DNA from: an uncultured Acidobacteriota bacterium
GTDB taxonomy: Bacteria > Acidobacteriota > Terriglobia > Terriglobales > Acidobacteriaceae
DNA: 64,000 bases
NCBI GenBank assembly: GCA_903851035.1
Contig: CAINND010000060.1
Coordinates: forward strand, 62,001-126,000
Direction: 5' to 3'
The translations under genes and the position numbers were made by a program. This document shows, piece after piece, positions 1 to 64,000 of this stretch; the first letter of the stretch is position 1; every line of letters begins with the position of its first letter. The notes below the pieces were generated by a model, which was given only the letters and a program-made list of their open reading frames with translations, did no database searches and was not told the DNA's origin.

Positions 1-188
1 AGTGTTCGCCGCTCGTGCTGCGCATCCTGAAGGAAGAGCTGCGCGTGCTCACCTCGGCGCACCCCATTACGCCGGAGGCCTACGAGCGCCTGCAATCGCT
101 GCGCCGCGAGGTGTATGACAGCGAGGACTATCACGAGGGCATCCGCTCCTTCTTCGAGAAGCGCAAGCCGAACTTCCAAGGACGTTAG
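1..188 (+). CDS. Methylmalonyl-CoA decarboxylase-like crotonase, C-terminal fragment
   Basis: Only the last 61 codons are in the window (reading frame starts at base 3, stop TAG at 186-188). The fragment contains KEELRVL, the stretch RREVYDSEDYHEG and the ending FFEKRKPNFQGR. From memory this closely matches the C-terminus of E. coli ScpB, which decarboxylates methylmalonyl-CoA to propionyl-CoA and belongs to the enoyl-CoA hydratase superfamily. The active-site region lies outside the window, so the exact reaction cannot be checked; another short-chain crotonase is the alternative. The gene runs convergently into the Nudix gene with about 48 bp between the stop codons. Confidence 0.75.
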   Translation, partial: CSPLVLRILKEELRVLTSAHPITPEAYERLQSLRREVYDSEDYHEGIRSFFEKRKPNFQGR

Positions 189-236
189 CGGTACGGATTA
201 TGCCGCGCAGATGCATTGCAGATTATGTGGCGCGGC

Positions 237-1049
237 TTACTCGGCGCGGATCAGGTACTCCTCGAAGCCGAGTCCAATGACGCGCACCAGCTCCGGCCGC
301 ACCTCGATCATGTTCACCGCCGGATAGGTTTGCGCCGGAGAGGAGAAGTGCGCCAGCACTTCGGCCGCGGGGATCACGCCCTCCACCATGGCGGCCCTCG
401 TGTTCTGAATCATCGGGTCCACTGACTGATTTGCCTCGGGCTGCCATCCACTCTTCAGGTGCAATCCGCTGGCGAGAAGAAAATCCAGCACCTGCCATGC
501 CACTGCCCCGCCAGCCGCCTCCAGAGAATCGGCTGCAAACAGTCCAAGCCAGTCCGTGGTGAGCCGGTAGGTAAATCCCCAAACCGGATGCGCACACCAG
601 TCAACGGCGGGAAACAGGCAGCTCTCCGGCATATTGGGCACAGGCCGCAGGCGGTGCCGCGCCGCGTTCCGCCACTCGCTGAGCGGCATCCAAACGGCCG
701 CCACCGCTTCTTCCGGGTCCACCGTAGTCGGCAACGCTTTATCCACATGGAAGACGAACGGCGCTACCAGCATGAACGGCCCACGCCGCCGCCGAGCCAC
801 AACCGGCTCCAGTGCGCGCTCCAGGCTGGCGGGAAGCAGTTCCACGCCACACTCCTCGTGCAGTTCACGCAGCGCGGTTTGCAGTGGAGTAGTGTCCGAG
901 CTCTCGCGCCGGCCGCCGGGATACGACCAGTGTCCCGACCAGGGGTCATCGGGATGCTCGGTCCGTCGCATCAGCAGAATCGAATCCGTGTCGCGCGCCC
1001 GCACAATGGCCACTGCGGCCTGCGGTTCTGCGGGTTGCACCGTGCTCAT
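237..1049 (-). CDS. Nudix hydrolase
   Basis: The 270-residue protein has a Nudix box near residues 45-70: PGGRRESSD, then ALRELHEECGV. The spacing, with an Asp in place of the first Glu, recalls coenzyme A pyrophosphatase-type Nudix enzymes; substrate is not determinable. The domain fills the N-terminal half; the C-terminal 120 residues are an extension of unknown role. ATG at 1049 is preferred because AGGGGAA lies about ten bases upstream; an in-frame GTG at 1079 would add ten residues without a good ribosome binding site. The gene stands alone, convergent with the crotonase fragment. Confidence 0.85.
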   Translation of the reverse strand: MSTVQPAEPQAAVAIVRARDTDSILLMRRTEHPDDPWSGHWSYPGGRRESSDTTPLQTALRELHEECGVELLPASLERALEPVVARRRRGPFMLVAPFVFHVDKALPTTVDPEEAVAAVWMPLSEWRNAARHRLRPVPNMPESCLFPAVDWCAHPVWGFTYRLTTDWLGLFAADSLEAAGGAVAWQVLDFLLASGLHLKSGWQPEANQSVDPMIQNTRAAMVEGVIPAAEVLAHFSSPAQTYPAVNMIEVRPELVRVIGLGFEEYLIRAE

Positions 1050-1198
1050 GGCCACTGTTCCCCTGCTTTGATTCTGCACTTACCACAGGCTTGACGCCAA
1101 GAGCCGGTTGCAGCCTGGAAATCGGCTCACTCCCATGGAGCGGAAGTGTAGCCGGATATTCCATTGAAAGAGAGTCAATCAGGCGAAAGAACCGGCCG

Positions 1199-1278
1199 TT
1201 TTACCGCGCTACAAAGTAAAGCGCCTCGCAGCGGATTGCCTGCGAGGCGCTTAAAAATCTTGGTGCCGAAAAATGGAC
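1199..1278 (-). repeat. Decayed copy of tRNA-Leu 3' end plus its terminator (candidate att site)
   Basis: This stretch matches 10119-10209 at roughly four of five positions by eye, apart from an 11-base insertion in the right copy. It contains the block TTTTACCGCGCTAC, the hairpin AAGCGCCTCGCA/TGCGAGGCGCTT (1219-1230 and 1241-1252) and TGGTGCCGAA, the complement of the CCA end and acceptor stem of the tRNA-Leu gene. Similarity stops about 17 bases into the tRNA. That is what an integrase leaves at the far end of an element inserted into a tRNA 3' end. Decay of an old tandem tRNA copy is the alternative. Confidence 0.6.
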
Positions 1279-1542
1279 ATGCCACCCAGCCGTATTCAAT
1301 TTGCCCCGTATTAAGGGCTAAATCGTCCTTGCCCAATGGTTTACGGCTGCACCACTGAGCACCCCTCCAAGCAATCCAATACCACATGGTACAAAAACCG
1401 CCAGGCATGTCATACGGCTAAGCCAATCTCTACAAAGGTCACAGATGTTGAATTGATCTCCTGTTGACTAGCCGACTCCATAGAACACCCTGACTCAACA
1501 GCAAATTTTCCCATGGTTCCCAATCAAGCTTGTCATGGAGCT
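1279..1542. other. Gene-free stretch at left end of the putative island
   Basis: No convincing gene or structural RNA is visible here. The sequence is AT-richer than the flanking genes. It begins where similarity to tRNA-Leu ends and stops at the 3' end of the exported Gln/Asn-rich gene. No integrase remnant was recognised in any frame. Confidence 0.5.
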
Positions 1543-2997
1543 CTAGTAATCCACTCCCTTCCAATAGTTTGGCGTGTTGACGATCTCGTACTTGTTGGGA
1601 TCGGCCTTGACCATGGCGTTGGCCGCGGAGTTCCAGACCGTGGCGTGGCCCACGGCTCCGGTGCCACCGACGTTGTTGTTCTGCACCACGGACTGATCGA
1701 GCAGGTAGTTGCTGAAGCCTGCGGAGGTGCGCGCGTTGTTGTCCTGCTGCGCCCAGTATCCGGCATGTTGCGCGTCATTGGCGGCTTCAGTGGCGTTCAT
1801 GCGTGCGGTGGCCGCCTGGCCTATCTGGTGGATCTGGTTCACGCGCTGCTGCGAGGCGGCCATAATCTGCTGATCGTTCTGTTGCTTTTGCTGCAACACT
1901 GCGGACATCTGCTGGTTCACCACCTGGTTGTTGATCTGGTAGCTGGCGATGATCGCCTTCAGAAGGTCAAACTCCTTGTTTTCCACGGCTGCGGGCAGCA
2001 GCGAGTGATCCAGCAAGACGGAGTAGCCGCCAAAACTCTGGACAGGGTCAATAGCGCACATGACGTCGTTAAACGCCTGCATGCCTTTGCCGTCGGGGTC
2101 CATGTGTCCAATGGCGTGGACGCAATGGTTGCCCTGCGCCGCTTGCATGGGCTCAAGCTTTTCCACCTGAATCTTCGCCGGCCCCTGTCCCCCTGCCTTG
2201 CGCCAGGCCTGGAATAGATTCACGAAGTCCTTATTGATATCGCCGCGGAAGGGATAGACCATGGTTCCCTGCATGACCGGCATGCGCTGCCGGGCCAGTT
2301 TGATCTGGAATGGGTTGGTCGGGTCCACGGCGTTGCGGATCATGTCAAGGGCAACCTGCTCGCCGTTGGGTCCGCGCACAATGATGGTGCCGTGGCCGCT
2401 GCTGGGATCCATCTTCCAGCCATCGGGCACACCCATGCTGGCCGAATTATCGGCCGCCGTCACCCGACGCAACGCCGCAGTAGTTGGCGCTGGGGCCGTG
2501 CCGGCCGCAACCGGTGACGCGGCAGACGACTGGCCGGGATTCCACACGCTCGTCAACTTCTGCAGCATGGGGTTCACCGTCGAGCTAAAGCGGCTGGCAT
2601 CATCGGTGATGAGAGCAGCCTCAAAGTGACTGGGCGAGACTTCGGCGGCAATCACCATCCCCGCCACGGTCGCGTTACCCCGGCTCTGGTCGACGGCCGT
2701 AAAGAAGACTGCGACGGAGTTGCTGTTGCGCACGCGGAAGGGCTGCCCTACCTTCGGCTTCTCTCCGCACTGCTGGTGCACGGAGCTGAGAATCGAGCCC
2801 AGGGCCGCGGCCTGCGATGAGACTCCGTTCACGACTCCGTAGACAATTTTTCCATCTGGTGGATAGTTAATGGTCGTTTGTCCCCCGGAAGCGGAGCTGC
2901 CGGCACCGGCAGCTACATCCTGGTTTCGGCAATCGACGGTGATTGCCAGGCAAAGCACAAGACTGAATATGAGAACCGCTGGCTTACTGGCGTTCAT
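1543..2997 (-). CDS. Exported protein with Gln/Asn-rich C-terminal coiled region, unknown function
   Basis: The 484-residue protein starts with an export signal (Lys, then a hydrophobic run through about residue 20). A Cys follows at VDC, but Asp before it makes a true lipobox doubtful. ATG at 2997 is chosen over TTG at 3027 because AGAGGAAAG precedes it. The central part (GVPDGWKMDP, FQAWRKAGGQGP) looks globular; residues about 350-420 are rich in Gln, Asn, Ala and Met and probably form a coiled coil. The C-terminus is Asn/Tyr-rich. No known family was recognised. It is transcribed divergently from the caspase operon across about 310 bp, so the two may share a control region. Confidence 0.7.
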   Translation of the reverse strand: MNASKPAVLIFSLVLCLAITVDCRNQDVAAGAGSSASGGQTTINYPPDGKIVYGVVNGVSSQAAALGSILSSVHQQCGEKPKVGQPFRVRNSNSVAVFFTAVDQSRGNATVAGMVIAAEVSPSHFEAALITDDASRFSSTVNPMLQKLTSVWNPGQSSAASPVAAGTAPAPTTAALRRVTAADNSASMGVPDGWKMDPSSGHGTIIVRGPNGEQVALDMIRNAVDPTNPFQIKLARQRMPVMQGTMVYPFRGDINKDFVNLFQAWRKAGGQGPAKIQVEKLEPMQAAQGNHCVHAIGHMDPDGKGMQAFNDVMCAIDPVQSFGGYSVLLDHSLLPAAVENKEFDLLKAIIASYQINNQVVNQQMSAVLQQKQQNDQQIMAASQQRVNQIHQIGQAATARMNATEAANDAQHAGYWAQQDNNARTSAGFSNYLLDQSVVQNNNVGGTGAVGHATVWNSAANAMVKADPNKYEIVNTPNYWKGVDY

Positions 2998-3309
2998 AAG
3001 GACTTTCCTCTTCTTCTCTTGGATCAATTCCTCTGCAGTGCATGGATCGGAACATATGAATTGCCGTGTTCGCTGGAGAACCGACTGCCGGGCGGCAAAA
3101 TTTTACTGCCCTTTCCCACGAAAGAGCGCTGCCGAACAGGAGATTCAGCATTTTCACCCTCCAGTTGACCCAAAGTGGAACTTGCCACGCGCATTTTCTG
3201 GACAATATGCATTGCCCGCGCGACGGAAATTGCCGCCTGGTGTTTCGAAATTGTGACTGGCCTTCCGTAGCGGAAGGTCTATACTCAGGCATTCTTAAAC
3301 GGAGCTCGT
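2998..3309. promoter_or_regulatory. Divergent intergenic region of the caspase/CHAT locus
   Basis: About 310 bp separate the leftward exported protein and the rightward caspase gene, so promoters for both should lie here. It is somewhat AT-richer than the genes. Ribosome binding sites are visible at both ends (AGAGGAAAG on the minus strand; CGGAGC about six bases before ATG 3310 on the plus strand). No clear -35/-10 pair or operator could be assigned by eye. Confidence 0.4.
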
Positions 3310-5709
3310 ATGAGGCCATTCTCGGCGGCCTTTCTCGTTGGGCTGTTCCTCGCCTGCGGTGCGCAGATGGCGGCGCAGAGCGGGCGGGCGTTGCTCCTCG
3401 GCATCAATACTTATCAGCCACCGGGCACCACGTCGGAGCATCCGCCGGGCTGTATTTACGGACGCTGCGAGCTGGGAACATTTGAGAACCTGGACGGCGC
3501 GGTCAATGATGCCTCGGCCATGGCCGATCTGCTGATTAGCCCTAAGTTCGGATTTCCCGCCGCGCAGGTTGTGTTGCTCACCAATCCCAACCCAGTCCGT
3601 CCGCACCCTGGTGTTACCGTCCTGCCCGCCGCGCAGACAACACGCGAGGGCATTCTTGCTGCGATGCAGAAGTACCTGGTGGATTTGCCGCAGAAGGGCG
3701 ATAACGTTGTCTTTTATGCGGCCAGCCACGGATCGTTGCGCGTGAACAGCAAGGGCAACAAGCTGACAGTGCTGGTGAATGGCAGGTATCTGCACGCAGA
3801 CAGCACGCTGGTTCCCTCGGACGCCTACAAGGGCGGCTACGACGTGCGCGACCGCGAGATGACCCGCATCTTCAACGCCGCTCTGGACAAGGGAATCCAC
3901 CTGACGGTGATCTTTGACAGTTGCCACAGCGGCGGCATCAGCCGTGGAATCGGCACAAAGTACAAGGAGCGCAAGCTCGCCTTCGATCCCCGCGACATTG
4001 CCGAAGAGCCCGCGACTGATGCAGGCTCGACGCCTCCGACGGAGAGAGCGGACAACCCGGCGCTGGTCTTTACCGCCGTGCAGCAGGATCAGACGGCCAG
4101 GGAACTCCCCCTCAACGCCGCCATCACCGAACCGCATGGCGCCTTTACCGCTGCGCTGATTGAAGCGCTGGAGAGCCTGCCCGCCGCCACGCCTGCATCG
4201 GATGTTTACCAGCGCGTGAAGGCCGTGCTGGAAGGCGGCGAGGTGCCGGAGCAGGAGCCGGAGCTCGACGCGGCCGCCGCGCGTCGCCGTCAGCCTCTTT
4301 TTGGTGGTGCGCCGGCAGAGAACGGCAAGCTGCGCGCCTTTGCCCTGAAGACGGATGACGAAGGAAAGGTGTGGCTGGACATTGGACGCGCCACGGGCAT
4401 CGGCGTGGGCAGTGAGTTCACTTCCATCCCTGCAGATAAGAACGGTGCGGCGGTTCATCTGCGTATCACCGAATTGCAGGGCATCGCCCGCTCCACCGCC
4501 GAAGTGGTCGGTGCCTCCGGCGCAAGAGTGGAAGCCGGAGAGACCTTTGAGCTGACGAAATGGATTCCGGCCGAGTCGGCGCCACTGCGCCTGTGGCACT
4601 GGGCGGCGAATCTCACGGAGGAGCAACTGCGCTCCGCCGTGGACGAGGTACATGCCGCAAGAGTTATTTCGGTCGCCGACCCAGCCGAAGAGCCCTGGAC
4701 GCACATGCTGAGCTGGGATGGCGCGAGTTGGACGTTGCAGCAGGCAGGCGCGGCCACTGTTACAAATCTCGGTGCGCCGCTCGCGGCGAAGACCTTGCAG
4801 CAACATCTTCCCGCCGGTGCCAGGCTGTGGATCAACCTGCCACCGTCGCACGAGTTGGCCGCCAGGCTGCATGCAGAAGACGAAAACAGCAATGTGCAGA
4901 TTTCAATTGATCTTGCCAGCGCACATTACGCGCTCACCGGAGCGCTGGGGCCGGATGGCCCAACCTACGCGTGGTTCCATAAGAATGAGTTGGTAGCCGG
5001 GCCGGTCGCCGCCGCGCGCAGCACTCACACGCCGGGCTGCTCGGAGACATCGCCCTATCCGGTGCGCAGCGACTGGGTGGCCATGACAGGCAGCGGTGCG
5101 ATTGCGGAGCGTGCCGTGTTACTGAATAACTTCGCCGCGCGGCTGGCCAAGGTGCACGGATGGTTGGAACTGGCAGATTCTCCGGCCGGTGCAACCAGCG
5201 GCGGATATTATTCGCTGGCGCTGCTGCCGGCGGCCAATGACGAAGTGCCGCTTGCAAATGACGCACTGGTGCGCGGCGGAGAGCTGTTGCGGATGGCCTT
5301 ACGCTCCGACGAGCGCGTGGTGGAAAAGCGCTGGGTGTATGTGCTGGACATTGACTGCCGCGGCCAGGGCACGCTCATCTATCCGGGAAATTACGCGGAG
5401 AATCAATTTCCCAATGCCGCCGACCGGGGACGCCAGTTTCTGCTGCCGGGTGCGCGAAACCTGCGCGTAGGCCCGCCTTACGGCATGGATACGCTGATTC
5501 TTTTGAGCACCGCACAGCCGTTGCCTGATCCATATGCCTTGAATTTTGAGGGCGCAACTGCACGCGGTGAGCACCGGGCGCAATCTCCGCTGGAGAAGCT
5601 ACTCAACCGCGCCAGCAGCGGCACGCGCGGCACAACCAGCGGAATGCCGGTCAACTGGGGCATCGCGTTGACGCCCCTTCACAGTGTCCCCGAAGGAGAA
5701 AACAAGTGA
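3310..5709 (+). CDS. Exported caspase-like protease (peptidase C14 fold)
   Basis: This 799-residue protein begins with a signal peptide (hydrophobic run, likely cleavage near MAAQS). A caspase-fold domain follows, with ALLLGINTY at about residue 27, catalytic His140 in YAASHGS and catalytic Cys205 in IFDSCHSGG. An acidic loop (YDVRDREM) lies between the two, as in p20-type caspases and metacaspases. Residues about 340-790 form a large extension; a segment near residue 675 (WVYVLDIDCRGQGTLIYP) resembles the DUF4384-type modules often seen behind exported caspase domains. Known relatives cleave after Arg, Lys or Asp; the preference here is unknown. It leads a same-strand run with the Tat protein (70 bp gap) and the TPR-CHAT gene. 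Confidence 0.9.
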   Translation: MRPFSAAFLVGLFLACGAQMAAQSGRALLLGINTYQPPGTTSEHPPGCIYGRCELGTFENLDGAVNDASAMADLLISPKFGFPAAQVVLLTNPNPVRPHPGVTVLPAAQTTREGILAAMQKYLVDLPQKGDNVVFYAASHGSLRVNSKGNKLTVLVNGRYLHADSTLVPSDAYKGGYDVRDREMTRIFNAALDKGIHLTVIFDSCHSGGISRGIGTKYKERKLAFDPRDIAEEPATDAGSTPPTERADNPALVFTAVQQDQTARELPLNAAITEPHGAFTAALIEALESLPAATPASDVYQRVKAVLEGGEVPEQEPELDAAAARRRQPLFGGAPAENGKLRAFALKTDDEGKVWLDIGRATGIGVGSEFTSIPADKNGAAVHLRITELQGIARSTAEVVGASGARVEAGETFELTKWIPAESAPLRLWHWAANLTEEQLRSAVDEVHAARVISVADPAEEPWTHMLSWDGASWTLQQAGAATVTNLGAPLAAKTLQQHLPAGARLWINLPPSHELAARLHAEDENSNVQISIDLASAHYALTGALGPDGPTYAWFHKNELVAGPVAAARSTHTPGCSETSPYPVRSDWVAMTGSGAIAERAVLLNNFAARLAKVHGWLELADSPAGATSGGYYSLALLPAANDEVPLANDALVRGGELLRMALRSDERVVEKRWVYVLDIDCRGQGTLIYPGNYAENQFPNAADRGRQFLLPGARNLRVGPPYGMDTLILLSTAQPLPDPYALNFEGATARGEHRAQSPLEKLLNRASSGTRGTTSGMPVNWGIALTPLHSVPEGENK

Positions 5710-5779
5710 CCTGCGCAGCCAGCATCACGGTGCCGCAATCAGAACGGAAAGCTTCACTCCACAACGAAAGAGAGTTTTT

Positions 5780-6925
5780 ATGTCCATCTCACGACGCCGC
5801 TTTATGACCGATGCCTCATCCTTGGGGCTGCTCGCCGCCATCCTGCCGGAACTGGTGCAGGCACAATCGCAGTCCAGCGCACCTCCACCCTCTCCGGTGG
5901 ATGCGCCGCACGACTCTTTCGATTTTTGGAACGGCTTCTTCGACTCTGTAAACCCATACAGCGAAAATTACGGCAAGAAGTCCGCCACGCGCGGACCACA
6001 AGACCAATTGCCGGAACACGGCGCCGAGACGCAGTATCTGCACTTCAAGGCGGACGAGCGAAAGCTGCGTTACGCGACCGACATCCACAAGGATGAGCTG
6101 CTGAACCACGATGGTGACGTGGCCGTCAGCATCGCGCTTTCGCAATTCCGCACCGGCGAGGGGGACACCAGCGTCCATGGCTCGCAACTGCGCGTGGACA
6201 CAACGCAGATATACCCATACGCGAACATCATCGCGCCGCTTGCCTGGACGGCCATCGCGTCTCTTGCACCGGACAAGGCAGGTAAAGTTTCGCTGGACAG
6301 GCTCGGCTTCAAGACGCCGCAGGCCAGGCAGGGCACCAGCAAGATACTACTCACGCGGGGTACGGGAAAGCTGGCGGTCAATATTTCCAAGGCGCCCTCC
6401 ACATCTGTTTTTGTGAAGGCGCTGCACGTCATGATGGCGGGAGCCAAAATTGCGGCACCACTGGTAAGCCTTCCGGCTGTCAGTGTTCCGGCATTGAGCG
6501 CGTTCACGGAAGTATTGAGTTACTGGGAAGACCGCACGAAATTTTTAATGGCGGGCAATCTTACGTCGGCCATAGCTACGCAACATGCCTTGGGTGATTC
6601 CGAACGCGAAGACCGTTATATCGGCCTTGTCTCCGGCGACTACCTGATGCTGCCCATGAAGCACACGAACGATCTTGCCAAGGAACTGCCGAATCTGGAG
6701 ATCGTGCAGGGGTATCTGGTGCGGAAGGATGCTGATCCGAACCTGCCGATTGAAACGCGGGCGCAGAGCGCGGTCCCCGGCATTACTTATGCATCCATGC
6801 GGGTCAGCGTGCAGAAGCTGGATGGATCGTATAGCAACGAACCCGCAAAGAGCACGGCCGATGCTTGCCCGGCAAGCTCCTCCACGTCATCGAGCAAATC
6901 TAAGTCAAAGGGCAAGACGAAGTAG
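5780..6925 (+). CDS. Tat-exported protein of unknown function, between caspase and CHAT genes
   Basis: The 381-residue protein starts SRRRFMTDAS followed by a hydrophobic run ending near residue 25, a twin-arginine export signal. That implies folding or cofactor insertion before export, unlike its two Sec-type neighbours. ATG at 5780 was chosen because it places the twin Arg motif at the N-terminus; longer in-frame starts overlap the caspase stop. The body contains a hydrophobic, proline-bearing stretch at about residues 215-255. The last 15 residues are almost only Ser and Lys (tail SSSKSKSKGKTK). No family was recognised. Lying 18 bp before the CHAT gene, it may be a substrate, regulator or inhibitor of the flanking proteases; this is inference. 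Confidence 0.75.
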   Translation: MSISRRRFMTDASSLGLLAAILPELVQAQSQSSAPPPSPVDAPHDSFDFWNGFFDSVNPYSENYGKKSATRGPQDQLPEHGAETQYLHFKADERKLRYATDIHKDELLNHDGDVAVSIALSQFRTGEGDTSVHGSQLRVDTTQIYPYANIIAPLAWTAIASLAPDKAGKVSLDRLGFKTPQARQGTSKILLTRGTGKLAVNISKAPSTSVFVKALHVMMAGAKIAAPLVSLPAVSVPALSAFTEVLSYWEDRTKFLMAGNLTSAIATQHALGDSEREDRYIGLVSGDYLMLPMKHTNDLAKELPNLEIVQGYLVRKDADPNLPIETRAQSAVPGITYASMRVSVQKLDGSYSNEPAKSTADACPASSSTSSSKSKSKGKTK

Positions 6926-6943
6926 CCGGGAGAGGAAGGAAAG

Positions 6944-9900
6944 ATGATTCGCCCAGGGAAGGTGCTGGTTTTCGCATGTTTGTGCGCGGTGTTACTTATG
7001 GCAGCAGCGGTCGCCCACGCGCAGAGCGCTCCACTGCGGGAGCAGATTGCGCAGCATGAGCAGAAGCTGGCCGGGGCTCGCGCCGTACACCAGGCACAGG
7101 ATGAAGTTACGCAACTCATCGCCCTGGGCTACCTATACCGCCAGTCCGGCCAAATGCAGAAGGCGCTGGACGCTCTGAACCAGGCACTGGCCGCGGAGCA
7201 GAACGGCGGCGGCCAGGCCACCCGGGCGATGACCCTTAACACCATGGGCAAGGTCTACTCCGACATGGGGCAGCAGCAGAAAGCGCTGGAGTTATTCGGT
7301 CAGGCGCTCGCCATCTGGCAATCTCTCGGCATCCGCGCCGCCGAGGCCAACACCGAGACCTACATGGGCCGTTCGTACAACGAGCTCGGCCAGCGGCAGG
7401 ATGCGCTGAAACATCTGACCAATGCGATGTCCCTTTGGCAGCAGATCGCCACCCAGCCGCAGAACCTGCGTTCCCGATCGCGCATGGGACTCTCGGAGCT
7501 GATGGACCTGAAGCGCCTGAAGGATGCCATGCCGAATCTGCAGGAACTGGTGGAGCACGCAGGGAAGGCCAACACCCTGGACAACCTCGGCAAGACCTAC
7601 TCCGACATGGGTCAGGGCCAACAGGGGTTGGAGTACCTGAAGCAGGCGCTACCCATCTGGCGCGAGGCAGGCGAGCGCAACGGAGAGGCTCTGACGCTGA
7701 ATGACATGGGCCGCACCTGCGCCGATCTGGGACAAAAGCAGAACGCTCTGGACTATTACAACCAGGCGCTCACCTTGTGGCGCAGCATCGGCAATCGGCA
7801 GGGCGAAGCGATGACCCTCAACAGCCTCGGCCGCCTCTATCGCGATCTGGGGCAGCAGCAGTCGGCACTCGATTACTACAACCAGACGCTGCCCATCTGG
7901 CGCGAAGTGCAGAACCGCAACGGCGAGGCCATGGCGCTGAACGACATTGGCCGCGCCTACGCCGACCTGGGGCAGGGACAGAAGGCTCTGGAATATTTTG
8001 ATCGCGCGCTGCCCATCTGGCATGAGACAGGTGCCCGCCGCGGCGAGGCGATGACCATGAACAACGCCGGCCGTGTCTGGTCAGATATGCATGAGCCCGC
8101 CAAGGCGTTGGCCCTCGACGCCGAGGCGCTCGGCATATGGCGAGAGGTGCAGGACCGCCGCGGTGAGGCGCTGTGCCTGATGAGTCTGGGCTGGGCCTAT
8201 TACGAGCAAAAGCAGATTGAACAGGCTCTGGCCAGCGAATTGTCCGCACTGGCCCTGGCCAAGAACGTTGGCGATCCGGAGGTTGAGGGCGTCATCGAGA
8301 CCAGCCTGATGGTTGGCTTCCGCGAGCAGCATCATCCGGAAGAGGCAATTCTGTTTGGCACGGCTGCGGTGAACAGTTTTCAGCAGATTCGCAGGAATAT
8401 CTCGGGGCTGGCTAAGGACCTGCAAACCGGCTTCGTACAGTCGAAGTCTTTCACCTATCGCACGCTCGCCGAGTTGCTGGTGCAATCCGGACGCCTGGGA
8501 GAGGCCGAGCATGTTCTTGATCTGCTGAAGGAACAGGAGTTGAAAGAAGTTGTGCGCGGCGCCGCCGAAAGTGCGACATCCGCCTCTCAACCCCTGGCGC
8601 TGAGCCCCGCGCAGCAGAAAGCAGAGAGCGAACTGACTTCTGCGGAGAAGACAGCCGCCGCCCTGACCGAAATGAACGTGGAGATGTCCCGGCTGCAGGG
8701 CAAGCCGAATCGCACACCCGACGAATCCGTTCGCTTGAAGGCCCTGGAGGCGAAGATTGAAACGGCCAATGCGCAGGTGGCGGAGTTCTTTCGCAAAACG
8801 CTTTATCCCGCGCTGGCGCAACGCTCCGGAGCGCAGGATGCCAACGCCTTGCTCAGCCGGGAAAAGTCGGAGGTCAGCCGCCTGCAGAACACGCTCGCCA
8901 AACTGGGACCGCGCGTCATCGGCATTCGCCTGTTGCTGGGCGAAGCGCACGCCTACCTTATCGTGGTGACGCCACAGGCGCGCCGCAAGTACGAGCTGGC
9001 TGCCGCTCCCGCCGAGTTGCGCAGCAAGGTTCTGCAAGTGCGCGAGGAGCTGCGGCGACCTTCGTCGAATCCGCGGCCTCACCTCGCCGAGCTTTACAAC
9101 ATGGTGGTCGCGCCCCTCGGCAATGAGCTTGCCTCGCTGGCGCAGAGTGCGCAGGGCGAAGCCCGGGCGCCGGTGCTGCTGTGGTCGCTGGATGGCGTGA
9201 TGCGTTACGTGCCCATGGCCGCCTTGTTCGATGGCACACACTACCTGGCCGAACGCTTCAACAACGTACTGTTCACGCCGGAGAGTTACGGACGCATGGC
9301 CTCCGGCGATGACGGCAAGCCTGCGATGCGGGTGCTGGCCATGGGACTCTCCAAAAGTTACAGAGGCTTGCCCGCCCTGCCCGGAGTGCTGCCGGAGTTG
9401 GCTGCCGTGGCCGAAGACCCGGCGGTACCGGAATCGCACGGGCCGATGCACGGACGCCTCTACTATGACGACCGCTTCACCTACGCAGAGCTGAAGGAAC
9501 AACTCGGCTCCGGAGCGGGCTTTCCCGTCGTCCACATTGCCAGCCATTTTGTTCTGGAGGCCGGCGGCGATGCCGAGCCCTATCTGATGCTGGGCGGAGA
9601 AAACGCCGGAGACACCGGTGGCTTCCCCCTCACGCTTTCGCGCATTGAAGAATCCACCATCAACTTTCAGCAGACGCGGCTGCTTACGCTCTCTGCCTGC
9701 AGCACGGCCAAGGGCGATGTGAACAATAATGGTATGGAGATGGACAGCCTTGGCATGATTGCGCAGCAGAAAGGAGCCGGAGCCGTGTTGGCAGCCCTGT
9801 GGGACGTGAACGATGCCAGCACTAGTCGGCTGATGAGCGACTTCTATACACGCTGGGTCACGAATCCTGCGCTCGGCAAGGCCGAGGCGCTGCGCCAGGC

Positions 9901-10054
9901 ACAGATGGATTTTCTGCACGGGCAACAGGCTTCGCCACAGACTGCCCATCGTGGAGTGCAGGCCGTGGAGAATGATTCTGCCGGGGCGCCGCGCTCCGGA
10001 TACGCGCACCCATTTTACTGGGCGCCGTTCATTCTGATTGGCGATTATCAATAG
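6944..10054 (+). CDS. Exported TPR-CHAT protease-like protein
   Basis: This 1036-residue protein has a signal peptide ending near AVAHAQS. Tetratricopeptide repeats with a 40-residue (120 bp) period run from about residue 85 to 440; typical units read AMTLNSLGRLYRDLGQQQSALDYYN in pattern. A charged helical linker follows (about 540-640), then a C-terminal CHAT domain, the caspase-like fold named for 'Caspase HetF Associated with TPRs'. The predicted catalytic pair is His868 in HIASHF and Cys919 in LSACSTAKG, so the enzyme appears intact. The ribosome binding site AGGAAGGAAAG sits directly before ATG 6944. CHAT proteins described in defence systems are cytoplasmic; this one should act outside the inner membrane. 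Confidence 0.92.
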   Translation: MIRPGKVLVFACLCAVLLMAAAVAHAQSAPLREQIAQHEQKLAGARAVHQAQDEVTQLIALGYLYRQSGQMQKALDALNQALAAEQNGGGQATRAMTLNTMGKVYSDMGQQQKALELFGQALAIWQSLGIRAAEANTETYMGRSYNELGQRQDALKHLTNAMSLWQQIATQPQNLRSRSRMGLSELMDLKRLKDAMPNLQELVEHAGKANTLDNLGKTYSDMGQGQQGLEYLKQALPIWREAGERNGEALTLNDMGRTCADLGQKQNALDYYNQALTLWRSIGNRQGEAMTLNSLGRLYRDLGQQQSALDYYNQTLPIWREVQNRNGEAMALNDIGRAYADLGQGQKALEYFDRALPIWHETGARRGEAMTMNNAGRVWSDMHEPAKALALDAEALGIWREVQDRRGEALCLMSLGWAYYEQKQIEQALASELSALALAKNVGDPEVEGVIETSLMVGFREQHHPEEAILFGTAAVNSFQQIRRNISGLAKDLQTGFVQSKSFTYRTLAELLVQSGRLGEAEHVLDLLKEQELKEVVRGAAESATSASQPLALSPAQQKAESELTSAEKTAAALTEMNVEMSRLQGKPNRTPDESVRLKALEAKIETANAQVAEFFRKTLYPALAQRSGAQDANALLSREKSEVSRLQNTLAKLGPRVIGIRLLLGEAHAYLIVVTPQARRKYELAAAPAELRSKVLQVREELRRPSSNPRPHLAELYNMVVAPLGNELASLAQSAQGEARAPVLLWSLDGVMRYVPMAALFDGTHYLAERFNNVLFTPESYGRMASGDDGKPAMRVLAMGLSKSYRGLPALPGVLPELAAVAEDPAVPESHGPMHGRLYYDDRFTYAELKEQLGSGAGFPVVHIASHFVLEAGGDAEPYLMLGGENAGDTGGFPLTLSRIEESTINFQQTRLLTLSACSTAKGDVNNNGMEMDSLGMIAQQKGAGAVLAALWDVNDASTSRLMSDFYTRWVTNPALGKAEALRQAQMDFLHGQQASPQTAHRGVQAVENDSAGAPRSGYAHPFYWAPFILIGDYQ

Positions 10055-10118
10055 CCAGCGGGTATGCGATCATTCACTCCGTTCAAAACCACAACCTTCC
10101 GGGAGCTTGCATGCGACT

Positions 10119-10209
10119 TTTTACCGCGCTACGGCCGCGCTACGAAGAAAAGCGCCTCGCAAGTGATTGACTGCGAGGCGCTTAAAACTTATGGTGCCGA
10201 AGAAGGGAC
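10119..10209 (-). repeat. Right copy of tRNA-Leu 3' end/terminator repeat (candidate att site)
   Basis: This copy includes the 3' end of the intact tRNA-Leu gene, its terminator and the flanking block TTTTACCGCGCTAC. It carries an extra partial duplication (CGCGCTAC appears twice) that the left copy at 1199-1278 lacks. The two copies are in the same orientation about 8.9 kb apart. Confidence 0.6.
10145..10183 (-). terminator. Rho-independent terminator of tRNA-Leu
   Basis: A perfect 12-bp stem, AAGCGCCTCGCA (10150-10161) with TGCGAGGCGCTT (10172-10183), is followed on the minus strand by a TTTTC tract. It lies about nine bases past the CCA end of the tRNA and also faces the 3' end of the CHAT gene. 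Confidence 0.8.
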
Positions 10210-10278
10210 TCGAACCCCCACACCCTTGCGAGTACATGGACCTGAACCATGCGCGTCTGCCAATTCCGCCACTTCGGC
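10192..10278 (-). tRNA. tRNA-Leu (anticodon CAG)
   Basis: The 87-nt cloverleaf has acceptor arms GCCGAAG and CTTCGGC, discriminator A and an encoded CCA. The anticodon stem CATGG/CCATG encloses loop TTCAGGT, giving anticodon CAG for CUG codons. A long variable arm typical of class II leucine tRNAs is present, and the T arm has GGGGGTTCGAGTCCCC. The gene abuts the right boundary of the putative island, and its 3' end is repeated at 1261-1278. Confidence 0.96.
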
Positions 10279-10355
10279 ACGGGGAAAGAGATGCGCAGCA
10301 GAACACCGCGTCCGGAACCCGGAGGTTCCGCCTTTCCAACTGGCTTACAAATGAA

Positions 10356-10384
10356 ATTGTAACACACGGCCGCGCTTTGTCGAA
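10356..10384 (-). promoter_or_regulatory. Probable promoter of tRNA-Leu
   Basis: On the minus strand TTCGAC is followed after 17 bases by TACAAT, close to the housekeeping -35/-10 consensus and about 75 bases upstream of the tRNA 5' end. Confidence 0.5.
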
Positions 10385-10673
10385 TCCCTTGCCGAGCCAG
10401 CTTTTATGCGGCTGCGGCGCGCCCCCGGCAGCGGGCTTTGCCGTTGCATCCAGGTCCCGGGGCTCTGCCGGCGGGGTCGGCGCGGGCTTCCATCCGCGGC
10501 AGCATAGCTTTCTCGCTTTGCCATGGCTCGGGCGCAAAGGTATAGTTCTGCTGTTGCGTTTCCACGGCCAGCCGCACCTGGCTGCAAGCCGGACACAAGC
10601 TGGCCGGATGCGGCGCTAACCGGCGCCCGCGCATCAAGCCCACAAGTTCACCGGAGCACTCCGGAGGAGTTCG
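10385..10673. other. Gene-free stretch between tRNA-Leu promoter and the DHp mini-protein
   Basis: No convincing coding or structured RNA signal was seen. The right end holds the ribosome binding site of the next gene (GGAGGAGT). Confidence 0.4.
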
Positions 10674-10922
10674 ATGTCTGAACCGAAGCACGATGCTGAG
10701 CCGGGGATTCCCATGGCCGTCTGCCGTGAGCTGCGCACCATGGCCCACGATCTGAGCAATTCACTTGAGACGATTGTGCAGGCCGGCTACCTGCTGCGCC
10801 AGACGACGCTGGACGACAACCAGCGCAAGTGGCTATCGCTCATCGACAAGGCCGCGCAAGATGCCGCGCTGCTGAATCGTCAACTGCGCGAAGTGCTGCG
10901 CAACAGTAGTCAGCAGGAGTAG
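10674..10922 (+). CDS. Small protein resembling a histidine-kinase dimerization/phosphoacceptor helix
   Basis: The 82-residue protein has a strong ribosome binding site (GGAGGAG, five bases before ATG). Residues about 18-70 (ELRTMAHDLSNSLETIV, then LLRQ, then LIDKAAQDAALLNRQL) resemble the two-helix DHp domain of sensor kinases, with HDLSN standing where the phosphorylated His motif HELRN/HDLNN occurs. No ATP-binding domain follows; the next gene is an unrelated enoyl-CoA hydratase. It may be a phosphotransfer or decoy partner of a kinase encoded elsewhere, or only a helical hairpin of similar composition. No signal peptide or membrane segment is present. Confidence 0.7.
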   Translation: MSEPKHDAEPGIPMAVCRELRTMAHDLSNSLETIVQAGYLLRQTTLDDNQRKWLSLIDKAAQDAALLNRQLREVLRNSSQQE

Positions 10923-11036
10923 CGGGCGGCTGCAATTTGAAATTCTGATTCCTCCCCCGGCGCCATTCTTCGCGCCCTTGTCATTGCCCCCTGCCTCCAG
11001 CGGTTGGTACACTCGTGGCGCCTTAAGGAGGCATTC

Positions 11037-11831
11037 ATGGCAATCATTCCTACATTTGAAAATATTCGTTACGAACTGAAAGATCACATCGCCACCATCA
11101 CCGTTGCGCGCCCCAAGGTGCTGAACGCGCTGAATGGCGCCACGCTGGCTGAGCTGGCCACGGCCTTTACCGCTGCCGGCGAGGACAAAGAGGTGCTGGC
11201 CATCATTCTGACCGGCGAGGGCGAAAAGGCATTCGTCGCCGGCGCCGATATCACCGAGTTCAGCGGCGTCACGGCCATGGATGCCGTGGACTTTGCCCGC
11301 CGCGGCCAGCGCACTTTCTCCCTGATTGAAAACCTCGGCAAGCCGGTCATCGCCGCCGTCAACGGCTTCGCCCTCGGCGGCGGATGCGAGCTGGCCATGG
11401 CCTGCACCATCCGCATCGCCAGTGAGTCGGCGCGCTTCGGCCAGCCGGAGACCAAGCTCGGACTCATCCCCGGATACGGTGGCACGCAGCGGCTGCCCCG
11501 CCTGGTGGGCAAGGGCCGCGCCCTGCAGATCATCCTCACCGGAGACATGGTGAAGGCCGACGAGGCTCTGCGCATCGGGCTGGTGAACGAGGTTGTTGCG
11601 GCCGCCGAGCTGCTGCCGCGCGCCGAGGCCATCGCCAAAAAGATCATCGCCAACGCTCCCATCGCCACCCGCCTCACCATCGACTCCGTCAATCGCGGGC
11701 TGGACATGGCGCTGGGCGAGGGGCTGGAGCTGGAAGCCGCAAACTTCGGCCTCAGCTTTGCCACCGAGGACAAGCTGGAAGGCACCAAGGCCTTTGCGGA
11801 AAAGCGCGCCCCGCAGTTCCAGGGCAAATAA
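11037..11831 (+). CDS. Enoyl-CoA hydratase (crotonase family)
   Basis: The 264-residue protein has the oxyanion-hole segment AFVAGADITE at about residue 64. The two catalytic Glu positions of short-chain enoyl-CoA hydratases are present, in GGGCELAMA and in GQPETKLG before IPGYGGTQRLPR. This supports hydration of trans-2-enoyl-CoA in fatty acid or butanoate metabolism. ATG 11037 has an ideal AAGGAGG six bases upstream, so it is preferred over an earlier in-frame start. It is followed after 63 bp by the VOC-RibH fusion; a shared transcript is possible but functionally unrelated. Confidence 0.93.
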   Translation: MAIIPTFENIRYELKDHIATITVARPKVLNALNGATLAELATAFTAAGEDKEVLAIILTGEGEKAFVAGADITEFSGVTAMDAVDFARRGQRTFSLIENLGKPVIAAVNGFALGGGCELAMACTIRIASESARFGQPETKLGLIPGYGGTQRLPRLVGKGRALQIILTGDMVKADEALRIGLVNEVVAAAELLPRAEAIAKKIIANAPIATRLTIDSVNRGLDMALGEGLELEAANFGLSFATEDKLEGTKAFAEKRAPQFQGK

Positions 11832-11894
11832 TCAGCACGGATTGGGCGGCTTCGCTATGGGGCCGCCCGCGCCCCGTGTGATACAAAAGAGATT

Positions 11895-12725
11895 GTGATC
11901 CGCTCATTTCATCGCCTGATTGTTGCCACCCGCGACGACGAGTACGCGCAGTTGGAGGCCTTTTTCGCCTCGCTCGGCTTTGCCGAGGGAGAAAACTGGC
12001 AGGGCCGCCGCTCCAAGGGCCGCAAGTTCGAGGCCTTCGAGGGTGGCATCGAGCTCACCCAGGGCGCAGGCATGCCCGACGCCGACCTGATCATCGAGGT
12101 GGATAACGCCGACATCGTCGCCGACGCCGCCCGAGCCAAGGGCTACACCTTTGTGCAGGAGATCGCCGACTGCGACTGGGGCGCGCGCCTCTTCGTGCTG
12201 GAAGTTCCCCTTGGCCGTGGCCGCCTTGCCGTCTTCAGCTACAACGAGAACTGGCGCCAGCCGACCATCGAAACCAAGCTCGACTCAACGGGCATGAAGT
12301 TCGCCATTGTCGTAGCGCGCTTCAACGCCTTCATCACCGAGCGTCTACTCAGCGGCGCCACCGAGGCCTTCCGCCGCACCGGCGCCAAGGCCGAGGACAT
12401 CACCATCATCCGCGTGCCGGGAGCCTTTGAGCTCCCTACGGCCGCCAAACTGCTGGCCGAAACCGGCAACTACGACGCGCTGGTGGCCATTGGCTGCCTG
12501 CTGCGCGGCGATACGGCTCACTACGACGTCATCGTCAACGAATGTACCCGCGGCGTGGGCGAGGTGGCGTTAGCCACTGGTGTTCCCGTGGGCTTCGGCG
12601 TGCTGACCTGCGAGAATCTTGAGCAGGCCATTGACCGCGCCGGACTGAAAATGGGCAACAAGGGTTATGAGGCCGCACTGGCCGCGCTCGAACTGGCACT
12701 GCTAAAGCGCGAGACGAAGAAGTAG
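11895..12725 (+). CDS. ribH: VOC-like domain fused to 6,7-dimethyl-8-ribityllumazine synthase
   Basis: The 276-residue protein has two parts. Residues about 135-270 are lumazine synthase: FAIVVARFN at the start, VPGAFELP, the catalytic-His segment RGDTAHYD, and the C-terminal NKGYEAALAALE. It condenses 5-amino-6-ribitylaminouracil with dihydroxybutanone phosphate in riboflavin synthesis. Residues 1-130 look like one glyoxalase/bleomycin-resistance (VOC) unit (MIRSFHRLIVATRDDEY, ending GRLAVFSYNENW). Ordinary RibH is about 155 residues, so this is nearly double. GTG 11895 is preceded by AAGAGA; an internal ATG (GMKFAIV) could give a stand-alone RibH but has no clear ribosome binding site. nusB follows after 9 bp, the common ribH-nusB pairing. 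Confidence 0.92.
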   Translation: MIRSFHRLIVATRDDEYAQLEAFFASLGFAEGENWQGRRSKGRKFEAFEGGIELTQGAGMPDADLIIEVDNADIVADAARAKGYTFVQEIADCDWGARLFVLEVPLGRGRLAVFSYNENWRQPTIETKLDSTGMKFAIVVARFNAFITERLLSGATEAFRRTGAKAEDITIIRVPGAFELPTAAKLLAETGNYDALVAIGCLLRGDTAHYDVIVNECTRGVGEVALATGVPVGFGVLTCENLEQAIDRAGLKMGNKGYEAALAALELALLKRETKK

Positions 12726-12734
12726 AGGATTCCG

Positions 12735-13157
12735 ATGGGCACACGACGTAAATCCCGCGAGCTGGCGCTGCAAATGCTCTTCCAGGCCGATATGGGCAAA
12801 CAGACGGTGGAGCAGGTGCGCAAGACCTTCTGGGCCGAGCGCCGCGACTTGGAAGACGGCGTGCGCAATTTCGCCGATGACATCTTCCGCGTGGCCATGG
12901 AGCGTTACGACGAGATCGGCACCCTGTTGGAGGGCCACACCGAACACTGGCGCCTGGAGCGCATGGCCGCCGTGGACCGCAACATCCTGCGCGCCGGTGT
13001 GGCGGAGATGCTCGGCTTCCCCAAGACTCCACGGCCGGTCATCATCAACGAGGCCCTGGAAATCGCGCGCCGCTTCTCCACCCCGGAGAGCGTGCAGTTC
13101 ATCAACGGCGTGCTGGATTCAGTGGCCAAGCAGATGGACGGCAAGCCCGCAAAGTAA
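12735..13157 (+). CDS. nusB: Transcription antitermination factor NusB
   Basis: The 140-residue protein matches NusB in length and pattern: N-terminal RKSRELALQMLFQ, central LERMAAVDRNILR, and C-terminal VIINEALEIARRFS with FINGVLD. NusB binds boxA RNA with NusE (S10) to support rRNA antitermination. It sits 9 bp after the ribH fusion with AGAGGA before its ATG, so co-transcription is likely. Confidence 0.97.
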   Translation: MGTRRKSRELALQMLFQADMGKQTVEQVRKTFWAERRDLEDGVRNFADDIFRVAMERYDEIGTLLEGHTEHWRLERMAAVDRNILRAGVAEMLGFPKTPRPVIINEALEIARRFSTPESVQFINGVLDSVAKQMDGKPAK

Positions 13158-13169
13158 TTTGGTAAGCGC

Positions 13170-13610
13170 TTATTTGCGGGGCTCGTTCAATCGGGCCCGA
13201 AGTTCCTCAAGATTGTGAGCTGGCTTCGCAATATTCCCTGACCAGAGTAGCTTCGCTTGCTCCTCACCAGCGATGGAATAAATCCGAACCTGATAGGTAT
13301 GTGCTCTTCCGCCGCTCTCAAAGTGCACAACACAAATCCTGGCGGATATCGCGGCAAACACTAATCTTCGTGATGCTTTGCCCGGATACTGAATACATCC
13401 TGCATTAAATTCCTGACCTGGATCTGCCATGTTGATGCCACTTTTGCCGGACGTCATGGCCACTTGCACCGCTTTGGGCAGCTGCGCCACCTTTTCCACC
13501 GTGGTGAATGAACCCTCAAGCCACGGGGCTGCCCCCTCGGCCAAAACCACCCCGCCAAGCAAGGCAGCCGCGAACACAAGTACAGCGAGGAATCTTGCTC
13601 TCCGCTTCAT
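13170..13610 (-). CDS. Small exported protein, unknown function
   Basis: The 146-residue protein has a clear Sec signal peptide (MKRRARFLAVLVFAAALLGG, cleavage near LAEGA). The mature part, with two Cys and several beta-like stretches (RLVFAAISARICVVHFE, TYQVRIYSI), could be a small disulfide-bonded domain. No family was recognised. It faces nusB convergently, with 12 bp between stops. Confidence 0.7.
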   Translation of the reverse strand: MKRRARFLAVLVFAAALLGGVVLAEGAAPWLEGSFTTVEKVAQLPKAVQVAMTSGKSGINMADPGQEFNAGCIQYPGKASRRLVFAAISARICVVHFESGGRAHTYQVRIYSIAGEEQAKLLWSGNIAKPAHNLEELRARLNEPRK

Positions 13611-13761
13611 GCCAATACACTAGGCGATGGTTTAAGGATGTGCAATTCCCCATTTTTTCGAGGTTGCGATTCTGCACCCTCCCTCATCCTGCGTTATCCT
13701 AATTACTTACAGATTCGCTGATTTGCCCACAGGACATCTTGTTCTTATTCGGGAGGCTGGT

Positions 13762-15294
13762 ATGAAAACCACGTCGAAGGTCGCAGTGTTTGACACCACT
13801 TTGCGGGATGGCGAGCAGGCTGCTGGCACGCGCCTTGGCGGACGAGACAAAATGACCATCGCACGCCAGCTCGCACGCCTGCGCGTGGACATCATCGAGG
13901 CCGGCTTCCCCGCCAGCTCTCCGGAGGACTTCGAAGCCGTCCGCGCCATCGCCCATGAGATTCAGGGTCCCACCATTTGCGCCCTTTCGCGCGCCGTCGC
14001 CGCCGATATTGAAGCCTGCGGCAAGGCCCTTGCCCGGGCCAAGAAGCCGCGCATCCACACCGGCATCGGCGTCAGCGACATTCACATCCTGGGCAAGTTC
14101 CAGGATGACCGCTACGGCAAGACCCTTGAGGCCAAGAAGGCGAAGATGATCGCCCTGGCCGTGGAGGCCGTCAAGCGCGCGCGCAATTGCGTGGATGACG
14201 TGCAGTTTTACGCCGAAGATGCCGGCCGCGCCGAGCCCGAATATCTCTACCTGATGCTCGATGCCGTGATCGCCGCCGGAGCCACCGTCGTCAATATTCC
14301 CGACACCACCGGCTACACCGTGCCGGAGCAGTATGGCGCGCTCATCAAGGGCATCTGCGACAACGTGAAGAACATCAAGAAGGCCACCATCAGCGTGCAT
14401 TGTCATGACGATCTCGGCCTGGCCGTCGCCAACTCGCTGGCCGGCGTCATCAACGGCGCGCGTCAGGTGGAAGGCACCATCAACGGCATTGGCGAGCGCG
14501 CCGGCAACGCAGCGCTGGAAGAGGTCGTCATGGGCCTGCGCACCCGCCACGACTACTACGGCCTCTCCACGGGCATCGATCCGAAAGAGTTCTTCCGCAC
14601 CAGCCGCATGGTGGCCGAAATGCTCGGCATGCCGGTTCCGGCCAACAAGGCCGTCATCGGCACCAACGCCTTCTCGCATAGTTCGGGAATCCACGTGGAT
14701 GGCTTCCTGAAGAACCGCCAGACCTACGAGATTATGACGCCCGCCGACGTGGGCATCAGTGAGAGCAAGGTCGTGCTGACCGCCCGCACCGGCCGCGCCG
14801 GATTGAAGGCGCGCCTGGCCAAGCTGGGCTATGAGCTGAAGAAGGACGAGCTGGACACGATGTATCAGCGCTTCCTCCTCGTGGCCGACAAAAAGCAGGA
14901 GGTTCTCGACGAGGACCTGGCCGCGCTTGTCCACGACGAACTGCCGCCCGCCGAGCACACCATCAAGCTGGAGTATCTGCACACCTACGGCGGAACCTCG
15001 GCCATTCCCACGGCCACCGTGCGCGTGCTGGTAAAGGGCAAGATGAAGGAAGGCGCCGCCATCGGCGATGGTCCGGTGGACGCCGTGTACAAGGCCATTG
15101 CCGCCGTCACCGGCAGCACGGCCAAGCTGCTGCGCTATGAGATTCGTGCCATCACCGGCGGCACCGAGGCCATGGGCGAAGTCACCGTGCACCTGGAGCG
15201 CGACGGCCGCCGCACTCTGGGCCGCGGAGCCAGCACCGACATCATCGAGGCCAGTGCCAAGGCTTATGTGGACGGCCTGAACCGCCTGGGGTAA
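13762..15294 (+). CDS. leuA: 2-isopropylmalate synthase
   Basis: The 510-residue enzyme has the signature FDTTLRDGEQ at about residue 9, metal-binding HCHDD at 213-217 and the glycine-rich NGIGERAGNAALEE. The C-terminal LeuA dimer/allosteric domain is present (IPTATVRVLV, EAMGEVTVHLE), indicating leucine feedback control. It makes 2-isopropylmalate from 2-oxoisovalerate and acetyl-CoA, the first committed step to leucine. ATG 13762 follows GGGAGG. No leader peptide or T-box was recognised in the short upstream gap. No other leu genes are adjacent. A homocitrate or citramalate synthase is the less likely alternative. Confidence 0.93.
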   Translation: MKTTSKVAVFDTTLRDGEQAAGTRLGGRDKMTIARQLARLRVDIIEAGFPASSPEDFEAVRAIAHEIQGPTICALSRAVAADIEACGKALARAKKPRIHTGIGVSDIHILGKFQDDRYGKTLEAKKAKMIALAVEAVKRARNCVDDVQFYAEDAGRAEPEYLYLMLDAVIAAGATVVNIPDTTGYTVPEQYGALIKGICDNVKNIKKATISVHCHDDLGLAVANSLAGVINGARQVEGTINGIGERAGNAALEEVVMGLRTRHDYYGLSTGIDPKEFFRTSRMVAEMLGMPVPANKAVIGTNAFSHSSGIHVDGFLKNRQTYEIMTPADVGISESKVVLTARTGRAGLKARLAKLGYELKKDELDTMYQRFLLVADKKQEVLDEDLAALVHDELPPAEHTIKLEYLHTYGGTSAIPTATVRVLVKGKMKEGAAIGDGPVDAVYKAIAAVTGSTAKLLRYEIRAITGGTEAMGEVTVHLERDGRRTLGRGASTDIIEASAKAYVDGLNRLG

Positions 15295-15318
15295 ACCCGG
15301 CGCGACGCGCCAAACAGG

Positions 15319-15324
15319 TATAAT
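15319..15324 (+). promoter_or_regulatory. -10 element of the RNase P RNA promoter
   Basis: A perfect TATAAT lies ten bases before the 5' strand of the terminal helix of the RNase P RNA. No recognisable -35 hexamer sits at the normal distance. Confidence 0.7.
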
Positions 15325-15333
15325 CTCTTCGAT

Positions 15334-15754
15334 AGCGTTGGGACCGGGTGATCGCCGCCCGTGGGGCTTACGCCAGCTTCGGCTGGAGGGTGCGCCACGG
15401 GGGGAGGAAAGTCCGAACTCCGCAGAGCAGTGTGCCGGATAACGTCCGGGAGGATGGCTTTAAGGCCATTCGACGGCCAGTGCCACAGAGAATATACCGC
15501 CCCTCACGGGGTAAGGGTGAAAAGGTGCGGTAAGAGCGCACCGGGCGCGCAGCAATGTGCGTTGCATGGCAAACCCCACACGGAGCAAGACCAAATAGGG
15601 AGGGAGAGGTCGGAGGCAACTCCGGCCGCGCGAGCCTGCTCGGTTCGCCAAACCTCCGGGTAGGTCGCTTGAGCCTGGTGGCGACGCCAGGCCTAGAGGA
15701 ATGATCGCCACGGCGGCAACGCCGTACAGAATTCGGCTTACAGGTCCCAACGCT
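15334..15754 (+). ncRNA. rnpB: RNase P RNA
   Basis: This is the catalytic RNA that matures tRNA 5' ends. The termini AGCGTTGGGACC and GGTCCCAACGCT pair perfectly as helix P1. The universally conserved GGAGGAAAGTCCGAACTCC lies near 15400, GGGTAAGGGTGAAAAGG near 15510, GCAAACCCCACACGGAGCAAGACC near 15570, and the 3' block TTCGGCTTACAGG just before the end. The 421-nt length and layout fit bacterial type A. It is flanked by a TATAAT box and a terminator. Confidence 0.97.
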
Positions 15755-15760
15755 ACTTTT

Positions 15761-15801
15761 GCCGCCGCGCTTCCACAAGAAGTCGGCGGCATCACTTTTT
15801 T
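15761..15801 (+). terminator. Terminator of rnpB
   Basis: A GCCGCCG/CGGCGGC stem with a 16-base loop is followed after five bases by six T. Stem and loop are closely similar to the hairpin after the pilin gene (16548-16586). Confidence 0.75.
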
Positions 15802-15990
15802 CGCCCGCCGCCTTGCATCGCAGCCATGTTACTTGCTTGGCCACCGTTCGCCCTCTCAACCTGGGAACCCAAATCGTCAACAGTACGAAGGTCACGAAGA
15901 CTGCCTTGAATGTTACTCTGACCATCGCACTCCACTTTGGCCCGCACCCCGGTCAAAGACCATTTCGACGGAACCACAGGAGACGATGTC

Positions 15991-16497
15991 TTGCGCATGA
16001 CGAAGGGCTTTTCAGTGATTGAGCTTGTTATTGTGCTGGCGATCATCATGGTCATCACCGCCATCGCCATCCCCACCCTGTTGCGCTCGCGCATCGCCTC
16101 CAATGAGGCCTCAGCCGTCAGCTCTCTGCATGCCATCGGCACGGCTCAATCAACCTACGCCACGGCCAATCCGACCATCGGCTACGCCAGCAGCCTGGGC
16201 GTGCTGGGCGGCACCGGTACGGCGGCCACCAGCACCAACGCGCTGCTGCTGGATAGCGTGCTCGGCGCGGTCTCTCCCGGTGGTGGCTCGGCTGCCGCGC
16301 CCAACGCCAAGTCGGGATACAACTTTTACGTGGCAAGCGTCTCCACGGCCTCTGGACTGGTGAACTCCTACCAGTTAAATGCCAACCCCACGGTAGCGGG
16401 CCAGACCGGCCAGCGCTATTTCTATATGGATCCTTCGGTGGTCATCCGCTACAACACGGCCAGCGCGGCCACTTCCACGGACAGCGCTATACAGTAG
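15991..16497 (+). CDS. Type IV prepilin (PilA-like pilin)
   Basis: The 168-residue protein has a class III signal: a short basic leader, the cleavage Gly in TKG, then FSVIELVIVLAIIMVITAIAIP with the required Glu at +5 of the mature protein. After the helix comes a Ser/Thr/Ala/Gly-rich globular part ending FYMDPSVVIRYNTASAATS, with almost no charged residues. TTG 15991 is chosen because AGGAGA is seven bases upstream; ATG 15997 is the alternative and gives a very short leader. The prepilin peptidase and assembly ATPase genes are not in the window. Confidence 0.88.
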   Translation: MRMTKGFSVIELVIVLAIIMVITAIAIPTLLRSRIASNEASAVSSLHAIGTAQSTYATANPTIGYASSLGVLGGTGTAATSTNALLLDSVLGAVSPGGGSAAAPNAKSGYNFYVASVSTASGLVNSYQLNANPTVAGQTGQRYFYMDPSVVIRYNTASAATSTDSAIQ

Positions 16498-16547
16498 CCG
16501 CCCGGCCCATGCTCCACTGGAGTAATTGATTTATTGATCTGAATAGT

Positions 16548-16586
16548 GCCGCCGAGCCTCCATAAGAGTCGGCGGCATTCAGTTTT
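16548..16586 (+). terminator. Terminator after the pilin gene
   Basis: Stem GCCGCCGA (16548-16555) with TCGGCGGC (16569-16576), then ATTCAG and TTTT. It is nearly a copy of the rnpB terminator 0.8 kb upstream. Confidence 0.65.
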
Positions 16587-16640
16587 CTGTCTGTGCCAAA
16601 GAACAGAGCCCCGGTGCGCGGGCGTCGCGCAGCCGGGGAA

Positions 16641-17786
16641 CTAACGCTTCTTCCGCTCGGCCACCACTTGCCCGTAAACCTCCAGCATGCGGCCAACGCT
16701 CACATCCCAGCGGAAGCGCTGCGCCTGCTCGAGTCCGGCGGCTTTCATCTTTTCGCGCAGCCCCTGGTCGGTAAGGACCCTTTGCAGGGCGCGGCTGATC
16801 TCAAAAACATTTTCCGGATTCACCATCATCGCCGCCTGCCCCACCACCTCCGGCAAGGCCGTTGTGTTGGCCGCCACCACGGGCGTACCGTGTGCCATGG
16901 CTTCCAGCGGAGGCAACCCGAAGCCCTCATACAGCGAGGGGAAGACGAAGACCTTGGCCATATCGAAAAAGACGCGCAGCACTTCAATAGGCACGTAGCC
17001 CAAAAAGCGCACCTCGTGCTGCATGCCGCTGCGGATGACCGCGCGCCGTATGTCCGGATTCTTGCTGACCTCGTCGCCGATGATGATGAGCTTGAGGTCG
17101 GGATAGGCGTCGCCCTTGGCCAGTTCGCCTTTCAGTGCCGAAAACGCCTCGATGATGCGCGCCACGTTTTTATGCGGACTGATGCGTCCGGCGTAGAGCA
17201 GAAAGGGCGCGTCCAACTGGTAGCGTCCGCGGATGTTGGCCTGCTCCTCGGGCGTGGCGTGCCCACGCAGAAAGCTGTCATCCAGTGCGTTGTAAACGAC
17301 TTCTATCTTTTCCGCCGGCACGCCAAAATGCCGCGCCACATCCTTCTTGGTGAACTGCGAGACGGCGAAGATGCGCGACGCATTGCGCATCACCTGGCGT
17401 GTCATGTAGGCATGCGTCACCCGGCTCACCGGATTGTTGGTGCGCGCCCGGTACATGTAATCCAGCAGGTCGTGCACGGTCAGCACGTAGGGGGCGTGGA
17501 TGAACAGGGGCCGCCAGAAGGTGTGTGGTATGTGCAGCAGGTCCACTTCGTGCGAGTTGATGACCCTCTGCATCTCCATGTAATTGGCAAAGCTGGCTTC
17601 GCGATGCTGCAAGGGCAGAAAGTGAAAGTTGGCGGGCAGTTCGCCAAGCTGCTCAAAGCGCGCCGCCGAGCCCACCAGGTAGTACTCGTTGACCGAGTCA
17701 ATGCGGCCAAACGTGCGCACCACGTTGCGGATATAGGTGGCCAGGCCGAACTCGTAGAGCCGGCGAATGTCGATGGCGATGCGCAT
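16641..17786 (-). CDS. Family 4 glycosyltransferase
   Basis: The 381-residue protein has the GT-B fold pattern of GT4 retaining transferases: N-terminal MRIAIDIRRL, domain 2 start FLLYAGRISPHKN, and the donor-binding motif PSLYEGFGLPPLEAMAHGTPVV with the conserved E-x7-E. It should transfer a sugar from a nucleotide donor to a cell-surface glycan or lipid; specificity cannot be told. No signal peptide or membrane helix is seen. It is convergent with the pilin gene and not obviously in an operon with the esterase upstream (48 bp gap, same strand). Confidence 0.92.
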   Translation of the reverse strand: MRIAIDIRRLYEFGLATYIRNVVRTFGRIDSVNEYYLVGSAARFEQLGELPANFHFLPLQHREASFANYMEMQRVINSHEVDLLHIPHTFWRPLFIHAPYVLTVHDLLDYMYRARTNNPVSRVTHAYMTRQVMRNASRIFAVSQFTKKDVARHFGVPAEKIEVVYNALDDSFLRGHATPEEQANIRGRYQLDAPFLLYAGRISPHKNVARIIEAFSALKGELAKGDAYPDLKLIIIGDEVSKNPDIRRAVIRSGMQHEVRFLGYVPIEVLRVFFDMAKVFVFPSLYEGFGLPPLEAMAHGTPVVAANTTALPEVVGQAAMMVNPENVFEISRALQRVLTDQGLREKMKAAGLEQAQRFRWDVSVGRMLEVYGQVVAERKKR

Positions 17787-17834
17787 GTATTCAGTTTACC
17801 CGCTGAGGACGCGAGCGGCCTTGAATTTTCGCAT

Positions 17835-18767
17835 CTACCCGCGGCGCGGCATGGCCACCGCGCCCGTCATGGACTCCGCCCACTCCATGAACAGTTCCAG
17901 CCAGTGGTCACTGGGGCGGTGGTAGTTCAGTGAGCCGAAGCCGTGCTGTCCGCGGGCGAAGATGTGCATTTCCACCGGCACTTTCTCGCGCTTCCATAGC
18001 TCATACAATGGCAAGGCGCAGCGCTCCGGCTGCACCAGGTCGTCATCATCGGCCCAGGCCATGAATAGCGGCGGCAGGTCCGGCACGCGCTCCGGCAGCC
18101 GGGGCGGTTTTACGCCGTAAATGCAGCCGGTAAAATCCGGACGGCTCTCCAGGCTGTGCTCCAGGCTCAGGCGCGTGGCAATGTATCCTCCGGCGGAAAA
18201 ACCAAGGATGCCAATACGGTTTGCCGCCACATGGAATTCTCCGGCACGCTGGCGCACCAGCGTCATCGCCCGCTGTGCATCGGCCAGCACCATGGCGCCA
18301 ATTTCATCTTCCAGCGACTTCTCCCAGCCGGGCCGCGAGAGTCGTTGATCTGCCTCCTGATGCCATGTCTCTTTGCGTGAGGCAATCAGGCGGTACTTCA
18401 GCAGAAAGACCGTAAAGCCCCGGGCCAGTAATTTCTGCGCCGTGTCATCGCCCTCATTCGCCATGCTCAAAAAGTAAAAGGCACCGCCTGGTACCAGCAT
18501 CACGGCCATGCCGTTGGGCTGCGCTGGACGATAGGCCAGCACCTGTGGGCGGGTCACGTTGCGATAAATGTGATTATCGCCATCCGCCTCGTACACCTCT
18601 TGCTGCGCCCACTGTTCTGAGCCTGGCGCCGGGCCGTCGTACAAAGGAATGACCTGCGGCGGGGGCAAAGCCGGAAGAGCGTGAGATTCAGGTGTGGCGG
18701 CCAGCGCGTGCGGGGCAAAAGGCAAAGCGCTTAAGAGTGCAATCAGACGGCGGCGGGAGAGCGGCAT
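17835..18767 (-). CDS. Exported alpha/beta hydrolase (esterase/lipase type)
   Basis: The 310-residue protein starts PLSRRRLIALLSALPF, a Tat-like signal, with AAGGAGG just upstream of ATG 18767. The mature part has the oxyanion segment VPGGAF, the nucleophile elbow GFSAGG, a probable acid in WADDDDLV and the His in RGQHGFG. This is the BD-FAE/acetyl-xylan-esterase-like pattern that hydrolyses ester bonds of polysaccharide acetates or small esters. An aryl esterase is also possible. Confidence 0.88.
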   Translation of the reverse strand: MPLSRRRLIALLSALPFAPHALAATPESHALPALPPPQVIPLYDGPAPGSEQWAQQEVYEADGDNHIYRNVTRPQVLAYRPAQPNGMAVMLVPGGAFYFLSMANEGDDTAQKLLARGFTVFLLKYRLIASRKETWHQEADQRLSRPGWEKSLEDEIGAMVLADAQRAMTLVRQRAGEFHVAANRIGILGFSAGGYIATRLSLEHSLESRPDFTGCIYGVKPPRLPERVPDLPPLFMAWADDDDLVQPERCALPLYELWKREKVPVEMHIFARGQHGFGSLNYHRPSDHWLELFMEWAESMTGAVAMPRRG

Positions 18768-18844
18768 CAGGCCTCCTTCTCGGAATGCCAACAGTGTAGC
18801 CCGTAGCTCCTGCTTTCGCCCGGCGATTTTGCCGCAGTATATGG

Positions 18845-18875
18845 ACAAAAACAAAGGCGCGGCCGAAGCCGCGCC
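18845..18875 (-). terminator. Terminator of glyA
   Basis: On the minus strand an 8-bp GGCGCGGC/GCCGCGCC stem with a four-base loop (TTCG) is followed by TTTGTTTTTG. It starts about 20 bases past the glyA stop codon. Confidence 0.85.
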
Positions 18876-18893
18876 CCGTGTAAACCAGTGCCT

Positions 18894-20192
18894 TTATGCG
18901 TGTACGGCCTCGGCCTGATGCAGCTTGCGGCGCTCCGGGTAGAGCGGGAACTGCTCGCAGAGGTCGAACACTTCCTTGCGGATTTTGGTCAGCGCGGCCT
19001 CGTCGTTGCGCTGCTCCAGTGCGCGGACAATCCAGTGCGAGATCTGCTTCATCTCGGCTTCCTTCATGCCGCGCGTGGTCATCGCCGGCGTTCCCAGTCG
19101 GATGCCGCTGGGCTTCATCGGCGGGTTCTGATCAAACGGAATCGCGTTCTTGTTCACCGTGATGCCGGCCACGCCGAGCGCCTTTTCCGCCTCGCTGCCG
19201 AATATGCCCTTGCTGAACACATCCACCAGCATCAGGTGCGTGTCCGTGCCGCCGCTGATGATGCGGTAGCCTTCCGAGGCCAGCTCCGTGGCCAGCACCT
19301 TGGCGTTGGCCACAATCTGCGCGGCGTATTGCTTGAACGTGGGCTGCAGCGCCTCCTGAAAGCAGACGGCCTTGGCGGCCACCACGTGCACCAGCGGACC
19401 ACCCTGGCAGCCGGGGAAGACCGACTTGTCAATCGCCGCCGCGAACTCCTGCTTGCTCAGAATCATTCCCGAGCGCGGCCCGCGCAGCGTTTTGTGCGTG
19501 GTGGTGGTCACAATATGCGCGTGCGGCACCGGAGAAGGATGCGCCCCGCCGGCCACCAGTCCCGCAAAGTGCGCCATGTCCACCAGCAACAGCGCGCCCA
19601 CCTTGTCGGCAATCTGCCGCATGCGGGCAAAATCAATAATTCTCGGATAGGCCGAGCCGCCGCCAATGATGAGCTTGGGCTGCTCCTGTATGGCCGTCCG
19701 CTCCATCTCGTCGTAGTCCAGCGTCTCGGTTTCTTTGGTCACGCCGTAGCTGACAACCTTGTATGTCTTGCCGCTGAAGCTGAGCTTGTGGCCGTGCGTC
19801 AGGTGTCCGCCGTGCGCCAGGTCCAGGCCCATGATCGTGTCACCCGGCTGGATGACCGCGGCGTAGGCGGCCATGTTGGCGGAGCTGCCGGAGTGCGGCT
19901 GCACGTTCACGGCCTCGGCGCCGAACAACAGCTTGGCGCGGTCGCGCGCCAGGTTCTCCACCACGTCGGCATACACGCATCCGCCGTAGTAGCGCTTGGC
20001 CGGATAGCCCTCGGCGTACTTGTTGGTGAAGACCGATCCGGTGGCTTCCAGCACAGCCTCGCTGACAAAGTTCTCCGAGGCAATCAGCTCCAGCCCATCG
20101 TGCTGACGGGTCTCCTCGTGGGCAATGGCCTGCGCAACTTCGGGGTCAACCGCGCTCAACGCGCGAGACATGCTGGCAGATGAATTCGACAT
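18894..20192 (-). CDS. glyA: Serine hydroxymethyltransferase
   Basis: This 432-residue PLP enzyme interconverts serine and glycine with tetrahydrofolate. Diagnostic segments: [14 protein letters not shown] near the N-terminus, [34 protein letters not shown], and the PLP-lysine segment [16 protein letters not shown]. Length is slightly above the usual 415-420. ATG 20192 follows GAGGAG; a start ten codons upstream exists but lacks a ribosome binding site. It has its own terminator. No glycine riboswitch was recognised in the short upstream region. Confidence 0.97.
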
Positions 20193-20266
20193 GGCAACTC
20201 CTCGGGGAAAGTTCACTTCCATTAGGGTACGACGAAGGGGGCGGCCTGAGCAAAGCGCCTCACGCC

Positions 20267-21031
20267 TTATCGCACAGCCCGCTCCACCGCCGGACGCAGC
20301 AGCCGCTCCATCAACTCATAGCCCGCATGGTTGGGATGCACGCCGTCCTCGCTCAACTCGCGCTTCATTCCGCCCTCCGGCGTGGACATTGCCATGTGCA
20401 GGTCAACGTACAGATGCCCATTTGCGGCAGCATACTCGCCGAGCCAGCGGTTCAACTCAACAATCTTCGGCGCCGGCTGCCGCCCAGGCCGCCATCCGTA
20501 CTCCGCGGCGGGCAGCACGCTCACCAGTACCACTCGGATGTGATGCGCCCGCGCCAGCTCGGCCATGGTGGCCAGGTTGCCCTCAATCGCCTCCAGCGTC
20601 ACCTCGCCCGTGTTGCCAGCAATATCGTTGGTCCCGGCCAGCAGCACCACGGCCTTGGGCTGCAAGGCAATCACATCCTGGCGGAAGCGCACCAGCATCT
20701 GCGCCGTGGTCTGCCCGCTGATGCCGCGATTGAGATACGGCCGCCCGGCAAAGAACGCGCCCATCTCCGGACCTTGCGGCTGCACCGTGCCGCGCCAGCC
20801 CTCGGTGATGGAGTCGCCCATGAAGACCACGCGGCGCTCACCCGGTGCCGGTGCCGCTACTTTCGCGTTGGCCAGCCGGAAGCGTCCCAGCTCGGCCCAG
20901 TCGTTGTGCAGCAACCGCTCGTGCTCCACCTCCCACGCCGATTGCGGCACGGGCTGGCACGGAGTGGTCTGCGCCCACATTGGCGCACTCATCAGCAAAC
21001 CTAGTGCAAGCATCAATAGACGTTGTCTCAT
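20267..21031 (-). CDS. Exported SGNH/GDSL hydrolase
   Basis: The 254-residue protein has a signal peptide (cleavage near MWAQ) and the four SGNH blocks in order: GDSITEGW (Ser), GISGQTT (Gly), AGTNDI (Asn) and [10 protein letters not shown] (Asp/His pair). Members are esterases, lipases or carbohydrate acetyl-esterases acting outside the cytoplasm. No partner gene gives the substrate; glyA lies about 75 bp downstream on the same strand. Confidence 0.92.
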
Positions 21032-21261
21032 CGTTGGGAACCTTAATGTTGGGTCGGTCTGCGCCAGCCAATCGGCACTCGCAGGCCCAGCACAAAAGAC
21101 TACGCTCCGCGCGGGCGGGCTTCAACGGTAACGCAGGCACTCGCACTCGTATTTCCCGCAAATTTACCGGAACGCAGTATCCACGCTTCCGGCTTTGGAG
21201 TAAGCTTTCTCCACTTTCGGTCGTGGGGACCGTTCTCACCATCCATTCAAGGAGGACAAGG

Positions 21262-21816
21262 ATGACAAACAGATTGCTTCGCTCCGTCGCCCTGCTATGC
21301 CTGATGCTGGCCATCACGCTTAGCGCCACGGCGGCCACCACCATTCGCATCACCGTCACCGGCACAAAACAGGGAGCCTTTAAGGGCGACGTCAACTCCC
21401 GCCTCGGCGCCGGCGGCATCAGCGTGCTGCGCTTCGAGTACTCCGTCACCTCGCCGCGCAATCCCACCACCGGAATGGCCAGCGGCAAGAATCAGCACAG
21501 CCCGGTCACCATCACCAAGCCCTGGGGACCAAGCTCGGTGCAGTTCTACCAGGCGCTGGCCACCAATGAAGTTCTGCGCACGGTGGTCATCGAATTTTTC
21601 AAGCCCGATGCCGGCGGCCGTCTCACGGCCTTCCAGACCATCCGGCTGACCAACGCCAGCGTGGCCAAGATCTTCCAGTATGTAGGTGTATCGCCCTCAG
21701 CCGGCGTGACGCCGCAGGACGCTGAACTGGAGGACATCAGCTTCAGCTTCCAGAAGATTGACATTGAAAACACCGAGGCCGGGAAGGTTGCCGTCAGCGA
21801 CGACTGGTCGCAGTAG
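21262..21816 (+). CDS. Exported Hcp-family (type VI secretion tube-like) protein
   Basis: The 184-residue protein has the Hcp1/DUF796 pattern: KGDVN, a central HSPVTITKPWG, then FYQALATNEVL, VVIEFF, and the C-terminal LEDISFSFQKIDIENTEAG. Hcp forms hexameric rings stacked into the type VI secretion tube. Unusually, this copy has a clear Sec signal peptide (LLRSVALLCLMLAITLSATAA), so it would be exported rather than loaded in the cytoplasm. AAGGAGG precedes ATG 21262. No other type VI gene is nearby, so a conventional role is doubtful. Confidence 0.82.
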   Translation: MTNRLLRSVALLCLMLAITLSATAATTIRITVTGTKQGAFKGDVNSRLGAGGISVLRFEYSVTSPRNPTTGMASGKNQHSPVTITKPWGPSSVQFYQALATNEVLRTVVIEFFKPDAGGRLTAFQTIRLTNASVAKIFQYVGVSPSAGVTPQDAELEDISFSFQKIDIENTEAGKVAVSDDWSQ

Positions 21817-21836
21817 GCCGTCACCATGCAGAGATC

Positions 21837-21867
21837 GCCCCGGGGCCACCGCTCCGGGGCTTTTGCT
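21837..21867 (+). terminator. Terminator after the Hcp-like gene
   Basis: Stem GCCCCGG/CCGGGGC with a ten-base loop followed by TTTTGCTTT. It also lies at the 3' end of the convergent membrane glycosyltransferase. Confidence 0.8.
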
Positions 21868-23622
21868 TTAGCGCGGCAGGCGAATCAGGCTGATGGGTAC
21901 CGTGCGGTCACGCACAAAGACCGTCAGGTCGGAGTAGCTCTCGTCGCGGCGGTAGGTGGCGCTGCGCTGGATGTAGTAGCTGACGATTCCCATGCGCGTG
22001 AAGTCGTTCTTCAGGAAGATCAGTACATCAGGATCGTGCTGCTGAAAGCGCAGCAGCAACTCGGGCAGGCGGCTGGGCGCGAATAGGTTGCCGGAATCCC
22101 ACAGCAGCGGCATGCCACTCAGTGGAGGCCGCGCCATCGCCGCATACTCAAACTCCATGCGTGGACCAAAAAAGATGCGCTCTCCTGGATGCACGTCGAG
22201 CACCTGCCGCACCTCAGTCTGTACGCGGCGCAACCTGGGCGCCGCCTCAAGTCCATCCAGGAAACCGCCCTGCACTTTTACCGTGGCGGCCGGCTCGTAG
22301 AACATCGCTTCGCCAATTCCCCATATGCGCAGATGAATTGCCGAAAAGTACACGCTCATCAGCAGGAATCCCGCGAGCCATCCCACAAGCCATGGGCTGC
22401 GTAGGCGATAGGTCGTACCGCTGTTTGCCGCCTCCCACGGACGCAGGTTGAGCAGCAACACGGCCAGCAGCAGTAGCGATAAATCCGTGTGCTTCCACTC
22501 CGCGTTGGTAGCGCCCATCAGCAATGAGGCGACTCCTGCAATGGCGCAGGCAGCTACGGGACGAAGATCGCGCGGACGGCGGCAGAGCGCAGCCAGCATC
22601 GCCGCGGCAAAGCCCAACGCGCACAAAAATAGCAGTACGATCTGCAGGTCGCGCTCCGGCCATACCCCCTGGCGCAGCGGCAGCAGGCTGAAAACGTTGC
22701 CGCGCAACGATGCGACCTCGGCGTAAGACGCAAGCAGAGGGCGCAGGGGCATTTGCGCAAAGCGGCAGATGCCTGCAGCAAGCAAAACGCCAAAACACAT
22801 CGCCAGCGCCGCACGCGCGCGCCACCCGGGCACAGGCCTCCAAAAGAACAACACAACCAGTGCCAGGATGGGCAGCGTGTTGGGCTTGGCCGCCAGCACC
22901 ATGCCAATTGCGATGGCAAGGCTAAGCCATGCCGATGTCAGTTCCGGCCGCTCAAGGCAAACCAGCACCGATAGGAATACCAGCGTGGCCAGCACGATGC
23001 TGGTGTTGTTGTACCACCAGAAGGGGCAGCTCACCATGGTGCAGAGCTCAACCATCACTGTCAGCAGCAGTGCCCACTCGCGCGGCAACCGCAGCCGCCG
23101 CAGCAGCCAGTACATCCACAGGGTGGTGACGGCGGTAAATCCGGCGGAGAGCCATTGCAGGGCTCCCCAGCGCAGGCCGAACAGCATCCCATCGGCACGG
23201 ATTCCAGCCATGAAGAAAGGTGGCACCGTGCAGAGAAAGTCTGCATACGGACGCATTCCCTGCCGGTAGCAGGCGGCAGCGTGCGCCACCAACCCCTCGT
23301 CAAAACCGCCAAACTGATGCATGCCCAGGCGATACACGGCAGCGCCAAGCAGCGGCACAGCCAGCAGGATCAGCCAGCGGGATTGCAAAAAGCGCGGCGT
23401 GCGCAGTCGCTCTCCAAAACCGGCATAGAGGGCAATGATGGCCAGCGTGGAGAAAAGGACGAATGCGTATTCCGAAACCTGAATGGCCTCCATGCGCACC
23501 ATGGGCATCAGAAATGCCCGGTAGCGCAGGGCGGCCACGGCCAGTACAAAGCTGACGCCAGCCACGCGCAGGGCGGAGCCTTTACTCCACGCAAATGTGG
23601 CGCGCGTCCGGCTGTTCAGCAT
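21868..23622 (-). CDS. Polytopic membrane glycosyltransferase-like protein (GT-C type)
   Basis: The 584-residue protein has about ten hydrophobic helices. An acidic first periplasmic-loop motif, QFGGFDEGLVAHAAACYRQG, resembles the catalytic loop of GT-C (GT39/GT83-like) enzymes that use polyprenyl-phosphate sugars, with a later YADF. A soluble C-terminal region of about 150 residues ends with an arginine-rich tail. It probably transfers a sugar to a lipid or protein on the periplasmic face. Family and acceptor are uncertain. Confidence 0.75.
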   Translation of the reverse strand: MLNSRTRATFAWSKGSALRVAGVSFVLAVAALRYRAFLMPMVRMEAIQVSEYAFVLFSTLAIIALYAGFGERLRTPRFLQSRWLILLAVPLLGAAVYRLGMHQFGGFDEGLVAHAAACYRQGMRPYADFLCTVPPFFMAGIRADGMLFGLRWGALQWLSAGFTAVTTLWMYWLLRRLRLPREWALLLTVMVELCTMVSCPFWWYNNTSIVLATLVFLSVLVCLERPELTSAWLSLAIAIGMVLAAKPNTLPILALVVLFFWRPVPGWRARAALAMCFGVLLAAGICRFAQMPLRPLLASYAEVASLRGNVFSLLPLRQGVWPERDLQIVLLFLCALGFAAAMLAALCRRPRDLRPVAACAIAGVASLLMGATNAEWKHTDLSLLLLAVLLLNLRPWEAANSGTTYRLRSPWLVGWLAGFLLMSVYFSAIHLRIWGIGEAMFYEPAATVKVQGGFLDGLEAAPRLRRVQTEVRQVLDVHPGERIFFGPRMEFEYAAMARPPLSGMPLLWDSGNLFAPSRLPELLLRFQQHDPDVLIFLKNDFTRMGIVSYYIQRSATYRRDESYSDLTVFVRDRTVPISLIRLPR

Positions 23623-23676
23623 GTCAGGATGATTCCACAGCCCGTGGCGGGGCGCAATAAACGCGCGGGTACCGGA

Positions 23677-24123
23677 CTAGGTGCGGGCCTTTTCGATCTC
23701 TGCAATCTTGGTGATGCGCCCGGTGTGGCGCCCGCCGGAGAACGGCGTGTCCAGCCAGATCTGCACAATGTGCATGGCATCGGCCTCGTCCAGGATGCGC
23801 GCGCCCATGGTCAGCACGTTCAGGTCGTTGTGCTCGCGGGACATCTGCGCCTCATAGGCACTGCTGATATTGGCCGCCCGAATCCCCGGAACCTTATTGG
23901 CGGCAATCGCCATGCCGATGCCCGATCCGCATACTAGGATGCCGCGCTCGGCCCGCCCGGCGCTTACGTCCTCGGCCACGCGCTGGGCAAAGTCGGGGTA
24001 GTCCACCGAATCGGATGTGTTGGTGCCTTCGTCCAGCACAAGGTGTCCGCGCTCCATCACATACTGGCGGATGCGGTCCTTCAGCAGATATCCGGCGTGA
24101 TCGGCTCCAAGGGCTAGCTTCAT
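23677..24123 (-). CDS. rpiB: Ribose-5-phosphate isomerase B
   Basis: The 148-residue protein begins MKLALGADHAGY and contains YPDFA, the catalytic CGSGIGMAIAANK and REHNDLNVLTMGAR, all RpiB hallmarks. It interconverts ribose 5-phosphate and ribulose 5-phosphate. ATG 24123 follows GGAG three to four bases upstream; longer in-frame starts have no ribosome binding site. LacAB-type galactose isomerases are related, but length and residues favour RpiB. Confidence 0.95.
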   Translation of the reverse strand: MKLALGADHAGYLLKDRIRQYVMERGHLVLDEGTNTSDSVDYPDFAQRVAEDVSAGRAERGILVCGSGIGMAIAANKVPGIRAANISSAYEAQMSREHNDLNVLTMGARILDEADAMHIVQIWLDTPFSGGRHTGRITKIAEIEKART

Positions 24124-24176
24124 GCACTCCATTGTAATAAAGCCCGCGCTGGCGGCCAAAGGAAAAAAGCTTTTGC

Positions 24177-25370
24177 CTAGCTGGTGGCCTGTAATTCTCC
24201 GGCCGTCACCGCATTCCCCTCGGGATAGGCGCGGTTAAAGGCCTTGGCCACAAAGCGCGTTACCAGGTAGCCATCCATGTACTTGTAGGGTGATTCGCCC
24301 AGTGTGTAGTGGCCGCAGGGTAGTTTGCGGATCTCGGCCTGCATGCGGCGGGCGCGGAATTCACTGGCGATGCGCTCGCTGAACTCGGGCAGAAACGTCC
24401 GGTCGTAGGCCGTGTGGATCATCAGCACCTGCTTGGGCCAGCGCTCAAAGTTGTCAAAGTAATGCATCGGGCTTACGGCGGCCAGCGCGTGGCGCAGCTC
24501 GTCGGCGTTCAGCTCCGGCTCAATGCCCGCCTTCACGTGACGCGTGCTGTAACCGGTCCACACCACGTCGCCAAAGTAGGTGCTGGCATGGTTGAAGATG
24601 TTTACCCGCAGCCGCGCGTCGTGCGCGCTGGCAATAAACGCATAGCAGGAGCCCAAACTCGTGCCCAGTACGCCGAACTCCTTGTAGCCCTGCTGCTCCA
24701 GCCAATCCAGGCAGCAGCGGATGTCGATGATTCCCTGCCGCGCGGCGTGGATGGTGCGGCCGATGTTGCTGCTCACACTGTAGTCGGCGCGATGCAGTTC
24801 GCCGGGCATGCGAATGTCGTGATACGGCATGCTGAGCCGCAAGGTGCTGACGCCAAAAAACTTGAAGAGGTTAGCAAAGGCGTTGTGGCTCAGCGCGTCG
24901 CCGTTCCACTGCGGAATGATGATCATCGCACGCTTGGGTTTGCCCTTGGCCGCCGGTGCGGGAAACCAGCGCGCGTTCACCACGTCATTTTCCGGATATG
25001 GCGAGCGCACCGGCGAGGTGAAGCGCAGAAATGTTCCAAACTGTCCCTGGTAGGGCGCGTCGTCCACCTCGGGATTGGCGTGGCTGCCCGTGCCGTGCAC
25101 GCGAATCTGGCGCTGCTCCAGGCGGAAGTCCGTGGGCGTCTTGTAGCTGTAAAATTCGTCACCCTGGGCGACAAGGTGATCATTCAGCGCAAAGAAATAG
25201 CGCTTGATCTCCTCCTTGGAAGCGTCTGCCGCCGGCGGTTGCCCCGCGCCGGGAAAGTCCGCAACCCACTCCAGTCCCCACTCAAAGGGACGCACCACGC
25301 GATTGCTGTCGCGCGTCTCCAGGCGGAACTCCCAGTCGTTCATCCAGCGTGCATAACGAGTGCGAATCAT
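24177..25370 (-). CDS. Alpha/beta hydrolase, cytoplasmic, unknown substrate
   Basis: The 397-residue protein has an alpha/beta-hydrolase core in its C-terminal two thirds: strand MIIIPQWNGDA (oxyanion region), nucleophile elbow GTSLGSC and a final His in PCGHYTLGES. The 150-residue N-terminal part (YSYKTPTDFRLEQRQIR) and the QWNGDA motif recall the ABHD18/DUF2048-like group, whose substrate is unknown. It has no signal peptide. It lies between rpiB (53 bp downstream) and alr on the same strand. Confidence 0.8.
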   Translation of the reverse strand: MIRTRYARWMNDWEFRLETRDSNRVVRPFEWGLEWVADFPGAGQPPAADASKEEIKRYFFALNDHLVAQGDEFYSYKTPTDFRLEQRQIRVHGTGSHANPEVDDAPYQGQFGTFLRFTSPVRSPYPENDVVNARWFPAPAAKGKPKRAMIIIPQWNGDALSHNAFANLFKFFGVSTLRLSMPYHDIRMPGELHRADYSVSSNIGRTIHAARQGIIDIRCCLDWLEQQGYKEFGVLGTSLGSCYAFIASAHDARLRVNIFNHASTYFGDVVWTGYSTRHVKAGIEPELNADELRHALAAVSPMHYFDNFERWPKQVLMIHTAYDRTFLPEFSERIASEFRARRMQAEIRKLPCGHYTLGESPYKYMDGYLVTRFVAKAFNRAYPEGNAVTAGELQATS

Positions 25371-25518
25371 AGTAATAGGCCGATATCAGGAGTGTAACAA
25401 GCCCTCAAAGCCGGAGTGGAGAGCGGCGCAGCCACCGGCCGCAAGGGCCGCCCGAAAGGCGCCGGATGGACACTCAATGGTGCGCGGGTTGCCTTTAACT
25501 AAACCCGGGTTGCCTTCA

Positions 25519-26679
25519 CTACACGTAGATGCGCGGCACCCTCGGACTCAGCCCGCACAATATCTCGTACACAATGGTTCCGGCCCGCCGCGCCAGCTCG
25601 TCGGCGCCTACCTGGCAATGCTCGCTGCGGCCAATCAGCAGCACCTCATCGCCCAACTCCACTCCGGGCACGTCCGTCACGTCAATCATCGTCAGGTCCA
25701 TGCTGATGTTGCCGGCAATCGGCGCGTAGTGGTCGCCCACAATCACCCGTCCGCCCTTGCTCAGCGAGCGCGGGTAGCCATCGCCGTAGCCCACCGGGAT
25801 GACCGCCAGCCGCGTCGGCCGCGTGGCCCGCCAGTTGCGGTTGTAGCCCACACTGGTGCCCGGCGCAACCTCCCGCAGGGCAATGATGCGCGTCTTCCAG
25901 GTCAGCACGGGAACGACTGGCAGCACGGCCTTCTCCGCTCCCGGCCCCTCGCATTGCAGGTTATATCCATACAGCGCCAGCCCTGGACGCGCCATGTTGT
26001 TCCAAATCTCCGGCCTCGCCACGGTGGCCGCCGTGTTCGCCAAATGGCAGTAGCGCGGACGCAGCCCGGCCCCGGCCAGCACGGCGATGGCCCGCGCAAA
26101 AAGCTTGTCCTGCTCGCCCACAAAGGCCGAATCCAGCACCTCGGACTCCGCCAGGTGGCTGAAGACGCCTTCCAACTCGATGTACTTTGAATCCGCGATG
26201 CGCGCCGCGAGCCGGGGTAACTCTTCCAAACTCACGCCCAGCCGAGCCATGCCGGTATCCACCTTCAGGTGCACCGGGATGCGATGCTCAAGGCCAAGCT
26301 CGGCGGCGGCCTTCTCCAGCAACTCAATGTGCTCCAGGGTCGCAATGGCCGGGGTCAGGTTGTGCGCCAGCAACGGCCGCTCTTCGCCCCGCCAGAAGCC
26401 GGTCATCACCAGGATGGGCAGCTTCACGCCGGCCTCGCGCACGGCGATTCCCTCTTCCGTGCTGGTCACGCCCAAAAAGGTCGCGCCGGCTGCTTCCAGG
26501 GCGCGGGCGCTTTCAATCACTCCATGGCCGTAAGCGTCACACTTGATGACGCAGCACGGCGTCACGCCCGAGCCGATGTGGCGCGCCACAACTTTGTAGT
26601 TTTCAGCCAACGTGGCAAGCGATACCTCTGCCCAGTTCGGCCGCATATGCACGGAAAATTTCTGCTGTGTGGATGACAA
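25519..26679 (-). CDS. alr: Alanine racemase
   Basis: The 386-residue PLP enzyme makes D-alanine for peptidoglycan. The PLP lysine is in CVIKCDAYGHG near residue 45; the second catalytic base is Tyr in GTSVGYNRNW. Other conserved parts are LKVDTGMARLG, HLANTAAT, NMARPGLALYGY and GNISMDLTMIDVT. The start at 26679 is TTG, with AAAGG upstream; GTG 26652 and ATG 26646 are in-frame alternatives and the ATG gives a length closer to typical Alr. Confidence 0.96.
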   Translation of the reverse strand: MSSTQQKFSVHMRPNWAEVSLATLAENYKVVARHIGSGVTPCCVIKCDAYGHGVIESARALEAAGATFLGVTSTEEGIAVREAGVKLPILVMTGFWRGEERPLLAHNLTPAIATLEHIELLEKAAAELGLEHRIPVHLKVDTGMARLGVSLEELPRLAARIADSKYIELEGVFSHLAESEVLDSAFVGEQDKLFARAIAVLAGAGLRPRYCHLANTAATVARPEIWNNMARPGLALYGYNLQCEGPGAEKAVLPVVPVLTWKTRIIALREVAPGTSVGYNRNWRATRPTRLAVIPVGYGDGYPRSLSKGGRVIVGDHYAPIAGNISMDLTMIDVTDVPGVELGDEVLLIGRSEHCQVGADELARRAGTIVYEILCGLSPRVPRIYV

Positions 26680-26788
26680 GAGAATCAGACCTTTACCAAC
26701 TCAGTATAGCGCCTGATTCGGGGTGCCGGGCAAACCAGCGCGCGCGGATGTGAGGAAAAAGCAGCGGAATCCAGCCGAAACCGCCGCT

Positions 26789-28165
26789 TTATTCGATGAT
26801 CCAATCCGAGCGCAGCATGGTCTCAAAGCGCGTGCTCTCCTTGCGAAAGGCCAACTGGATGGTGTCCGTGGGGCCGTTGCGCTGCTTGGCCACAATGATC
26901 TTGGCCTTGCCTTCCAGCTCGGGACGCGTGCGGTCGTAGTACTCCGGCCGGTAGATGAACATCACGATATCGGCGTCCTGCTCGATGGAGCCGGATTCGC
27001 GCAGATCGCTCAGCTTGGGCTCCGTGTCTTTGCCGCGGGTCTCCGGAGCGCGGCTCAACTGCGACAGCGCAATCACCGGAACCTTCAATTCCTTGGCAAT
27101 CGCCTTCAGTCCGCGAGAGATGGCGGAAACTTCCTGCGTGCGGTTTTCATAGCGGCGTCCGCCCGGCGCGCTTGCGCTCATCAGTTGCAGGTAGTCGATG
27201 ACGATCAGATCCAGTCCGGTCTTGTCTCCGGCCTTGCGCCGAGCCTTCGCCCGCAGCTCGGTCAGGCTGATGCCCGGCGTGTCGTCAATAAAGATGGGTG
27301 CCTGTACCAGCTTGTCCAGTGCGCCGCGCAGCTTGCCAACGTCTTCCTTGCCCAAAAAGCCGGTGCGCATCTTGTGAGCGTCCACCCGCGCCTGACTGCA
27401 CAGCATGCGGTTCAGCAGCGCTTCCTTTGACATTTCCAGGCTGAACACCGCCACGCTCTTGCCGCTAAGGATCGCCGCGTTCTCCGCGATGTTGATGGCC
27501 AACGCGGTTTTTCCCATCGAGGGGCGGGCGGCGATGATGATCAGGTCGCTCTTCTGCAACCCGCTGGTCATCTCGTCCAGGTCCTGGTAGTGCGTCTCAA
27601 CGCCAGTGATGCGCCCGCCACGCTGGAAGAGCTTGTCGAGATTGCCCTCGAAGCTCTCCATGCTGATCGTCTTGATGTCGGTCAGTTGGGTGCCGCTGCG
27701 CTCTTCGCTGATGTTGAAGATGCTGCTCTCGGCCGAATCAATGACCTCGGCCGCCGTGCTGGCCTGCTCCAGCGCCTGGCTGATGACGCCGTTGGCGGCG
27801 TGGATCAGGTTGCGTAGCATGGCCTTGTCGCGCACAATCCGCACGTAGTGCTCAATCGAGCTGCGCCGCGGCACGCCATCGGTCAGCGAGGCCAGATACG
27901 CCGCGCCGCCCACCGCCTCCAGTTCCTTGTAGCGCAGCAATTCTTCGGTCAGCGTGACAATGTCAATCGGACGGTTGTTCTCGCTGAGGTCGGCAATGCG
28001 CTGGTAGATGCGGCGATGCGCGTCCAGGTGGAAGTGATCCGCCTTCAGCGAGCTGAGCGCCTCGTTCTGCAACGTATTGTCCAGCAGGATAGCGCCCAGA
28101 ATGGAGCGCTCAGCCTCGGGGCTCGAGGGCATACCGCGTTCGAGACTGTAATCCGTAGTGGCCAT
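26789..28165 (-). CDS. dnaB: Replicative DNA helicase DnaB
   Basis: The 458-residue protein has the N-terminal primase-interaction domain (PSSPEAERSILGAILLDN) and the RecA-like motor. Walker A is ARPSMGKTALA near residue 210; H1a-like VFSLEMSKE, Walker B LDLIVIDYLQLM, and VPVIALSQLSR with the arginine finger region follow. DnaB unwinds DNA ahead of the replication fork. ATG 28165 has only a weak ribosome binding site. No intein is present. alr lies 109 bp downstream on the same strand. Confidence 0.97.
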   Translation of the reverse strand: MATTDYSLERGMPSSPEAERSILGAILLDNTLQNEALSSLKADHFHLDAHRRIYQRIADLSENNRPIDIVTLTEELLRYKELEAVGGAAYLASLTDGVPRRSSIEHYVRIVRDKAMLRNLIHAANGVISQALEQASTAAEVIDSAESSIFNISEERSGTQLTDIKTISMESFEGNLDKLFQRGGRITGVETHYQDLDEMTSGLQKSDLIIIAARPSMGKTALAINIAENAAILSGKSVAVFSLEMSKEALLNRMLCSQARVDAHKMRTGFLGKEDVGKLRGALDKLVQAPIFIDDTPGISLTELRAKARRKAGDKTGLDLIVIDYLQLMSASAPGGRRYENRTQEVSAISRGLKAIAKELKVPVIALSQLSRAPETRGKDTEPKLSDLRESGSIEQDADIVMFIYRPEYYDRTRPELEGKAKIIVAKQRNGPTDTIQLAFRKESTRFETMLRSDWIIE

Positions 28166-28825
28166 ATCTTCTGCTGACTCCGCCGCCCGTTTGCCGCCGG
28201 CGGCTCCTTCACATCCCCGATGTTAGTGCGGACCAGCCGGGGCGAAAAGGGCGGCTCTGTGGAAAGCCCGCTAACCGACTCCCGGCAAAGGCGAAAAAAT
28301 CTTTTGCTTAGAAATATGGCCCGGAGAGGCCAGCCAGCCTCTCCGGGCCGGAACGGTGCGCCGTCGTGCGCGTGGTTGAGCTTATCTCCGCCGCCTTTGC
28401 GGAAACCGGGAGCCCGGGCCTCGGTCTTCCTCCGCGGACTTTGGTCCGTTCCCGGAGGCCCGATGGGCCCGGCTCCCCTGCCGATGCGTATAGCTGGCGA
28501 CCCTGTTGCCAAGGGGGTAGGGGGGATTCACGTTTGTGGCGGCTGGCCGTCCACCGTCGGCTGCGATTGCTCGCGCCGTCTCCGGTGGCACACCCGGCTT
28601 TTCAGCCCGGCTGCCTGCGCCCTTGCGCTTGATTCCACCCTGCCTGTTTCGCCGCCGCCCGCATCGGGAAGCGCCACGCGCGGCCAGTGCGCCGTCCGCG
28701 TTGACCTAAGAGTGCAATAGCCGGCGCATGGACGGTATGGAAATCTCCCCGGCCGGTGTGGGAATGCTGTTGCTAAGCGGAAATTGCTGTGGAGCACTGT
28801 GGAAAAGCGCGGTGCAATCGTCGCA
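28166..28825. other. 660-bp structured intergenic region
   Basis: No open frame here looks coding. Two strong inverted repeats stand out: a 13-bp perfect stem at 28318-28349 (GGCCCGGAGAGGC/GCCTCTCCGGGCC) and a long imperfect rod at about 28408-28477 (GGGAGCC pairing with GGCTCCC, with inner pairs including CCTCCG/CGGAGG). The first is followed on the minus strand, after about 14 bases, by a T-rich tract, so it may end the transcript of the 28826-29353 gene. An unrecognised structured RNA is possible. It does not match tmRNA, SRP or RNase P RNA. Confidence 0.45.
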
Positions 28826-29353
28826 TCAGGGCTTGGGCTCCGGCTCAATGTACTCGCGGAAGCGCCGGAAGAGCCGCAGCGAGGCATCCACCTCATGATC
28901 CTCGCGACTGCCGCCCTCTTTGCGTGAGCCCTTTGGCAGCTCGCTGCCCGCCCACAGTACGGCGCCGTCATGGGCATCCCGTATGAAGAGCCGGATGTTG
29001 ATCACCGCGCCGCTGACCAGGACCTCGTGCCGCGCGGGGTTCGGGCCGCCGCCGCTGACTTCAAAGCCGGAGTTGGCCAGCACGCCCTCAATGCTCACCA
29101 CCATGTCGGCATCTTCGCGGCGATTCACCACGCGATAGCGTCCCCAGCCCCGAAAGGCCTCGTCAATGATGTCGTTCGGTATCCTGCCGCCGGAGTGGGT
29201 GATCAAGATGGTGCGCGCGTTCATCATGCGCAACTTCGGTGAAACCACGGTGCGGGGAGCCTCCTGCGCCGTGGCCGCCGCCACCAGCACCAGCCACAGC
29301 CCGGCCATGCCCCATATCATCGCCGCAGGGATCAGTCGTCGAGAGAATTTCAT
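28826..29353 (-). CDS. Exported protein of unknown function
   Basis: The 175-residue protein has an N-terminal signal/anchor (hydrophobic run ending near ATAQEA). The mature part has the pattern IIDEAFRGWGRYRVVNRREDADMVVSIEG and later VINIRLFIRDAHDGAVLWAGSE, resembling DUF4136-type exported lipoprotein-like domains, but without the Cys. The C-terminus is strongly charged. AAGGGGG precedes its ATG. It lies 24 bp upstream of no gene but 24 bp after the cytochrome stop, so it may be co-transcribed with the two cytochromes from the right. Confidence 0.72.
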   Translation of the reverse strand: MKFSRRLIPAAMIWGMAGLWLVLVAAATAQEAPRTVVSPKLRMMNARTILITHSGGRIPNDIIDEAFRGWGRYRVVNRREDADMVVSIEGVLANSGFEVSGGGPNPARHEVLVSGAVINIRLFIRDAHDGAVLWAGSELPKGSRKEGGSREDHEVDASLRLFRRFREYIEPEPKP

Positions 29354-29377
29354 GGCAAGCCCCCTTTCCAGGAGCTC

Positions 29378-29707
29378 CTACCAGGTCTTCAAATACTTGG
29401 CCATGGCGTCAATTTGGAAATCGGTGGCCTTCACCTGGTGCATCACGCCAAAGCCGGGATTCAGCGGCTTGCGCCCCAGCTTCTTGTACACGGCCTCGGG
29501 GTCGCGGATGAAATCCACCACCGTCTTTTCGTCGTACTGCGGCAGGATGCGCGCCAGGTTCGGTCCGCCGCCGCTCAAATGGCAACTGGCGCAGCCCAGC
29601 CGCGCAAAGCTCTCCTTGCCAACCTCCAGCTCATAGCTGTGTACGGCGGCCCATACGGCAAACACCGCAATCGGCACCAGGATGATCCACTTCCACAAAC
29701 GGCCCAC
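29378..29707 (-). CDS. Membrane-anchored mono-heme cytochrome c
   Basis: The 109-residue protein has one N-terminal membrane helix (LWKWIILVPIAVFAVWAAV), a single CASCH heme motif and a candidate distal Met in NPGFGVMHQVKAT. It is a class I cytochrome c held on the outer face of the inner membrane, probably an electron carrier. GTG 29707 is chosen because AGGA lies seven bases upstream. Its closest relative here is the next gene upstream, with the same architecture and shared patterns SCHLxGG, GxxPLNxG and KATxxxI. Confidence 0.85.
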   Translation of the reverse strand: MGRLWKWIILVPIAVFAVWAAVHSYELEVGKESFARLGCASCHLSGGGPNLARILPQYDEKTVVDFIRDPEAVYKKLGRKPLNPGFGVMHQVKATDFQIDAMAKYLKTW

Positions 29708-29773
29708 TGGCAATTCCTCGCAATCGTTGGAAAAATGATGTGCGGCGCGTTGCGCCAAAAACAACAGCTGCGC

Positions 29774-30109
29774 CTACTGCTGCGCCGCCAAAAAGTACGA
29801 CAGCATTTCGATCTCGTGCTCGGTGGCCTTCGGCCGCGGCATCGTCGTGTAGCCCGCGTTCAGCGGCCTCTTCCCCTTGCGCGCGTACACCGCGTCCGGG
29901 TTGGTGATGAACTCCTTGATGGTGGCGCGGTCGTACTTGTTGCCCACATGCTCCAGCGAAGGCGCGCCGCCCGCCAGATGGCAGCTCGGGCAGGTCAGCC
30001 GCTCAAAGGTCTTGCGCCCCTCGGTAACCCGGTAATTCTGAAAAAAAATGGCGCCGCAGGCCGCCAGCCAAACCACCAGCGCAACCCCATGCCATGGGCG
30101 GAATTTCAT
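29774..30109 (-). CDS. Membrane-anchored mono-heme cytochrome c (paralogue)
   Basis: The 111-residue protein has an N-terminal helix (HGVALVVWLAACGAIFF), heme motif CPSCH and a candidate axial Met in NAGYTTMPRPKATE. ATG 30109 follows AGGAG with eight bases between. It lies 66 bp upstream of the paralogous cytochrome, pointing to a tandem duplication. The small size suggests shuttle cytochromes rather than oxidase subunits; no oxidase or reductase gene is adjacent. Confidence 0.85.
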   Translation of the reverse strand: MKFRPWHGVALVVWLAACGAIFFQNYRVTEGRKTFERLTCPSCHLAGGAPSLEHVGNKYDRATIKEFITNPDAVYARKGKRPLNAGYTTMPRPKATEHEIEMLSYFLAAQQ

Positions 30110-30225
30110 GATCCCGGCTCCTTGCCAACCCCTTGAGTATGCCTGAAAGCTCCTCGCCGGAAAAGCAGGAATCCGCCCCCGCACTTGGAGCACACGGCGC
30201 GCCTCCGGTAAGCTCTAGGGCGGCA

Positions 30226-31392
30226 ATGCTCATGCATCTATTCCAACTCGCGGCGCAATGCGCAGCCGGACTCTTTGCCCTGCTCGCCGCCTGCGGCCTG
30301 GGTTACCTGGGGCTGTCGCTGTGGAGCGAGTTGCGCTGGCTCACCGAGCCCCGTCCGGCGCCTGCGGACTTCACTCCGCCCATCAGCATCCTCAAGCCCC
30401 TGCGCGGCACCGACCGCCAAATGTACGAGGGCTTTCGCTCGCACTGCCTGCAGGACTACCCCGACTACGAGATTCTCTTCGGCGTCAGCCGCGCCGACGA
30501 CGAGGCCATCGCCGAGGTCGAGCGCCTGCAACGAGAGTTCCCCACCTGTCGCATCCGCCTGCTGCTGTGCACCGACGAACTGGGCAGCAACCGCAAGGTC
30601 AGCACCCTCGTCCAAATGCTGCGCCACGCCGCGCACGACTTTATTCTCATCAACGACAGCGACATCCGCGTCGCCCCCGACTACCTCCGCCGCATCGTGG
30701 CCCCCATGCGCGATCCCCAAGTTGGACTGGTCACCACCCTCTACCGCGCGGGCAGCGGCGGCAGCCTGGCCAGTCGCGTCGAGGCCATCACCATCGCCAC
30801 CGACTTCGCCGGTGGAGTCCTTTGCGCGCGCCAGATGGAAGGCGGCCTGCACTTCGGACTCGGCAGCACGTTGGCCTTCCCGCGCGCGACCTGCCAATCC
30901 ATCGGAGGCCTGGAGGCGCTCCTCGACCACCTCGCCGACGATCACGAACTCGGCAAGATGATCGCCGCCAAGGGCTACCGCTGCATTCTCAGTGACGTTG
31001 TGGTGGAAACCTTCCTGCCCGGCTACGGCTGGCGCGCCATGATCCAGCATCAGCTCCGCTGGGCCCGCACCGTGCGCGACCTGCGCAAGTGGGGCTACCT
31101 CGGCCTGCTGATGACCTTCGCTCTGCCCTGGGCGCTGCTGGCCGCGCTCTGCGCCTCGGGTGCCGCGTGGTCTTTCGTCCTGTTGGGGATCGTCGCGGCC
31201 GCGCGCTTCGCCTCGGCCGCCCTGCTCGCCGGACCAATCCTGCACGACCGCCACGCCCTGCGCGATCTCTGGCTGGTTCCCCTGCGAGACGTCATCGGCC
31301 TTGCCATCTGGTTCGCCAGCTTTGCCGGAGACACAATCCTATGGCGCGGCGAACGCTTCCACCTGAAAGACGGACGCCTCACCAAGGCTTAG
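30226..31392 (+). CDS. HpnI-like (GT21, ceramide glucosyltransferase-type) glycosyltransferase
   Basis: The 388-residue membrane protein has an N-terminal helix, a GT-A domain with ISILKPLRG, NDSDIRVAPDYL (metal-binding D-x-D), DDHELGK and the QLRWART motif matching (Q/R)xxRW of GT21, then several C-terminal helices. Family members add glucosyl groups to ceramide or, as HpnI, N-acetylglucosamine to bacteriohopanetetrol; the latter suits hopanoid-rich acidobacteria. ATG 30226 follows AGGGCGG; ATG 30232 is equally possible. It is divergent from the cytochromes. A second family member lies at 32103-33374. Confidence 0.85.
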   Translation: MLMHLFQLAAQCAAGLFALLAACGLGYLGLSLWSELRWLTEPRPAPADFTPPISILKPLRGTDRQMYEGFRSHCLQDYPDYEILFGVSRADDEAIAEVERLQREFPTCRIRLLLCTDELGSNRKVSTLVQMLRHAAHDFILINDSDIRVAPDYLRRIVAPMRDPQVGLVTTLYRAGSGGSLASRVEAITIATDFAGGVLCARQMEGGLHFGLGSTLAFPRATCQSIGGLEALLDHLADDHELGKMIAAKGYRCILSDVVVETFLPGYGWRAMIQHQLRWARTVRDLRKWGYLGLLMTFALPWALLAALCASGAAWSFVLLGIVAAARFASAALLAGPILHDRHALRDLWLVPLRDVIGLAIWFASFAGDTILWRGERFHLKDGRLTKA

Positions 31393-31491
31393 CGTTTATC
31401 CCTCCCATCTGGGAGTTTTCTTTTCCTAGTTGGTTTTATTCTAGTTCGCCTTGTTGAGTCGTCTTACACTGGCTGCAAGGAGATGGCTACG

Positions 31492-32049
31492 ATGAGATCG
31501 CCCCTGCAAGCCTTGCATCAATATCGCGCCAAGAATCCTGTTAGTTCAATTGTCATAATTCTAATGTCGGTTGTTATCATCTTGGCTGAGTTTGGCTGGC
31601 TTACGAATGCAGTCTACTACCACTTAGTACATGGTCAATATGCTCAACTCGGAGACCTAAATATTCAGGTTCCTTTTTGTTACAGTCTCCATAGGACGTC
31701 GGATTATGTGACGTTATTCCGTGGAGTGCACACGCCGCAATCACAGATAATAATAGATAAATTTAAAGATAATTCTGCACCGCATTCGAATCCGGAGACG
31801 ACATATGTCAAATTCAGAGATGAGGTATTACTAAGAATTCACGCACAACGCTTGGTCAATGAAAGCGTCATCAGCAGCAAGATTGGCCCCATGCACTGCT
31901 TCGTGGCACTAATCAGTGATAACAAGTATCACGCCGTCTGCCAAAGCGATAATGACAAGGTAGTTGTTGGTTATATTGGAATTTGGAAGAATTTGGACGA
32001 TTTATACAATGTCGCTCAAAATATAGAACTGACAAGTAAGAAGCCATGA
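31492..32049 (+). CDS. AT-rich orphan membrane-anchored protein
   Basis: The 185-residue protein has one N-terminal hydrophobic helix (SSIVIILMSVVIILAEFGWL) and an outer domain with three Cys. No family was recognised. Its codons are visibly AT-richer (many ATA, TTA, AAT) than the flanking glycosyltransferases, suggesting recent transfer. AAGGAG is placed ideally for ATG 31492, whereas the upstream ATG 31483 overlaps that site. Sense-oriented with the HpnI-like gene, about 100 bp after it. Confidence 0.65.
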   Translation: MRSPLQALHQYRAKNPVSSIVIILMSVVIILAEFGWLTNAVYYHLVHGQYAQLGDLNIQVPFCYSLHRTSDYVTLFRGVHTPQSQIIIDKFKDNSAPHSNPETTYVKFRDEVLLRIHAQRLVNESVISSKIGPMHCFVALISDNKYHAVCQSDNDKVVVGYIGIWKNLDDLYNVAQNIELTSKKP

Positions 32050-32102
32050 ATCGCATTTGTTGTTATTGAAATGTAATTTCTCATGGCAGCAGAATGCACC
32101 GC

Positions 32103-33374
32103 CTAATATTTCTTACTCCGTCCCACGGCCACAATCCTTCCACCGGGGGTAAACAGATACCGTTCTCCGCGCCAGTAAAACGCGCTGCCGCCCGCGTAGC
32201 TTGCCACCCACAGGCAGAACCCCAAAAGGTCGCGCACAGGATACAGCCAGCAGAGCTTCCACGCCCGCCGGTCGCCAATCACCCGCCCGCCCACATACGC
32301 CGCCTGCCACACGCGGCTCGCAATGCTCCACGCAAACAGCGCAAGGCCGAACCACGGCCAGCCCATGCCGAAGCCCATCGCCAGCGCCAGCAGCCCAAAG
32401 GGCGTGCCAAAGGTCATCCCCGTGCCAAGGTGCCCCCACGGACGCGAATACCTTGTGCTCTGCATCCAGCGCAGTTGCCCGCCCAGCGAGCGGCGCATAC
32501 TGGTCTCGGCCAGCACATGGCCCACCCGCACCGTGCTCAGCCGCACCTGGTAGCCCTCTTCGGCTACGCGCGCGCCCAGCACAAAATCATCGGAGTAATA
32601 CTCGGCGGCCACGCCGATGCCGCCAATCTTTTCCAGCGCCTCACGCCGCACGGCCATCACCGCGCCCAGGGCAAAGCGCATTCCCTCCAGCATCTCGGCC
32701 GTCAGCACGCCGCTCGGCATCTCCACGCTCATGCCAAGCGCCTCCAAGGTGGACCACACTCCCCTGGCCGGAATGCCGCGATAGAGGCACGTCACCAGCC
32801 CCACCTGTGAATCAGCAAACGGACTCACCACGCGCCGCAGAAAATCCGGCTCCACCAATATGTCGCTGTCACTGATGACCAGCACTTCGCCCGTGGCGTG
32901 GGCCATCATCTTTTCCAGCGACCACACCTTGGCGCTCGGCCATTGCGGCTCGCCGCTGTAAACCATCGTCGCCTTCACCAGCGGATAGCGCGCGCGCAGC
33001 CCTTCCACCACCGCAACCGCCGCATCGTCCTGGTTGCGGCAGCCAAAGATGATTTCGATATCCTCATACTGCTGGCGGAAGAAGCACTCCAGATTTTCTT
33101 CCAGCCGCGGCTCGGCCCCGTGCAAGGGCTTTAGGATGGTGACCTTCGGCAGGATCGTCGCTACGGGCGCAACGCCCTGCTCCGCCTTCTGCGCACTTTC
33201 TTCCTGCAAAATCCTCTCGCGGAAACCCCGCGCCGCCTTCAAGGCTATGGCCAGAAATATCGTCGAGGCCAGCGTCCCGCCCACGGCCACGCCCATCCCC
33301 AATATCCACACCACAAGCGGCACCTGCGCCAGCAGCGCTGGGACAAAAAACGAAATGGTCATTCCCGCCATCAT
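32103..33374 (-). CDS. Second HpnI-like (GT21-type) glycosyltransferase
   Basis: The 423-residue protein has an N-terminal helix, GT-A motifs VTILKPLHG, ISDSDILVEPDFL, YYSDDFVLGARV and QLRWMQSTR, plus C-terminal helices ending in RGERYLF. These align part by part with the gene at 30226-31392. Start ATG 33374 overlaps the stop of the upstream ArnT-like gene (CGATGATG), indicating translational coupling. An additional linker (QEESAQKAEQGV) precedes the catalytic domain. It probably glycosylates a hopanoid or other membrane lipid. Confidence 0.87.
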   Translation of the reverse strand: MMAGMTISFFVPALLAQVPLVVWILGMGVAVGGTLASTIFLAIALKAARGFRERILQEESAQKAEQGVAPVATILPKVTILKPLHGAEPRLEENLECFFRQQYEDIEIIFGCRNQDDAAVAVVEGLRARYPLVKATMVYSGEPQWPSAKVWSLEKMMAHATGEVLVISDSDILVEPDFLRRVVSPFADSQVGLVTCLYRGIPARGVWSTLEALGMSVEMPSGVLTAEMLEGMRFALGAVMAVRREALEKIGGIGVAAEYYSDDFVLGARVAEEGYQVRLSTVRVGHVLAETSMRRSLGGQLRWMQSTRYSRPWGHLGTGMTFGTPFGLLALAMGFGMGWPWFGLALFAWSIASRVWQAAYVGGRVIGDRRAWKLCWLYPVRDLLGFCLWVASYAGGSAFYWRGERYLFTPGGRIVAVGRSKKY

Positions 33375-35176
33375 CGCTGGTTCACCACAATCACCTTGCC
33401 TCCGCTGCGTGCCACCAACTTGTAACCGCCCCTGCGCAGCATCGCCGGCAGTTCGCTCTCCTGGCTGAAGACGTATACCCGCCCGCCGCTCCACAACCGC
33501 GCAAAACTCGCATCATCCTCAAACACCTGCGGCGCATCCGGAAACAGCGAGCCGTAATACAGGTTCCCATTCTCCCGCGAGTTCAGCACATGCAGCGGCA
33601 GGTGTCCGTAAAAGCTCAAGGTGGAGGCATCCTCATACGCGCCGTTCACCACCACCACATCGCCCTTTTGCCAGCGCTCGACCAGCGCGTCACTCAGCGC
33701 CCGCGAGCCAAGGATGGGTGCGAACTTCACCAGCGCCCCATGCACCGCCGTCAGCGACACCAGCATCATCACCGCCAGCACCATGTTGGACAACATCACC
33801 CGCCCGCCACGCCGCCACCACCAGCACAGCAGCCCGCCCACGGGCAACACAACGCCCAGCGCCATCAACTCCACGCGGAATAACCCCATCGCGCGCGGCG
33901 TCAGGTCGAAGATGTGGCCAAAGCTCAGCGCGTACTCCGTTGGATTGCGCGTCAGCAGTTCGGCCAGCTCGCTCTGCGGTGGCACCCGTTGCGCCCACCA
34001 CAGCAATGCCCACATGGCCGCGCCCAGCGCGCAGCACACCACGGCCAGCGCCACGGCAACGCGCCGGCCGCTGCGCCGCTCCGGAGAATTCGCATCCGAC
34101 CGCTCTTCGCGACTCATCCACGCGCCCACAATCAACGCCAGCGGAGGCAGCGCGGGCAGCACGTAATACTCCTGCCGCGTGCTGAAGCTGAAAAATCCCA
34201 TCACTACCAGCACCGCCACGGCCATCACCAGCAGCGCGCGGCCGGACGGTGTGGCGGCATCGCGCCCACGCCACGGCACCGCCCGCAGCGCACGCCACAA
34301 AAAAGCCGTCCACGGCAGCAGAAACAGCACGGCCAGCGCCCAGAACAAAACCAGCGGCACCGTGTCGTAATCCCGTGGAAATCTCTTGTCTAGATAACGC
34401 AAGAAATGTTCGTTGATAAAGTAGAACCAGAAAAATCCCTTCGCCGCTCCAGCCGCCGGATTCCTCACGGAGGCCACAACGTGCCACGGCACCGCCACCG
34501 CGAAGAAGATCGCAGCGCTCGACCACAGCCGCATCCGAAGCAGGTGTCGCAGGTTGCGCGTGACGAGCAAATATCCCAGCACAATCGCCGTGGGAAACAC
34601 CACGCCAATCAACCCCTTGGTCAGCACATTCAAGGCCGTCATCAGGGCCAATCCCCAGCACGCTGCGCGCCCTGGCCGAGGGCCCTCAAAGGTCAGCAGG
34701 AAGCAATGCAGCCCCAGCATCAGCCACAAGGCCACCAGAATGTCGGGAATCAAAATCCGCGTGTAGATGTAGGGCCCAAACGACAGCCCCATGGCCAGCG
34801 CCGCGTACAGCCCGGCCGCGTCGTCAAAGTAATGACGCCCCACCTGCCAGCAAGCCAGCAGCAGCCACAGCACGCCCACGCACAGCGGCACGCGCGCCGC
34901 CCAGTCCGTCACGCCAAACACCGTGTAGCTGGCGGCCATCGCCCAATACAGCAGCGGAGCCTTCTCCAGATAGCGCAGCCCGTTCACATACAACGTGCTC
35001 CAGTCGCCGCGCTGCAACATCTCGCGCGCGGCCTCGGCGTGCACGCTGTCGGCGTCGTCCAGCAGCGGAGGTGCCCACACTCCCGGCACATACAGCAGAA
35101 GCCACAGCAGCACAATCAGCCCGACGCAAAGCACGGGCCTCACAGCGCGGCAATCATCCTCGCATTCCTGTGCCAT
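33371..35176 (-). CDS. ArnT-like / GT39-GT83 polyprenyl-phosphate glycosyltransferase
   Basis: The 601-residue polytopic protein has the GT83 first-loop motif LDDADSVHAEAAREML with acidic residues followed by RYLEKAPLLYWAMA, and about eleven membrane helices. The periplasmic C-terminal part ends VARSGGKVIVVNQR. ArnT moves 4-amino-arabinose from undecaprenyl phosphate to lipid A; others use different sugars, so substrate is open. ATG 35176 is chosen as the start just before the hydrophobic N-terminus; upstream codons are low-quality. It overlaps the HpnI-like gene by 4 bp, so the two probably act on the same lipid-modification route. Confidence 0.85.
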   Translation of the reverse strand: MAQECEDDCRAVRPVLCVGLIVLLWLLLYVPGVWAPPLLDDADSVHAEAAREMLQRGDWSTLYVNGLRYLEKAPLLYWAMAASYTVFGVTDWAARVPLCVGVLWLLLACWQVGRHYFDDAAGLYAALAMGLSFGPYIYTRILIPDILVALWLMLGLHCFLLTFEGPRPGRAACWGLALMTALNVLTKGLIGVVFPTAIVLGYLLVTRNLRHLLRMRLWSSAAIFFAVAVPWHVVASVRNPAAGAAKGFFWFYFINEHFLRYLDKRFPRDYDTVPLVLFWALAVLFLLPWTAFLWRALRAVPWRGRDAATPSGRALLVMAVAVLVVMGFFSFSTRQEYYVLPALPPLALIVGAWMSREERSDANSPERRSGRRVAVALAVVCCALGAAMWALLWWAQRVPPQSELAELLTRNPTEYALSFGHIFDLTPRAMGLFRVELMALGVVLPVGGLLCWWWRRGGRVMLSNMVLAVMMLVSLTAVHGALVKFAPILGSRALSDALVERWQKGDVVVVNGAYEDASTLSFYGHLPLHVLNSRENGNLYYGSLFPDAPQVFEDDASFARLWSGGRVYVFSQESELPAMLRRGGYKLVARSGGKVIVVNQR

Positions 35177-35235
35177 GGCAGAGCTTTGATTATACGTTTG
35201 AGAATTATCTCTTCGGGCGCGACTCGCGCTGGGAT

Positions 35236-35505
35236 TTATTTTGCGGCAGTCAACTCGGTCATATGCAGCCCCATGCCGGCCTTTAAATATCCCTTGCGAC
35301 GGAACCAGTCGGTCATGCGCTCGTCCAACAACTCCAGCGGCACGCGAGAGCCAATCTCGATCAGCCCATCGGCCACCGGCAGCGTGTCGTCGAAGACTGA
35401 ATCGTTGGTAAAACTGCGCATGGCAAAGTTGTCCAGCCACTTCAGCGGCGCCGGAATGGCCACTCCAGCCTCGTCGTACTCAACGCGAATCCTGCGGGCA
35501 AACAT
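35236..35505 (-). CDS. Small conserved-looking cytoplasmic protein, unknown function
   Basis: The 89-residue protein (FARRIRVEYDEAGV, SRVPLELLDERMTDWFRRKGYL) has no signal or membrane segment and a balanced, folded-looking composition. No family was recognised. It lies 59 bp upstream of the ArnT-like gene on the same strand and may belong to that transcript. Confidence 0.6.
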   Translation of the reverse strand: MFARRIRVEYDEAGVAIPAPLKWLDNFAMRSFTNDSVFDDTLPVADGLIEIGSRVPLELLDERMTDWFRRKGYLKAGMGLHMTELTAAK

Positions 35506-35550
35506 AGTGGACAGTATAGAACCCGGTGAGAAGGTAGGGCGCCGGAAGAA

Positions 35551-35874
35551 TTAGGGTGAGGGTCGAAATCCAGATCTTATCCATCGTGACAGGAAAAGCA
35601 GGCTATATACAGAAAGCCAGCCAAATGGGATTGGTACGAGGCCATACAGTGCGGCGTATTCCCAGTGATACTGCGTAGCCGACCGCCAATTTCTATCAAA
35701 CTGTTGAGAGCAGTCCTCATGATTGGCACGTGGTTCGTCAACACATGCCTGATATACATCCCGAGCCCAGTCACCTTGATGGAGGCCATGCTCATTTCCC
35801 ACATAAGCTCCATACAAGAGCCAAACGATAGATGCTACAACTCCGATACGCTGCCATCCGTTAAGACGCATCAT
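35551..35874 (-). CDS. Small membrane protein, unknown function
   Basis: The 107-residue protein has two hydrophobic segments (RIGVVASIVWLLYGAYVG and YGLVPIPFGWLSVYSLLFLSRW) flanking a loop with two Cys. This layout recurs in small inner-membrane proteins of many bacteria. It is AT-richer than its neighbours. Not recognised as a known family. Confidence 0.6.
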   Translation of the reverse strand: MMRLNGWQRIGVVASIVWLLYGAYVGNEHGLHQGDWARDVYQACVDEPRANHEDCSQQFDRNWRSATQYHWEYAALYGLVPIPFGWLSVYSLLFLSRWIRSGFRPSP

Positions 35875-35900
35875 GAATCGCCCTCGCAGCGCTGAGAAAC

Positions 35901-36071
35901 CTATTCTATCCCTGCATCTCGCAGCTTTTGATAGGCTTTTTCGATCACATTCGAAAGGACTTCTAATAGCTGCTTGGGATCGTTCACCTTCAGTTCAGGT
36001 GTAATCGGCTGGCCTTTATACAGAAGGACGACAGTGCCTTTAGCTTCATCGAATTCCCGATAGATTGCCAT
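35901..36071 (-). CDS. 56-residue cytoplasmic protein, unknown function
   Basis: The protein (MAIYREFDEAKGTVVLLYKG, then a helical PKQLLEVLSNVIEKAYQKL) starts at ATG 36071 with GGAGGGAAA upstream; an extra five-codon in-frame start lacks spacing. It looks like a small alpha/beta domain. No relative was recognised. It lies between tyrS (39 bp downstream) and the small membrane protein. Confidence 0.6.
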   Translation of the reverse strand: MAIYREFDEAKGTVVLLYKGQPITPELKVNDPKQLLEVLSNVIEKAYQKLRDAGIE

Positions 36072-36109
36072 TCTATTTCCCTCCAAACATTCGGCTTATG
36101 CAACCAACC

Positions 36110-37354
36110 TCACCGCACCACAATCTTCTTCATCTTCCGCCCAACGCGAAAGACCTTCGCCGCGCCAAGCTCAATCTCCAAAAACAGTTCCTTGCACGCC
36201 TCGCCGTCAATTTTCAGCGAACCCGCCTTGATCTTCCTCTGCGCGTCGCTGTTGCTCTCCGCCAGTCCGGCCTGCGCCAGCAGCTTGCCCAGGTTCACCT
36301 TGGCCTTCGCGCCTTCCACCGTGCCCAGCTCAGTGGCCGCCAGCGTGATCTCTTCCAAATTCTCCGGCACTTCGTCTTTCTGGAACTGCCGCGCCCAGTT
36401 CTCTTCAGCCGCCTCGGCCTCTGCCGCCGAATGGAAATCTGCGATGATGCGCTTCGCCAAATCCTTCTTCGCCCGCATCGGATGCAGCGCACTGGCCGCA
36501 ACGTCGGCCTTCAGCTTTTCAATCTCGGCAATGGTCAGGTCAGTCAGCAGCTCGTAGTAGCGCCACATCAGCGGATCGCTCACGCTCATCAGCTTGCCGA
36601 ACATCTCCTGCGCGCTCTCCGTGATGCCCACGTAGTTGCCGTAGGACTTCGACATCTTCTTCTCGCCGTCCAGCCCTTCCAGCAGCGGCATGGTCAGCAC
36701 AATCTGCGGCTGCTGTCCGTAGTCGGCCTGCAGCTTGCGTCCCATCAGAAGGTTGAACTTCTGGTCCGTGCCGCCCAGCTCCACATCGCATTCCAGCGCC
36801 ACGCTGTCGTAGCCCTGCATCATGGGATACAGCAACTCGTGCACGCTGATCGGCTTTTCTTCCTGGAAGCGCTTGCTGAAGTCTTCGCGCTCCAGCATCT
36901 GGCTCACCGTGAACTTGGCGGTCAAACGCACAAACGCCTCGTAGCCCAGCTTCATCAGCCACTCGGTGTTGTAGCGCACCTCGGTCTTCACCGGGTCAAG
37001 AATCTTGAATACCTGCGCCTTGTAGGTCTCGGCGTTGGCGTCCAACTGCTCGCGCGTCAGCGGAGGCCGCGTGGCATTACGTCCCGTCGGGTCGCCAATC
37101 AGGCCGGTGCCGTCGCCAATCAAAAAGATGACCGTGTGGCCGAGGTCCTGAAAGTGCTTCAACTTGCGAATCAGCACGGTGTGGCCCAGGTGGAGGTCGG
37201 GCGCCGTGGGATCGAAACCGGCCTTGATGCGCAGCGGCTTGCCGGATTTCAGCGACTTTTCCAGGCGCTCACGCAGATCGCTCTCGCGAATAATTTCGAC
37301 CGACCCTTTGCGCAGGTAGGCCAGTTGCTCGTCAACAGGTTTGAAGGAAGACAT
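36110..37354 (-). CDS. tyrS: Tyrosyl-tRNA synthetase
   Basis: The 414-residue class I enzyme charges tRNA-Tyr. It has the HIGH-type motif HLGH near residue 56, [22 protein letters not shown], the KMSKS loop ([10 protein letters not shown]) near residue 240, and a C-terminal S4 RNA-binding domain ([11 protein letters not shown]). LGGTDQKFN and HLGH mark the TyrZ-like second type. The ATG lies only seven bases after a TATAAT box, so the mRNA appears leaderless; no ribosome binding site is present. Confidence 0.97.
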
Positions 37355-37361
37355 GACAATG

Positions 37362-37393
37362 ATTATAAGGTTCCGGCTTTGAAGGTTTCAAAG
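37362..37393 (-). promoter_or_regulatory. tyrS promoter with overlapping palindrome
   Basis: On the minus strand TTGAAA (37386-37391) is followed after 18 bases by TATAAT (37362-37367), seven bases before the tyrS ATG. The palindrome CTTTGAA-GGT-TTCAAAG (37377-37393) covers the -35 box and could be an operator. Confidence 0.6.
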
Positions 37394-37564
37394 GGCGAGG
37401 CTTCAAAGTTGCAATGCCACGGCGGCAGCCCCATGCAAGCCTTCTGCTGGTCGAGTGGCTTCCATGGCGGCCCGGAGCAATACAGAACCGTCGCTTCCTG
37501 AGCAAAATTACACAGTTTCTCTTGCCGCGCGGGCGGATACTCGCCGGTGAAGCGGCGGTGTGTG

Positions 37565-38434
37565 ATGAAAATTGATATCAACAAATTTCGCGTGCGTCCC
37601 GAAGAGAGCGTCAAGCTGGCCGACTATGCAACATCCATTAAGCCGGTCTGTAAGACAAAGAGCGCATATCAAAAGCTGTTGCAGGATCACATTGAAAAGC
37701 TCAGCGATTTGCAGCGGCTTCATTACGCGTCCAGCCGCTATGCGCTGCTGCTCATCTTTCAAGGCATGGATTCAGCCGGCAAGGATGGCGCCATCCGGCA
37801 CGTCATGTCCGGAATCAACCCGCAGGGCTGCGAGGTCTTCAGCTTCAAGCAGCCCAGTGTGGAGGAGTTGAGCCACGACTTCCTGTGGCGCACGGCATGC
37901 CGGCTTCCCGAGCGCGGGCGCATCGGAATCTTCAACCGCTCCTATTATGAAGATGTTCTGGTGGTCCGCGTGCATCCCCGGATGCTGATCGGCGAAGGTC
38001 TTGGCGAGGCTCGGCGCGACCCCAAGTCCCTGTGGGCCAAGCGCTGCCACTCCATTGTTGACATGGAAAGGCACCTTTATGACAGTGGAACCCGCACGGT
38101 GAAGATCTTTCTCCACATGTCGAAAGAAGAGCAGAGAAGGCGCTTCCTCGATCGCATCGACCAGGCCCAGAAGAACTGGAAGTTCAGCTTGGCGGACATT
38201 CATGAAAGGAAGTACTGGAAGCGCTACATGGATGCTTATGAATATTGCCTGGGCGCAACCAGCACGCAACTCGCGCCCTGGTACGTGGTGCCCGCCGACG
38301 ACAAGAAAAACGCCCGCCTCATCGTCAGCCAGATTGTGCTGGAAGCCCTGGAGAACCTTCACCTGGCTTATCCCAAGACGACTCCGCGCCGCCAGGCGGA
38401 GCTGCAGTTGATCCGCAAGCAACTGGAAAAGTGA
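37565..38434 (+). CDS. PPK2-family polyphosphate kinase/phosphotransferase
   Basis: The 289-residue protein has Walker A in [16 protein letters not shown] near residue 67, FKQPS, and the Walker B/lid segment [20 protein letters not shown], all PPK2 hallmarks. PPK2 enzymes transfer phosphate between polyphosphate and nucleoside mono- or diphosphates. The single short domain fits class I or III (NDP or AMP/ADP acceptor); which cannot be settled here. ATG 37565 is favoured over an upstream codon. It is divergent from tyrS with about 210 bp between. Confidence 0.93.
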
Positions 38435-38459
38435 ACCCCCGCGCCGTCCGGGCGGCAGG

Positions 38460-38502
38460 AAAAAGCCCCACACAAGTCTCAGGAAAACTTGTATAGGGCT
38501 TT
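38460..38502 (-). terminator. Terminator between ppk2-like and Thr-rich genes
   Basis: An interrupted stem (AAAGCCC...ACAAGT with ACTTGT...GGGCTTT) ends in TTTTT on the minus strand, so it best serves the leftward Thr-rich gene. It can also act for the PPK2 gene. Confidence 0.7.
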
Positions 38503-38585
38503 GGAACGAAAGCAGTGGAGCGATCTCTTTGTTGGCTCTGGCAACTGATTCCAGTCGTAATCCGGAAACTGCTCTTCGAACTGAA

Positions 38586-38885
38586 CTACTGAGGTTGAAC
38601 GGTGGTGCTGGTCGTCGTGCTCTGCTGCGTGGTGCTGGTCGGAGCGGGCTCGGCGGTAGTGGTCGTCGTGGTCTGGTGTTCCTTCACCTTCTCGTGGTGA
38701 TGCTTGTACTTGCTCTTGGTTTCCGTGGTCTGGGTGGTCGTGGTGGGCGGCGGTGTGTCCTGCTGCGATGAAGTGGTGGTGGTGCTGGTGGTCTGCGCGG
38801 CGCTCTGCTGCGCCATGCCCGGCACGGATAACGCCAGAACCAGGGTCGATCCTAAAACGGTGGCAAACAACTTCTTGTATGTCAT
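38586..38885 (-). CDS. Small exported Thr-rich protein
   Basis: The 99-residue protein has a strong ribosome binding site (AAAGGAGAG, six bases before ATG 38885) and a signal peptide cleaved near GMAQQS. The mature 75 residues are mostly Thr, Ser, Gln and Pro, with one basic island KSKYKHHHEKVKEH in the middle. It is probably disordered. Such chains can be O-glycosylated or can bind metal or polyanions through the His/Lys island; no function is shown. Confidence 0.75.
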   Translation of the reverse strand: MTYKKLFATVLGSTLVLALSVPGMAQQSAAQTTSTTTTSSQQDTPPPTTTTQTTETKSKYKHHHEKVKEHQTTTTTTAEPAPTSTTQQSTTTSTTVQPQ

Positions 38886-39064
38886 GCAACTCTCCTTTGT
38901 AGCGACTATCAGAGAGTAGAGTATGGCTTCCTGGACGCTCAGTCTGAGCTACACGGCTCACCTGCCGGTGGCCCGAAGTTGACTCTTTTCCATCTCTGGG
39001 GCACCCTCTGGGGAGAAATGCATGAGAGATGTGGGCCATCAGCAGTTGAATGCAAGATACTATT

Positions 39065-39580
39065 CTAGATGTCCGTTTGCTTCGTCATCATTACAATCAA
39101 ATGAGGGTCGGTCACATTCAGCGCGCTACCGTCAGTAGTAAACTTCACTTCAAGAACATACTTCTTGTGGGAGACACCAACAAAACGTCCGAGGTATTTA
39201 TCTAAGTATTTGTCTGAAGAAGCACCTGCTCCCTTTGTGTGACTATAACCAGAAGCAATAATCTCTGCATCGTCCCATACTTTCCATTCTGCCTGTAACA
39301 GAGGTTCTGTGTCACAGTCGCGCGGAAAGGGTCCACCCATCATGCAATTCATTTTGGCAAATGGAAGGGTTCGCATTACCCTGATCATGATCAGATAAGA
39401 CTGCCGTTTGACTACAAATTCTGGAGTTCTAACAGTACCCACGCCGAGAGATACCGGCATATCCACCGAAGGCATTCTGCAATCCCAACAGGAATGCGCC
39501 CGCGCGTTCGATCCCAGAAATCCTGCTCCCAGCGTACCGAACATGACGGATAGCAATTTACGTCTGGATATCTTATCCAT
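39065..39580 (-). CDS. AT-rich Tat-exported protein, unknown function
   Basis: The 171-residue protein starts KISRRKLLSVMFGTLGAGFLG with signal cleavage near ARA, a twin-arginine signal. Cys-rich mature start (SCWDCRMP) and later Cys residues suggest disulfides or a metal site. The last part has beta-like stretches (KKYVLEVKFTTDG). AGAGGGG precedes ATG 39580. Its base composition is AT-richer than the neighbours dut and the Thr-rich gene. No family was recognised. Confidence 0.68.
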   Translation of the reverse strand: MDKISRRKLLSVMFGTLGAGFLGSNARAHSCWDCRMPSVDMPVSLGVGTVRTPEFVVKRQSYLIMIRVMRTLPFAKMNCMMGGPFPRDCDTEPLLQAEWKVWDDAEIIASGYSHTKGAGASSDKYLDKYLGRFVGVSHKKYVLEVKFTTDGSALNVTDPHLIVMMTKQTDI

Positions 39581-39747
39581 ATATCCCCTCTGCAATCAGT
39601 CAGTACATTGATCGCAAATCATTTCGATTTACCGCCATATGCTTTTCTTATCGAAGAATTTTACACAACACGAGCAGCAAACGTTTGCTCACCGCTAGCT
39701 CTTTTCCAACTCTGAAGCAACCCACCCCTCCTGCTACACTTTTCCTC

Positions 39748-40182
39748 ATGCTGAAAGTAAAACTACTCACTCCCACGGCCAAGGCTCCCACCATCGCTCA
39801 TCCCGGAGAGGACCTGGGCTACGACCTCTTCGCCAGCGCGCCGGTCACCATCGCTGCGCGCGGCAACGCCGTGGTCAGCACCGGAGTGGCCATCGAGCTG
39901 ACCACCGCCGACGGCCATCCCCTGGGAGCCCTGTTGCGCGATAAAAGCAGCATGGCCGCACGCCGCCTCACCTGCACCGGAGGCGTCATCGACGCAGGCT
40001 ATCGCGGCGAAATCCGCGTGCTCATGGAAAACCTCGGCGACCAGCCGCAGGAGATTCACCAGGGCGATAAGCTGGTCAACCTCATCCCGTACCCCGTGCT
40101 CACCACCCCCGTCGAGGTCGTCGCCGAACTCAGCGATAGCCAACGCGCCGATGGCGGCTTCGGCTCTAGTGGAAGGAAATAG
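39748..40182 (+). CDS. dut: dUTP diphosphatase
   Basis: The 144-residue trimeric-type dUTPase has its five motifs in order: DLGYDLFA, RDKSSMAARR, GVIDAGYRGEIRV, GDKLVNLIP and the C-terminal ADGGFGSSGR. It removes dUTP and makes dUMP for thymidylate synthesis. ATG 39748 gives the usual length. It is flanked by AT-rich orphan genes on both sides. Confidence 0.97.
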   Translation: MLKVKLLTPTAKAPTIAHPGEDLGYDLFASAPVTIAARGNAVVSTGVAIELTTADGHPLGALLRDKSSMAARRLTCTGGVIDAGYRGEIRVLMENLGDQPQEIHQGDKLVNLIPYPVLTTPVEVVAELSDSQRADGGFGSSGRK

Positions 40183-40210
40183 TCAAGGATTTCAGAAAGG
40201 ATGGTTAATT

Positions 40211-40663
40211 ATGTTGAGCATAACTTTGCTATTTATTGCTCTTCTATTATCGGGTGCCATCTTTACGTTTTTATTTCCTCTATTGACCGTTCCCTTTCTC
40301 ATGTTGGGGTCTAGACTTCAATCTCAAAAAAATATGTTCAACGTCATCGGAATGGTGAGCCTGATATGGCAGGGATACGGTTTGCTTTCTTGGTGCGATG
40401 TCGCTTTGCATATAACCCATCGATCTGCTTATCAATTAGATGAACGAAATTCTTGGCTACATTTATTGATTGGTTTCGTTATGTGTGTAGCACCTGTCAT
40501 TTTCATGACTCTCCATGATTACATCGGCAAGCATGCAGTGAATTCGCCCTATAGAAAAATCAGAACTTTAGGCACAATTGGGTTAGTGATTATTGGTTTT
40601 TGGGGTTTCCAGTTCGTGCCCCAATTAGAGTTGCCATGGCTTTGGGTAAAGTGGTTCATTTAA
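40211..40663 (+). CDS. AT-rich membrane protein, unknown function
   Basis: The 150-residue protein has four hydrophobic helices (LSITLLFIALLLSGAIFTFLF, NVIGMVSLIWQGYGLL, LLIGFVMCVAPVIFM, LGTIGLVIIGFWGFQ). ATG 40211 has GGATGG about seven bases upstream. The sequence is clearly AT-rich, starting just after the dut stop. It resembles no family I know. Confidence 0.65.
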   Translation: MLSITLLFIALLLSGAIFTFLFPLLTVPFLMLGSRLQSQKNMFNVIGMVSLIWQGYGLLSWCDVALHITHRSAYQLDERNSWLHLLIGFVMCVAPVIFMTLHDYIGKHAVNSPYRKIRTLGTIGLVIIGFWGFQFVPQLELPWLWVKWFI

Positions 40664-40801
40664 TTCACCCTGCATGCTTTACATTCCCATATCCATTTCG
40701 AAGATAAAAATTGCTCAAGAAACACACCCCACCCGCAGCGGAGGCCCACGGCCGCCGCTGGCCGTTTCATCCAATAATTTTTCCCGGGTATATTCCGACT
40801 G

Positions 40802-41233
40802 CTACTGCTTGGTGAACTCAAACGTGCAGGGGCGGCCCACAATGCCCATGCCCACGTCGCGAACACCGCTGCCCGTGGTCTCAGTAAACGTGGCCTTCAC
40901 CTTGTAGCCGTAATCCGTGCCCTTGCCCACAAACACTCCGCGAGCGTATTCACGGCTGGCCACAACGCCGTTGGCGTCCAGCTTGGCGGTGCCGTCGTCC
41001 TTGATCTTTCCGTCCAGAGTAAAGTAGCCGCCCTCGCCGGCCGTTCCGCGCTCGCCGTGCAGGGTGCTGCCCTGGATGGTGCTGACGAACGTCCAGGTGT
41101 AGCCCTGGGTGTTGCCCTTGGCCGGGCATATCATTTTGGTAAGCCATTTGCCGTCATAACGCTCGCCGGCCACGGATGATAATGGCAGCGCAAACAACGC
41201 GCAGGTCACTGCTAGTAGGAGTGCTTTCCGCAT
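40802..41233 (-). CDS. Small exported protein, unknown function
   Basis: The 143-residue protein has a signal peptide (cleavage near SVAGE) and GGAGGGAG before ATG 41233. The mature part begins RYDGKWLTKMICPAKGNTQGY and shows alternating beta-strands (FVSTIQGSTLHGERG, YKVKATFTETTG) with a conserved-looking Cys pair. It may form a small lipocalin-like or beta-barrel domain. This is a common type of acidobacterial and proteobacterial exported orphan; no function is known to me. Confidence 0.72.
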   Translation of the reverse strand: MRKALLLAVTCALFALPLSSVAGERYDGKWLTKMICPAKGNTQGYTWTFVSTIQGSTLHGERGTAGEGGYFTLDGKIKDDGTAKLDANGVVASREYARGVFVGKGTDYGYKVKATFTETTGSGVRDVGMGIVGRPCTFEFTKQ

Positions 41234-41576
41234 CGTGCTCCCTCCGCGGGGCGAAATCGTAGCACCTGCCGCGCGGCCGGTCTAGGACAGCCGTGCGTTA
41301 TATCTGCCGTGGCTGGCAGCTGTGAGCCTTTGCTTTTGCGGTGTCACCCTGAGCGCAGGAGGCGCGCCAAGGCGCGTCTCCGTAGTCGAAGGGCCACTAT
41401 CCCCGCAAAACCCCTCGCCCCTGCGGATTCCCATCCCCCGCTGCCTCAAGGTAAAATAAAAGGGTTCGCCCCAGTGGAGTTCTTCTTCCCGGGGCACGCA
41501 CCTGCCAGCCGGGCAGATTTCACCGCCCGCGGCCGCGAATTTTCAAACAAGTTGAAAGATTGGAGCAACATCCGTC
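41234..41576. other. Intergenic region upstream of efp
   Basis: No gene was seen. It contains the dispersed repeat at 41336-41393 and, nearer efp, an A-rich patch (GGTAAAATAAAAG at about 41450) that could hold the efp promoter. Confidence 0.4.
41336..41393 (+). repeat. Dispersed repeat, copy 1
   Basis: TTGCGGTGTCA, then CCTGAGCG, later AGTCGAAGG. The same blocks occur inverted at 47392-47431. Such sequences are common intergenic repeats in acidobacterial genomes. Confidence 0.55.
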
Positions 41577-42137
41577 ATGGCAATCAATGCCACCCAAATG
41601 CGTCCCGGCATGATCATCAAGCACAACAACGAGCTGCACTCGGTCTTTACCGTGGAGCATCGCACCCCGGGCAACCTGCGCGCCTTCATCCAGGCCAAGT
41701 TGCGCAATCTGCGTACCGGAGCCATGTTCGAGCACCGCTTCCGCTCCGGCGATTCCATTGAAAAGATCGTCGTCGACGAAATCAAGATGGAGTATCTCTA
41801 CAACGACGGCGACACCTACTACTTCATGGACATCAACAACTACGAGCAGACGGCCCTCAATCGCGACACCCTGGGCGACAGCGTGGACTACCTGACGCCG
41901 AACCTCCAGATTACCGTCGAGTTCTTTGACGGCAAGGCCGTTGGCATTGACCTGCCGCAGACCGTCGAGCTCACCATTGTCGAAGTCGAGCCCGGCCTCA
42001 AGTCGGCCACCGCCAGCTCGGTCACCAAGCCCGCCAAGACCGAAACCGGACTGGTCGTGCAGGTGCCGCCCTTCGTCAACGAAGGCGAAAAGATCAAGGT
42101 GGATACCGCCGAAGGCGTTTACCTCTCGCGCGCATAG
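41577..42137 (+). CDS. efp: Elongation factor P with Asn at the usual Lys34 position
   Basis: The 186-residue protein has the three EF-P domains (start AINATQMRPGMIIKHNNEL; middle YFMDINNYEQ; end VVQVPPFVNEGEKIKVDT). EF-P relieves ribosome stalling on polyproline runs. In most bacteria the tip of domain I reads PGKG with Lys34 modified by EpmA/YmfI-type enzymes, or carries Arg32 for EarP. Here the loop is TPGNLRAF: Asn occupies the Lys position, with Arg two residues later. acyP follows after 19 bp and then apt, suggesting an efp-acyP-apt operon. Confidence 0.95.
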   Translation: MAINATQMRPGMIIKHNNELHSVFTVEHRTPGNLRAFIQAKLRNLRTGAMFEHRFRSGDSIEKIVVDEIKMEYLYNDGDTYYFMDINNYEQTALNRDTLGDSVDYLTPNLQITVEFFDGKAVGIDLPQTVELTIVEVEPGLKSATASSVTKPAKTETGLVVQVPPFVNEGEKIKVDTAEGVYLSRA

Positions 42138-42156
42138 CCATCCCGGAGCCGCCGTC

Positions 42157-42447
42157 ATGCACACCATCACCAGCTATCGCAGCTATCTCGTAAAGGGCCG
42201 TGTGCAGGGCGTCGGCTTCCGCTGGTTCGTGGAGTGCGAGGCGCAACTGCTCGGCGTCGGCGGCTGGGTGCGCAACTGCGACGATGGCGCGGTCGAGGTG
42301 CTGGCCAGTGGCACGCGCGCCCAGTTGGACGCTCTCTACGAGCGTTTGCAGCTCGGCCCACGGGCCGCCCGCGTGGACGCCGTCGTGGTGGACGAAGCCG
42401 CTCCCTTTACCGGCTACAAAACTTTCCAAATTGAAGAAACAAGGTGA
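42157..42447 (+). CDS. acyP: Acylphosphatase
   Basis: The 96-residue protein has the signature [12 protein letters not shown] (phosphate-binding loop with the catalytic Arg) and [13 protein letters not shown] (catalytic Asn). It hydrolyses acyl phosphates such as carbamoyl or 1,3-bisphosphoglycerate. It overlaps the apt start by 4 bp (GTGA). Confidence 0.95.
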
Positions 42448-43016
42448 TTGTCTTGTCTGACACTAAGAAGCCTGACACTGCCAAGATCGTCGTTGCCGAA
42501 GACCTGAAGCAGCTCATTCGCGAGATTCCCGACTACCCCAAGCCGGGCATTCTCTTCTACGACATCACCACTCTCATCAAGGATCGCGTCGGCTTTGCCC
42601 GCGTCGTGGACTTCATGACCTCGCCCTACCTGGGCATGAACGTCGATCTCGTCCTCGGCATGGAAGCGCGCGGCTTCATCTTCGGACCCGCCATGGCCTA
42701 TCGCCTCAACGCCGGCTTCATCCCCGTGCGCAAGCCCAAAAAGCTTCCCGGAGAGACCGTCAGCTACACCTACGAGCTCGAGTACGGCACCGATACGCTG
42801 GAGATTCACAAGGACGCCATCCAGCCCGGCCAGCGCGTCCTCATCGTCGACGATCTGCTCGCCACCGGAGGCACGGCCGAAGCGGCCGCCAAGCTGGCCA
42901 ACAAGCTCGGCGCCAACATCTGCGGCATGAGCTTTGTCGTCGAGCTCGACTTCCTCAACGGACGCAAGCGCCTCGCGCCCTACGACATCTTCTCGCTGCT
43001 GCATTACGACAAGTAA
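42444..43016 (+). CDS. apt: Adenine phosphoribosyltransferase
   Basis: The protein of 190 residues (from GTG 42444) has [24 protein letters not shown] and the PRPP loop [13 protein letters not shown]. It salvages adenine to AMP. Two starts compete: GTG 42444, coupled to the acyP stop, and TTG 42453, which has AAGGTGA five bases upstream; the latter would drop three residues. A strong terminator follows at 43039. Confidence 0.96.
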
Positions 43017-43038
43017 CTCTCTGCGCACATGCGCGCCC

Positions 43039-43075
43039 GGCCCATTGCCATTCCGGTAATGGGCCTTTGTTCTTT
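43039..43075 (+). terminator. Terminator of the efp-acyP-apt run
   Basis: Stem GGCCCATT (43039-43046) with AATGGGCC (43058-43065), then TTTGTTCTTT. Confidence 0.85.
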
Positions 43076-43175
43076 CGGCACACTGCTGCCGTAGCCAGCG
43101 CAAGCCACACGGTGACAGCCATCACAGCGCAACCCCCTGCACCGGGCTACTCTGAGGCGTTTCCCGAGGTGTGTC

Positions 43176-43970
43176 ATGGCCGTTCCTGCAGTCATTGACG
43201 CGCTGTACTGCATTCCCAAGAACGTCACGGTTGCCCAGCCCGGCAACTGCGCCGCCTTCACGCAGGATCTTGCCCCGGCCATGAACGCCCATGGCGTGGC
43301 CACCGCCGTCCTGGCTCCCTGCCTCTGTCACCAGTGCCCCCACCAGTGGAGCTGCGCAGACCAGCGCACCGAGGAGGTGCGGCAGGTGGTCAAGCGCAAT
43401 CCCCTCAAGCTCCGCGGACTGGCCAGCTATGATCCCCTGCGCATTGGCGAAAGCCTGCGCTGGATCGACGATGCCATCGCCGATGGCGGTCTCTGCGGCG
43501 CCTACGCCCAGGCCGAGTGCTGCGTCAGCGGACTCAGCGCCCCGCGCATGTATCCCCTCTACGGCACCTGTGACAAGCTGCGCGTGCCGCTGGTCATCGA
43601 CTTCAGCAGCCGCGACCGCTGGCTGCGCCATCGTCCGCAAGTGGAGGTGGTTGCCGCCGACTTCCCCGCCCTGCAAATCGTGCTGGCCCCGCCGCCCGGC
43701 ACCGATGGCCCCAGCATCCTGCGCATGATGGAGCGCTTCTCCCACCTGTTGCTGCTCATCAACCCGCGCGAACTGCAGGCCGACCCCGCGCTCTGCGACT
43801 TCGTCGAACTCCAGGGCCGCGAACGCGCCATCTTCCGCGCGCATCCGCAGGAGTGGGCCGCAGCCGTGCCCGCCGCACAACAGGTGCCGCTCAGCCCTCC
43901 GGCCCGCCGCGCCTACCTCTTCGATAACGCCGCCCGGATATTCAAAATCCCTGCGAACGTTACCGCCTGA
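43176..43970 (+). CDS. Amidohydrolase-2-like TIM-barrel protein lacking the metal-binding His pair, Cys-rich
   Basis: The 264-residue protein has amidohydrolase-2-like patterns: RGLASYDPLRIGESLRWIDDAI, GAYAQAE, YPLYGTCDKLRVPLVIDFSS, a strand/loop series and the C-terminal LFDNAARIFKI. The N-terminal metal motif DxHxH of the family is replaced by DALYCIPKN. A cluster near residues 48-60, PCLCHQCPHQWSC, gives four Cys and two His in 13 residues. It could be a catalytically altered barrel with a separate metal site. GAGGTG lies upstream of ATG 43176. The gene stands alone after the apt terminator. Confidence 0.7.
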   Translation: MAVPAVIDALYCIPKNVTVAQPGNCAAFTQDLAPAMNAHGVATAVLAPCLCHQCPHQWSCADQRTEEVRQVVKRNPLKLRGLASYDPLRIGESLRWIDDAIADGGLCGAYAQAECCVSGLSAPRMYPLYGTCDKLRVPLVIDFSSRDRWLRHRPQVEVVAADFPALQIVLAPPPGTDGPSILRMMERFSHLLLLINPRELQADPALCDFVELQGRERAIFRAHPQEWAAAVPAAQQVPLSPPARRAYLFDNAARIFKIPANVTA

Positions 43971-44328
43971 GCTGTGGGGAAAACTTGTCAAGCCCACTTT
44001 TTCGCCAAATCCTCGCAGCCCGCTGATTCCACAACAGATAAAGTTCGCCCTCCGCTGAGGGTGTGCCCCATCCAAATTGCTACTCTTGAAGTAGGGGCCA
44101 GCCTCAGGGGTTTGCGGCAGGTGGCATCAAAGGTTTTGCTCTTCAACGGTTTTGCTCTTCAACCTTGAAACCTTGAAACCTGTGAAACTTTGAAACCTGC
44201 TAACTCGTTCTTTCTCAAATTTATAGCGGGAAATATAGGGGGATACCCCCTTCGTGAGCCAGAACGGCCTTCGCGCCGCGCGTTTTTCCCGCCCGCATGG
44301 CCTATGGCGGCAATTCACAGCCCGGCAC
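43971..44328. other. Gene-free stretch with short direct repeats
   Basis: No gene is supported. At about 44134-44200 the unit TTTTGCTCTTCAA occurs twice in tandem, followed by several copies of CCTTGAAA/CTTTGAAA. The right end carries the promoter of the 6S RNA. Confidence 0.45.
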
Positions 44329-44357
44329 TTGCGCACCGCCTCGCCGTTCCGTAGCAT
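44329..44357 (+). promoter_or_regulatory. Promoter of the probable 6S RNA
   Basis: TTGCGC (44329-44334), 17 bases, TAGCAT (44352-44357). The predicted start is near 44364. The same -35 hexamer TTGCGC serves tRNA-Pro at 54705. Confidence 0.55.
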
Positions 44358-44363
44358 CTACCT

Positions 44364-44555
44364 CACTGGAAGGCGCCGACCTGCAAAGTTGGTGCTGTGG
44401 CGGAACACCACTGCGGACCGATAATTAACTATCGGGGGCTCTGCTCGACATACGGTCTGGTGTGCTGATCCCCAGTCGGATCGGCCTAAAGGACCTCGGC
44501 GGGCTCCCACCTTGGTGATTCGGGTTCACAGAACCTCCGCCACACACGGCCAAGC
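44364..44555 (+). ncRNA. ssrS: Probable 6S RNA
   Basis: The region folds into a long rod: closing helices CCGACCTGC with GCGGGCCGG and TTGG with CCAA, then TGTGGCGGA (44396-44404) with TCCGCCACA (about 44536-44544). The centre is an open bubble with small hairpins (CCGATA/TATCGG), and the 3' side carries GGCTCCCACCTTGG and GGGTTCACAGAACC, as I recall from alphaproteobacterial-type 6S RNAs. 6S RNA mimics an open promoter and sequesters the housekeeping sigma-RNA polymerase in stationary phase. Size (about 190 nt) and rod shape fit. A covariance search is needed to confirm. Confidence 0.7.
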
Positions 44556-44675
44556 GGGCCGGCCCTTCTTGTACCTTCTTCCGGCGTGCGAATTGCTCCG
44601 GAATTTCACCCCGGATTCACCTTTCCCGCCCCTGGCGCTCATCGTTTTCCGCCCCGCTGCATCTAGAATGGAAGC

Positions 44676-45479
44676 GTGTACCCACACTTCTTCCACTTCG
44701 GCTCGTTTTCCCTGCCCACCTACGGCCTGATGGCCTCCCTGGGCATGATCGTCGGCCTGGCCGTCATCTTCCGTCTGGCGCGCTTCCGCGGCCTGGACCC
44801 CGACCAGATGTGGAACCTCGGCGGACTGGTCGGCTTTAGCGGCATCGTGGGCGCCAAGCTGCTGATGATCCTGGTGGATTGGCGCGAGTACGCCGCCGAC
44901 CCCGGGCGCATCTTCAGCGTGGCCACCCTGCAATCCGGCGGAGTCTTCTCCGGTGGACTGGTGGCCGCCCTGGTAGCGGGCTGGTGGTACCTGCGGCATG
45001 AGAAGATCCCCTTCCTCACGGCTGCCGACGTCTTTGCCCCAGGGGTGGCCCTCGGTCACGCCTTCGGACGCCTCGGCTGCCTCTCCGCCGGATGCTGCTA
45101 CGGCAGCCCGACGCATATGCCGTGGGCAATTACGTTTCACAACTCCTGGGCGGCCATGTACCAGGGAACGCCGCTGAATATTCCGCTGCACCCCACGCAG
45201 CTTTACGAGTTTTTTGCCGAGCTCATCAACTTTGTGTGGCTCTACTGGCTGTGCAAGCGCAAAAAGTTCGAAGGCCAGGTGATGGGCCTGTTCATGATCG
45301 TTTACGGCTGCGAGCGCTTCATCTTCGAATTCTTCCGGGGCGACCCCGGGCGCGGTGAGGTGCTGGGCGGGCTGATTACGGGCACGCAGTTGATTGCCAT
45401 CGGGCTGGTCGTCACCGGCTTCATCATCTGCATCCGCAGGGTGCCGTTGCGTTCGGCGCCGGTGGGCGAAGGCAAGTAG
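44676..45479 (+). CDS. lgt: Prolipoprotein diacylglyceryl transferase
   Basis: The 267-residue polytopic enzyme adds diacylglycerol to the lipobox Cys of prolipoproteins. Landmarks: HFGSFSLPTYGLMAS at the N-terminus, GHAFGRLGCLSAGCCYG (the conserved GRxGN-type region), PLHPTQLYE, and YGCERFIFEFFRGD. Seven or so hydrophobic helices are visible. GTG 44676 has only a weak GGA upstream. It is immediately downstream of the probable 6S RNA. Confidence 0.96.
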   Translation: MYPHFFHFGSFSLPTYGLMASLGMIVGLAVIFRLARFRGLDPDQMWNLGGLVGFSGIVGAKLLMILVDWREYAADPGRIFSVATLQSGGVFSGGLVAALVAGWWYLRHEKIPFLTAADVFAPGVALGHAFGRLGCLSAGCCYGSPTHMPWAITFHNSWAAMYQGTPLNIPLHPTQLYEFFAELINFVWLYWLCKRKKFEGQVMGLFMIVYGCERFIFEFFRGDPGRGEVLGGLITGTQLIAIGLVVTGFIICIRRVPLRSAPVGEGK

Positions 45480-45487
45480 CCAACAAA

Positions 45488-45877
45488 TCAGGCGTAAAGG
45501 TCTATGGTGTGCAACGTGGCGCTGGCCGTGAGGCTGGCGTAGAAGTCGTACTGCGAGGCAACACCCGGCACGTCGCTCCCGCCCAGGATGTAGGAAAACA
45601 ACGCATCATGGCCTTCGCCATCCTCTTGTGCGGCCTGCTGTGTATTGGCCGTGGCGGGCGCCGTGTAGGTGGCCAGTCCGCCGCCATAGGTGGCAACGGC
45701 CACGCTCCAGGTGTAGCTGTCCACGGGGCGGCTGAGGTAGGTGCTGGATTCGCTGCGGTTTGCGAGAGCCTGCGTAGCGGGCAGGCTACGGCGCACCAGG
45801 GTGAGCGCCGTTGAGTGCTCCGAGAGCGGATTGACGGCGGCCAACTGTTGCGCGGCGCTGATTCTGAGGGCGTTCAT
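45488..45877 (-). CDS. Hypothetical protein
   Basis: The 129-residue protein (NALRISAAQQLAAVNPL, then SSTYLSRPVDSYTW, ending SATLHTIDLYA) has no signal or membrane segment and is Ala/Ser/Thr-rich. No family was recognised. ATG 45877 is the simple start; a GTG at 45892 has GGGCAGC upstream and cannot be excluded. It is convergent with lgt, with 8 bp between stops. Confidence 0.5.
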   Translation of the reverse strand: MNALRISAAQQLAAVNPLSEHSTALTLVRRSLPATQALANRSESSTYLSRPVDSYTWSVAVATYGGGLATYTAPATANTQQAAQEDGEGHDALFSYILGGSDVPGVASQYDFYASLTASATLHTIDLYA

Positions 45878-45983
45878 CGCAGGGTGCACCACGCTGCCCT
45901 ATCGGCAGGGCCGGGCCGAAGCTTGAATCGGCGGGAAGATGGGGTCACAGCTTTTCGCCCCGGCAACTGCTATCCTGTTGAGA

Positions 45984-47174
45984 ATGCCGCATAAAACCAC
46001 ATCCCGCCCGAAGCCCCGCAGCGCCGCAATCAAGTCGAAGCCGGGGACAAAGTCGAAAGCTAAGACCAAGGCCAAGCCGGAAGCCGAGCCCGTTGCCGTG
46101 CCCACTCCCCTGATTGCCGAGGAGTTGCAGAGCTTTGATGCCGGCGAGGAAGATGCCGGGCTGCGGCTGGATCACTTTCTGGTAGCGCGCCTGCCGGAGA
46201 TCAGCCGCGTGCGCGTGCAGCAACTGATTGAGCAAAGTAAGGTGCTGGTGAATGAGCGTCCGGCCAAGGCATCGCTGAAGTTGAAGGGCAGTGAGCTGAT
46301 CGAAGTGACGGGCAAGGTGGAAGCCCCGGCGCTGAAGGCCATCGCGGAGGATATTCCGCTGGACGTGGTGTTTGAGGACCGCAGCCTGGCCGTGGTGAAC
46401 AAGCCGGCCGGCATGGTGGTGCACGCCGGGGCAGGCAGCCCGGAGGACGAGCGCAATCGCGGCACGCTGGTCAACGCATTGATGTTCCGCTTTAACAAGT
46501 TGAGCGGCGTGGGCGGCGAGTTGCGCCCGGGGATTGTGCATCGTTTGGACAAGGACACCAGCGGTTTGATGGTGGTGGCCAAGAGCGACCGTGCTCATCA
46601 GAAATTGGCCGAGCAGTTCAGCACGCGGCAGGTAAGCAAGACCTACCTGGCGCTGGTGCACAACTGGCCGAAGGACGATACGGGCAGCATCGACGATCCC
46701 ATTGGACGCGACCCGAGGAACCGCACCCGCATGAGCGTGGCCGGCATCGATCCGCGCAACGCACTTTCGCACTACACGGTGCTGGAGAGGTTGCTGACTC
46801 CCTACGGGCGCTTTGCGCTGGTGGAGGTGAAGATCGACACCGGGCGCACGCACCAGATTCGAGTGCACATGGCCAGCATCGGGCATCCGGTTGTGGGTGA
46901 TACCTTGTACGGCGCGCCGGAGTATCTGCTGCCCCGGACGCTATCGCGCGAGCAGCAAGGCAACGCAATCAGCGTGCGCACCCAGGTTCGCCGCACCAAG
47001 AGCCATGGCGCCGGAGCCGCGACGATGAGCCTGGATCGCAACTTTCTGCACGCGGCGCGATTGCGCTTTGTGCATCCTGTGAGCGGCAAGGTTCTGGAAT
47101 TTGAAGCTCCGCTGCCAAAGGAACTGGAAGAGTACCTGGCGCGGCTGCGGAAGTCGGCAGAGAGCATCAGCTAG
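45984..47174 (+). CDS. rluD: RluA/RluD-family 23S rRNA pseudouridine synthase
   Basis: The 396-residue protein has a Lys/Pro-rich N-terminal tail of about 45 residues, an S4 domain (RLDHFLVARLPEISRVRVQQLIEQ) and the synthase domain with the catalytic-Asp motif GIVHRLDKDTSGL. The segment GRTHQIRVHMASIGHPVVGD is also typical. RluD modifies helix 69 of 23S rRNA. A roughly 25-residue insert rich in Arg, Thr and Ser precedes FLHAARLRFVHP. ATG 45984 is preferred over an earlier in-frame codon. Confidence 0.88.
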   Translation: MPHKTTSRPKPRSAAIKSKPGTKSKAKTKAKPEAEPVAVPTPLIAEELQSFDAGEEDAGLRLDHFLVARLPEISRVRVQQLIEQSKVLVNERPAKASLKLKGSELIEVTGKVEAPALKAIAEDIPLDVVFEDRSLAVVNKPAGMVVHAGAGSPEDERNRGTLVNALMFRFNKLSGVGGELRPGIVHRLDKDTSGLMVVAKSDRAHQKLAEQFSTRQVSKTYLALVHNWPKDDTGSIDDPIGRDPRNRTRMSVAGIDPRNALSHYTVLERLLTPYGRFALVEVKIDTGRTHQIRVHMASIGHPVVGDTLYGAPEYLLPRTLSREQQGNAISVRTQVRRTKSHGAGAATMSLDRNFLHAARLRFVHPVSGKVLEFEAPLPKELEEYLARLRKSAESIS

Positions 47175-47205
47175 CTTCATACTCGAAATTTAAGAGCAAG
47201 AGAAA

Positions 47206-47450
47206 CTACCCCACCCTGGCAACAACGGCTAGGATGGGGTACCCGACACAATCAAAAGCAACAACCCCACCCTCCGCCAAAGAACGGCGGAAGGGTAGGG
47301 CACCCAAACATCGTTTGTATTCTGCTTCCCACCTCTGGCCAAAGGCAGGCCAGAGATATGGCACCCGTGACCTTACATGAGAGGTAGGGTTCCTTCGACT
47401 TCGCTGCGCTCCGCTCAGGATGACACCGCAACAGCAAAGGCAAAGCAGCC
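47206..47450. repeat. Cluster of intergenic repeat elements, including inverted copy 2 of the dispersed repeat
   Basis: Three related short motifs occur in series (GATGGGGTACCCG near 47232, GGGTAGGGCACCC near 47296, AGATATGGCACCC near 47354). The inverted copy of the 41336 repeat lies at 47392-47431. Apparent reading frames here are low-complexity artefacts of the repeat. No gene is supported. Confidence 0.55.
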
Positions 47451-47467
47451 CGTTATACACTGTTGGC

Positions 47468-48688
47468 ATGAAGAAGCTGGCCTATCTCCTGCTTGCCGCT
47501 TTGACCGTGGCTATGATTCTGGTTGTCCCGGCGGCGGCCCAGAATTCGCAAGAACTGCCCTCGGCGCCCTCTGCGGTGCAGCCGCGCTTTCCGGGTGCTG
47601 CGGCGCAACAGCCGCAGGCCGCATCCACCCAGCCGCAGGCCGATACGCAGGATTTGACGGCCATGCCGACCAGCGCAACGCAGGCATCAACCACCCCGCA
47701 GACGGCGCCCGCGGCACAGCCCGCACCGACAAAACCCAAAGCCGCGCCCAAGCCACTGGATCCGGCATCGGCCTTTGCTCCCGTGACGGCGGCACCGCCG
47801 CGCGTACAGCATCCCAACCAGTTGGAGCCGGAGACAGGGGGCGACGCCGAGTACCGCATTGGCGTGGATGTAGACCTGGTAGCGATGATCTTTACCGCCG
47901 TGGACAAAAAGGGCCACTACATCAAGGACCTGAAGCGCGAGGATGTGCGGCTGCTGGACGAAGGCAAGCCTCCCAAGCGCATTGAGGCCTTTGAGAGTGA
48001 GACCGGGCTGCCACTGCGGGTGGGCCTGCTGATCGACGCCAGCAACTCAATCCGCGACCGCTTCCGCTTTGAGCAGGATGCCGCAGTGGAGTTTTTAAAC
48101 CAGACATTGCGCCGCGGCAGCGACCAGGCGTTTGTGGTGGGCTTTGATTCGCTGAGCGACCTGACGCAGGACTTTACGGACGACACGAATATGCTGGCGC
48201 GCGGCGTAAGGGTTCTGCGCCCGGGCGGCGGCACCGCGCTGTTTGACGCCGTCATCCAGGCCAGCGACAAGCTGTCGCGCACCCATGTGATGGGTCCGGC
48301 ACGCAAAGCCATCATTTTGCTGAGCGACGGCGATGACAACCAGAGCCGTCACACCCGGGCCGAGGCCATTGAAGCCGCCCTGCGCGCCGACCTTATCATC
48401 TTCGTGATCAGCACCAACGTCAGTGGCAGCGACCGCAAGGGAGACAAGGTGCTGCAGCAGTTTGCCGAACAGACCGGTGGAAAAGTCTTCTTCCCGCTGC
48501 GGATCGAAGATGTTTCCAACTCCTTCGCCGAAATCCAGGATGAGTTGCGCAGCCAATACCTGGTGGCCTACAAGCCGCAGAACTTCGACGAAGATGGGCG
48601 CTACCGCCCGGTAACGCTGGACGCTCCCGGGCACCCGGGAGTGAAGCTGCGGGCGCGCAAGGGCTACTACGCCCCAAAACGGAAATAG
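47468..48688 (+). CDS. Exported VWFA-related acidobacterial-type protein, intact MIDAS
   Basis: The 406-residue protein has a signal peptide (cleavage near AAAQNS), a 100-residue Ala/Pro/Gln-rich linker, then an N-terminal strand module (VDVDLVAMIFTAVDKKGHYIKDLKREDVRLLDEG). The von Willebrand A domain has metal-site DASNS in GLLIDASNS, the Thr region TALFDAVIQ and ILLSDGDDNQS. The C-terminus YLVAYKP..GVKLRARKGYY closes the VWFA-related Acidobacterial domain. Function is unknown; such proteins are abundant only in acidobacteria. It is the first of three adjacent homologues. Confidence 0.9.
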   Translation: MKKLAYLLLAALTVAMILVVPAAAQNSQELPSAPSAVQPRFPGAAAQQPQAASTQPQADTQDLTAMPTSATQASTTPQTAPAAQPAPTKPKAAPKPLDPASAFAPVTAAPPRVQHPNQLEPETGGDAEYRIGVDVDLVAMIFTAVDKKGHYIKDLKREDVRLLDEGKPPKRIEAFESETGLPLRVGLLIDASNSIRDRFRFEQDAAVEFLNQTLRRGSDQAFVVGFDSLSDLTQDFTDDTNMLARGVRVLRPGGGTALFDAVIQASDKLSRTHVMGPARKAIILLSDGDDNQSRHTRAEAIEAALRADLIIFVISTNVSGSDRKGDKVLQQFAEQTGGKVFFPLRIEDVSNSFAEIQDELRSQYLVAYKPQNFDEDGRYRPVTLDAPGHPGVKLRARKGYYAPKRK

Positions 48689-48708
48689 AATTTGTTGAAA
48701 ATTCACAC

Positions 48709-48739
48709 GGCCATCGGATGCGATTCCGGTGGCCTTTTT
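48709..48739 (+). terminator. Terminator of the first VWFA gene
   Basis: Stem GGCCATCGGA with TCCGGTGGCC, loop of six bases, then TTTTT. Confidence 0.85.
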
Positions 48740-48745
48740 GCTGCC

Positions 48746-49948
48746 TTATTTTGCCGGGACGCTCTGGACTGACGGCTCCTCCGCTGGCGCCTTGGGAGCC
48801 CAGTAGCCGCGGCGGGAGAGCACGCGATAGTCGCTGTCATTGGCCTTGATCTCCACATGGCGGAAGCGGCCGTCGGCCTGGTTGCGCCGTGGCAGGTAGG
48901 TGAGCAGGTACTGGTCGTGGATTTCGTGCGAAAGCTGCTCGAGCGCGGCGCGGAGTTTTTTGGCGCTGTCGCCGACGTCTAAAAGACGCCCGCCAGTTTG
49001 CTCGGCCAGCCTTCGCATCTGGCTTTCGGCATCGTGAAAGTGGGGATGCTCGCTGGGCAGGTGGTCGGCGAGCAGGATGACATAGATGGCGGCATCGGCG
49101 CGCTGTGCGGCCTCAATAACCGTGGCCAGGGACTTCTGGCTGCCGTGATCATCACCATCGGTAAGCAGGACGAGGGCGCGGCGTCCTACTTCTTTTTGCA
49201 GTTTTTCAGCCACCGCCAAGTACACGGCATCGTAGAGCAGGGTTCCATGGGATTTGTGCACGGGGATGGTTCCCTGCCCGGCGCCGGCGGTGCCTCGGCC
49301 GCCGCTGCCACCGCCGTCGTTGAGGCTGGCGCGATCGAAGGCTCGGCGCAGGCGAGGCAGATCGTTGGTGCTGTCCTGCAGCAGACTGACCGTAACGTCA
49401 AAGTTGATGACGAAGGCGAGGTCGCGCATGGTGAGGGTGTGGGCCAAAAAGAGCATTCCGGCCTCACGCTCGGCGGGCAGCAGGCGAGACTGGCTGGCGC
49501 TGGTATCCATCAGTATGCCGAGGGTGATCGGCTGATCGTAGGCGGAGTCGAAGTCCTCTACCTGCTGGGGGACGCCATCTTCGACGACGTGGAAGTCCTT
49601 CTTCTTGAGGCCGGTAATCAGCTCGTGATGGTGGTCGCGAACGCTGAAGTACATGCTGACAAGGCCGACGCTGCCGGCGTCCAGTGGAGGGCGGGTCGAG
49701 GGGATGGCGGAAGCCTTCCCGGATGGTGGCTGGGCAGGCTGGGCTGGGGCGCCGGGCGGGGTGGGCTGCACGGCCGGAGCTTTGGGGTCGGGAAGGTCCG
49801 GCATGGAGTTGCCGTCGTCGGCAGGGGCGTTGGAGGCCCGCGGAATGTCACTCTGCGCCCGCAGGGCCGGGGCGGAGAGCAGGCACAGGGCCAGCAGGCA
49901 CAGGAACACGACCCGGTCGAGTATTCTGGTTTGCCTTAGCTTTCGCAT
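48746..49948 (-). CDS. Exported VWFA-related acidobacterial-type protein
   Basis: The 400-residue protein has a signal peptide (cleavage near LRAQS), a Pro/Ala-rich linker, the module LVSMYFSVRDHHHELITGLKKKDFHVVEDGVPQQVEDF, and a VWA domain with MIDAS in GILMDTSASQS, TLLYDAVYLA and VLLTDGDDHGS. A glycine-rich insert (NDGGGSGGRGTAGAGQG) sits in the middle of the VWA domain. The C-terminus YLLTYLP..YRVLSRRGYWAP matches the family ending. It is oriented opposite to its two homologues. Confidence 0.9.
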   Translation of the reverse strand: MRKLRQTRILDRVVFLCLLALCLLSAPALRAQSDIPRASNAPADDGNSMPDLPDPKAPAVQPTPPGAPAQPAQPPSGKASAIPSTRPPLDAGSVGLVSMYFSVRDHHHELITGLKKKDFHVVEDGVPQQVEDFDSAYDQPITLGILMDTSASQSRLLPAEREAGMLFLAHTLTMRDLAFVINFDVTVSLLQDSTNDLPRLRRAFDRASLNDGGGSGGRGTAGAGQGTIPVHKSHGTLLYDAVYLAVAEKLQKEVGRRALVLLTDGDDHGSQKSLATVIEAAQRADAAIYVILLADHLPSEHPHFHDAESQMRRLAEQTGGRLLDVGDSAKKLRAALEQLSHEIHDQYLLTYLPRRNQADGRFRHVEIKANDSDYRVLSRRGYWAPKAPAEEPSVQSVPAK

Positions 49949-50095
49949 GGTTCCTCCGGCCTATGCCGGTAGTCTAGTATGGAGTGGTAGAAACTTGCAC
50001 GGCTTTCCGTGCTTGTGAAGGGCCGCCCGGAGCACTAGAATTTGCAGTTTGGCACTCTTGAGACCGGCCATTGTCTTTCGCGGAGGGAATTCCTG

Positions 50096-51421
50096 ATGCA
50101 GCGCTTACGGCGTTTTGTAACCTTGCTACCAATCCTGCTCCTGCTCCCGATGGCGCTTATGGCGCAGCAGGGCTTGCCGGATGCGCCCAAGCCGCAGAAC
50201 CAGGCGAGCGGCCTGCCGGATGCGCCAACTTCCAACCGCACCCTGCCGACGGCCGAGGCCAGCCCCAGCAATCAGACCAGGCAGCAGACGGGCGAGGCGA
50301 CCTCCGTGGATACGGCCACGCAGGCCGAGATCAACGCCGCGCAGGAAACACCGCCGCCAAACGCTCCACCGCCGGGACGCATTATGCCAAGCAACCGCCG
50401 GGCCAATGCCACCAGCAGCGGCTACGATGAAACCAAGGGACTGATCTCCGTAAACGTAAACGCCGTGCCGATTTCGGTGACGGTGAAGGACGCCACGGGA
50501 CGGCTCTTTCCCGGCCTGACAAAAGACAACTTTACGGTATATGAGGACGGCGTAAAGCAGCGCATTGCGTTCTTTACCAGCGACCCCTTCCCGGTTTCGG
50601 CCGCCGTCATCATTGACGTGGGCATGCCGGAGATTGCGCTGCGCAAGGTGAAGGAGACGGTCAGCGCACTGGTGGGCAGCTTCAGCCAGTTCGACGAGCT
50701 GGCGGTTTACACCTACGGCAACACGGTGAAGCAGCAGCAGGATTACCTGGCGGCGTTGGGCGACAGCACTAGCCGCACGCTGTCACGCATCCAGCAGTTG
50801 CAGGGCACCAGCAGCGGCCCGGGTGTGTATAACCCGATGACCGCAGGCCCCTCGGTGAATGGCCGCGTCTTCGATCCCGGCCTTATGCGCAACCCGATTG
50901 AGGGCGCGCCGCCCAAGAACGCGGAGCCCTCGCGCGTGCTGAACGACGCCATCCTGCAGGCGGCCCGCGACCTGAGCCGCCGCGAAAAAGCCCGCCGGCG
51001 CGTCATCTTTGTGCTGAGCGACGGCCGTGAATATGGCAGCCACGCCAGCTACAACGATGTGAAGAAGGTGCTGCTGACCAACAACGTGGTTGTGTACGGC
51101 GCGGCCCTGGATGCCTCGGCCATCAAGTACTACAACAAGATCGCCCGCATCCACCTGCCCACACAGGGATACGCAAATATCCTGCCGAAGTACGCCTCGG
51201 CCACCGGCGGAGAGATATTTACGGAGTTTACGGCGGCGGCACTGGAGTCGGCATACGGCAGCGCCATGGAAGAATCGCGCAGCCAGTACACGCTGGTGTA
51301 TTACACGGATGCAACGGCTTCCACCGCATACCGCAAGATTGAAGTGCGCGTGGGTGGCTACGGACCGAGTTTGAAGGTATATGCACGCGACGGCTACTAC
51401 CCGGCGCCGCAAAAGCAGTAA
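50096..51421 (+). CDS. Exported VWFA-related acidobacterial-type protein with degenerate metal site
   Basis: The 441-residue protein has a signal peptide (cleavage near MAQQG), a linker with two LPDAP units, the family module ISVNVNAVPISVTVKDATGRLFPGLTKDNFTVYEDGVKQRIAFF, then a VWA domain. The usual DxSxS metal site is replaced by DVGMP in AAVIIDVGMPEIALRKV, so metal-dependent ligand binding is probably lost; IFVLSDGREYGS is retained. The C-terminus YTLVYYT..KVYARDGYYPAP matches the family. ATG 50096 follows GGAGG. Confidence 0.88.
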   Translation: MQRLRRFVTLLPILLLLPMALMAQQGLPDAPKPQNQASGLPDAPTSNRTLPTAEASPSNQTRQQTGEATSVDTATQAEINAAQETPPPNAPPPGRIMPSNRRANATSSGYDETKGLISVNVNAVPISVTVKDATGRLFPGLTKDNFTVYEDGVKQRIAFFTSDPFPVSAAVIIDVGMPEIALRKVKETVSALVGSFSQFDELAVYTYGNTVKQQQDYLAALGDSTSRTLSRIQQLQGTSSGPGVYNPMTAGPSVNGRVFDPGLMRNPIEGAPPKNAEPSRVLNDAILQAARDLSRREKARRRVIFVLSDGREYGSHASYNDVKKVLLTNNVVVYGAALDASAIKYYNKIARIHLPTQGYANILPKYASATGGEIFTEFTAAALESAYGSAMEESRSQYTLVYYTDATASTAYRKIEVRVGGYGPSLKVYARDGYYPAPQKQ

Positions 51422-51590
51422 CCACCGGTTGATATTGAGGTTACGGGAGTTCCGGGAGACGGGTACGGGCTCCCGGCAGCCACCGGGGTTGTGATATAAC
51501 CCAAGTAACTGCTGATACATGCATTACAGCACTGAAACACCGGAATGACCCGCGCGTTACGGACGGCAGAGATTGCCGGAAGAACGAACG

Positions 51591-52229
51591 GTGACGGAGG
51601 CCGCCACGGGGGCGGCTCTGAGTCGGGATAAGGTCGAGGATTCCTTGAGCTTCATCAACTTCGCTGCTCGCGAGATCAACTGCAAGATCGTCTACTACGG
51701 CCCTGGACTGGGCGGCAAGACGACGAATCTGCAGCATATCTTCGACAAAACGGGCGAGCAGCAGAAGGGCAAGATGATCAGCCTTGCGACGGAGACCGAC
51801 CGTACGCTGTTCTTCGATTTCCTACCCCTCGACCTGGGCACGATTCGCGGCTTTAAGACGCGCTTTCACCTTTACACCGTACCTGGACAGGTCTTCTACG
51901 ACGCTTCACGCAAGCTGATTCTGCGAGGTGTTGACGGCGTGGTCTTTGTTGCCGACTCGCAGGCCGAGCGCGCCGACGCCAACGTGGAAGCCCTGGACAA
52001 CCTGGTGGGTAACCTGCACGAACATGGCTATGACTTCAAGACCATTCCCTATGTGCTGCAACTGAATAAGCGCGACCTGCCGAACATCCTGACGGCCGAC
52101 GAGATGCGCCACCAGTTGCGCCGCCGCGAAGAGCCTTCCTACGAATCCATCGCCTCGCAGGGCATCGGCGTGTTTGAGACCTTGAAGGAAATCGCCCGCC
52201 AGGTGCTGGTGGAGCTGAAGAAGAGCTAG
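51591..52229 (+). CDS. mglA: MglA-type small GTPase
   Basis: The 212-residue protein has [29 protein letters not shown] (P-loop GPGLGGKT), the switch-region [46 protein letters not shown] and the NKRD specificity motif. MglA is a Ras-like polarity switch controlling gliding and type IV pilus placement, normally with MglB as its GAP. A short N-terminal extension precedes the canonical start. GTG 51591 has GGAAG upstream; TTG 51573 is the alternative. No mglB lies nearby. Confidence 0.93.
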
Positions 52230-52390
52230 CCCGGCTTTATCCCCTCTTGCGAACTTCTCTGCTTTCATAAACATATCCATGCAACTTATTTCTGCGTCTC
52301 AGGGCGCTGACGCCGGATTTTGCCTGTAACTTTTCGCGCTGATTGCCATCTAAGCTGAGGCAGGGCGTAGTGTGCGCCCGAGGAGAAGCC

Positions 52391-53347
52391 GTGAAGCAGC
52401 GAATTGAGCAGCCGAAATCCAGTGAGATTACTCCGCGCGAGTTGTATATGAGCCGCCGCAGCTTTCTGACCGCTGCGGCCGGTATTGGCGCCGCCGCCCT
52501 GGGCGCGGAGAAGGTGAACGAGTTGCTGCATCCGCTGACGGTAAAGGCCGCGACGCACCTGAATGCACAGCGCAGCCCGATCAGCACCACGGGCGAGAAG
52601 CAGACGCCGTACCAGGACGTGACCAGCTACAACAACTTCTACGAGCTGAGCACGGACAAGGAGACGCCGGCGCGCATCGCTTCGAGTTTTCATCCGCTGC
52701 CGTGGACGCTGCAGATTGACGGGCTGGTAGGGCGTCCGCTGAAGCTGGACTATGACGAATTGATGAAGCTGGCGCCGCTGGAAGAGCGCGTGTATCGGCA
52801 CCGCTGCGTGGAGGGCTGGTCGATGGTCATCCCGTGGATTGGCTTTCCGCTGAAGGCACTGCTGGACCGTGTGCAGCCCACCGGACAGGCGCGCTACGTG
52901 GCGTTTACCAGCGTGACGCGTCCCAAGGAGTTGCCGGGGCAGCAGCGCGGCGTGCTGAACTGGCCGTACAAAGAAGGACTGCGGCTGGATGAGGCGATGA
53001 ATCCGCTGACGCTGCTGACCGTTGGTCTTTACGGCGAGGTGCTGCCCAACCAGAACGGCGCGCCGGTGCGCATTGTGGTGCCGTGGAAGTACGGCTTCAA
53101 GAGCGCCAAGAGCATTGTGCGCATCACACTGACCGACCGGATGCCGCCGACGAGCTGGAACGAGTCGAATCCGAGCGAGTACGGATTTTATTCCAACGTG
53201 AACCCCAAGGTGGACCATCCGCGCTGGAGCCAGGCGCGGGAACGCCGCATCGGCGAGCTCTTTCGCCGGGAGACGCTGCTGTTCAACGGCTACGGAGACT
53301 TTGTGGCCGGCATGTACAAGGGCATGGATCTGCGAAAGGATTTCTAG
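52391..53347 (+). CDS. msrP: Protein-methionine-sulfoxide reductase catalytic subunit MsrP
   Basis: The 318-residue Tat protein starts [31 protein letters not shown]. The molybdopterin domain includes the Mo-binding Cys139 in [17 protein letters not shown], and [21 protein letters not shown]. MsrP (YedY) reduces methionine sulfoxide in periplasmic proteins using quinol electrons via the membrane heme protein MsrQ. AGGAGAAG precedes GTG 52391. No msrQ gene lies nearby; the next gene is an Er-VIT protein. Confidence 0.94.
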
Positions 53348-53389
53348 GAGCGATTGTCTCCCGCGGCGTGACGCGGTTATCATGGCCGC

Positions 53390-54583
53390 ATGAACTCGGC
53401 GGCGAATCGTAAAATTCTAGAGGCGCTCTCACAGAACTGGCAGACCGAGATGCGCGGCTTCCACACCTATAAAACTCTGGCTGAGCGCGATGGCGACCCA
53501 TACCGCAAGCGCACGCTGAACCACATGGCGCAGGCCGAGGCTCGGCACGCCGCCATGTGGGCCAAGCGTATTCATGAGCTTGGCGGCACTATTCCGCAAT
53601 ATGACGGCAAGGCCGGAGGCGAAGCCGATTCCCTGACCACGCGCGTGGGCGGCCCCGGCATGGCACTGCGCAGGCTGGAGATTGACGAAAGCCGCGACAT
53701 TGCCAAGTACGGCCAACAGATTGAGGAACTGGGCGACGAGCCCAGCGTGGCCATTCTGCGCGAAGTCATCGCCGACGAGCAGGAACATTATCGCGAGCTG
53801 GGCGAACTGATACGCAATCACTATCCGCGTTCGGCCGTGGAAGAAACGACTGGCGATCCGAAGTCGGTGATTGCAGACCTTCTCTCCAAACGTAACAATG
53901 CCGGCAAGCAGGCGGCGGGGTGGATTGGCGACGCGATTTATGGCGTCAACGACGGACTAGGCGCAATCTTCGGCATTGTCAGCGGCGTGAGCGGCGCGAC
54001 GCTGGGCAACTCGCACTACGTGCTGCTGGCAGGCATTGCCGGCATGGTAGCCAGCTCGCTGAGCATGGGCAGCGGGGCGTACTTGGCGGCCAAGAGCGAG
54101 CGCGAAATCTACGAGGCAGAACTGGCACGCGAGCGCGAAGCCATCCAGACGAACAACATCGAGGCGCGCGAACTGCTCTCACTCTACTACCAGGTGAAGG
54201 GGCTGCCGGAAGATGACGCCGACCGCGTGGTGGAGCACATCGCGAAAGATCCCGAGCAGATGGTGCGGGTGCTGGCCGGCGAAAGGCTGAACGCCACGGA
54301 GGAGGCTTTGAGCAATCCCGTGACATCGGCCTTTAGTGGCGCGCTGAGCACGGCTGTGGGCGCCTTTGTGCCGATCATTCCCTTCTTCTTCTGGGGCGGA
54401 TACCCGGCGGTGATCGCGTCGGCCATCATCAGCCTGGCGGCGCACTTTGCGGTGGGCGCAGCCAAGAGCCTGATTACCGTGCGCTCGTGGTGGGCGAGCG
54501 GCTTTGAGATGACTGCCGTGGGCGCCATCGAAGGCGTGGTGACATACCTGATCGGCGTTGGCATTGGCCACATGGGCGGTTAG
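53390..54583 (+). CDS. Er-VIT (MbfA-like) ferritin/iron transporter
   Basis: The 397-residue protein has an N-terminal rubrerythrin-like di-iron domain: Glu/His positions in NWQTEMRGFHTY, MAQAEARHAAMW and EVIADEQEHYREL. A C-terminal VIT1/CCC1 membrane domain follows, with GDAIYGVNDGLGAIFGIV, SSLSMGSGAYLAAKSE and about five helices. This is the architecture of MbfA, which exports iron or protects against peroxide. It starts 42 bp after msrP, so a shared oxidative-stress transcript is plausible. A terminator follows at 54677. Confidence 0.93.
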   Translation: MNSAANRKILEALSQNWQTEMRGFHTYKTLAERDGDPYRKRTLNHMAQAEARHAAMWAKRIHELGGTIPQYDGKAGGEADSLTTRVGGPGMALRRLEIDESRDIAKYGQQIEELGDEPSVAILREVIADEQEHYRELGELIRNHYPRSAVEETTGDPKSVIADLLSKRNNAGKQAAGWIGDAIYGVNDGLGAIFGIVSGVSGATLGNSHYVLLAGIAGMVASSLSMGSGAYLAAKSEREIYEAELAREREAIQTNNIEARELLSLYYQVKGLPEDDADRVVEHIAKDPEQMVRVLAGERLNATEEALSNPVTSAFSGALSTAVGAFVPIIPFFFWGGYPAVIASAIISLAAHFAVGAAKSLITVRSWWASGFEMTAVGAIEGVVTYLIGVGIGHMGG

Positions 54584-54676
54584 CAGCGCGGCTTTCGCAA
54601 TTGCGCGTTGAAGACATGATGCCGGACGACAACGTTACATCATGACACGCGAAACAGATGCGGGATGAAGGAAATC

Positions 54677-54706
54677 AAAAACGGATGCACATGGCATCCG
54701 TTTTTT
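54677..54706 (+). terminator. Terminator of the msrP/Er-VIT run
   Basis: Stem AAAACGGATGC/GCATCCGTTTT with loop ACATG and a run of six T. Its T-run overlaps the -35 box of the tRNA-Pro promoter. Confidence 0.85.
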
Positions 54707-54732
54707 GCGCAATCGTTCGGCTCTGCTATAAT
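54705..54732 (+). promoter_or_regulatory. Promoter of tRNA-Pro
   Basis: TTGCGC (54705-54710), 16 bases, TATAAT (54727-54732), about 35 bases before the tRNA. Confidence 0.7.
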
Positions 54733-54767
54733 TATTTCTGCGCGGCGCCAGTCGCGTGTTTTCGTGT

Positions 54768-54844
<77 letters not shown>

Positions 54845-55120
54845 TTATTTCCCTTTAGCCCTGTTGAATATCCCGTCAAAGGGCTTTCTGTATGCAGGCG
54901 TGATGCTTGCGCCGTCAATCGTGCAGTTCAAAAGTACTTTTCTGAGCAAATCGGCTTGTTCGGCGGATTTGCGCGTAAGGTACAGCGAATGAGTACGTTG
55001 CGCGAGTTCTAAAATCCTCTGCACATCGAGCAGCTTTTGAGCAAGGCGGGAAATCTGTGCGCCGTATTGCGCACCATGACAACAATGGCAGTCTCGTATT
55101 TTGTTGTACGAAACTGCCAT
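54845..55120 (-). pseudogene. Serine site-specific recombinase, C-terminal remnant
   Basis: The 91-codon frame ends one base after the tRNA-Pro CCA. Its last 55 codons read like the C-terminus of zinc-ribbon large serine recombinases: ILELAQRTHSLYLTRKSAEQ, LLRKVLLNCTIDG, PAYRKPFDGIF, RAKGK. The catalytic Ser domain and the rest of the protein are absent. The first codons fall inside a long inverted repeat and are probably not original. It is best read as the scar of an element that integrated at this tRNA and was later deleted. Confidence 0.7.
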
Positions 55121-55124
55121 TGTT
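55081..55124. repeat. 18-bp inverted repeat at the end of the recombinase remnant
   Basis: Arms 55081-55098 (AACAATGGCAGTCTCGTA) and 55107-55124 match at 17 of 18 positions around an 8-base centre. Neither side has a T-run, so a plain terminator is not favoured; a recombination or element-end site is possible. Confidence 0.7.
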
Positions 55125-55170
55125 GGTGAATCTTATTTGGTTTTATCCAGCTTGGTACCTTTGCATCACA

Positions 55171-58100
55171 CTAATGCGACTCGATGTACTGATAGCTGGA
55201 AGACACTTCTTTGCCGTTCACCAATGACCAGAGCGTCACGTAAATCGTGTTGCTATTCGTCGGCAGAGTCAGCGTCATGCTGCTGCCGCTGGCCACACCG
55301 GCGTTGCCCAGGTCCAAACCGCCAGGCGTCGAGCCAACCCAGATGTAATACGGGCCGGTCGAACCATTGGCGCTCCAGGTGAACGTCGTCGAAGCGCCCG
55401 TTAGCGTGCTGCCGTTGGCCGGAGTGCTCATCGTCGCCGGAAGCATGGTCGCTTCCGTGTACGTGTAGCTCTTCGAAACTCCGCCACCATTCAGCGTGGA
55501 CCACAGCGTCACGTAAATCGTGTTGCTATTCGTCGGCAGAGTCAGCGTCATGCTGCTGCCGCTGGCCACACCGGCGTTGCCCAGATCCAGCCCTCCAGGC
55601 GTCGAGCCAACCCAGATGTAGAACGGGCCGGTCGAACCGTTGGCGCTCCAGGTGAACGTCGTCGCGGCGCCACTCAGCGTGCTGCCGCTGGTCGGAGAGC
55701 TCATGGACGCAGGGAGTAGCGAGGCCTCCGTGTAGGTGTAGCTATTGGACACCTCGTTGCCGTTTACCGACGACCACAGCGTGACGTAAATCGTGTTGCC
55801 CGTGGTCGGCAGGTTCAGCGTCATGCTGCTGCCGCTGGCCACACCGGCGTTGCCCAGATCCAACCCGCCAGGCGTCGAGCCAACCCAGATGTAATACGGA
55901 CCACTCGAACCGTTTGCACTCCAGGTGAACGTCGTCGCGGCGCCAGTCAACGTGCTGCCGTTGGTCGGAGTGGTCATCGTCGCCGGTGACGCGGTGCCGA
56001 CACCCTGCAATGAGATTGACTGGGTGGCCGAGCTGGCGTTCAGCGTGTTGTCGGTCAGCACCACGCTGCCGCTGATGATGCCCGCCGTGGTGGGCGCGAA
56101 CTCAATGCCCAGGACGCAACTGGCGGCGGGAGTGAGCGTCTGGCTGCCCGTGGAGCAGGTGGTATCGGCTCCGCCAAGTGAGAAGTTGGCGGCCGTGCTG
56201 ATGCTGGCGATGTTCAGGCTGGCGTTGCCCAGGTTGAGCACGCTTACATCCTGCGCCGCGCTGGTTGAGTTCGGCGCAATCGAGCCGAAGTTCAGCGACG
56301 GCGCGTCAGAGACATCCACCTTGCGGATGCGCTGGTTGACTGTGTCTGGAATGTAGAGATTGCCAGTGCTATCCACCGCTACGGCATGGGGAAGGTTAAG
56401 CGCAGCGCTGGTGGCAGCGATATTGTCACCGTTATAGCCAGCGGTTCCCGTGCCAGCCGCGGTTGTGATGATGCCCGTCGAGGCCGTCACCTTGCGAATG
56501 CTATTGTTGCCATAATCTCCGATGTAAAGGTTGCCAGCGCTATCCACCGCTACACCAGAGGGACCGTATAATTCCGCGCTGGTGGCGGCGATGTTGTCGC
56601 CGTTATAGCCTGAGGTTCCCGTACCGGCCACAGTGGTGATGATGCCCGTCGAGGCCGTCACCATGCGGATACGCTGGTTATGGAAATCTGCAATGTAGAG
56701 GTTGCCCGCCGAATCCACCGCAACGCCAAACGGATAATCTAATTCCGCGCTAGTGGCGGCGCTGTTGTCGCCGTTGTAGCCCGCGGTTCCCATACCGGCC
56801 ACAGTAGTGATGATGCCCGTTGAGGCATTCACCTTGCGGATGCGCTCGTTGTAAACATCTGCAATATAGAGATTGCCCGCCGAATCCACGGTGACGCCAT
56901 AGGGAAGGTTGAGTTGTGCGCTGGTGGCGGCGATGTTGTCGCCGTTATAGCCAGCGGTTCCCGTACCAGCCACGGTGGTGATGGTGCCCGTCGAGGCCGC
57001 GACCATACGGATGCGGCTATTGTCAGGATCCGCAATGTATAGGTTGCCCGCGCCATCCACCGCAACGCCGAAGGGGCCGTTGAGTTGTGCGCTGGTAGCG
57101 GCGATATTGTCGCCGTTGTAGCCTGCGGTTCCCGTGCCAGCCACGGTAGAGATGATGCCCGTCGAGGCCGTGACCTTGCGGATGCGCTGGTTGGTGAAAT
57201 CTGAGATGAAGAGGTTACCCGCGCCATCTACCGCAATGCCTAAGGGGCTGTTCGTTTCCGCGGCGGTTGCCGCGCCGCTATCGCCGCTGTAGCCTTGCGT
57301 CCCATTGCCCGCCACGGTGCTGATTATGCCGGGGCCGAAGGCCACCAGAGGGCCTGTGCCGGTTCCTTCCAACGCAAACTGAAAGTTGCCCGCGCTGGTC
57401 TGCACTACCAGGGGCATTTGGCGCTGGCCGGGGAAGGCCGGAGTGAAGGTGATGGGAACGGAGCAGATGCTGCCCGCTGAATTCGATGTGATGCCATCGG
57501 TCGCACATCCGCTGACGGCGCCCACGGTGAATTCATGCTGGCCGCCCTGCGATGACGGTACGGTAACGCTGCTGATGGTGAGCGCCGCGTTCACGTAGAG
57601 CAAAAGGCTCTGCGGGGCAGAGGTTGCGCCCACGGCAGTGTTCAAAAAGCTCAGTGGCGCGGTAGCCGCATTTACCTTGCGAACCTGGCTGGTGTCTTCG
57701 TCTGCGATATACAGGTTTCCCGCGGCATCCAGTGCTACACCGAAGGGGGCGTAGATGGCTGAACTGGTGGCGGGCAATCCATTGCTATCGTCGCCATATG
57801 TGCCATTGCCCGCCACGGTGGTAATGATGCCCGTGGATGCATTGACCATGCGAATACGGCCATCAACCTGGTCGGCGAAATAGAAGTTGCCCGCGCCATC
57901 CACGGTAATGCCCATGGGATTGTACATGGTCGCGCTGATAGCGGGGCCACCGTCGCCGCTATAGCCGTATGAGCCGTTGCCCGCCACCGTATTGATGATG
58001 CCCGTCGAGGCCGTCACCATGCGGACGCGGTTGTTGTAGAGATCGCAGATGTAGAGGTTTCCCGTACTATCCAGAGCAATGCTGTATGGATAGTAGAGCT

Positions 58101-58866
58101 TGGCGTTTACAGCGGGGCCGGTGTCACCGCTAAATCCATAACCGCCCGTGCCCGCCACCGTGGTGATGATGCCCGTGTAAGCGCTGACTTTGCGGACGCG
58201 ATTGTTGTAGTCATCCGCGATGTAGATGTTCCCCACGCTATCCACGGCAACGCTGGTGGGGTTATAGAGTTCGGCGGTGATGGCGCTGATGTTGTCGCCG
58301 TTCCAGCCACCATAACCCGTACCCGCCACCGTGGTTATGATTCCGGTGGAAGCATTCACCTTGCGGATGCGGCTATTGGAGGAATCCGCGATGTAGAGGT
58401 TGCCCGCACTGTCCAGGGCAACGGCGTTGGGGTAATAAAGTTCGGCGCTGGTGGCGGCGATGTTGTCTCCGTTATAGCCGCCGGTGCCCGTGCCCGCCAC
58501 CGTGGTGATGATGCCCGTAGCGGCATTTACCTTGCGCACGCGGTTGTTCTGGTTATCCGCGATGTATAGGTTGCCCGCGCTATCCACGGCAATGCCGGTT
58601 GGGTAGTTGATATATGCGCTGGTGGCGGGACCATTATCGCCGCCATAGTACGCGTCCCCATTGCCGGCCACGGTATTAATTGCCGGTTGCACAGTGAGAG
58701 CAGGTGTTTGCGCTAGAGCTGTACCCGCACTGGCCCACATCACTGCAATGAGCAATAAAAAGAACATTGCAACCTTGGCGTCCCCACGATTAGAGGAGTT
58801 GCCCCAGATGGAAAACAGTGAGGTGAAAGCGCGGCGAATGGATGTAATTGGGGCGGTCAGCGGCAT
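55171..58866 (-). CDS. Giant exported NHL-repeat protein with three C-terminal tandem modules
   Basis: The 1231-residue protein has a long N-terminal signal/anchor (hydrophobic run VAMFFLLLIAVMWASAGTALA). Twelve NHL units of 57 residues follow (pattern TTVAGTGTAGYNGDN, then PxGVAVDSAGNLYIAD, NxRIRKV), in two blocks of six that would form beta-propellers. A Choice-of-anchor-D-like domain separates the blocks; another follows the second (LNFGSIAPNSTSAAQDV). The C-terminus is three near-identical 91-residue modules (FTWSANGSTGPYYIWVGSTP). AAGGAGC precedes ATG 58866. Likely a surface or secreted binding protein; ligand unknown. Confidence 0.88.
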   Translation of the reverse strand: MPLTAPITSIRRAFTSLFSIWGNSSNRGDAKVAMFFLLLIAVMWASAGTALAQTPALTVQPAINTVAGNGDAYYGGDNGPATSAYINYPTGIAVDSAGNLYIADNQNNRVRKVNAATGIITTVAGTGTGGYNGDNIAATSAELYYPNAVALDSAGNLYIADSSNSRIRKVNASTGIITTVAGTGYGGWNGDNISAITAELYNPTSVAVDSVGNIYIADDYNNRVRKVSAYTGIITTVAGTGGYGFSGDTGPAVNAKLYYPYSIALDSTGNLYICDLYNNRVRMVTASTGIINTVAGNGSYGYSGDGGPAISATMYNPMGITVDGAGNFYFADQVDGRIRMVNASTGIITTVAGNGTYGDDSNGLPATSSAIYAPFGVALDAAGNLYIADEDTSQVRKVNAATAPLSFLNTAVGATSAPQSLLLYVNAALTISSVTVPSSQGGQHEFTVGAVSGCATDGITSNSAGSICSVPITFTPAFPGQRQMPLVVQTSAGNFQFALEGTGTGPLVAFGPGIISTVAGNGTQGYSGDSGAATAAETNSPLGIAVDGAGNLFISDFTNQRIRKVTASTGIISTVAGTGTAGYNGDNIAATSAQLNGPFGVAVDGAGNLYIADPDNSRIRMVAASTGTITTVAGTGTAGYNGDNIAATSAQLNLPYGVTVDSAGNLYIADVYNERIRKVNASTGIITTVAGMGTAGYNGDNSAATSAELDYPFGVAVDSAGNLYIADFHNQRIRMVTASTGIITTVAGTGTSGYNGDNIAATSAELYGPSGVAVDSAGNLYIGDYGNNSIRKVTASTGIITTAAGTGTAGYNGDNIAATSAALNLPHAVAVDSTGNLYIPDTVNQRIRKVDVSDAPSLNFGSIAPNSTSAAQDVSVLNLGNASLNIASISTAANFSLGGADTTCSTGSQTLTPAASCVLGIEFAPTTAGIISGSVVLTDNTLNASSATQSISLQGVGTASPATMTTPTNGSTLTGAATTFTWSANGSSGPYYIWVGSTPGGLDLGNAGVASGSSMTLNLPTTGNTIYVTLWSSVNGNEVSNSYTYTEASLLPASMSSPTSGSTLSGAATTFTWSANGSTGPFYIWVGSTPGGLDLGNAGVASGSSMTLTLPTNSNTIYVTLWSTLNGGGVSKSYTYTEATMLPATMSTPANGSTLTGASTTFTWSANGSTGPYYIWVGSTPGGLDLGNAGVASGSSMTLTLPTNSNTIYVTLWSLVNGKEVSSSYQYIESH
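55178..55996 (-). repeat. Three tandem 273-bp repeats
   Basis: The marker CTGGCCACACCGGCGTTGCC recurs at 55289, 55562 and 55835, a period of exactly 273 bp (91 codons). The copies are nearly identical at DNA level, implying recent duplication or ongoing homogenisation. Confidence 0.9.
56330..58700 (-). repeat. NHL-coding tandem repeats, 171-bp period
   Basis: The element GTTGTCGCCGTT recurs at intervals of 171 bp (for example around 56590, 56761, 56932 and 57103), matching one 57-residue NHL unit. Two blocks of six units are separated by a non-repeat segment at about 57330-57680. Confidence 0.8.
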
Positions 58867-59310
58867 GGGAGCAGCTCCTTAAAGGAATCTTTACGCACAG
58901 GGAAATAGGGACGGCAGGTATGGAACTGGCACAGGCAGGTCTTCGCGGACGCGCGGCTGTTGGCGCCCGTGGGGACACAGTCAGGTACAAAGACCATCGT
59001 GGATGGTGCGCGCAACTCGATGCCGTGCAAGGCCAATCCTCTACCGTTGGATCGATGATTCCTTATGAAGATGCGGGCTTCGGGTGGCGATTGCGGCCGA
59101 ACCAGAGCCTTAGTAACTGAATATGCAGTGCATGTAATGAGCCCCCAAACAGCCATCCCCCACGGATGACGATGAAAAGTGCAAGGAGTCTATGCCAGCA
59201 TCTGGAATATTGCTATAAAATTTTCCTCAATTTTCGCCTGTGTTCATGCGGTCAATCAGACAAGTTGCGGATCGCAAGGCCCCAGCGATCGAAAACCCGG
59301 CGAAAGGAAG
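58867..59310. other. Divergent intergenic region between the NHL gene and mtgA
   Basis: No gene is supported. An AT-rich patch near 59205-59235 (GCTATAAAATTTTCCTC) is the likeliest promoter area; no complete -35/-10 pair was assigned. Confidence 0.4.
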
Positions 59311-59328
59311 CCTGTATCCTGATACAGG
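59311..59328 (+). promoter_or_regulatory. Perfect palindrome between ribosome binding site and start of mtgA
   Basis: CCTGTATC-CT-GATACAGG is a perfect 8-bp dyad. AAAGGAAG ends at 59310 and ATG begins at 59329, so the palindrome fills exactly the gap between them. As RNA it could close a hairpin that brings the ribosome binding site to the start; as DNA it could be an operator. Confidence 0.65.
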
Positions 59329-60027
59329 ATGTCAACGACAGTCACCAGCACGCCGGCCCGGAGGGGCTTTTTGCGATCCTTCCTGCGATGGTTCGCGCTC
59401 GGAGTGGTTCTGCTGTGGGCGGCTGCTGCACTACTGCTGGTTGCCGCCCGGTGGATTGATCCTCCAACTACCGCCGTACACATACAGCGCCGCGTACAGG
59501 CATGGATACATAGCACGCCCTATCAGGAACGATATAAGTTTGTTCCGCTCAGCCATATTTCCCCCGATCTTCAGCATGCAGTCATCTCCGCAGAGGACGC
59601 ACGTTTCTATCGACATCATGGCTTCGACTGGCACGCGATCCAGAGGGCTGCAGAAGAAGACATGGAGGGCGGGCGCATTCGCGGCGGGTCCACGCTTAGC
59701 CAGCAACTGGTGAAAAACCTGTTCTTCGGGACGGGCAGATCTTTCATACGCAAGGGTGGAGAACTGACGCTGGTGCCTGTGGCCGAGTTTGTTCTGGGCA
59801 AGCAACGCATACTGGAGCTTTACCTGAACGTGGTCGAGTGGGGGCCTGGAGTTTATGGCGCCGAAGCGGCCTGCCACAACTACTACAAAACCTCGGCCAA
59901 GAGCATTGGCCGGGAACAGTCGGCGCGTCTGGCTGCGATTCTGCCGGCTCCCCTGAAGCGGCATCCCGAGCGCATGAACAGCTATAGCGCGATCATCATG
60001 AAGCGGATGCGCCAGGTGAATTGGTAG
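59329..60027 (+). CDS. mtgA: Monofunctional peptidoglycan transglycosylase
   Basis: The 232-residue protein has one N-terminal membrane helix (ALGVVLLWAAAALLLVAARW) and a GT51 domain. The catalytic Glu is in ISAEDARFYRHHGFDW near residue 88; GGSTLSQQLVKNLF and KQRILELYLNVVEWGPGVYGAEAA follow. It polymerises lipid II into glycan chains and has no transpeptidase domain. Its length matches MtgA. An unusual palindrome separates its ribosome binding site from the ATG. Confidence 0.95.
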   Translation: MSTTVTSTPARRGFLRSFLRWFALGVVLLWAAAALLLVAARWIDPPTTAVHIQRRVQAWIHSTPYQERYKFVPLSHISPDLQHAVISAEDARFYRHHGFDWHAIQRAAEEDMEGGRIRGGSTLSQQLVKNLFFGTGRSFIRKGGELTLVPVAEFVLGKQRILELYLNVVEWGPGVYGAEAACHNYYKTSAKSIGREQSARLAAILPAPLKRHPERMNSYSAIIMKRMRQVNW

Positions 60028-60061
60028 TTGCCGGCGCGAGTTATTCAATTACCTTCCACCA

Positions 60062-61432
60062 TCATTCAACGGAGAGTGGCGAGGCTTCGGCCTGCGGCAG
60101 GCTGATGCCGAGAATCTTCGCCAGCGTCGGCGCAATCTGGCGCATGTCGATCTCACTCAGTGTTTTTCCATGTGCCACCTTTGGTCCAACGAGGAAGAAG
60201 GATGAGCGCATCTCCGGCTGACTTGGCAGGTAGCCGTGCATTCCCAGATTCGAGGGAGCGCTTACCAGCGGCATGGTAAAGCCATAACCAAGCTCATAGC
60301 CAATCCTGAATGAGACGTAGCTATAAGCCTCGGGAAAACCGCTGGCTTTTTGCAATTCATCGCGAGTTAGAACGCTGTCCACTCCGTTGGCGGGATCGGC
60401 GGCCAACCGCTTTAGCAACGCGTCCACCTGGCGCGCCGTAGCCTGATCGCTGGGATCCGCAAGGACAATGGCGGCCGAGCCTCCGGCCGGCCATGGCATT
60501 GCTTTCCAAGTGGTAATCTGGTGCGCTGCATCCATGGTAAAAAGCCCCTCGGCCAGGAAGGCAGCGTAGAGATTTACGTCATGTTCCACGCGGGCGAAGC
60601 CGTGGTCGCTGACCACGCAGACATATGCGGCGCCGGGCGAAGTTCGCTCGGCGGCCTGGCGGAGTTGCCCTACGAGCGCGTCCAGACGCACTAAGACGGC
60701 ATTGGATTTGTCGCTCCACGGTCCGGAGGCATGCTGCTCGGTGTCGAGACCGGTCAGGTAGACGGTCATAAAGGCCGGACGCTTACGCTCAAGAATCTCA
60801 ATGGCAAAGCGGGTGCGAACCTCGTCGGCATCCACCGTTTCTTCCATGCCTCCGGGATAACGGCCGAGTTTGGCTGCGAGCTCCGCCTCCAGTCCGGGAG
60901 TGGAGAGGGCGCGCTGCAGTTTACGATCATCCTCGGTGCCGGTGCGCCAGATCTGCGGCAGGTTGTAGTCAATATGCGCGCCGACGCTTACAGGCCAATA
61001 GACGCTGGCCGTGGTCAGCCCAGCAGCATGGGCGGCATCCCAAAGCGTCGGAACCTTGATGTCTTCGGCGTACCAGTACCAGCCCTTGTCATTCTTGTTG
61101 TAAGGGTCAAATGTAGTGTTGGCCACGATGCCATGCCGCGCAGGTGAGACTCCGGTGAGCAGCGTAGTGTGGCTGGGATAGGTGACCGTGGGCAGCACGC
61201 CACGCACGCCCGGGGAGTAGACGCCATCCTGCATCAGGCGGGTCAGGTTGGGCAGCACCAGTCCGTGCTCCTGCGCATGCAAAACGGCTTCCGGCTTCAG
61301 GCCATCCACGCTGATTAACAGCACGGTTGCAGCGGACTTCGCAGTGCCCTGGCAGAGCCCAACGTTCATACACGCACAGAGAAGAAAGACCAGAATCAGC
61401 GAACGCAAGGCAGTGGATTTCACCAGAAACAT
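60062..61432 (-). CDS. Exported nucleotide pyrophosphatase/phosphodiesterase-like (alkaline phosphatase superfamily) enzyme
   Basis: The 456-residue protein has a signal peptide (cleavage near GLCQG). NPP-type metal and nucleophile motifs: SVDGLKPE (Asp), PTVTYPSHTTLLTG (Thr nucleophile near residue 83), LTGLDTEQHASG, VVSDHGF and NLGMHGYLP. It hydrolyses phosphodiester or pyrophosphate bonds of nucleotides or lipid head groups in the periplasm. It lies 130 bp downstream of the TonB receptor on the same strand, a pairing seen in other Gram-negative genomes. A hairpin sits between them. Confidence 0.92.
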   Translation of the reverse strand: MFLVKSTALRSLILVFLLCACMNVGLCQGTAKSAATVLLISVDGLKPEAVLHAQEHGLVLPNLTRLMQDGVYSPGVRGVLPTVTYPSHTTLLTGVSPARHGIVANTTFDPYNKNDKGWYWYAEDIKVPTLWDAAHAAGLTTASVYWPVSVGAHIDYNLPQIWRTGTEDDRKLQRALSTPGLEAELAAKLGRYPGGMEETVDADEVRTRFAIEILERKRPAFMTVYLTGLDTEQHASGPWSDKSNAVLVRLDALVGQLRQAAERTSPGAAYVCVVSDHGFARVEHDVNLYAAFLAEGLFTMDAAHQITTWKAMPWPAGGSAAIVLADPSDQATARQVDALLKRLAADPANGVDSVLTRDELQKASGFPEAYSYVSFRIGYELGYGFTMPLVSAPSNLGMHGYLPSQPEMRSSFFLVGPKVAHGKTLSEIDMRQIAPTLAKILGISLPQAEASPLSVE

Positions 61433-61512
61433 GAGTGCTCTCCCGGAGACTGAAACTTCATCACCGAATGGGTGACGTTAACACATTGATTCGAGCGGTG
61501 GATGGAATGAAC

Positions 61513-61540
61513 GCAGGGTGCGGATGACTCCGCACCCTGC
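61513..61540 (-). promoter_or_regulatory. Intercistronic hairpin between TonB receptor and phosphodiesterase genes
   Basis: A perfect 12-bp stem, GCAGGGTGCGGA with TCCGCACCCTGC, loop of four. No T-run follows on the minus strand, so it may weaken rather than stop transcription, or protect the upstream mRNA end. Confidence 0.65.
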
Positions 61541-61562
61541 ATGGTTACACACAACGATCAGG

Positions 61563-63932
61563 CTAGAAGCGCATGGAGAGCGAGCCAACGAAGGTCCGCG
61601 GCGAGCCCACCTGCAAGGTATCCACCAGCCCGCCGGGATCACTGAGGACGAAGCCGTTGGTTCCGATGGAGGAGTAGTACTTCTCGCTGAAGATGTTGTA
61701 AATGCTCAGCTGGATCTTCACATCCTGCAACGGTCCAACCTCCGACTTCTTGTAGCCGGCGGCAAAGTTGGAGAGGAAACGCCCATCCACGCTGCCGGTG
61801 TTGTCGTAGCTGTAGTAGCGGGTGGACATGTAGTCGGCGTTGATGTGGGTGAAGAACTCCTTGTAGCGGTAGCCCAGTTCCGACTTCCACATGAACTCCG
61901 GAGTATCCACGGCAACTTTGTCCTTGATGTAGTAGGTTACCGGCGTGGAACCTGAGTAGGCGTTCACGTTGTCATCGTAAGTGGAGCGGTTATAGGTGAC
62001 GCCGTTGTAGAGCGAGAAGCCGTGGCCCAACTGCACGGTGGCGGCGGCGTCAAAACCATTCGTGGTGACACCGGCGACGTTGACCAGCACGCTGGCGTTG
62101 CCGGCAATTCCGGGGCCCTGCTGCAAGGCCAGCAGGCGGTTGCTGAAGTTGACGTGGAAGAAGCTGGCCTCGGCCTGCACCTTCTCATTGGTATAACGGT
62201 AGCCGAATTCCTCGGTCCAGCTGGTCTCGGGCTTCAATGTACCCTTTGACGCGTTGAACGAGGCCTGTGTGACGCCCCAGGGCGCAGGGCCGAAGCCGTT
62301 GCCGCCCGCCACAAAGGCGCGGACGTTATAAGCAGCATCGCCGTAAAGTTCGCTGTGTTTATCCAGCTTGTAGTTAGCGCCGAACTGCGGCAGGAAGGGC
62401 TTGCCGCTGGTGAGCTGACCCTGTGCGTAGTTGGAAGCAGGAGCGCCGGTCAGCGCTGGTGCGTCGTGCGCAACCAGGGTGCCGGTGGTGTAAGTCTCTG
62501 CCGTCTTGAAGCCGGCGGAGAGCGTCAGGTTCTTGGTGGCCTTGAACTGATCCTGCAAATGTATCTGGAAGAGGTTGGTGCCGAAGTCGTAGGCCCACTG
62601 CGTGTAGAACGGGTTCTTCGGGAAGCTGTCCAGCGACTGACCCGGACCGGAGAGGCTGGTGGGATAGAAACGGCGGGCCAGCGTGAAGTTTTCCTTCTCA
62701 AACCATACGCCACCTTCCAGGTGGTTGCGGGTGGTCTCATACTTCAGCGAGGTGAGGAAGCCTCCACGCTGGATGCCGTACTCCGAGCTGCGCATGGAGA
62801 TGGGCGAGAGATAGCCGGTATAGGTGGAGTTATAGGTCGGCGTGTAGGGCGTGAACCAGAGGCCGATGCCATCGTTGCCGTGACCGTAGGCGGTGGTCTT
62901 CCATGTCAGCTTGTCGGTGAGTTGCGTCTTGTAGGTGACACCGCCGAGGATGTCTTTGCGGAGGCCTGCGCCGGCGTAGTAGCCGGCGTCGCAAGGATCT
63001 TCAGCCGGCGTCAACGTGGCCACTTTGCCGGGATAGCTGCCAAAGCCGTTGCAGGCGTAAGCAGCCTGCAAGGACTGAGCCCAGTTGCCGTAGTTATCAA
63101 AGTTGTAGCCCAGCTTCTGGACATAGACTTTGGAGAGATCCTGATAGTCGGTTTCGTGGCGGTTGCTGTAATCCATGAATGCCGTCAGCACGCCCTTGTT
63201 GCCGAAGTAGTGGACGATCTTGCCGTTCAACTGCCAGTAGTTCTGGCTGATGTCGCCCGCGCCCTTCCACTTGTCACTCATCTGGCTGACGCCGGCGATG
63301 TAGAACTTGGTTTTACCGTGTAGCAAGCCGCTCTCATAACGCACAACCGTGCGGTAGGCGTTGAAGCTGCCGAAGGCCTGGTCAACGGATACTGAACGCT
63401 TGTCCGAAGGGTCTACTGAGAAGAACTGTACGGTGCCGCCCAGATTGCTGTTGGAGGCTGTTTCCAGTGCGCCGGTGCCCTGCGAGAGCACGATGCGTCC
63501 GATGTTTTCATCCATGATGGCGCGGCTGATGTGCAGGCCGTTCCAGTTGCCGTAGCTCATGTCGCCCAACGGAATTTCATCGAGCGTGAAGCCGAGCTGG
63601 TTCTGATTGAAGCCGCGGATGGAGATGCGAACCGCCCACTCATAGGCGCCGTACGGATCGGCCGAAGTGTAGTTGACGCTGGGTAACTGGGCCACCATGC
63701 GGATGGGGCTGGTACCCGGGGCGCTCTCTTGAATCAGGCTCTCGCTGACAATCTGTTCGGTGCGCACTTCGCCAGGAGCGGTGACGGAAATGCTATCCGA
63801 AACCTGGATCTTGGCGGGCGGAGTGCTGGTATCTGTGGGGGGCTGGGCCGGGCCGCCAGACTGCTGGGCGAACACTCCAACCGAGGCAAGCAGGACGATG
63901 GCAATCCCGAAGAATGACGAGCAGCGTTTCAT
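61563..63932 (-). CDS. TonB-dependent outer-membrane receptor
   Basis: The 789-residue protein has a signal peptide (cleavage near VFAQQ), a plug domain (VSDSISVTAPGEVRTEQIV, then RISIRGFNQNQLGFTLDEIPLGDM and RIVLSQGTGALETASNSNLGG) and a long beta-barrel rich in aromatic strand ends. It finishes PRTFVGSLSMRF with the terminal Phe needed for outer-membrane insertion. No N-terminal carboxypeptidase-regulatory (CarboxypepD) domain is present, unlike many acidobacterial TonB proteins. The neighbouring phosphodiesterase hints at a phosphorylated or nucleotide-like substrate; this is inference. Confidence 0.93.
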   Translation of the reverse strand: MKRCSSFFGIAIVLLASVGVFAQQSGGPAQPPTDTSTPPAKIQVSDSISVTAPGEVRTEQIVSESLIQESAPGTSPIRMVAQLPSVNYTSADPYGAYEWAVRISIRGFNQNQLGFTLDEIPLGDMSYGNWNGLHISRAIMDENIGRIVLSQGTGALETASNSNLGGTVQFFSVDPSDKRSVSVDQAFGSFNAYRTVVRYESGLLHGKTKFYIAGVSQMSDKWKGAGDISQNYWQLNGKIVHYFGNKGVLTAFMDYSNRHETDYQDLSKVYVQKLGYNFDNYGNWAQSLQAAYACNGFGSYPGKVATLTPAEDPCDAGYYAGAGLRKDILGGVTYKTQLTDKLTWKTTAYGHGNDGIGLWFTPYTPTYNSTYTGYLSPISMRSSEYGIQRGGFLTSLKYETTRNHLEGGVWFEKENFTLARRFYPTSLSGPGQSLDSFPKNPFYTQWAYDFGTNLFQIHLQDQFKATKNLTLSAGFKTAETYTTGTLVAHDAPALTGAPASNYAQGQLTSGKPFLPQFGANYKLDKHSELYGDAAYNVRAFVAGGNGFGPAPWGVTQASFNASKGTLKPETSWTEEFGYRYTNEKVQAEASFFHVNFSNRLLALQQGPGIAGNASVLVNVAGVTTNGFDAAATVQLGHGFSLYNGVTYNRSTYDDNVNAYSGSTPVTYYIKDKVAVDTPEFMWKSELGYRYKEFFTHINADYMSTRYYSYDNTGSVDGRFLSNFAAGYKKSEVGPLQDVKIQLSIYNIFSEKYYSSIGTNGFVLSDPGGLVDTLQVGSPRTFVGSLSMRF

Positions 63933-64000
63933 GGCCTCTCCGATTTGGTTCAGATTCCTGCTGCGGCCCCTGGCAAGGCAGCCTGCTAACAGGCCCGCGC

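Follow-up and report, generated by a model that had tools for sequence, protein, structure and literature searches.

In some soil Acidobacteria, genes for two or three apparently exported caspase-like proteases recur as neighbours, often together with a protein of no known family that seems to leave the cytoplasm folded, and the run of three genes found in the window (the whole stretch of 64,000 nucleotides that was analysed) appears to be one form of this arrangement. The full reading, that of a conserved, variable Acidobacteriota cassette whose proteases work outside the cytoplasm and whose Tat-type member is a pre-folded, regulated partner, is given a probability of about 0.5. That the genes form a real exported cassette of cooperating proteases is considered very probable. 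Conservation, linkage, intact catalytic dyads and conserved signal-like N-termini were established by computation.

Gene layout and recurrence of the cassette

The three genes lie on the forward strand, separated by gaps of 70 and 18 bases. The first (3310..5709, 799 aa) encodes a long C14 protein, LC14, with a signal-like N-terminus, a C14 domain and a C-terminal part that ends with a weak match to DUF4384. The second (5780..6925, 381 aa) encodes TATF, a Tat-signal protein of an unnamed family with a Ser/Lys-rich C-terminal tail, and the third (6944..10054, 1036 aa) encodes TPR-CHAT, with a signal-like N-terminus, tetratricopeptide repeats (TPRs) and a C-terminal CHAT domain. The original prediction had described C14 and CHAT genes in one short run with a Tat protein between them, and this layout was reproduced. 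The TATF start was placed at ATG 5780 as the most likely one, because the Tat motif lies just after it and the longer alternative reading frame, from GTG 5684, overlaps the C14 stop. Promoter and terminator predictions at the locus were no better than those for shuffles.

On the reverse strand, the cassette has a divergent neighbour without a Pfam family, P4L (P0004, 1543..3027), and is bordered by a tRNA-Leu (CAG) gene (10192..10278). The cassette of loci L055/L078 opens with a P4L homologue (43% identical) in the same orientation, and P4L fragments were found next to those of L053 and L075; P4L is a possible accessory gene of the cassette.

TATF was present in 30/397 genomes of the order (Terriglobales) and LC14 in 33/397, the two occurring together in 22 genomes (Fisher p about 1e-21, a value that ignores the relatedness of the genomes). 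The TATF copies numbered 33, after removal of G559:C373 (E 5e-4, 50 residues) and the partial G649:C303 from 35 rows; of 13 further loci, 11 have the lengths of contigs already counted, and L075 and L085 are new and lie outside this set. A C14 or CHAT gene was found on the stretch fetched for 29 of the 33 copies (26 by HMM, 3 by the long-C14 C-terminus or the TPR-CHAT N-terminus at a contig end), and the contigs of the remaining four measure 3.6-6.6 kb. For the HMMs, six C14 and four CHAT domains from these loci were used, all confirmed with Pfam beforehand. Domain counts covered 28 of the 30 TATF genomes (G650 and G682 were left out), and a C14 or CHAT partner was found in 26 of these 28, against about 0.6/28 expected by chance within 20 kb. 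This estimate was made from 60 C14 and 77 CHAT domains, both lower bounds; for G073, the count listed one C14 at 647,280 and missed a confirmed C14 at about 644,000. The linkage spans two families of the order. Repeated searches of the window's genome gave no further C14 or CHAT domain, and this, together with the recurrence in other genomes, indicates that the C14/CHAT/TATF neighbourhood exceeds chance. Outside the order, the 20 kb fetched around a weak TATF match in G204 held no C14 or CHAT.

A lack of conservation beyond this strain would have refuted the original prediction. This refutation failed: the genes do recur together, and the exact order C14-TATF-CHAT was seen again in L075. What speaks against the trio itself as the unit is that cassettes hold up to five genes, which occur in varied subsets and gene order. 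The fullest form is long C14 - TATF - FAM2 - short C14 - TPR-CHAT. TATF is optional, being absent from eight loci that keep the long C14 and CHAT, either as LC14-CHAT (L086-L088, L101, L103) or as LC14-FAM2-short C14-CHAT (L098-L100), and it is therefore not the sole substrate. Neither TATF nor CHAT was found near nine further long-C14 loci (L091, with 65% identity to the LC14 of the window; L102 and L104-L110, with 32-41%), so that the long C14 can also stand alone. Since TATF also occurs with CHAT (L012, L016, L069) or the short C14 (L011, L062, L063) as the sole protease type, a fixed cascade is not needed. In L017, the C14 gene lies about 5 kb and several genes away from TATF.

Such varied subsets, like the nine long-C14 loci without TATF and CHAT, would also fit a loose grouping, in which secreted C14 and CHAT proteases have independent roles in envelope or extracellular protein turnover and TATF is a structural envelope protein. 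CHAT genes that scored high on the cassette HMM and had no C14 (L089, L090, L093, L094, L095 and L097; not counted are L092 and L096, whose loci are cut off by a contig end) are consistent with this, and the occurrence of TATF in so few genomes of the order fits a dispensable trait. The loose grouping is nevertheless judged improbable, as the linkage is far over chance and extends over two families, the gaps are short, and genes may overlap, as do FAM2 and the short C14 of L054 by four bases.

Catalytic domains and export signals of the proteases

LC14 matched Pfam C14 (E 9.1e-18, residues 25-322); its DUF4384 match fell under the family cut-off. A literature search listed three papers in which DUF4384 and caspase are mentioned together. 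The catalytic pair is His140/Cys205, in the catalytic columns common to relatives at these loci, and the His/Cys dyad was intact in all 33 C14 domains aligned from the cassette loci. The predicted structure was metacaspase-like (VIA-align Z 22.4, rmsd 4.6, 224 aligned against AtMCA4, 6w8s_C; mean pLDDT of the model 64.8). By Pfam match, dyad and modelled fold, LC14 is predicted to be an orthocaspase/metacaspase (peptidase C14). Asp67 and Asp203, invariant in 12 LC14s, correspond in the alignment to acidic residues of yeast and trypanosome metacaspases. Pocket acids of metacaspases have a role in the choice of a basic P1 residue, and because of these metacaspase-type acids LC14 would be expected to cut after Arg/Lys. 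Neither LC14 nor the short C14 scored is assigned to the EACC1-associated caspases (NF047832): both matched this family under its cut-off of 140 bits, with 22.7 bits (E 5.9e-05) for the LC14 of the window and 102.8 bits (E 1.8e-29) for the short C14 of L073. The short C14s had been considered pseudo-enzymes from an apparent loss of DxCHSG; the alignment showed an intact DTCYSG and the idea was therefore abandoned.

For TPR-CHAT, Pfam gave CHAT (PF12770, E 1.1e-50, residues 713-1034) and TPRs. Its catalytic pair, His868/Cys919, falls in the catalytic columns common to cassette relatives, and the dyad was intact in 11/11 CHAT domains aligned; by profile and by His and Cys, it is a putative CHAT protease. 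Both dyads are thus those named in the original prediction. In PHROGs, the sole match was the TPR-CHAT protein, within its TPR part. The top PDB profile match of FAM2 was TOM20-3 (E 0.065), with designed proteins also matched, and FAM2 may be called TPR-like at most.

By a home-made rule (no trained predictor) applied to the 45 residues preceding a domain motif, N-termini were signal-like in 28/28 LC14, 14/14 short C14 and 16/19 CHAT proteins scored, compared with 16/47 control ORFs. The scored set leaves out CHAT ORFs that lack the motif and seven of the long C14 ORFs. The Sec signals predicted earlier for both proteases are accordingly described here as signal-like, on the basis of this rule and of conservation.

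Caspase-fold proteins may also suggest an anti-phage or cell-death system, akin to the cytoplasmic caspase/CHAT systems and relocated to the periplasm. PADLOC models 'caspase' and 'TPR' matched LC14 (E 1.1e-14) and TPR-CHAT (E 1.6e-33), respectively, the distribution is patchy, and the tRNA-Leu at the cassette has differing neighbours among three congeners. The same downstream genes adjoin this tRNA in three congeners, in which neither TATF nor the long C14 was found. Against such a system, no toxin, nuclease or sensor ATPase model matched the four window proteins scanned, and neither a search of 72,556 plasmids nor a pattern scan of viral contigs found TATF. A mobile island was also considered for the cassette, but tRNA ends and base composition gave no sign of one, there being no duplicated tRNA end and an even GC; the lack of a duplicated end speaks against a defence role as well, which is regarded as quite unlikely.

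The Tat-type protein

The TATF of the window had no Pfam or PADLOC match; most of its homologues were outside the Pfam scan. NCBIfam TAT_signal_seq (TIGR01409) matched it with 16.8 bits (cut-off 16.7), whereas the TATF of L012 scored under the cut-off and that of L017 had no match. The arginine pair was kept in 30/30 rows holding the N-terminus. With a twin-arginine motif followed by an N-terminal hydrophobic stretch, TATF is a candidate Tat substrate, as had been proposed for the middle protein. The C-terminal tail was at least 25 aa long in 22/32 rows and short in 10/32 (the 32 rows used for N-terminus and tail counts exclude a broken copy in L068). Of seven TATF pairs tried, six gave a usable dS, with dN/dS values of about 0.08-0.25; the exception was the pair of the window and L054. 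An AlphaFold model made from 15 rows (pLDDT 44.4) was too poor to judge the fold and gave no Foldseek match at E <= 0.001, and a profile search of PDB gave a best E of 0.73; therefore no fold is claimed. In 29/32 rows, the 19-residue stretch of highest hydrophobicity in the mature part falls within a hydrophobic segment at residues ~208-246. As a buried core and a membrane element are indistinguishable here, TATF as a pore-former stays speculation.

That TATF is acted on by, or acts on, the proteases is thought likely; its being specifically a substrate or effector is a more tentative proposal, at somewhat under even odds. It could instead be a co-exported inhibitor or chaperone, restraining the caspase-fold proteases outside the cell. 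TATF neighbours every one of the three kinds of protease (LC14, short C14 and CHAT), in varied gene order, and no Cys or His is invariant in its 24-row alignment, which would fit a binding protein. A protease would, however, be expected to keep its inhibitor, and the eight loci that have LC14 and CHAT but no TATF indicate that the proteases are tolerated in its absence; a restraining role is considered rather unlikely.

Proposed pathway and comparison with known systems

In the preferred reading of a variable exported cassette, the long C14 orthocaspase and TPR-CHAT would form the core, with FAM2 and its short C14 as one optional part and TATF as another. The proteases would act on one pathway, in the periplasm or at the cell surface, with protein-protein docking provided by TPR-CHAT and perhaps by FAM2. 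TATF would go out folded via Tat, because a finished domain must reach the proteases, and would be their regulated partner, most likely as proteolytic substrate or effector and less likely as inhibitor. The Lys/Ser-rich tail, present in most copies, may offer basic P1 sites. The proteolytic cascade with the TPRs as its sensor, suggested in the original prediction, and cleavage of the Tat protein are hypothetical.

To our knowledge, the bacterial caspase-fold systems characterised so far are cytoplasmic. In bacterial gasdermin operons, a caspase-like protease gene adjoins the gene of its potential target, and in the cassette, likewise, caspase-like protease genes adjoin TATF, a possible target of unknown fold. 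Export signals on all cassette parts set the present genes apart from the gasdermin systems (PMC9079055), and TATF had no match in family libraries or solved structures, its model being too poor to exclude a fold. The TPR-CHAT of Craspase (type III-E CRISPR; PMC9729208, PMC9935389) also has its CHAT protease domain behind TPR repeats; the cassette protein differs by its conserved signal-like N-terminus, which speaks against cytoplasmic action. LC14 shares the C14 p20 domain, His/Cys dyad and metacaspase fold with bacterial orthocaspases/metacaspases (PMC3501461, PMC6426788, in part). In its available portions, the 2012 survey of this family describes metacaspase genes in operons, in some cases two or more of them together, and possible signal peptides in the form of N-terminal helices; those portions do not describe a conserved cassette that includes CHAT and a Tat protein and has all its parts exported (PMC3501461). 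A full-text literature search, at the level of titles and abstract openings, found no described system with the C14-TATF-CHAT layout, in agreement with what had been supposed.

A bolder version, held to be a long shot, is an extracytoplasmic caspase-fold execution or signalling pathway in Gram-negatives, in which two or three Sec-exported, TPR-docked proteases act on a Tat-delivered, pre-folded protein, and a dangerous or regulated product is made only once protease and TATF are both past the inner membrane. If true, caspase-gasdermin or Craspase logic would have a counterpart in the periplasm. An all-exported cassette would shift caspase-fold chemistry to the envelope and raise a tractable question, namely which targets are cut by exported orthocaspases and CHAT proteases. 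Sending proteases via Sec and their partner via Tat would be a testable way to separate protease and target until export is done.

Layout and genomic setting of the cassette

The window trio is encoded on the + strand and comprises a long C14 protein (3310..5709, 799 aa; Pfam Peptidase_C14, E 9.1e-18), the Tat-signal protein TATF (5780..6925, 381 aa), for which the Pfam scan returned no family, and a TPR-CHAT protein (6944..10054, 1036 aa; Pfam CHAT, E 1.1e-50, plus TPRs). A DUF4384 match in the C14 protein falls under the Pfam cut-off. Intergenic gaps are 70 bases (C14/TATF) and 18 bases (TATF/TPR-CHAT), with a purine-rich, ribosome-site-like stretch (by eye) upstream of the TPR-CHAT ATG. No + strand candidate was found in these gaps by the terminator scan, whose matches were at the level of shuffles. 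The original prediction's observation of two exported caspase-fold proteases around a Tat-exported protein was confirmed, and its dyads (His140/Cys205 in C14, His868/Cys919 in CHAT) were correct.

The cassette is flanked by the divergent gene P0004, a relative of which is the first gene of the cassette at locus L055, and by a tRNA-Leu. The same tRNA-Leu and downstream genes are present in three congeners of the window's genome, in which searches for TATF and long C14 detected neither; a duplicated tRNA-Leu end was sought at the window cassette and none was found. By eye, one congener without the cassette has a serine-recombinase-like fragment (L121, 1-420, +) at a distance of a few kb from its tRNA-Leu, a type IV pilin-like protein is encoded in the window (15937..16497, +), and nitrogenase (nif) cluster-like genes lie to its left (G000:C60, about 50,700-59,700; L018).

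The order C14-TATF-CHAT recurs in L075, and TATF neighbourhoods with C14 or CHAT recur beyond the window's strain. The fullest form also includes the family FAM2 and a short C14, in the order long C14-TATF-FAM2-short C14-TPR-CHAT (L054, with a four-base FAM2/short C14 overlap, and L059); L085 has this form too, but its TATF and FAM2 frames are broken. Other arrangements were long C14-TATF-FAM2-short C14 (L052, L061, L064), TATF-FAM2-short C14 (L011, L058, L060, L062, L063), CHAT-long C14-TATF (L010), TATF and CHAT alone (L012, L016, L069) and TATF adjoining a C14-TPR protein (L015).

Broken TATF frames were located at L068 (9141-10204) and L085 (10001-11054). In L056 (185-1750, -) the TATF frame continues about 120 residues beyond the Ser-rich tail; this is either a fusion or, so close to the end of the contig, an artefact of assembly. 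An M48-metalloprotease/TPR-type gene, possibly a further protease of the cassette, recurs close to TATF or long C14 (L013, Pfam E 6.9e-15; L014 and L068, same BLAST cluster; L106, by eye). A small gene resembling a hydrolase, whose start looks signal-like by eye, lies between TATF and CHAT in L053 and L055, and directly after CHAT in L089 and L092.

Distribution and linkage

Within the order Terriglobales, a single-protein query detected TATF in 9 of 150 genomes and a profile search in 31 of 397 (30 once a weak partial match is removed). In a phylum-wide sample it was present in 3 of 396 genomes, one of these matches being weak. The named carriers, all metagenome-assembled genomes, include Acidobacteriaceae with peat, bog, palsa and fen as labels, as well as a Terracidiphilus and a genome bearing the label Candidatus Acidiferrales.

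Neighbourhoods were surveyed in the stretches around 33 retained TATF copies. A C14 or CHAT gene shared the stretch in 26 by HMM, and 3 further copies have part of such a gene where the contig ends; the remaining four (L014, L056, L070, L071) lie on contigs of 6,649, 4,167, 3,604 and 4,584 bases. The partner is not a tight neighbour throughout: roughly 5 kb separate C14 from TATF in L017, the C14 gene of L013 is divergent, and that of L068 lies about 3 kb from the broken TATF. The 28 TATF genomes counted held 60 C14 and 77 CHAT domains, both lower bounds since one C14 gene of genome G073 was missed. By chance, C14/CHAT within 20 kb was expected in about 0.6 of these 28 genomes, versus 26 observed. 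No additional C14 or CHAT domain was found in the window's genome with Pfam models, the long-C14 profile or CHAT domain searches. Across the 397 genomes, long C14 relatives (E <= 1e-30) occurred in 33 and TATF in 30, with 22 genomes having both (Fisher p about 1e-21, uncorrected for relatedness, the pair not always being at one locus).

Nineteen long-C14 loci lacking TATF were inspected: five long C14-CHAT (L086-L088, L101, L103), three long C14-FAM2-short C14-CHAT (L098-L100), long C14-FAM2 (L111) and long C14 (L112) at contig ends, and nine with neither TATF nor CHAT (L091, L102, L104-L110). Three genomes belonging to a single genus (G575, G666, G668) carry long C14-CHAT (L086-L088) and TATF loci (L060, L056, L058) on separate contigs. 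The L091 protein is 65% identical to the window's, and those of L102 and L104-L110 are distant (32-41%). Neighbours of distant long C14s in L102, L104 and L109 have a common 'GFSIESEMLTYRA'-like stretch, and are perhaps another partner family; the distant long C14 of L108 (9039-11396, -) has itself a Tat-signal-like N-terminus (LTRRAVIELTALSLL, by eye).

Export signals, catalytic sites and the proposed role of TATF

The His/Cys pair was intact in 33/33 C14 and 11/11 CHAT domains (TATF loci plus L075 and L085), and an N-terminal arginine pair was present in all 30 TATF rows including that end. Signals were called by a home-made rule that looks for a hydrophobic stretch preceded by Lys/Arg and for a small-x-small site. 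Signal-like starts were scored in long C14 (28/28; 7 more without the domain start motif were left unscored), short C14 (14/14), CHAT (16/19) and FAM2 (4/4 scored), against 16/47 control ORFs, some possibly exported. TATF dN/dS was about 0.08 to 0.25 over six pairs with usable dS (a seventh was unusable), one of the lowest values depending on a dS near 2.9.

In the long C14 model (mean pLDDT 64.8), residues 21-336 matched metacaspases, namely AtMCA4 (Z 22.4, rmsd 4.6, 224 aligned), yeast Yca1 (Z 17.8) and bacterial GSU0716 (Z 16.8). Asp67 and Asp203, invariant in 12 relatives, aligned to acids in yeast and trypanosome metacaspases, which we take to favour Arg/Lys before the cut.

Invariant residues in the alignment of TATF relatives were R5, R6, W50, L107, G194, P227, Y288, G311 and Y337. 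No Cys or His was invariant, and a metal or Fe-S cofactor is therefore disfavoured as the reason for Tat export. The tail is at least 25 residues in 22/32 rows and mostly Ser/Gly/Ala/Lys-rich. Given this tail and the lack of invariant Cys/His, we prefer a partner that would need to arrive folded and would be acted on by the proteases or act on them. Substrate or effector of the proteases is the likeliest single role for TATF, and protease inhibitor the chief rival.

Relation to described systems

Metacaspase operons are reported in PMC3501461, some of them, from four bacterial groups, with more than one metacaspase; the same paper reports helices at the N-terminus as possible signal peptides. 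A description of the cassette was sought in the full-text literature and none was found among the matches listed (titles and abstract starts), a weak negative with subscription papers mostly, and preprints, outside its scope. The original interpretation was supported in part: a conserved caspase-fold cassette with export signals stood; a protease cascade and a sensor role for the TPRs are hypothetical. The single parts are of known kinds, except TATF and FAM2; what is new is the caspase-fold cassette itself, which is conserved and modular, carries export signals on its components and includes a family of Tat-exported partners.
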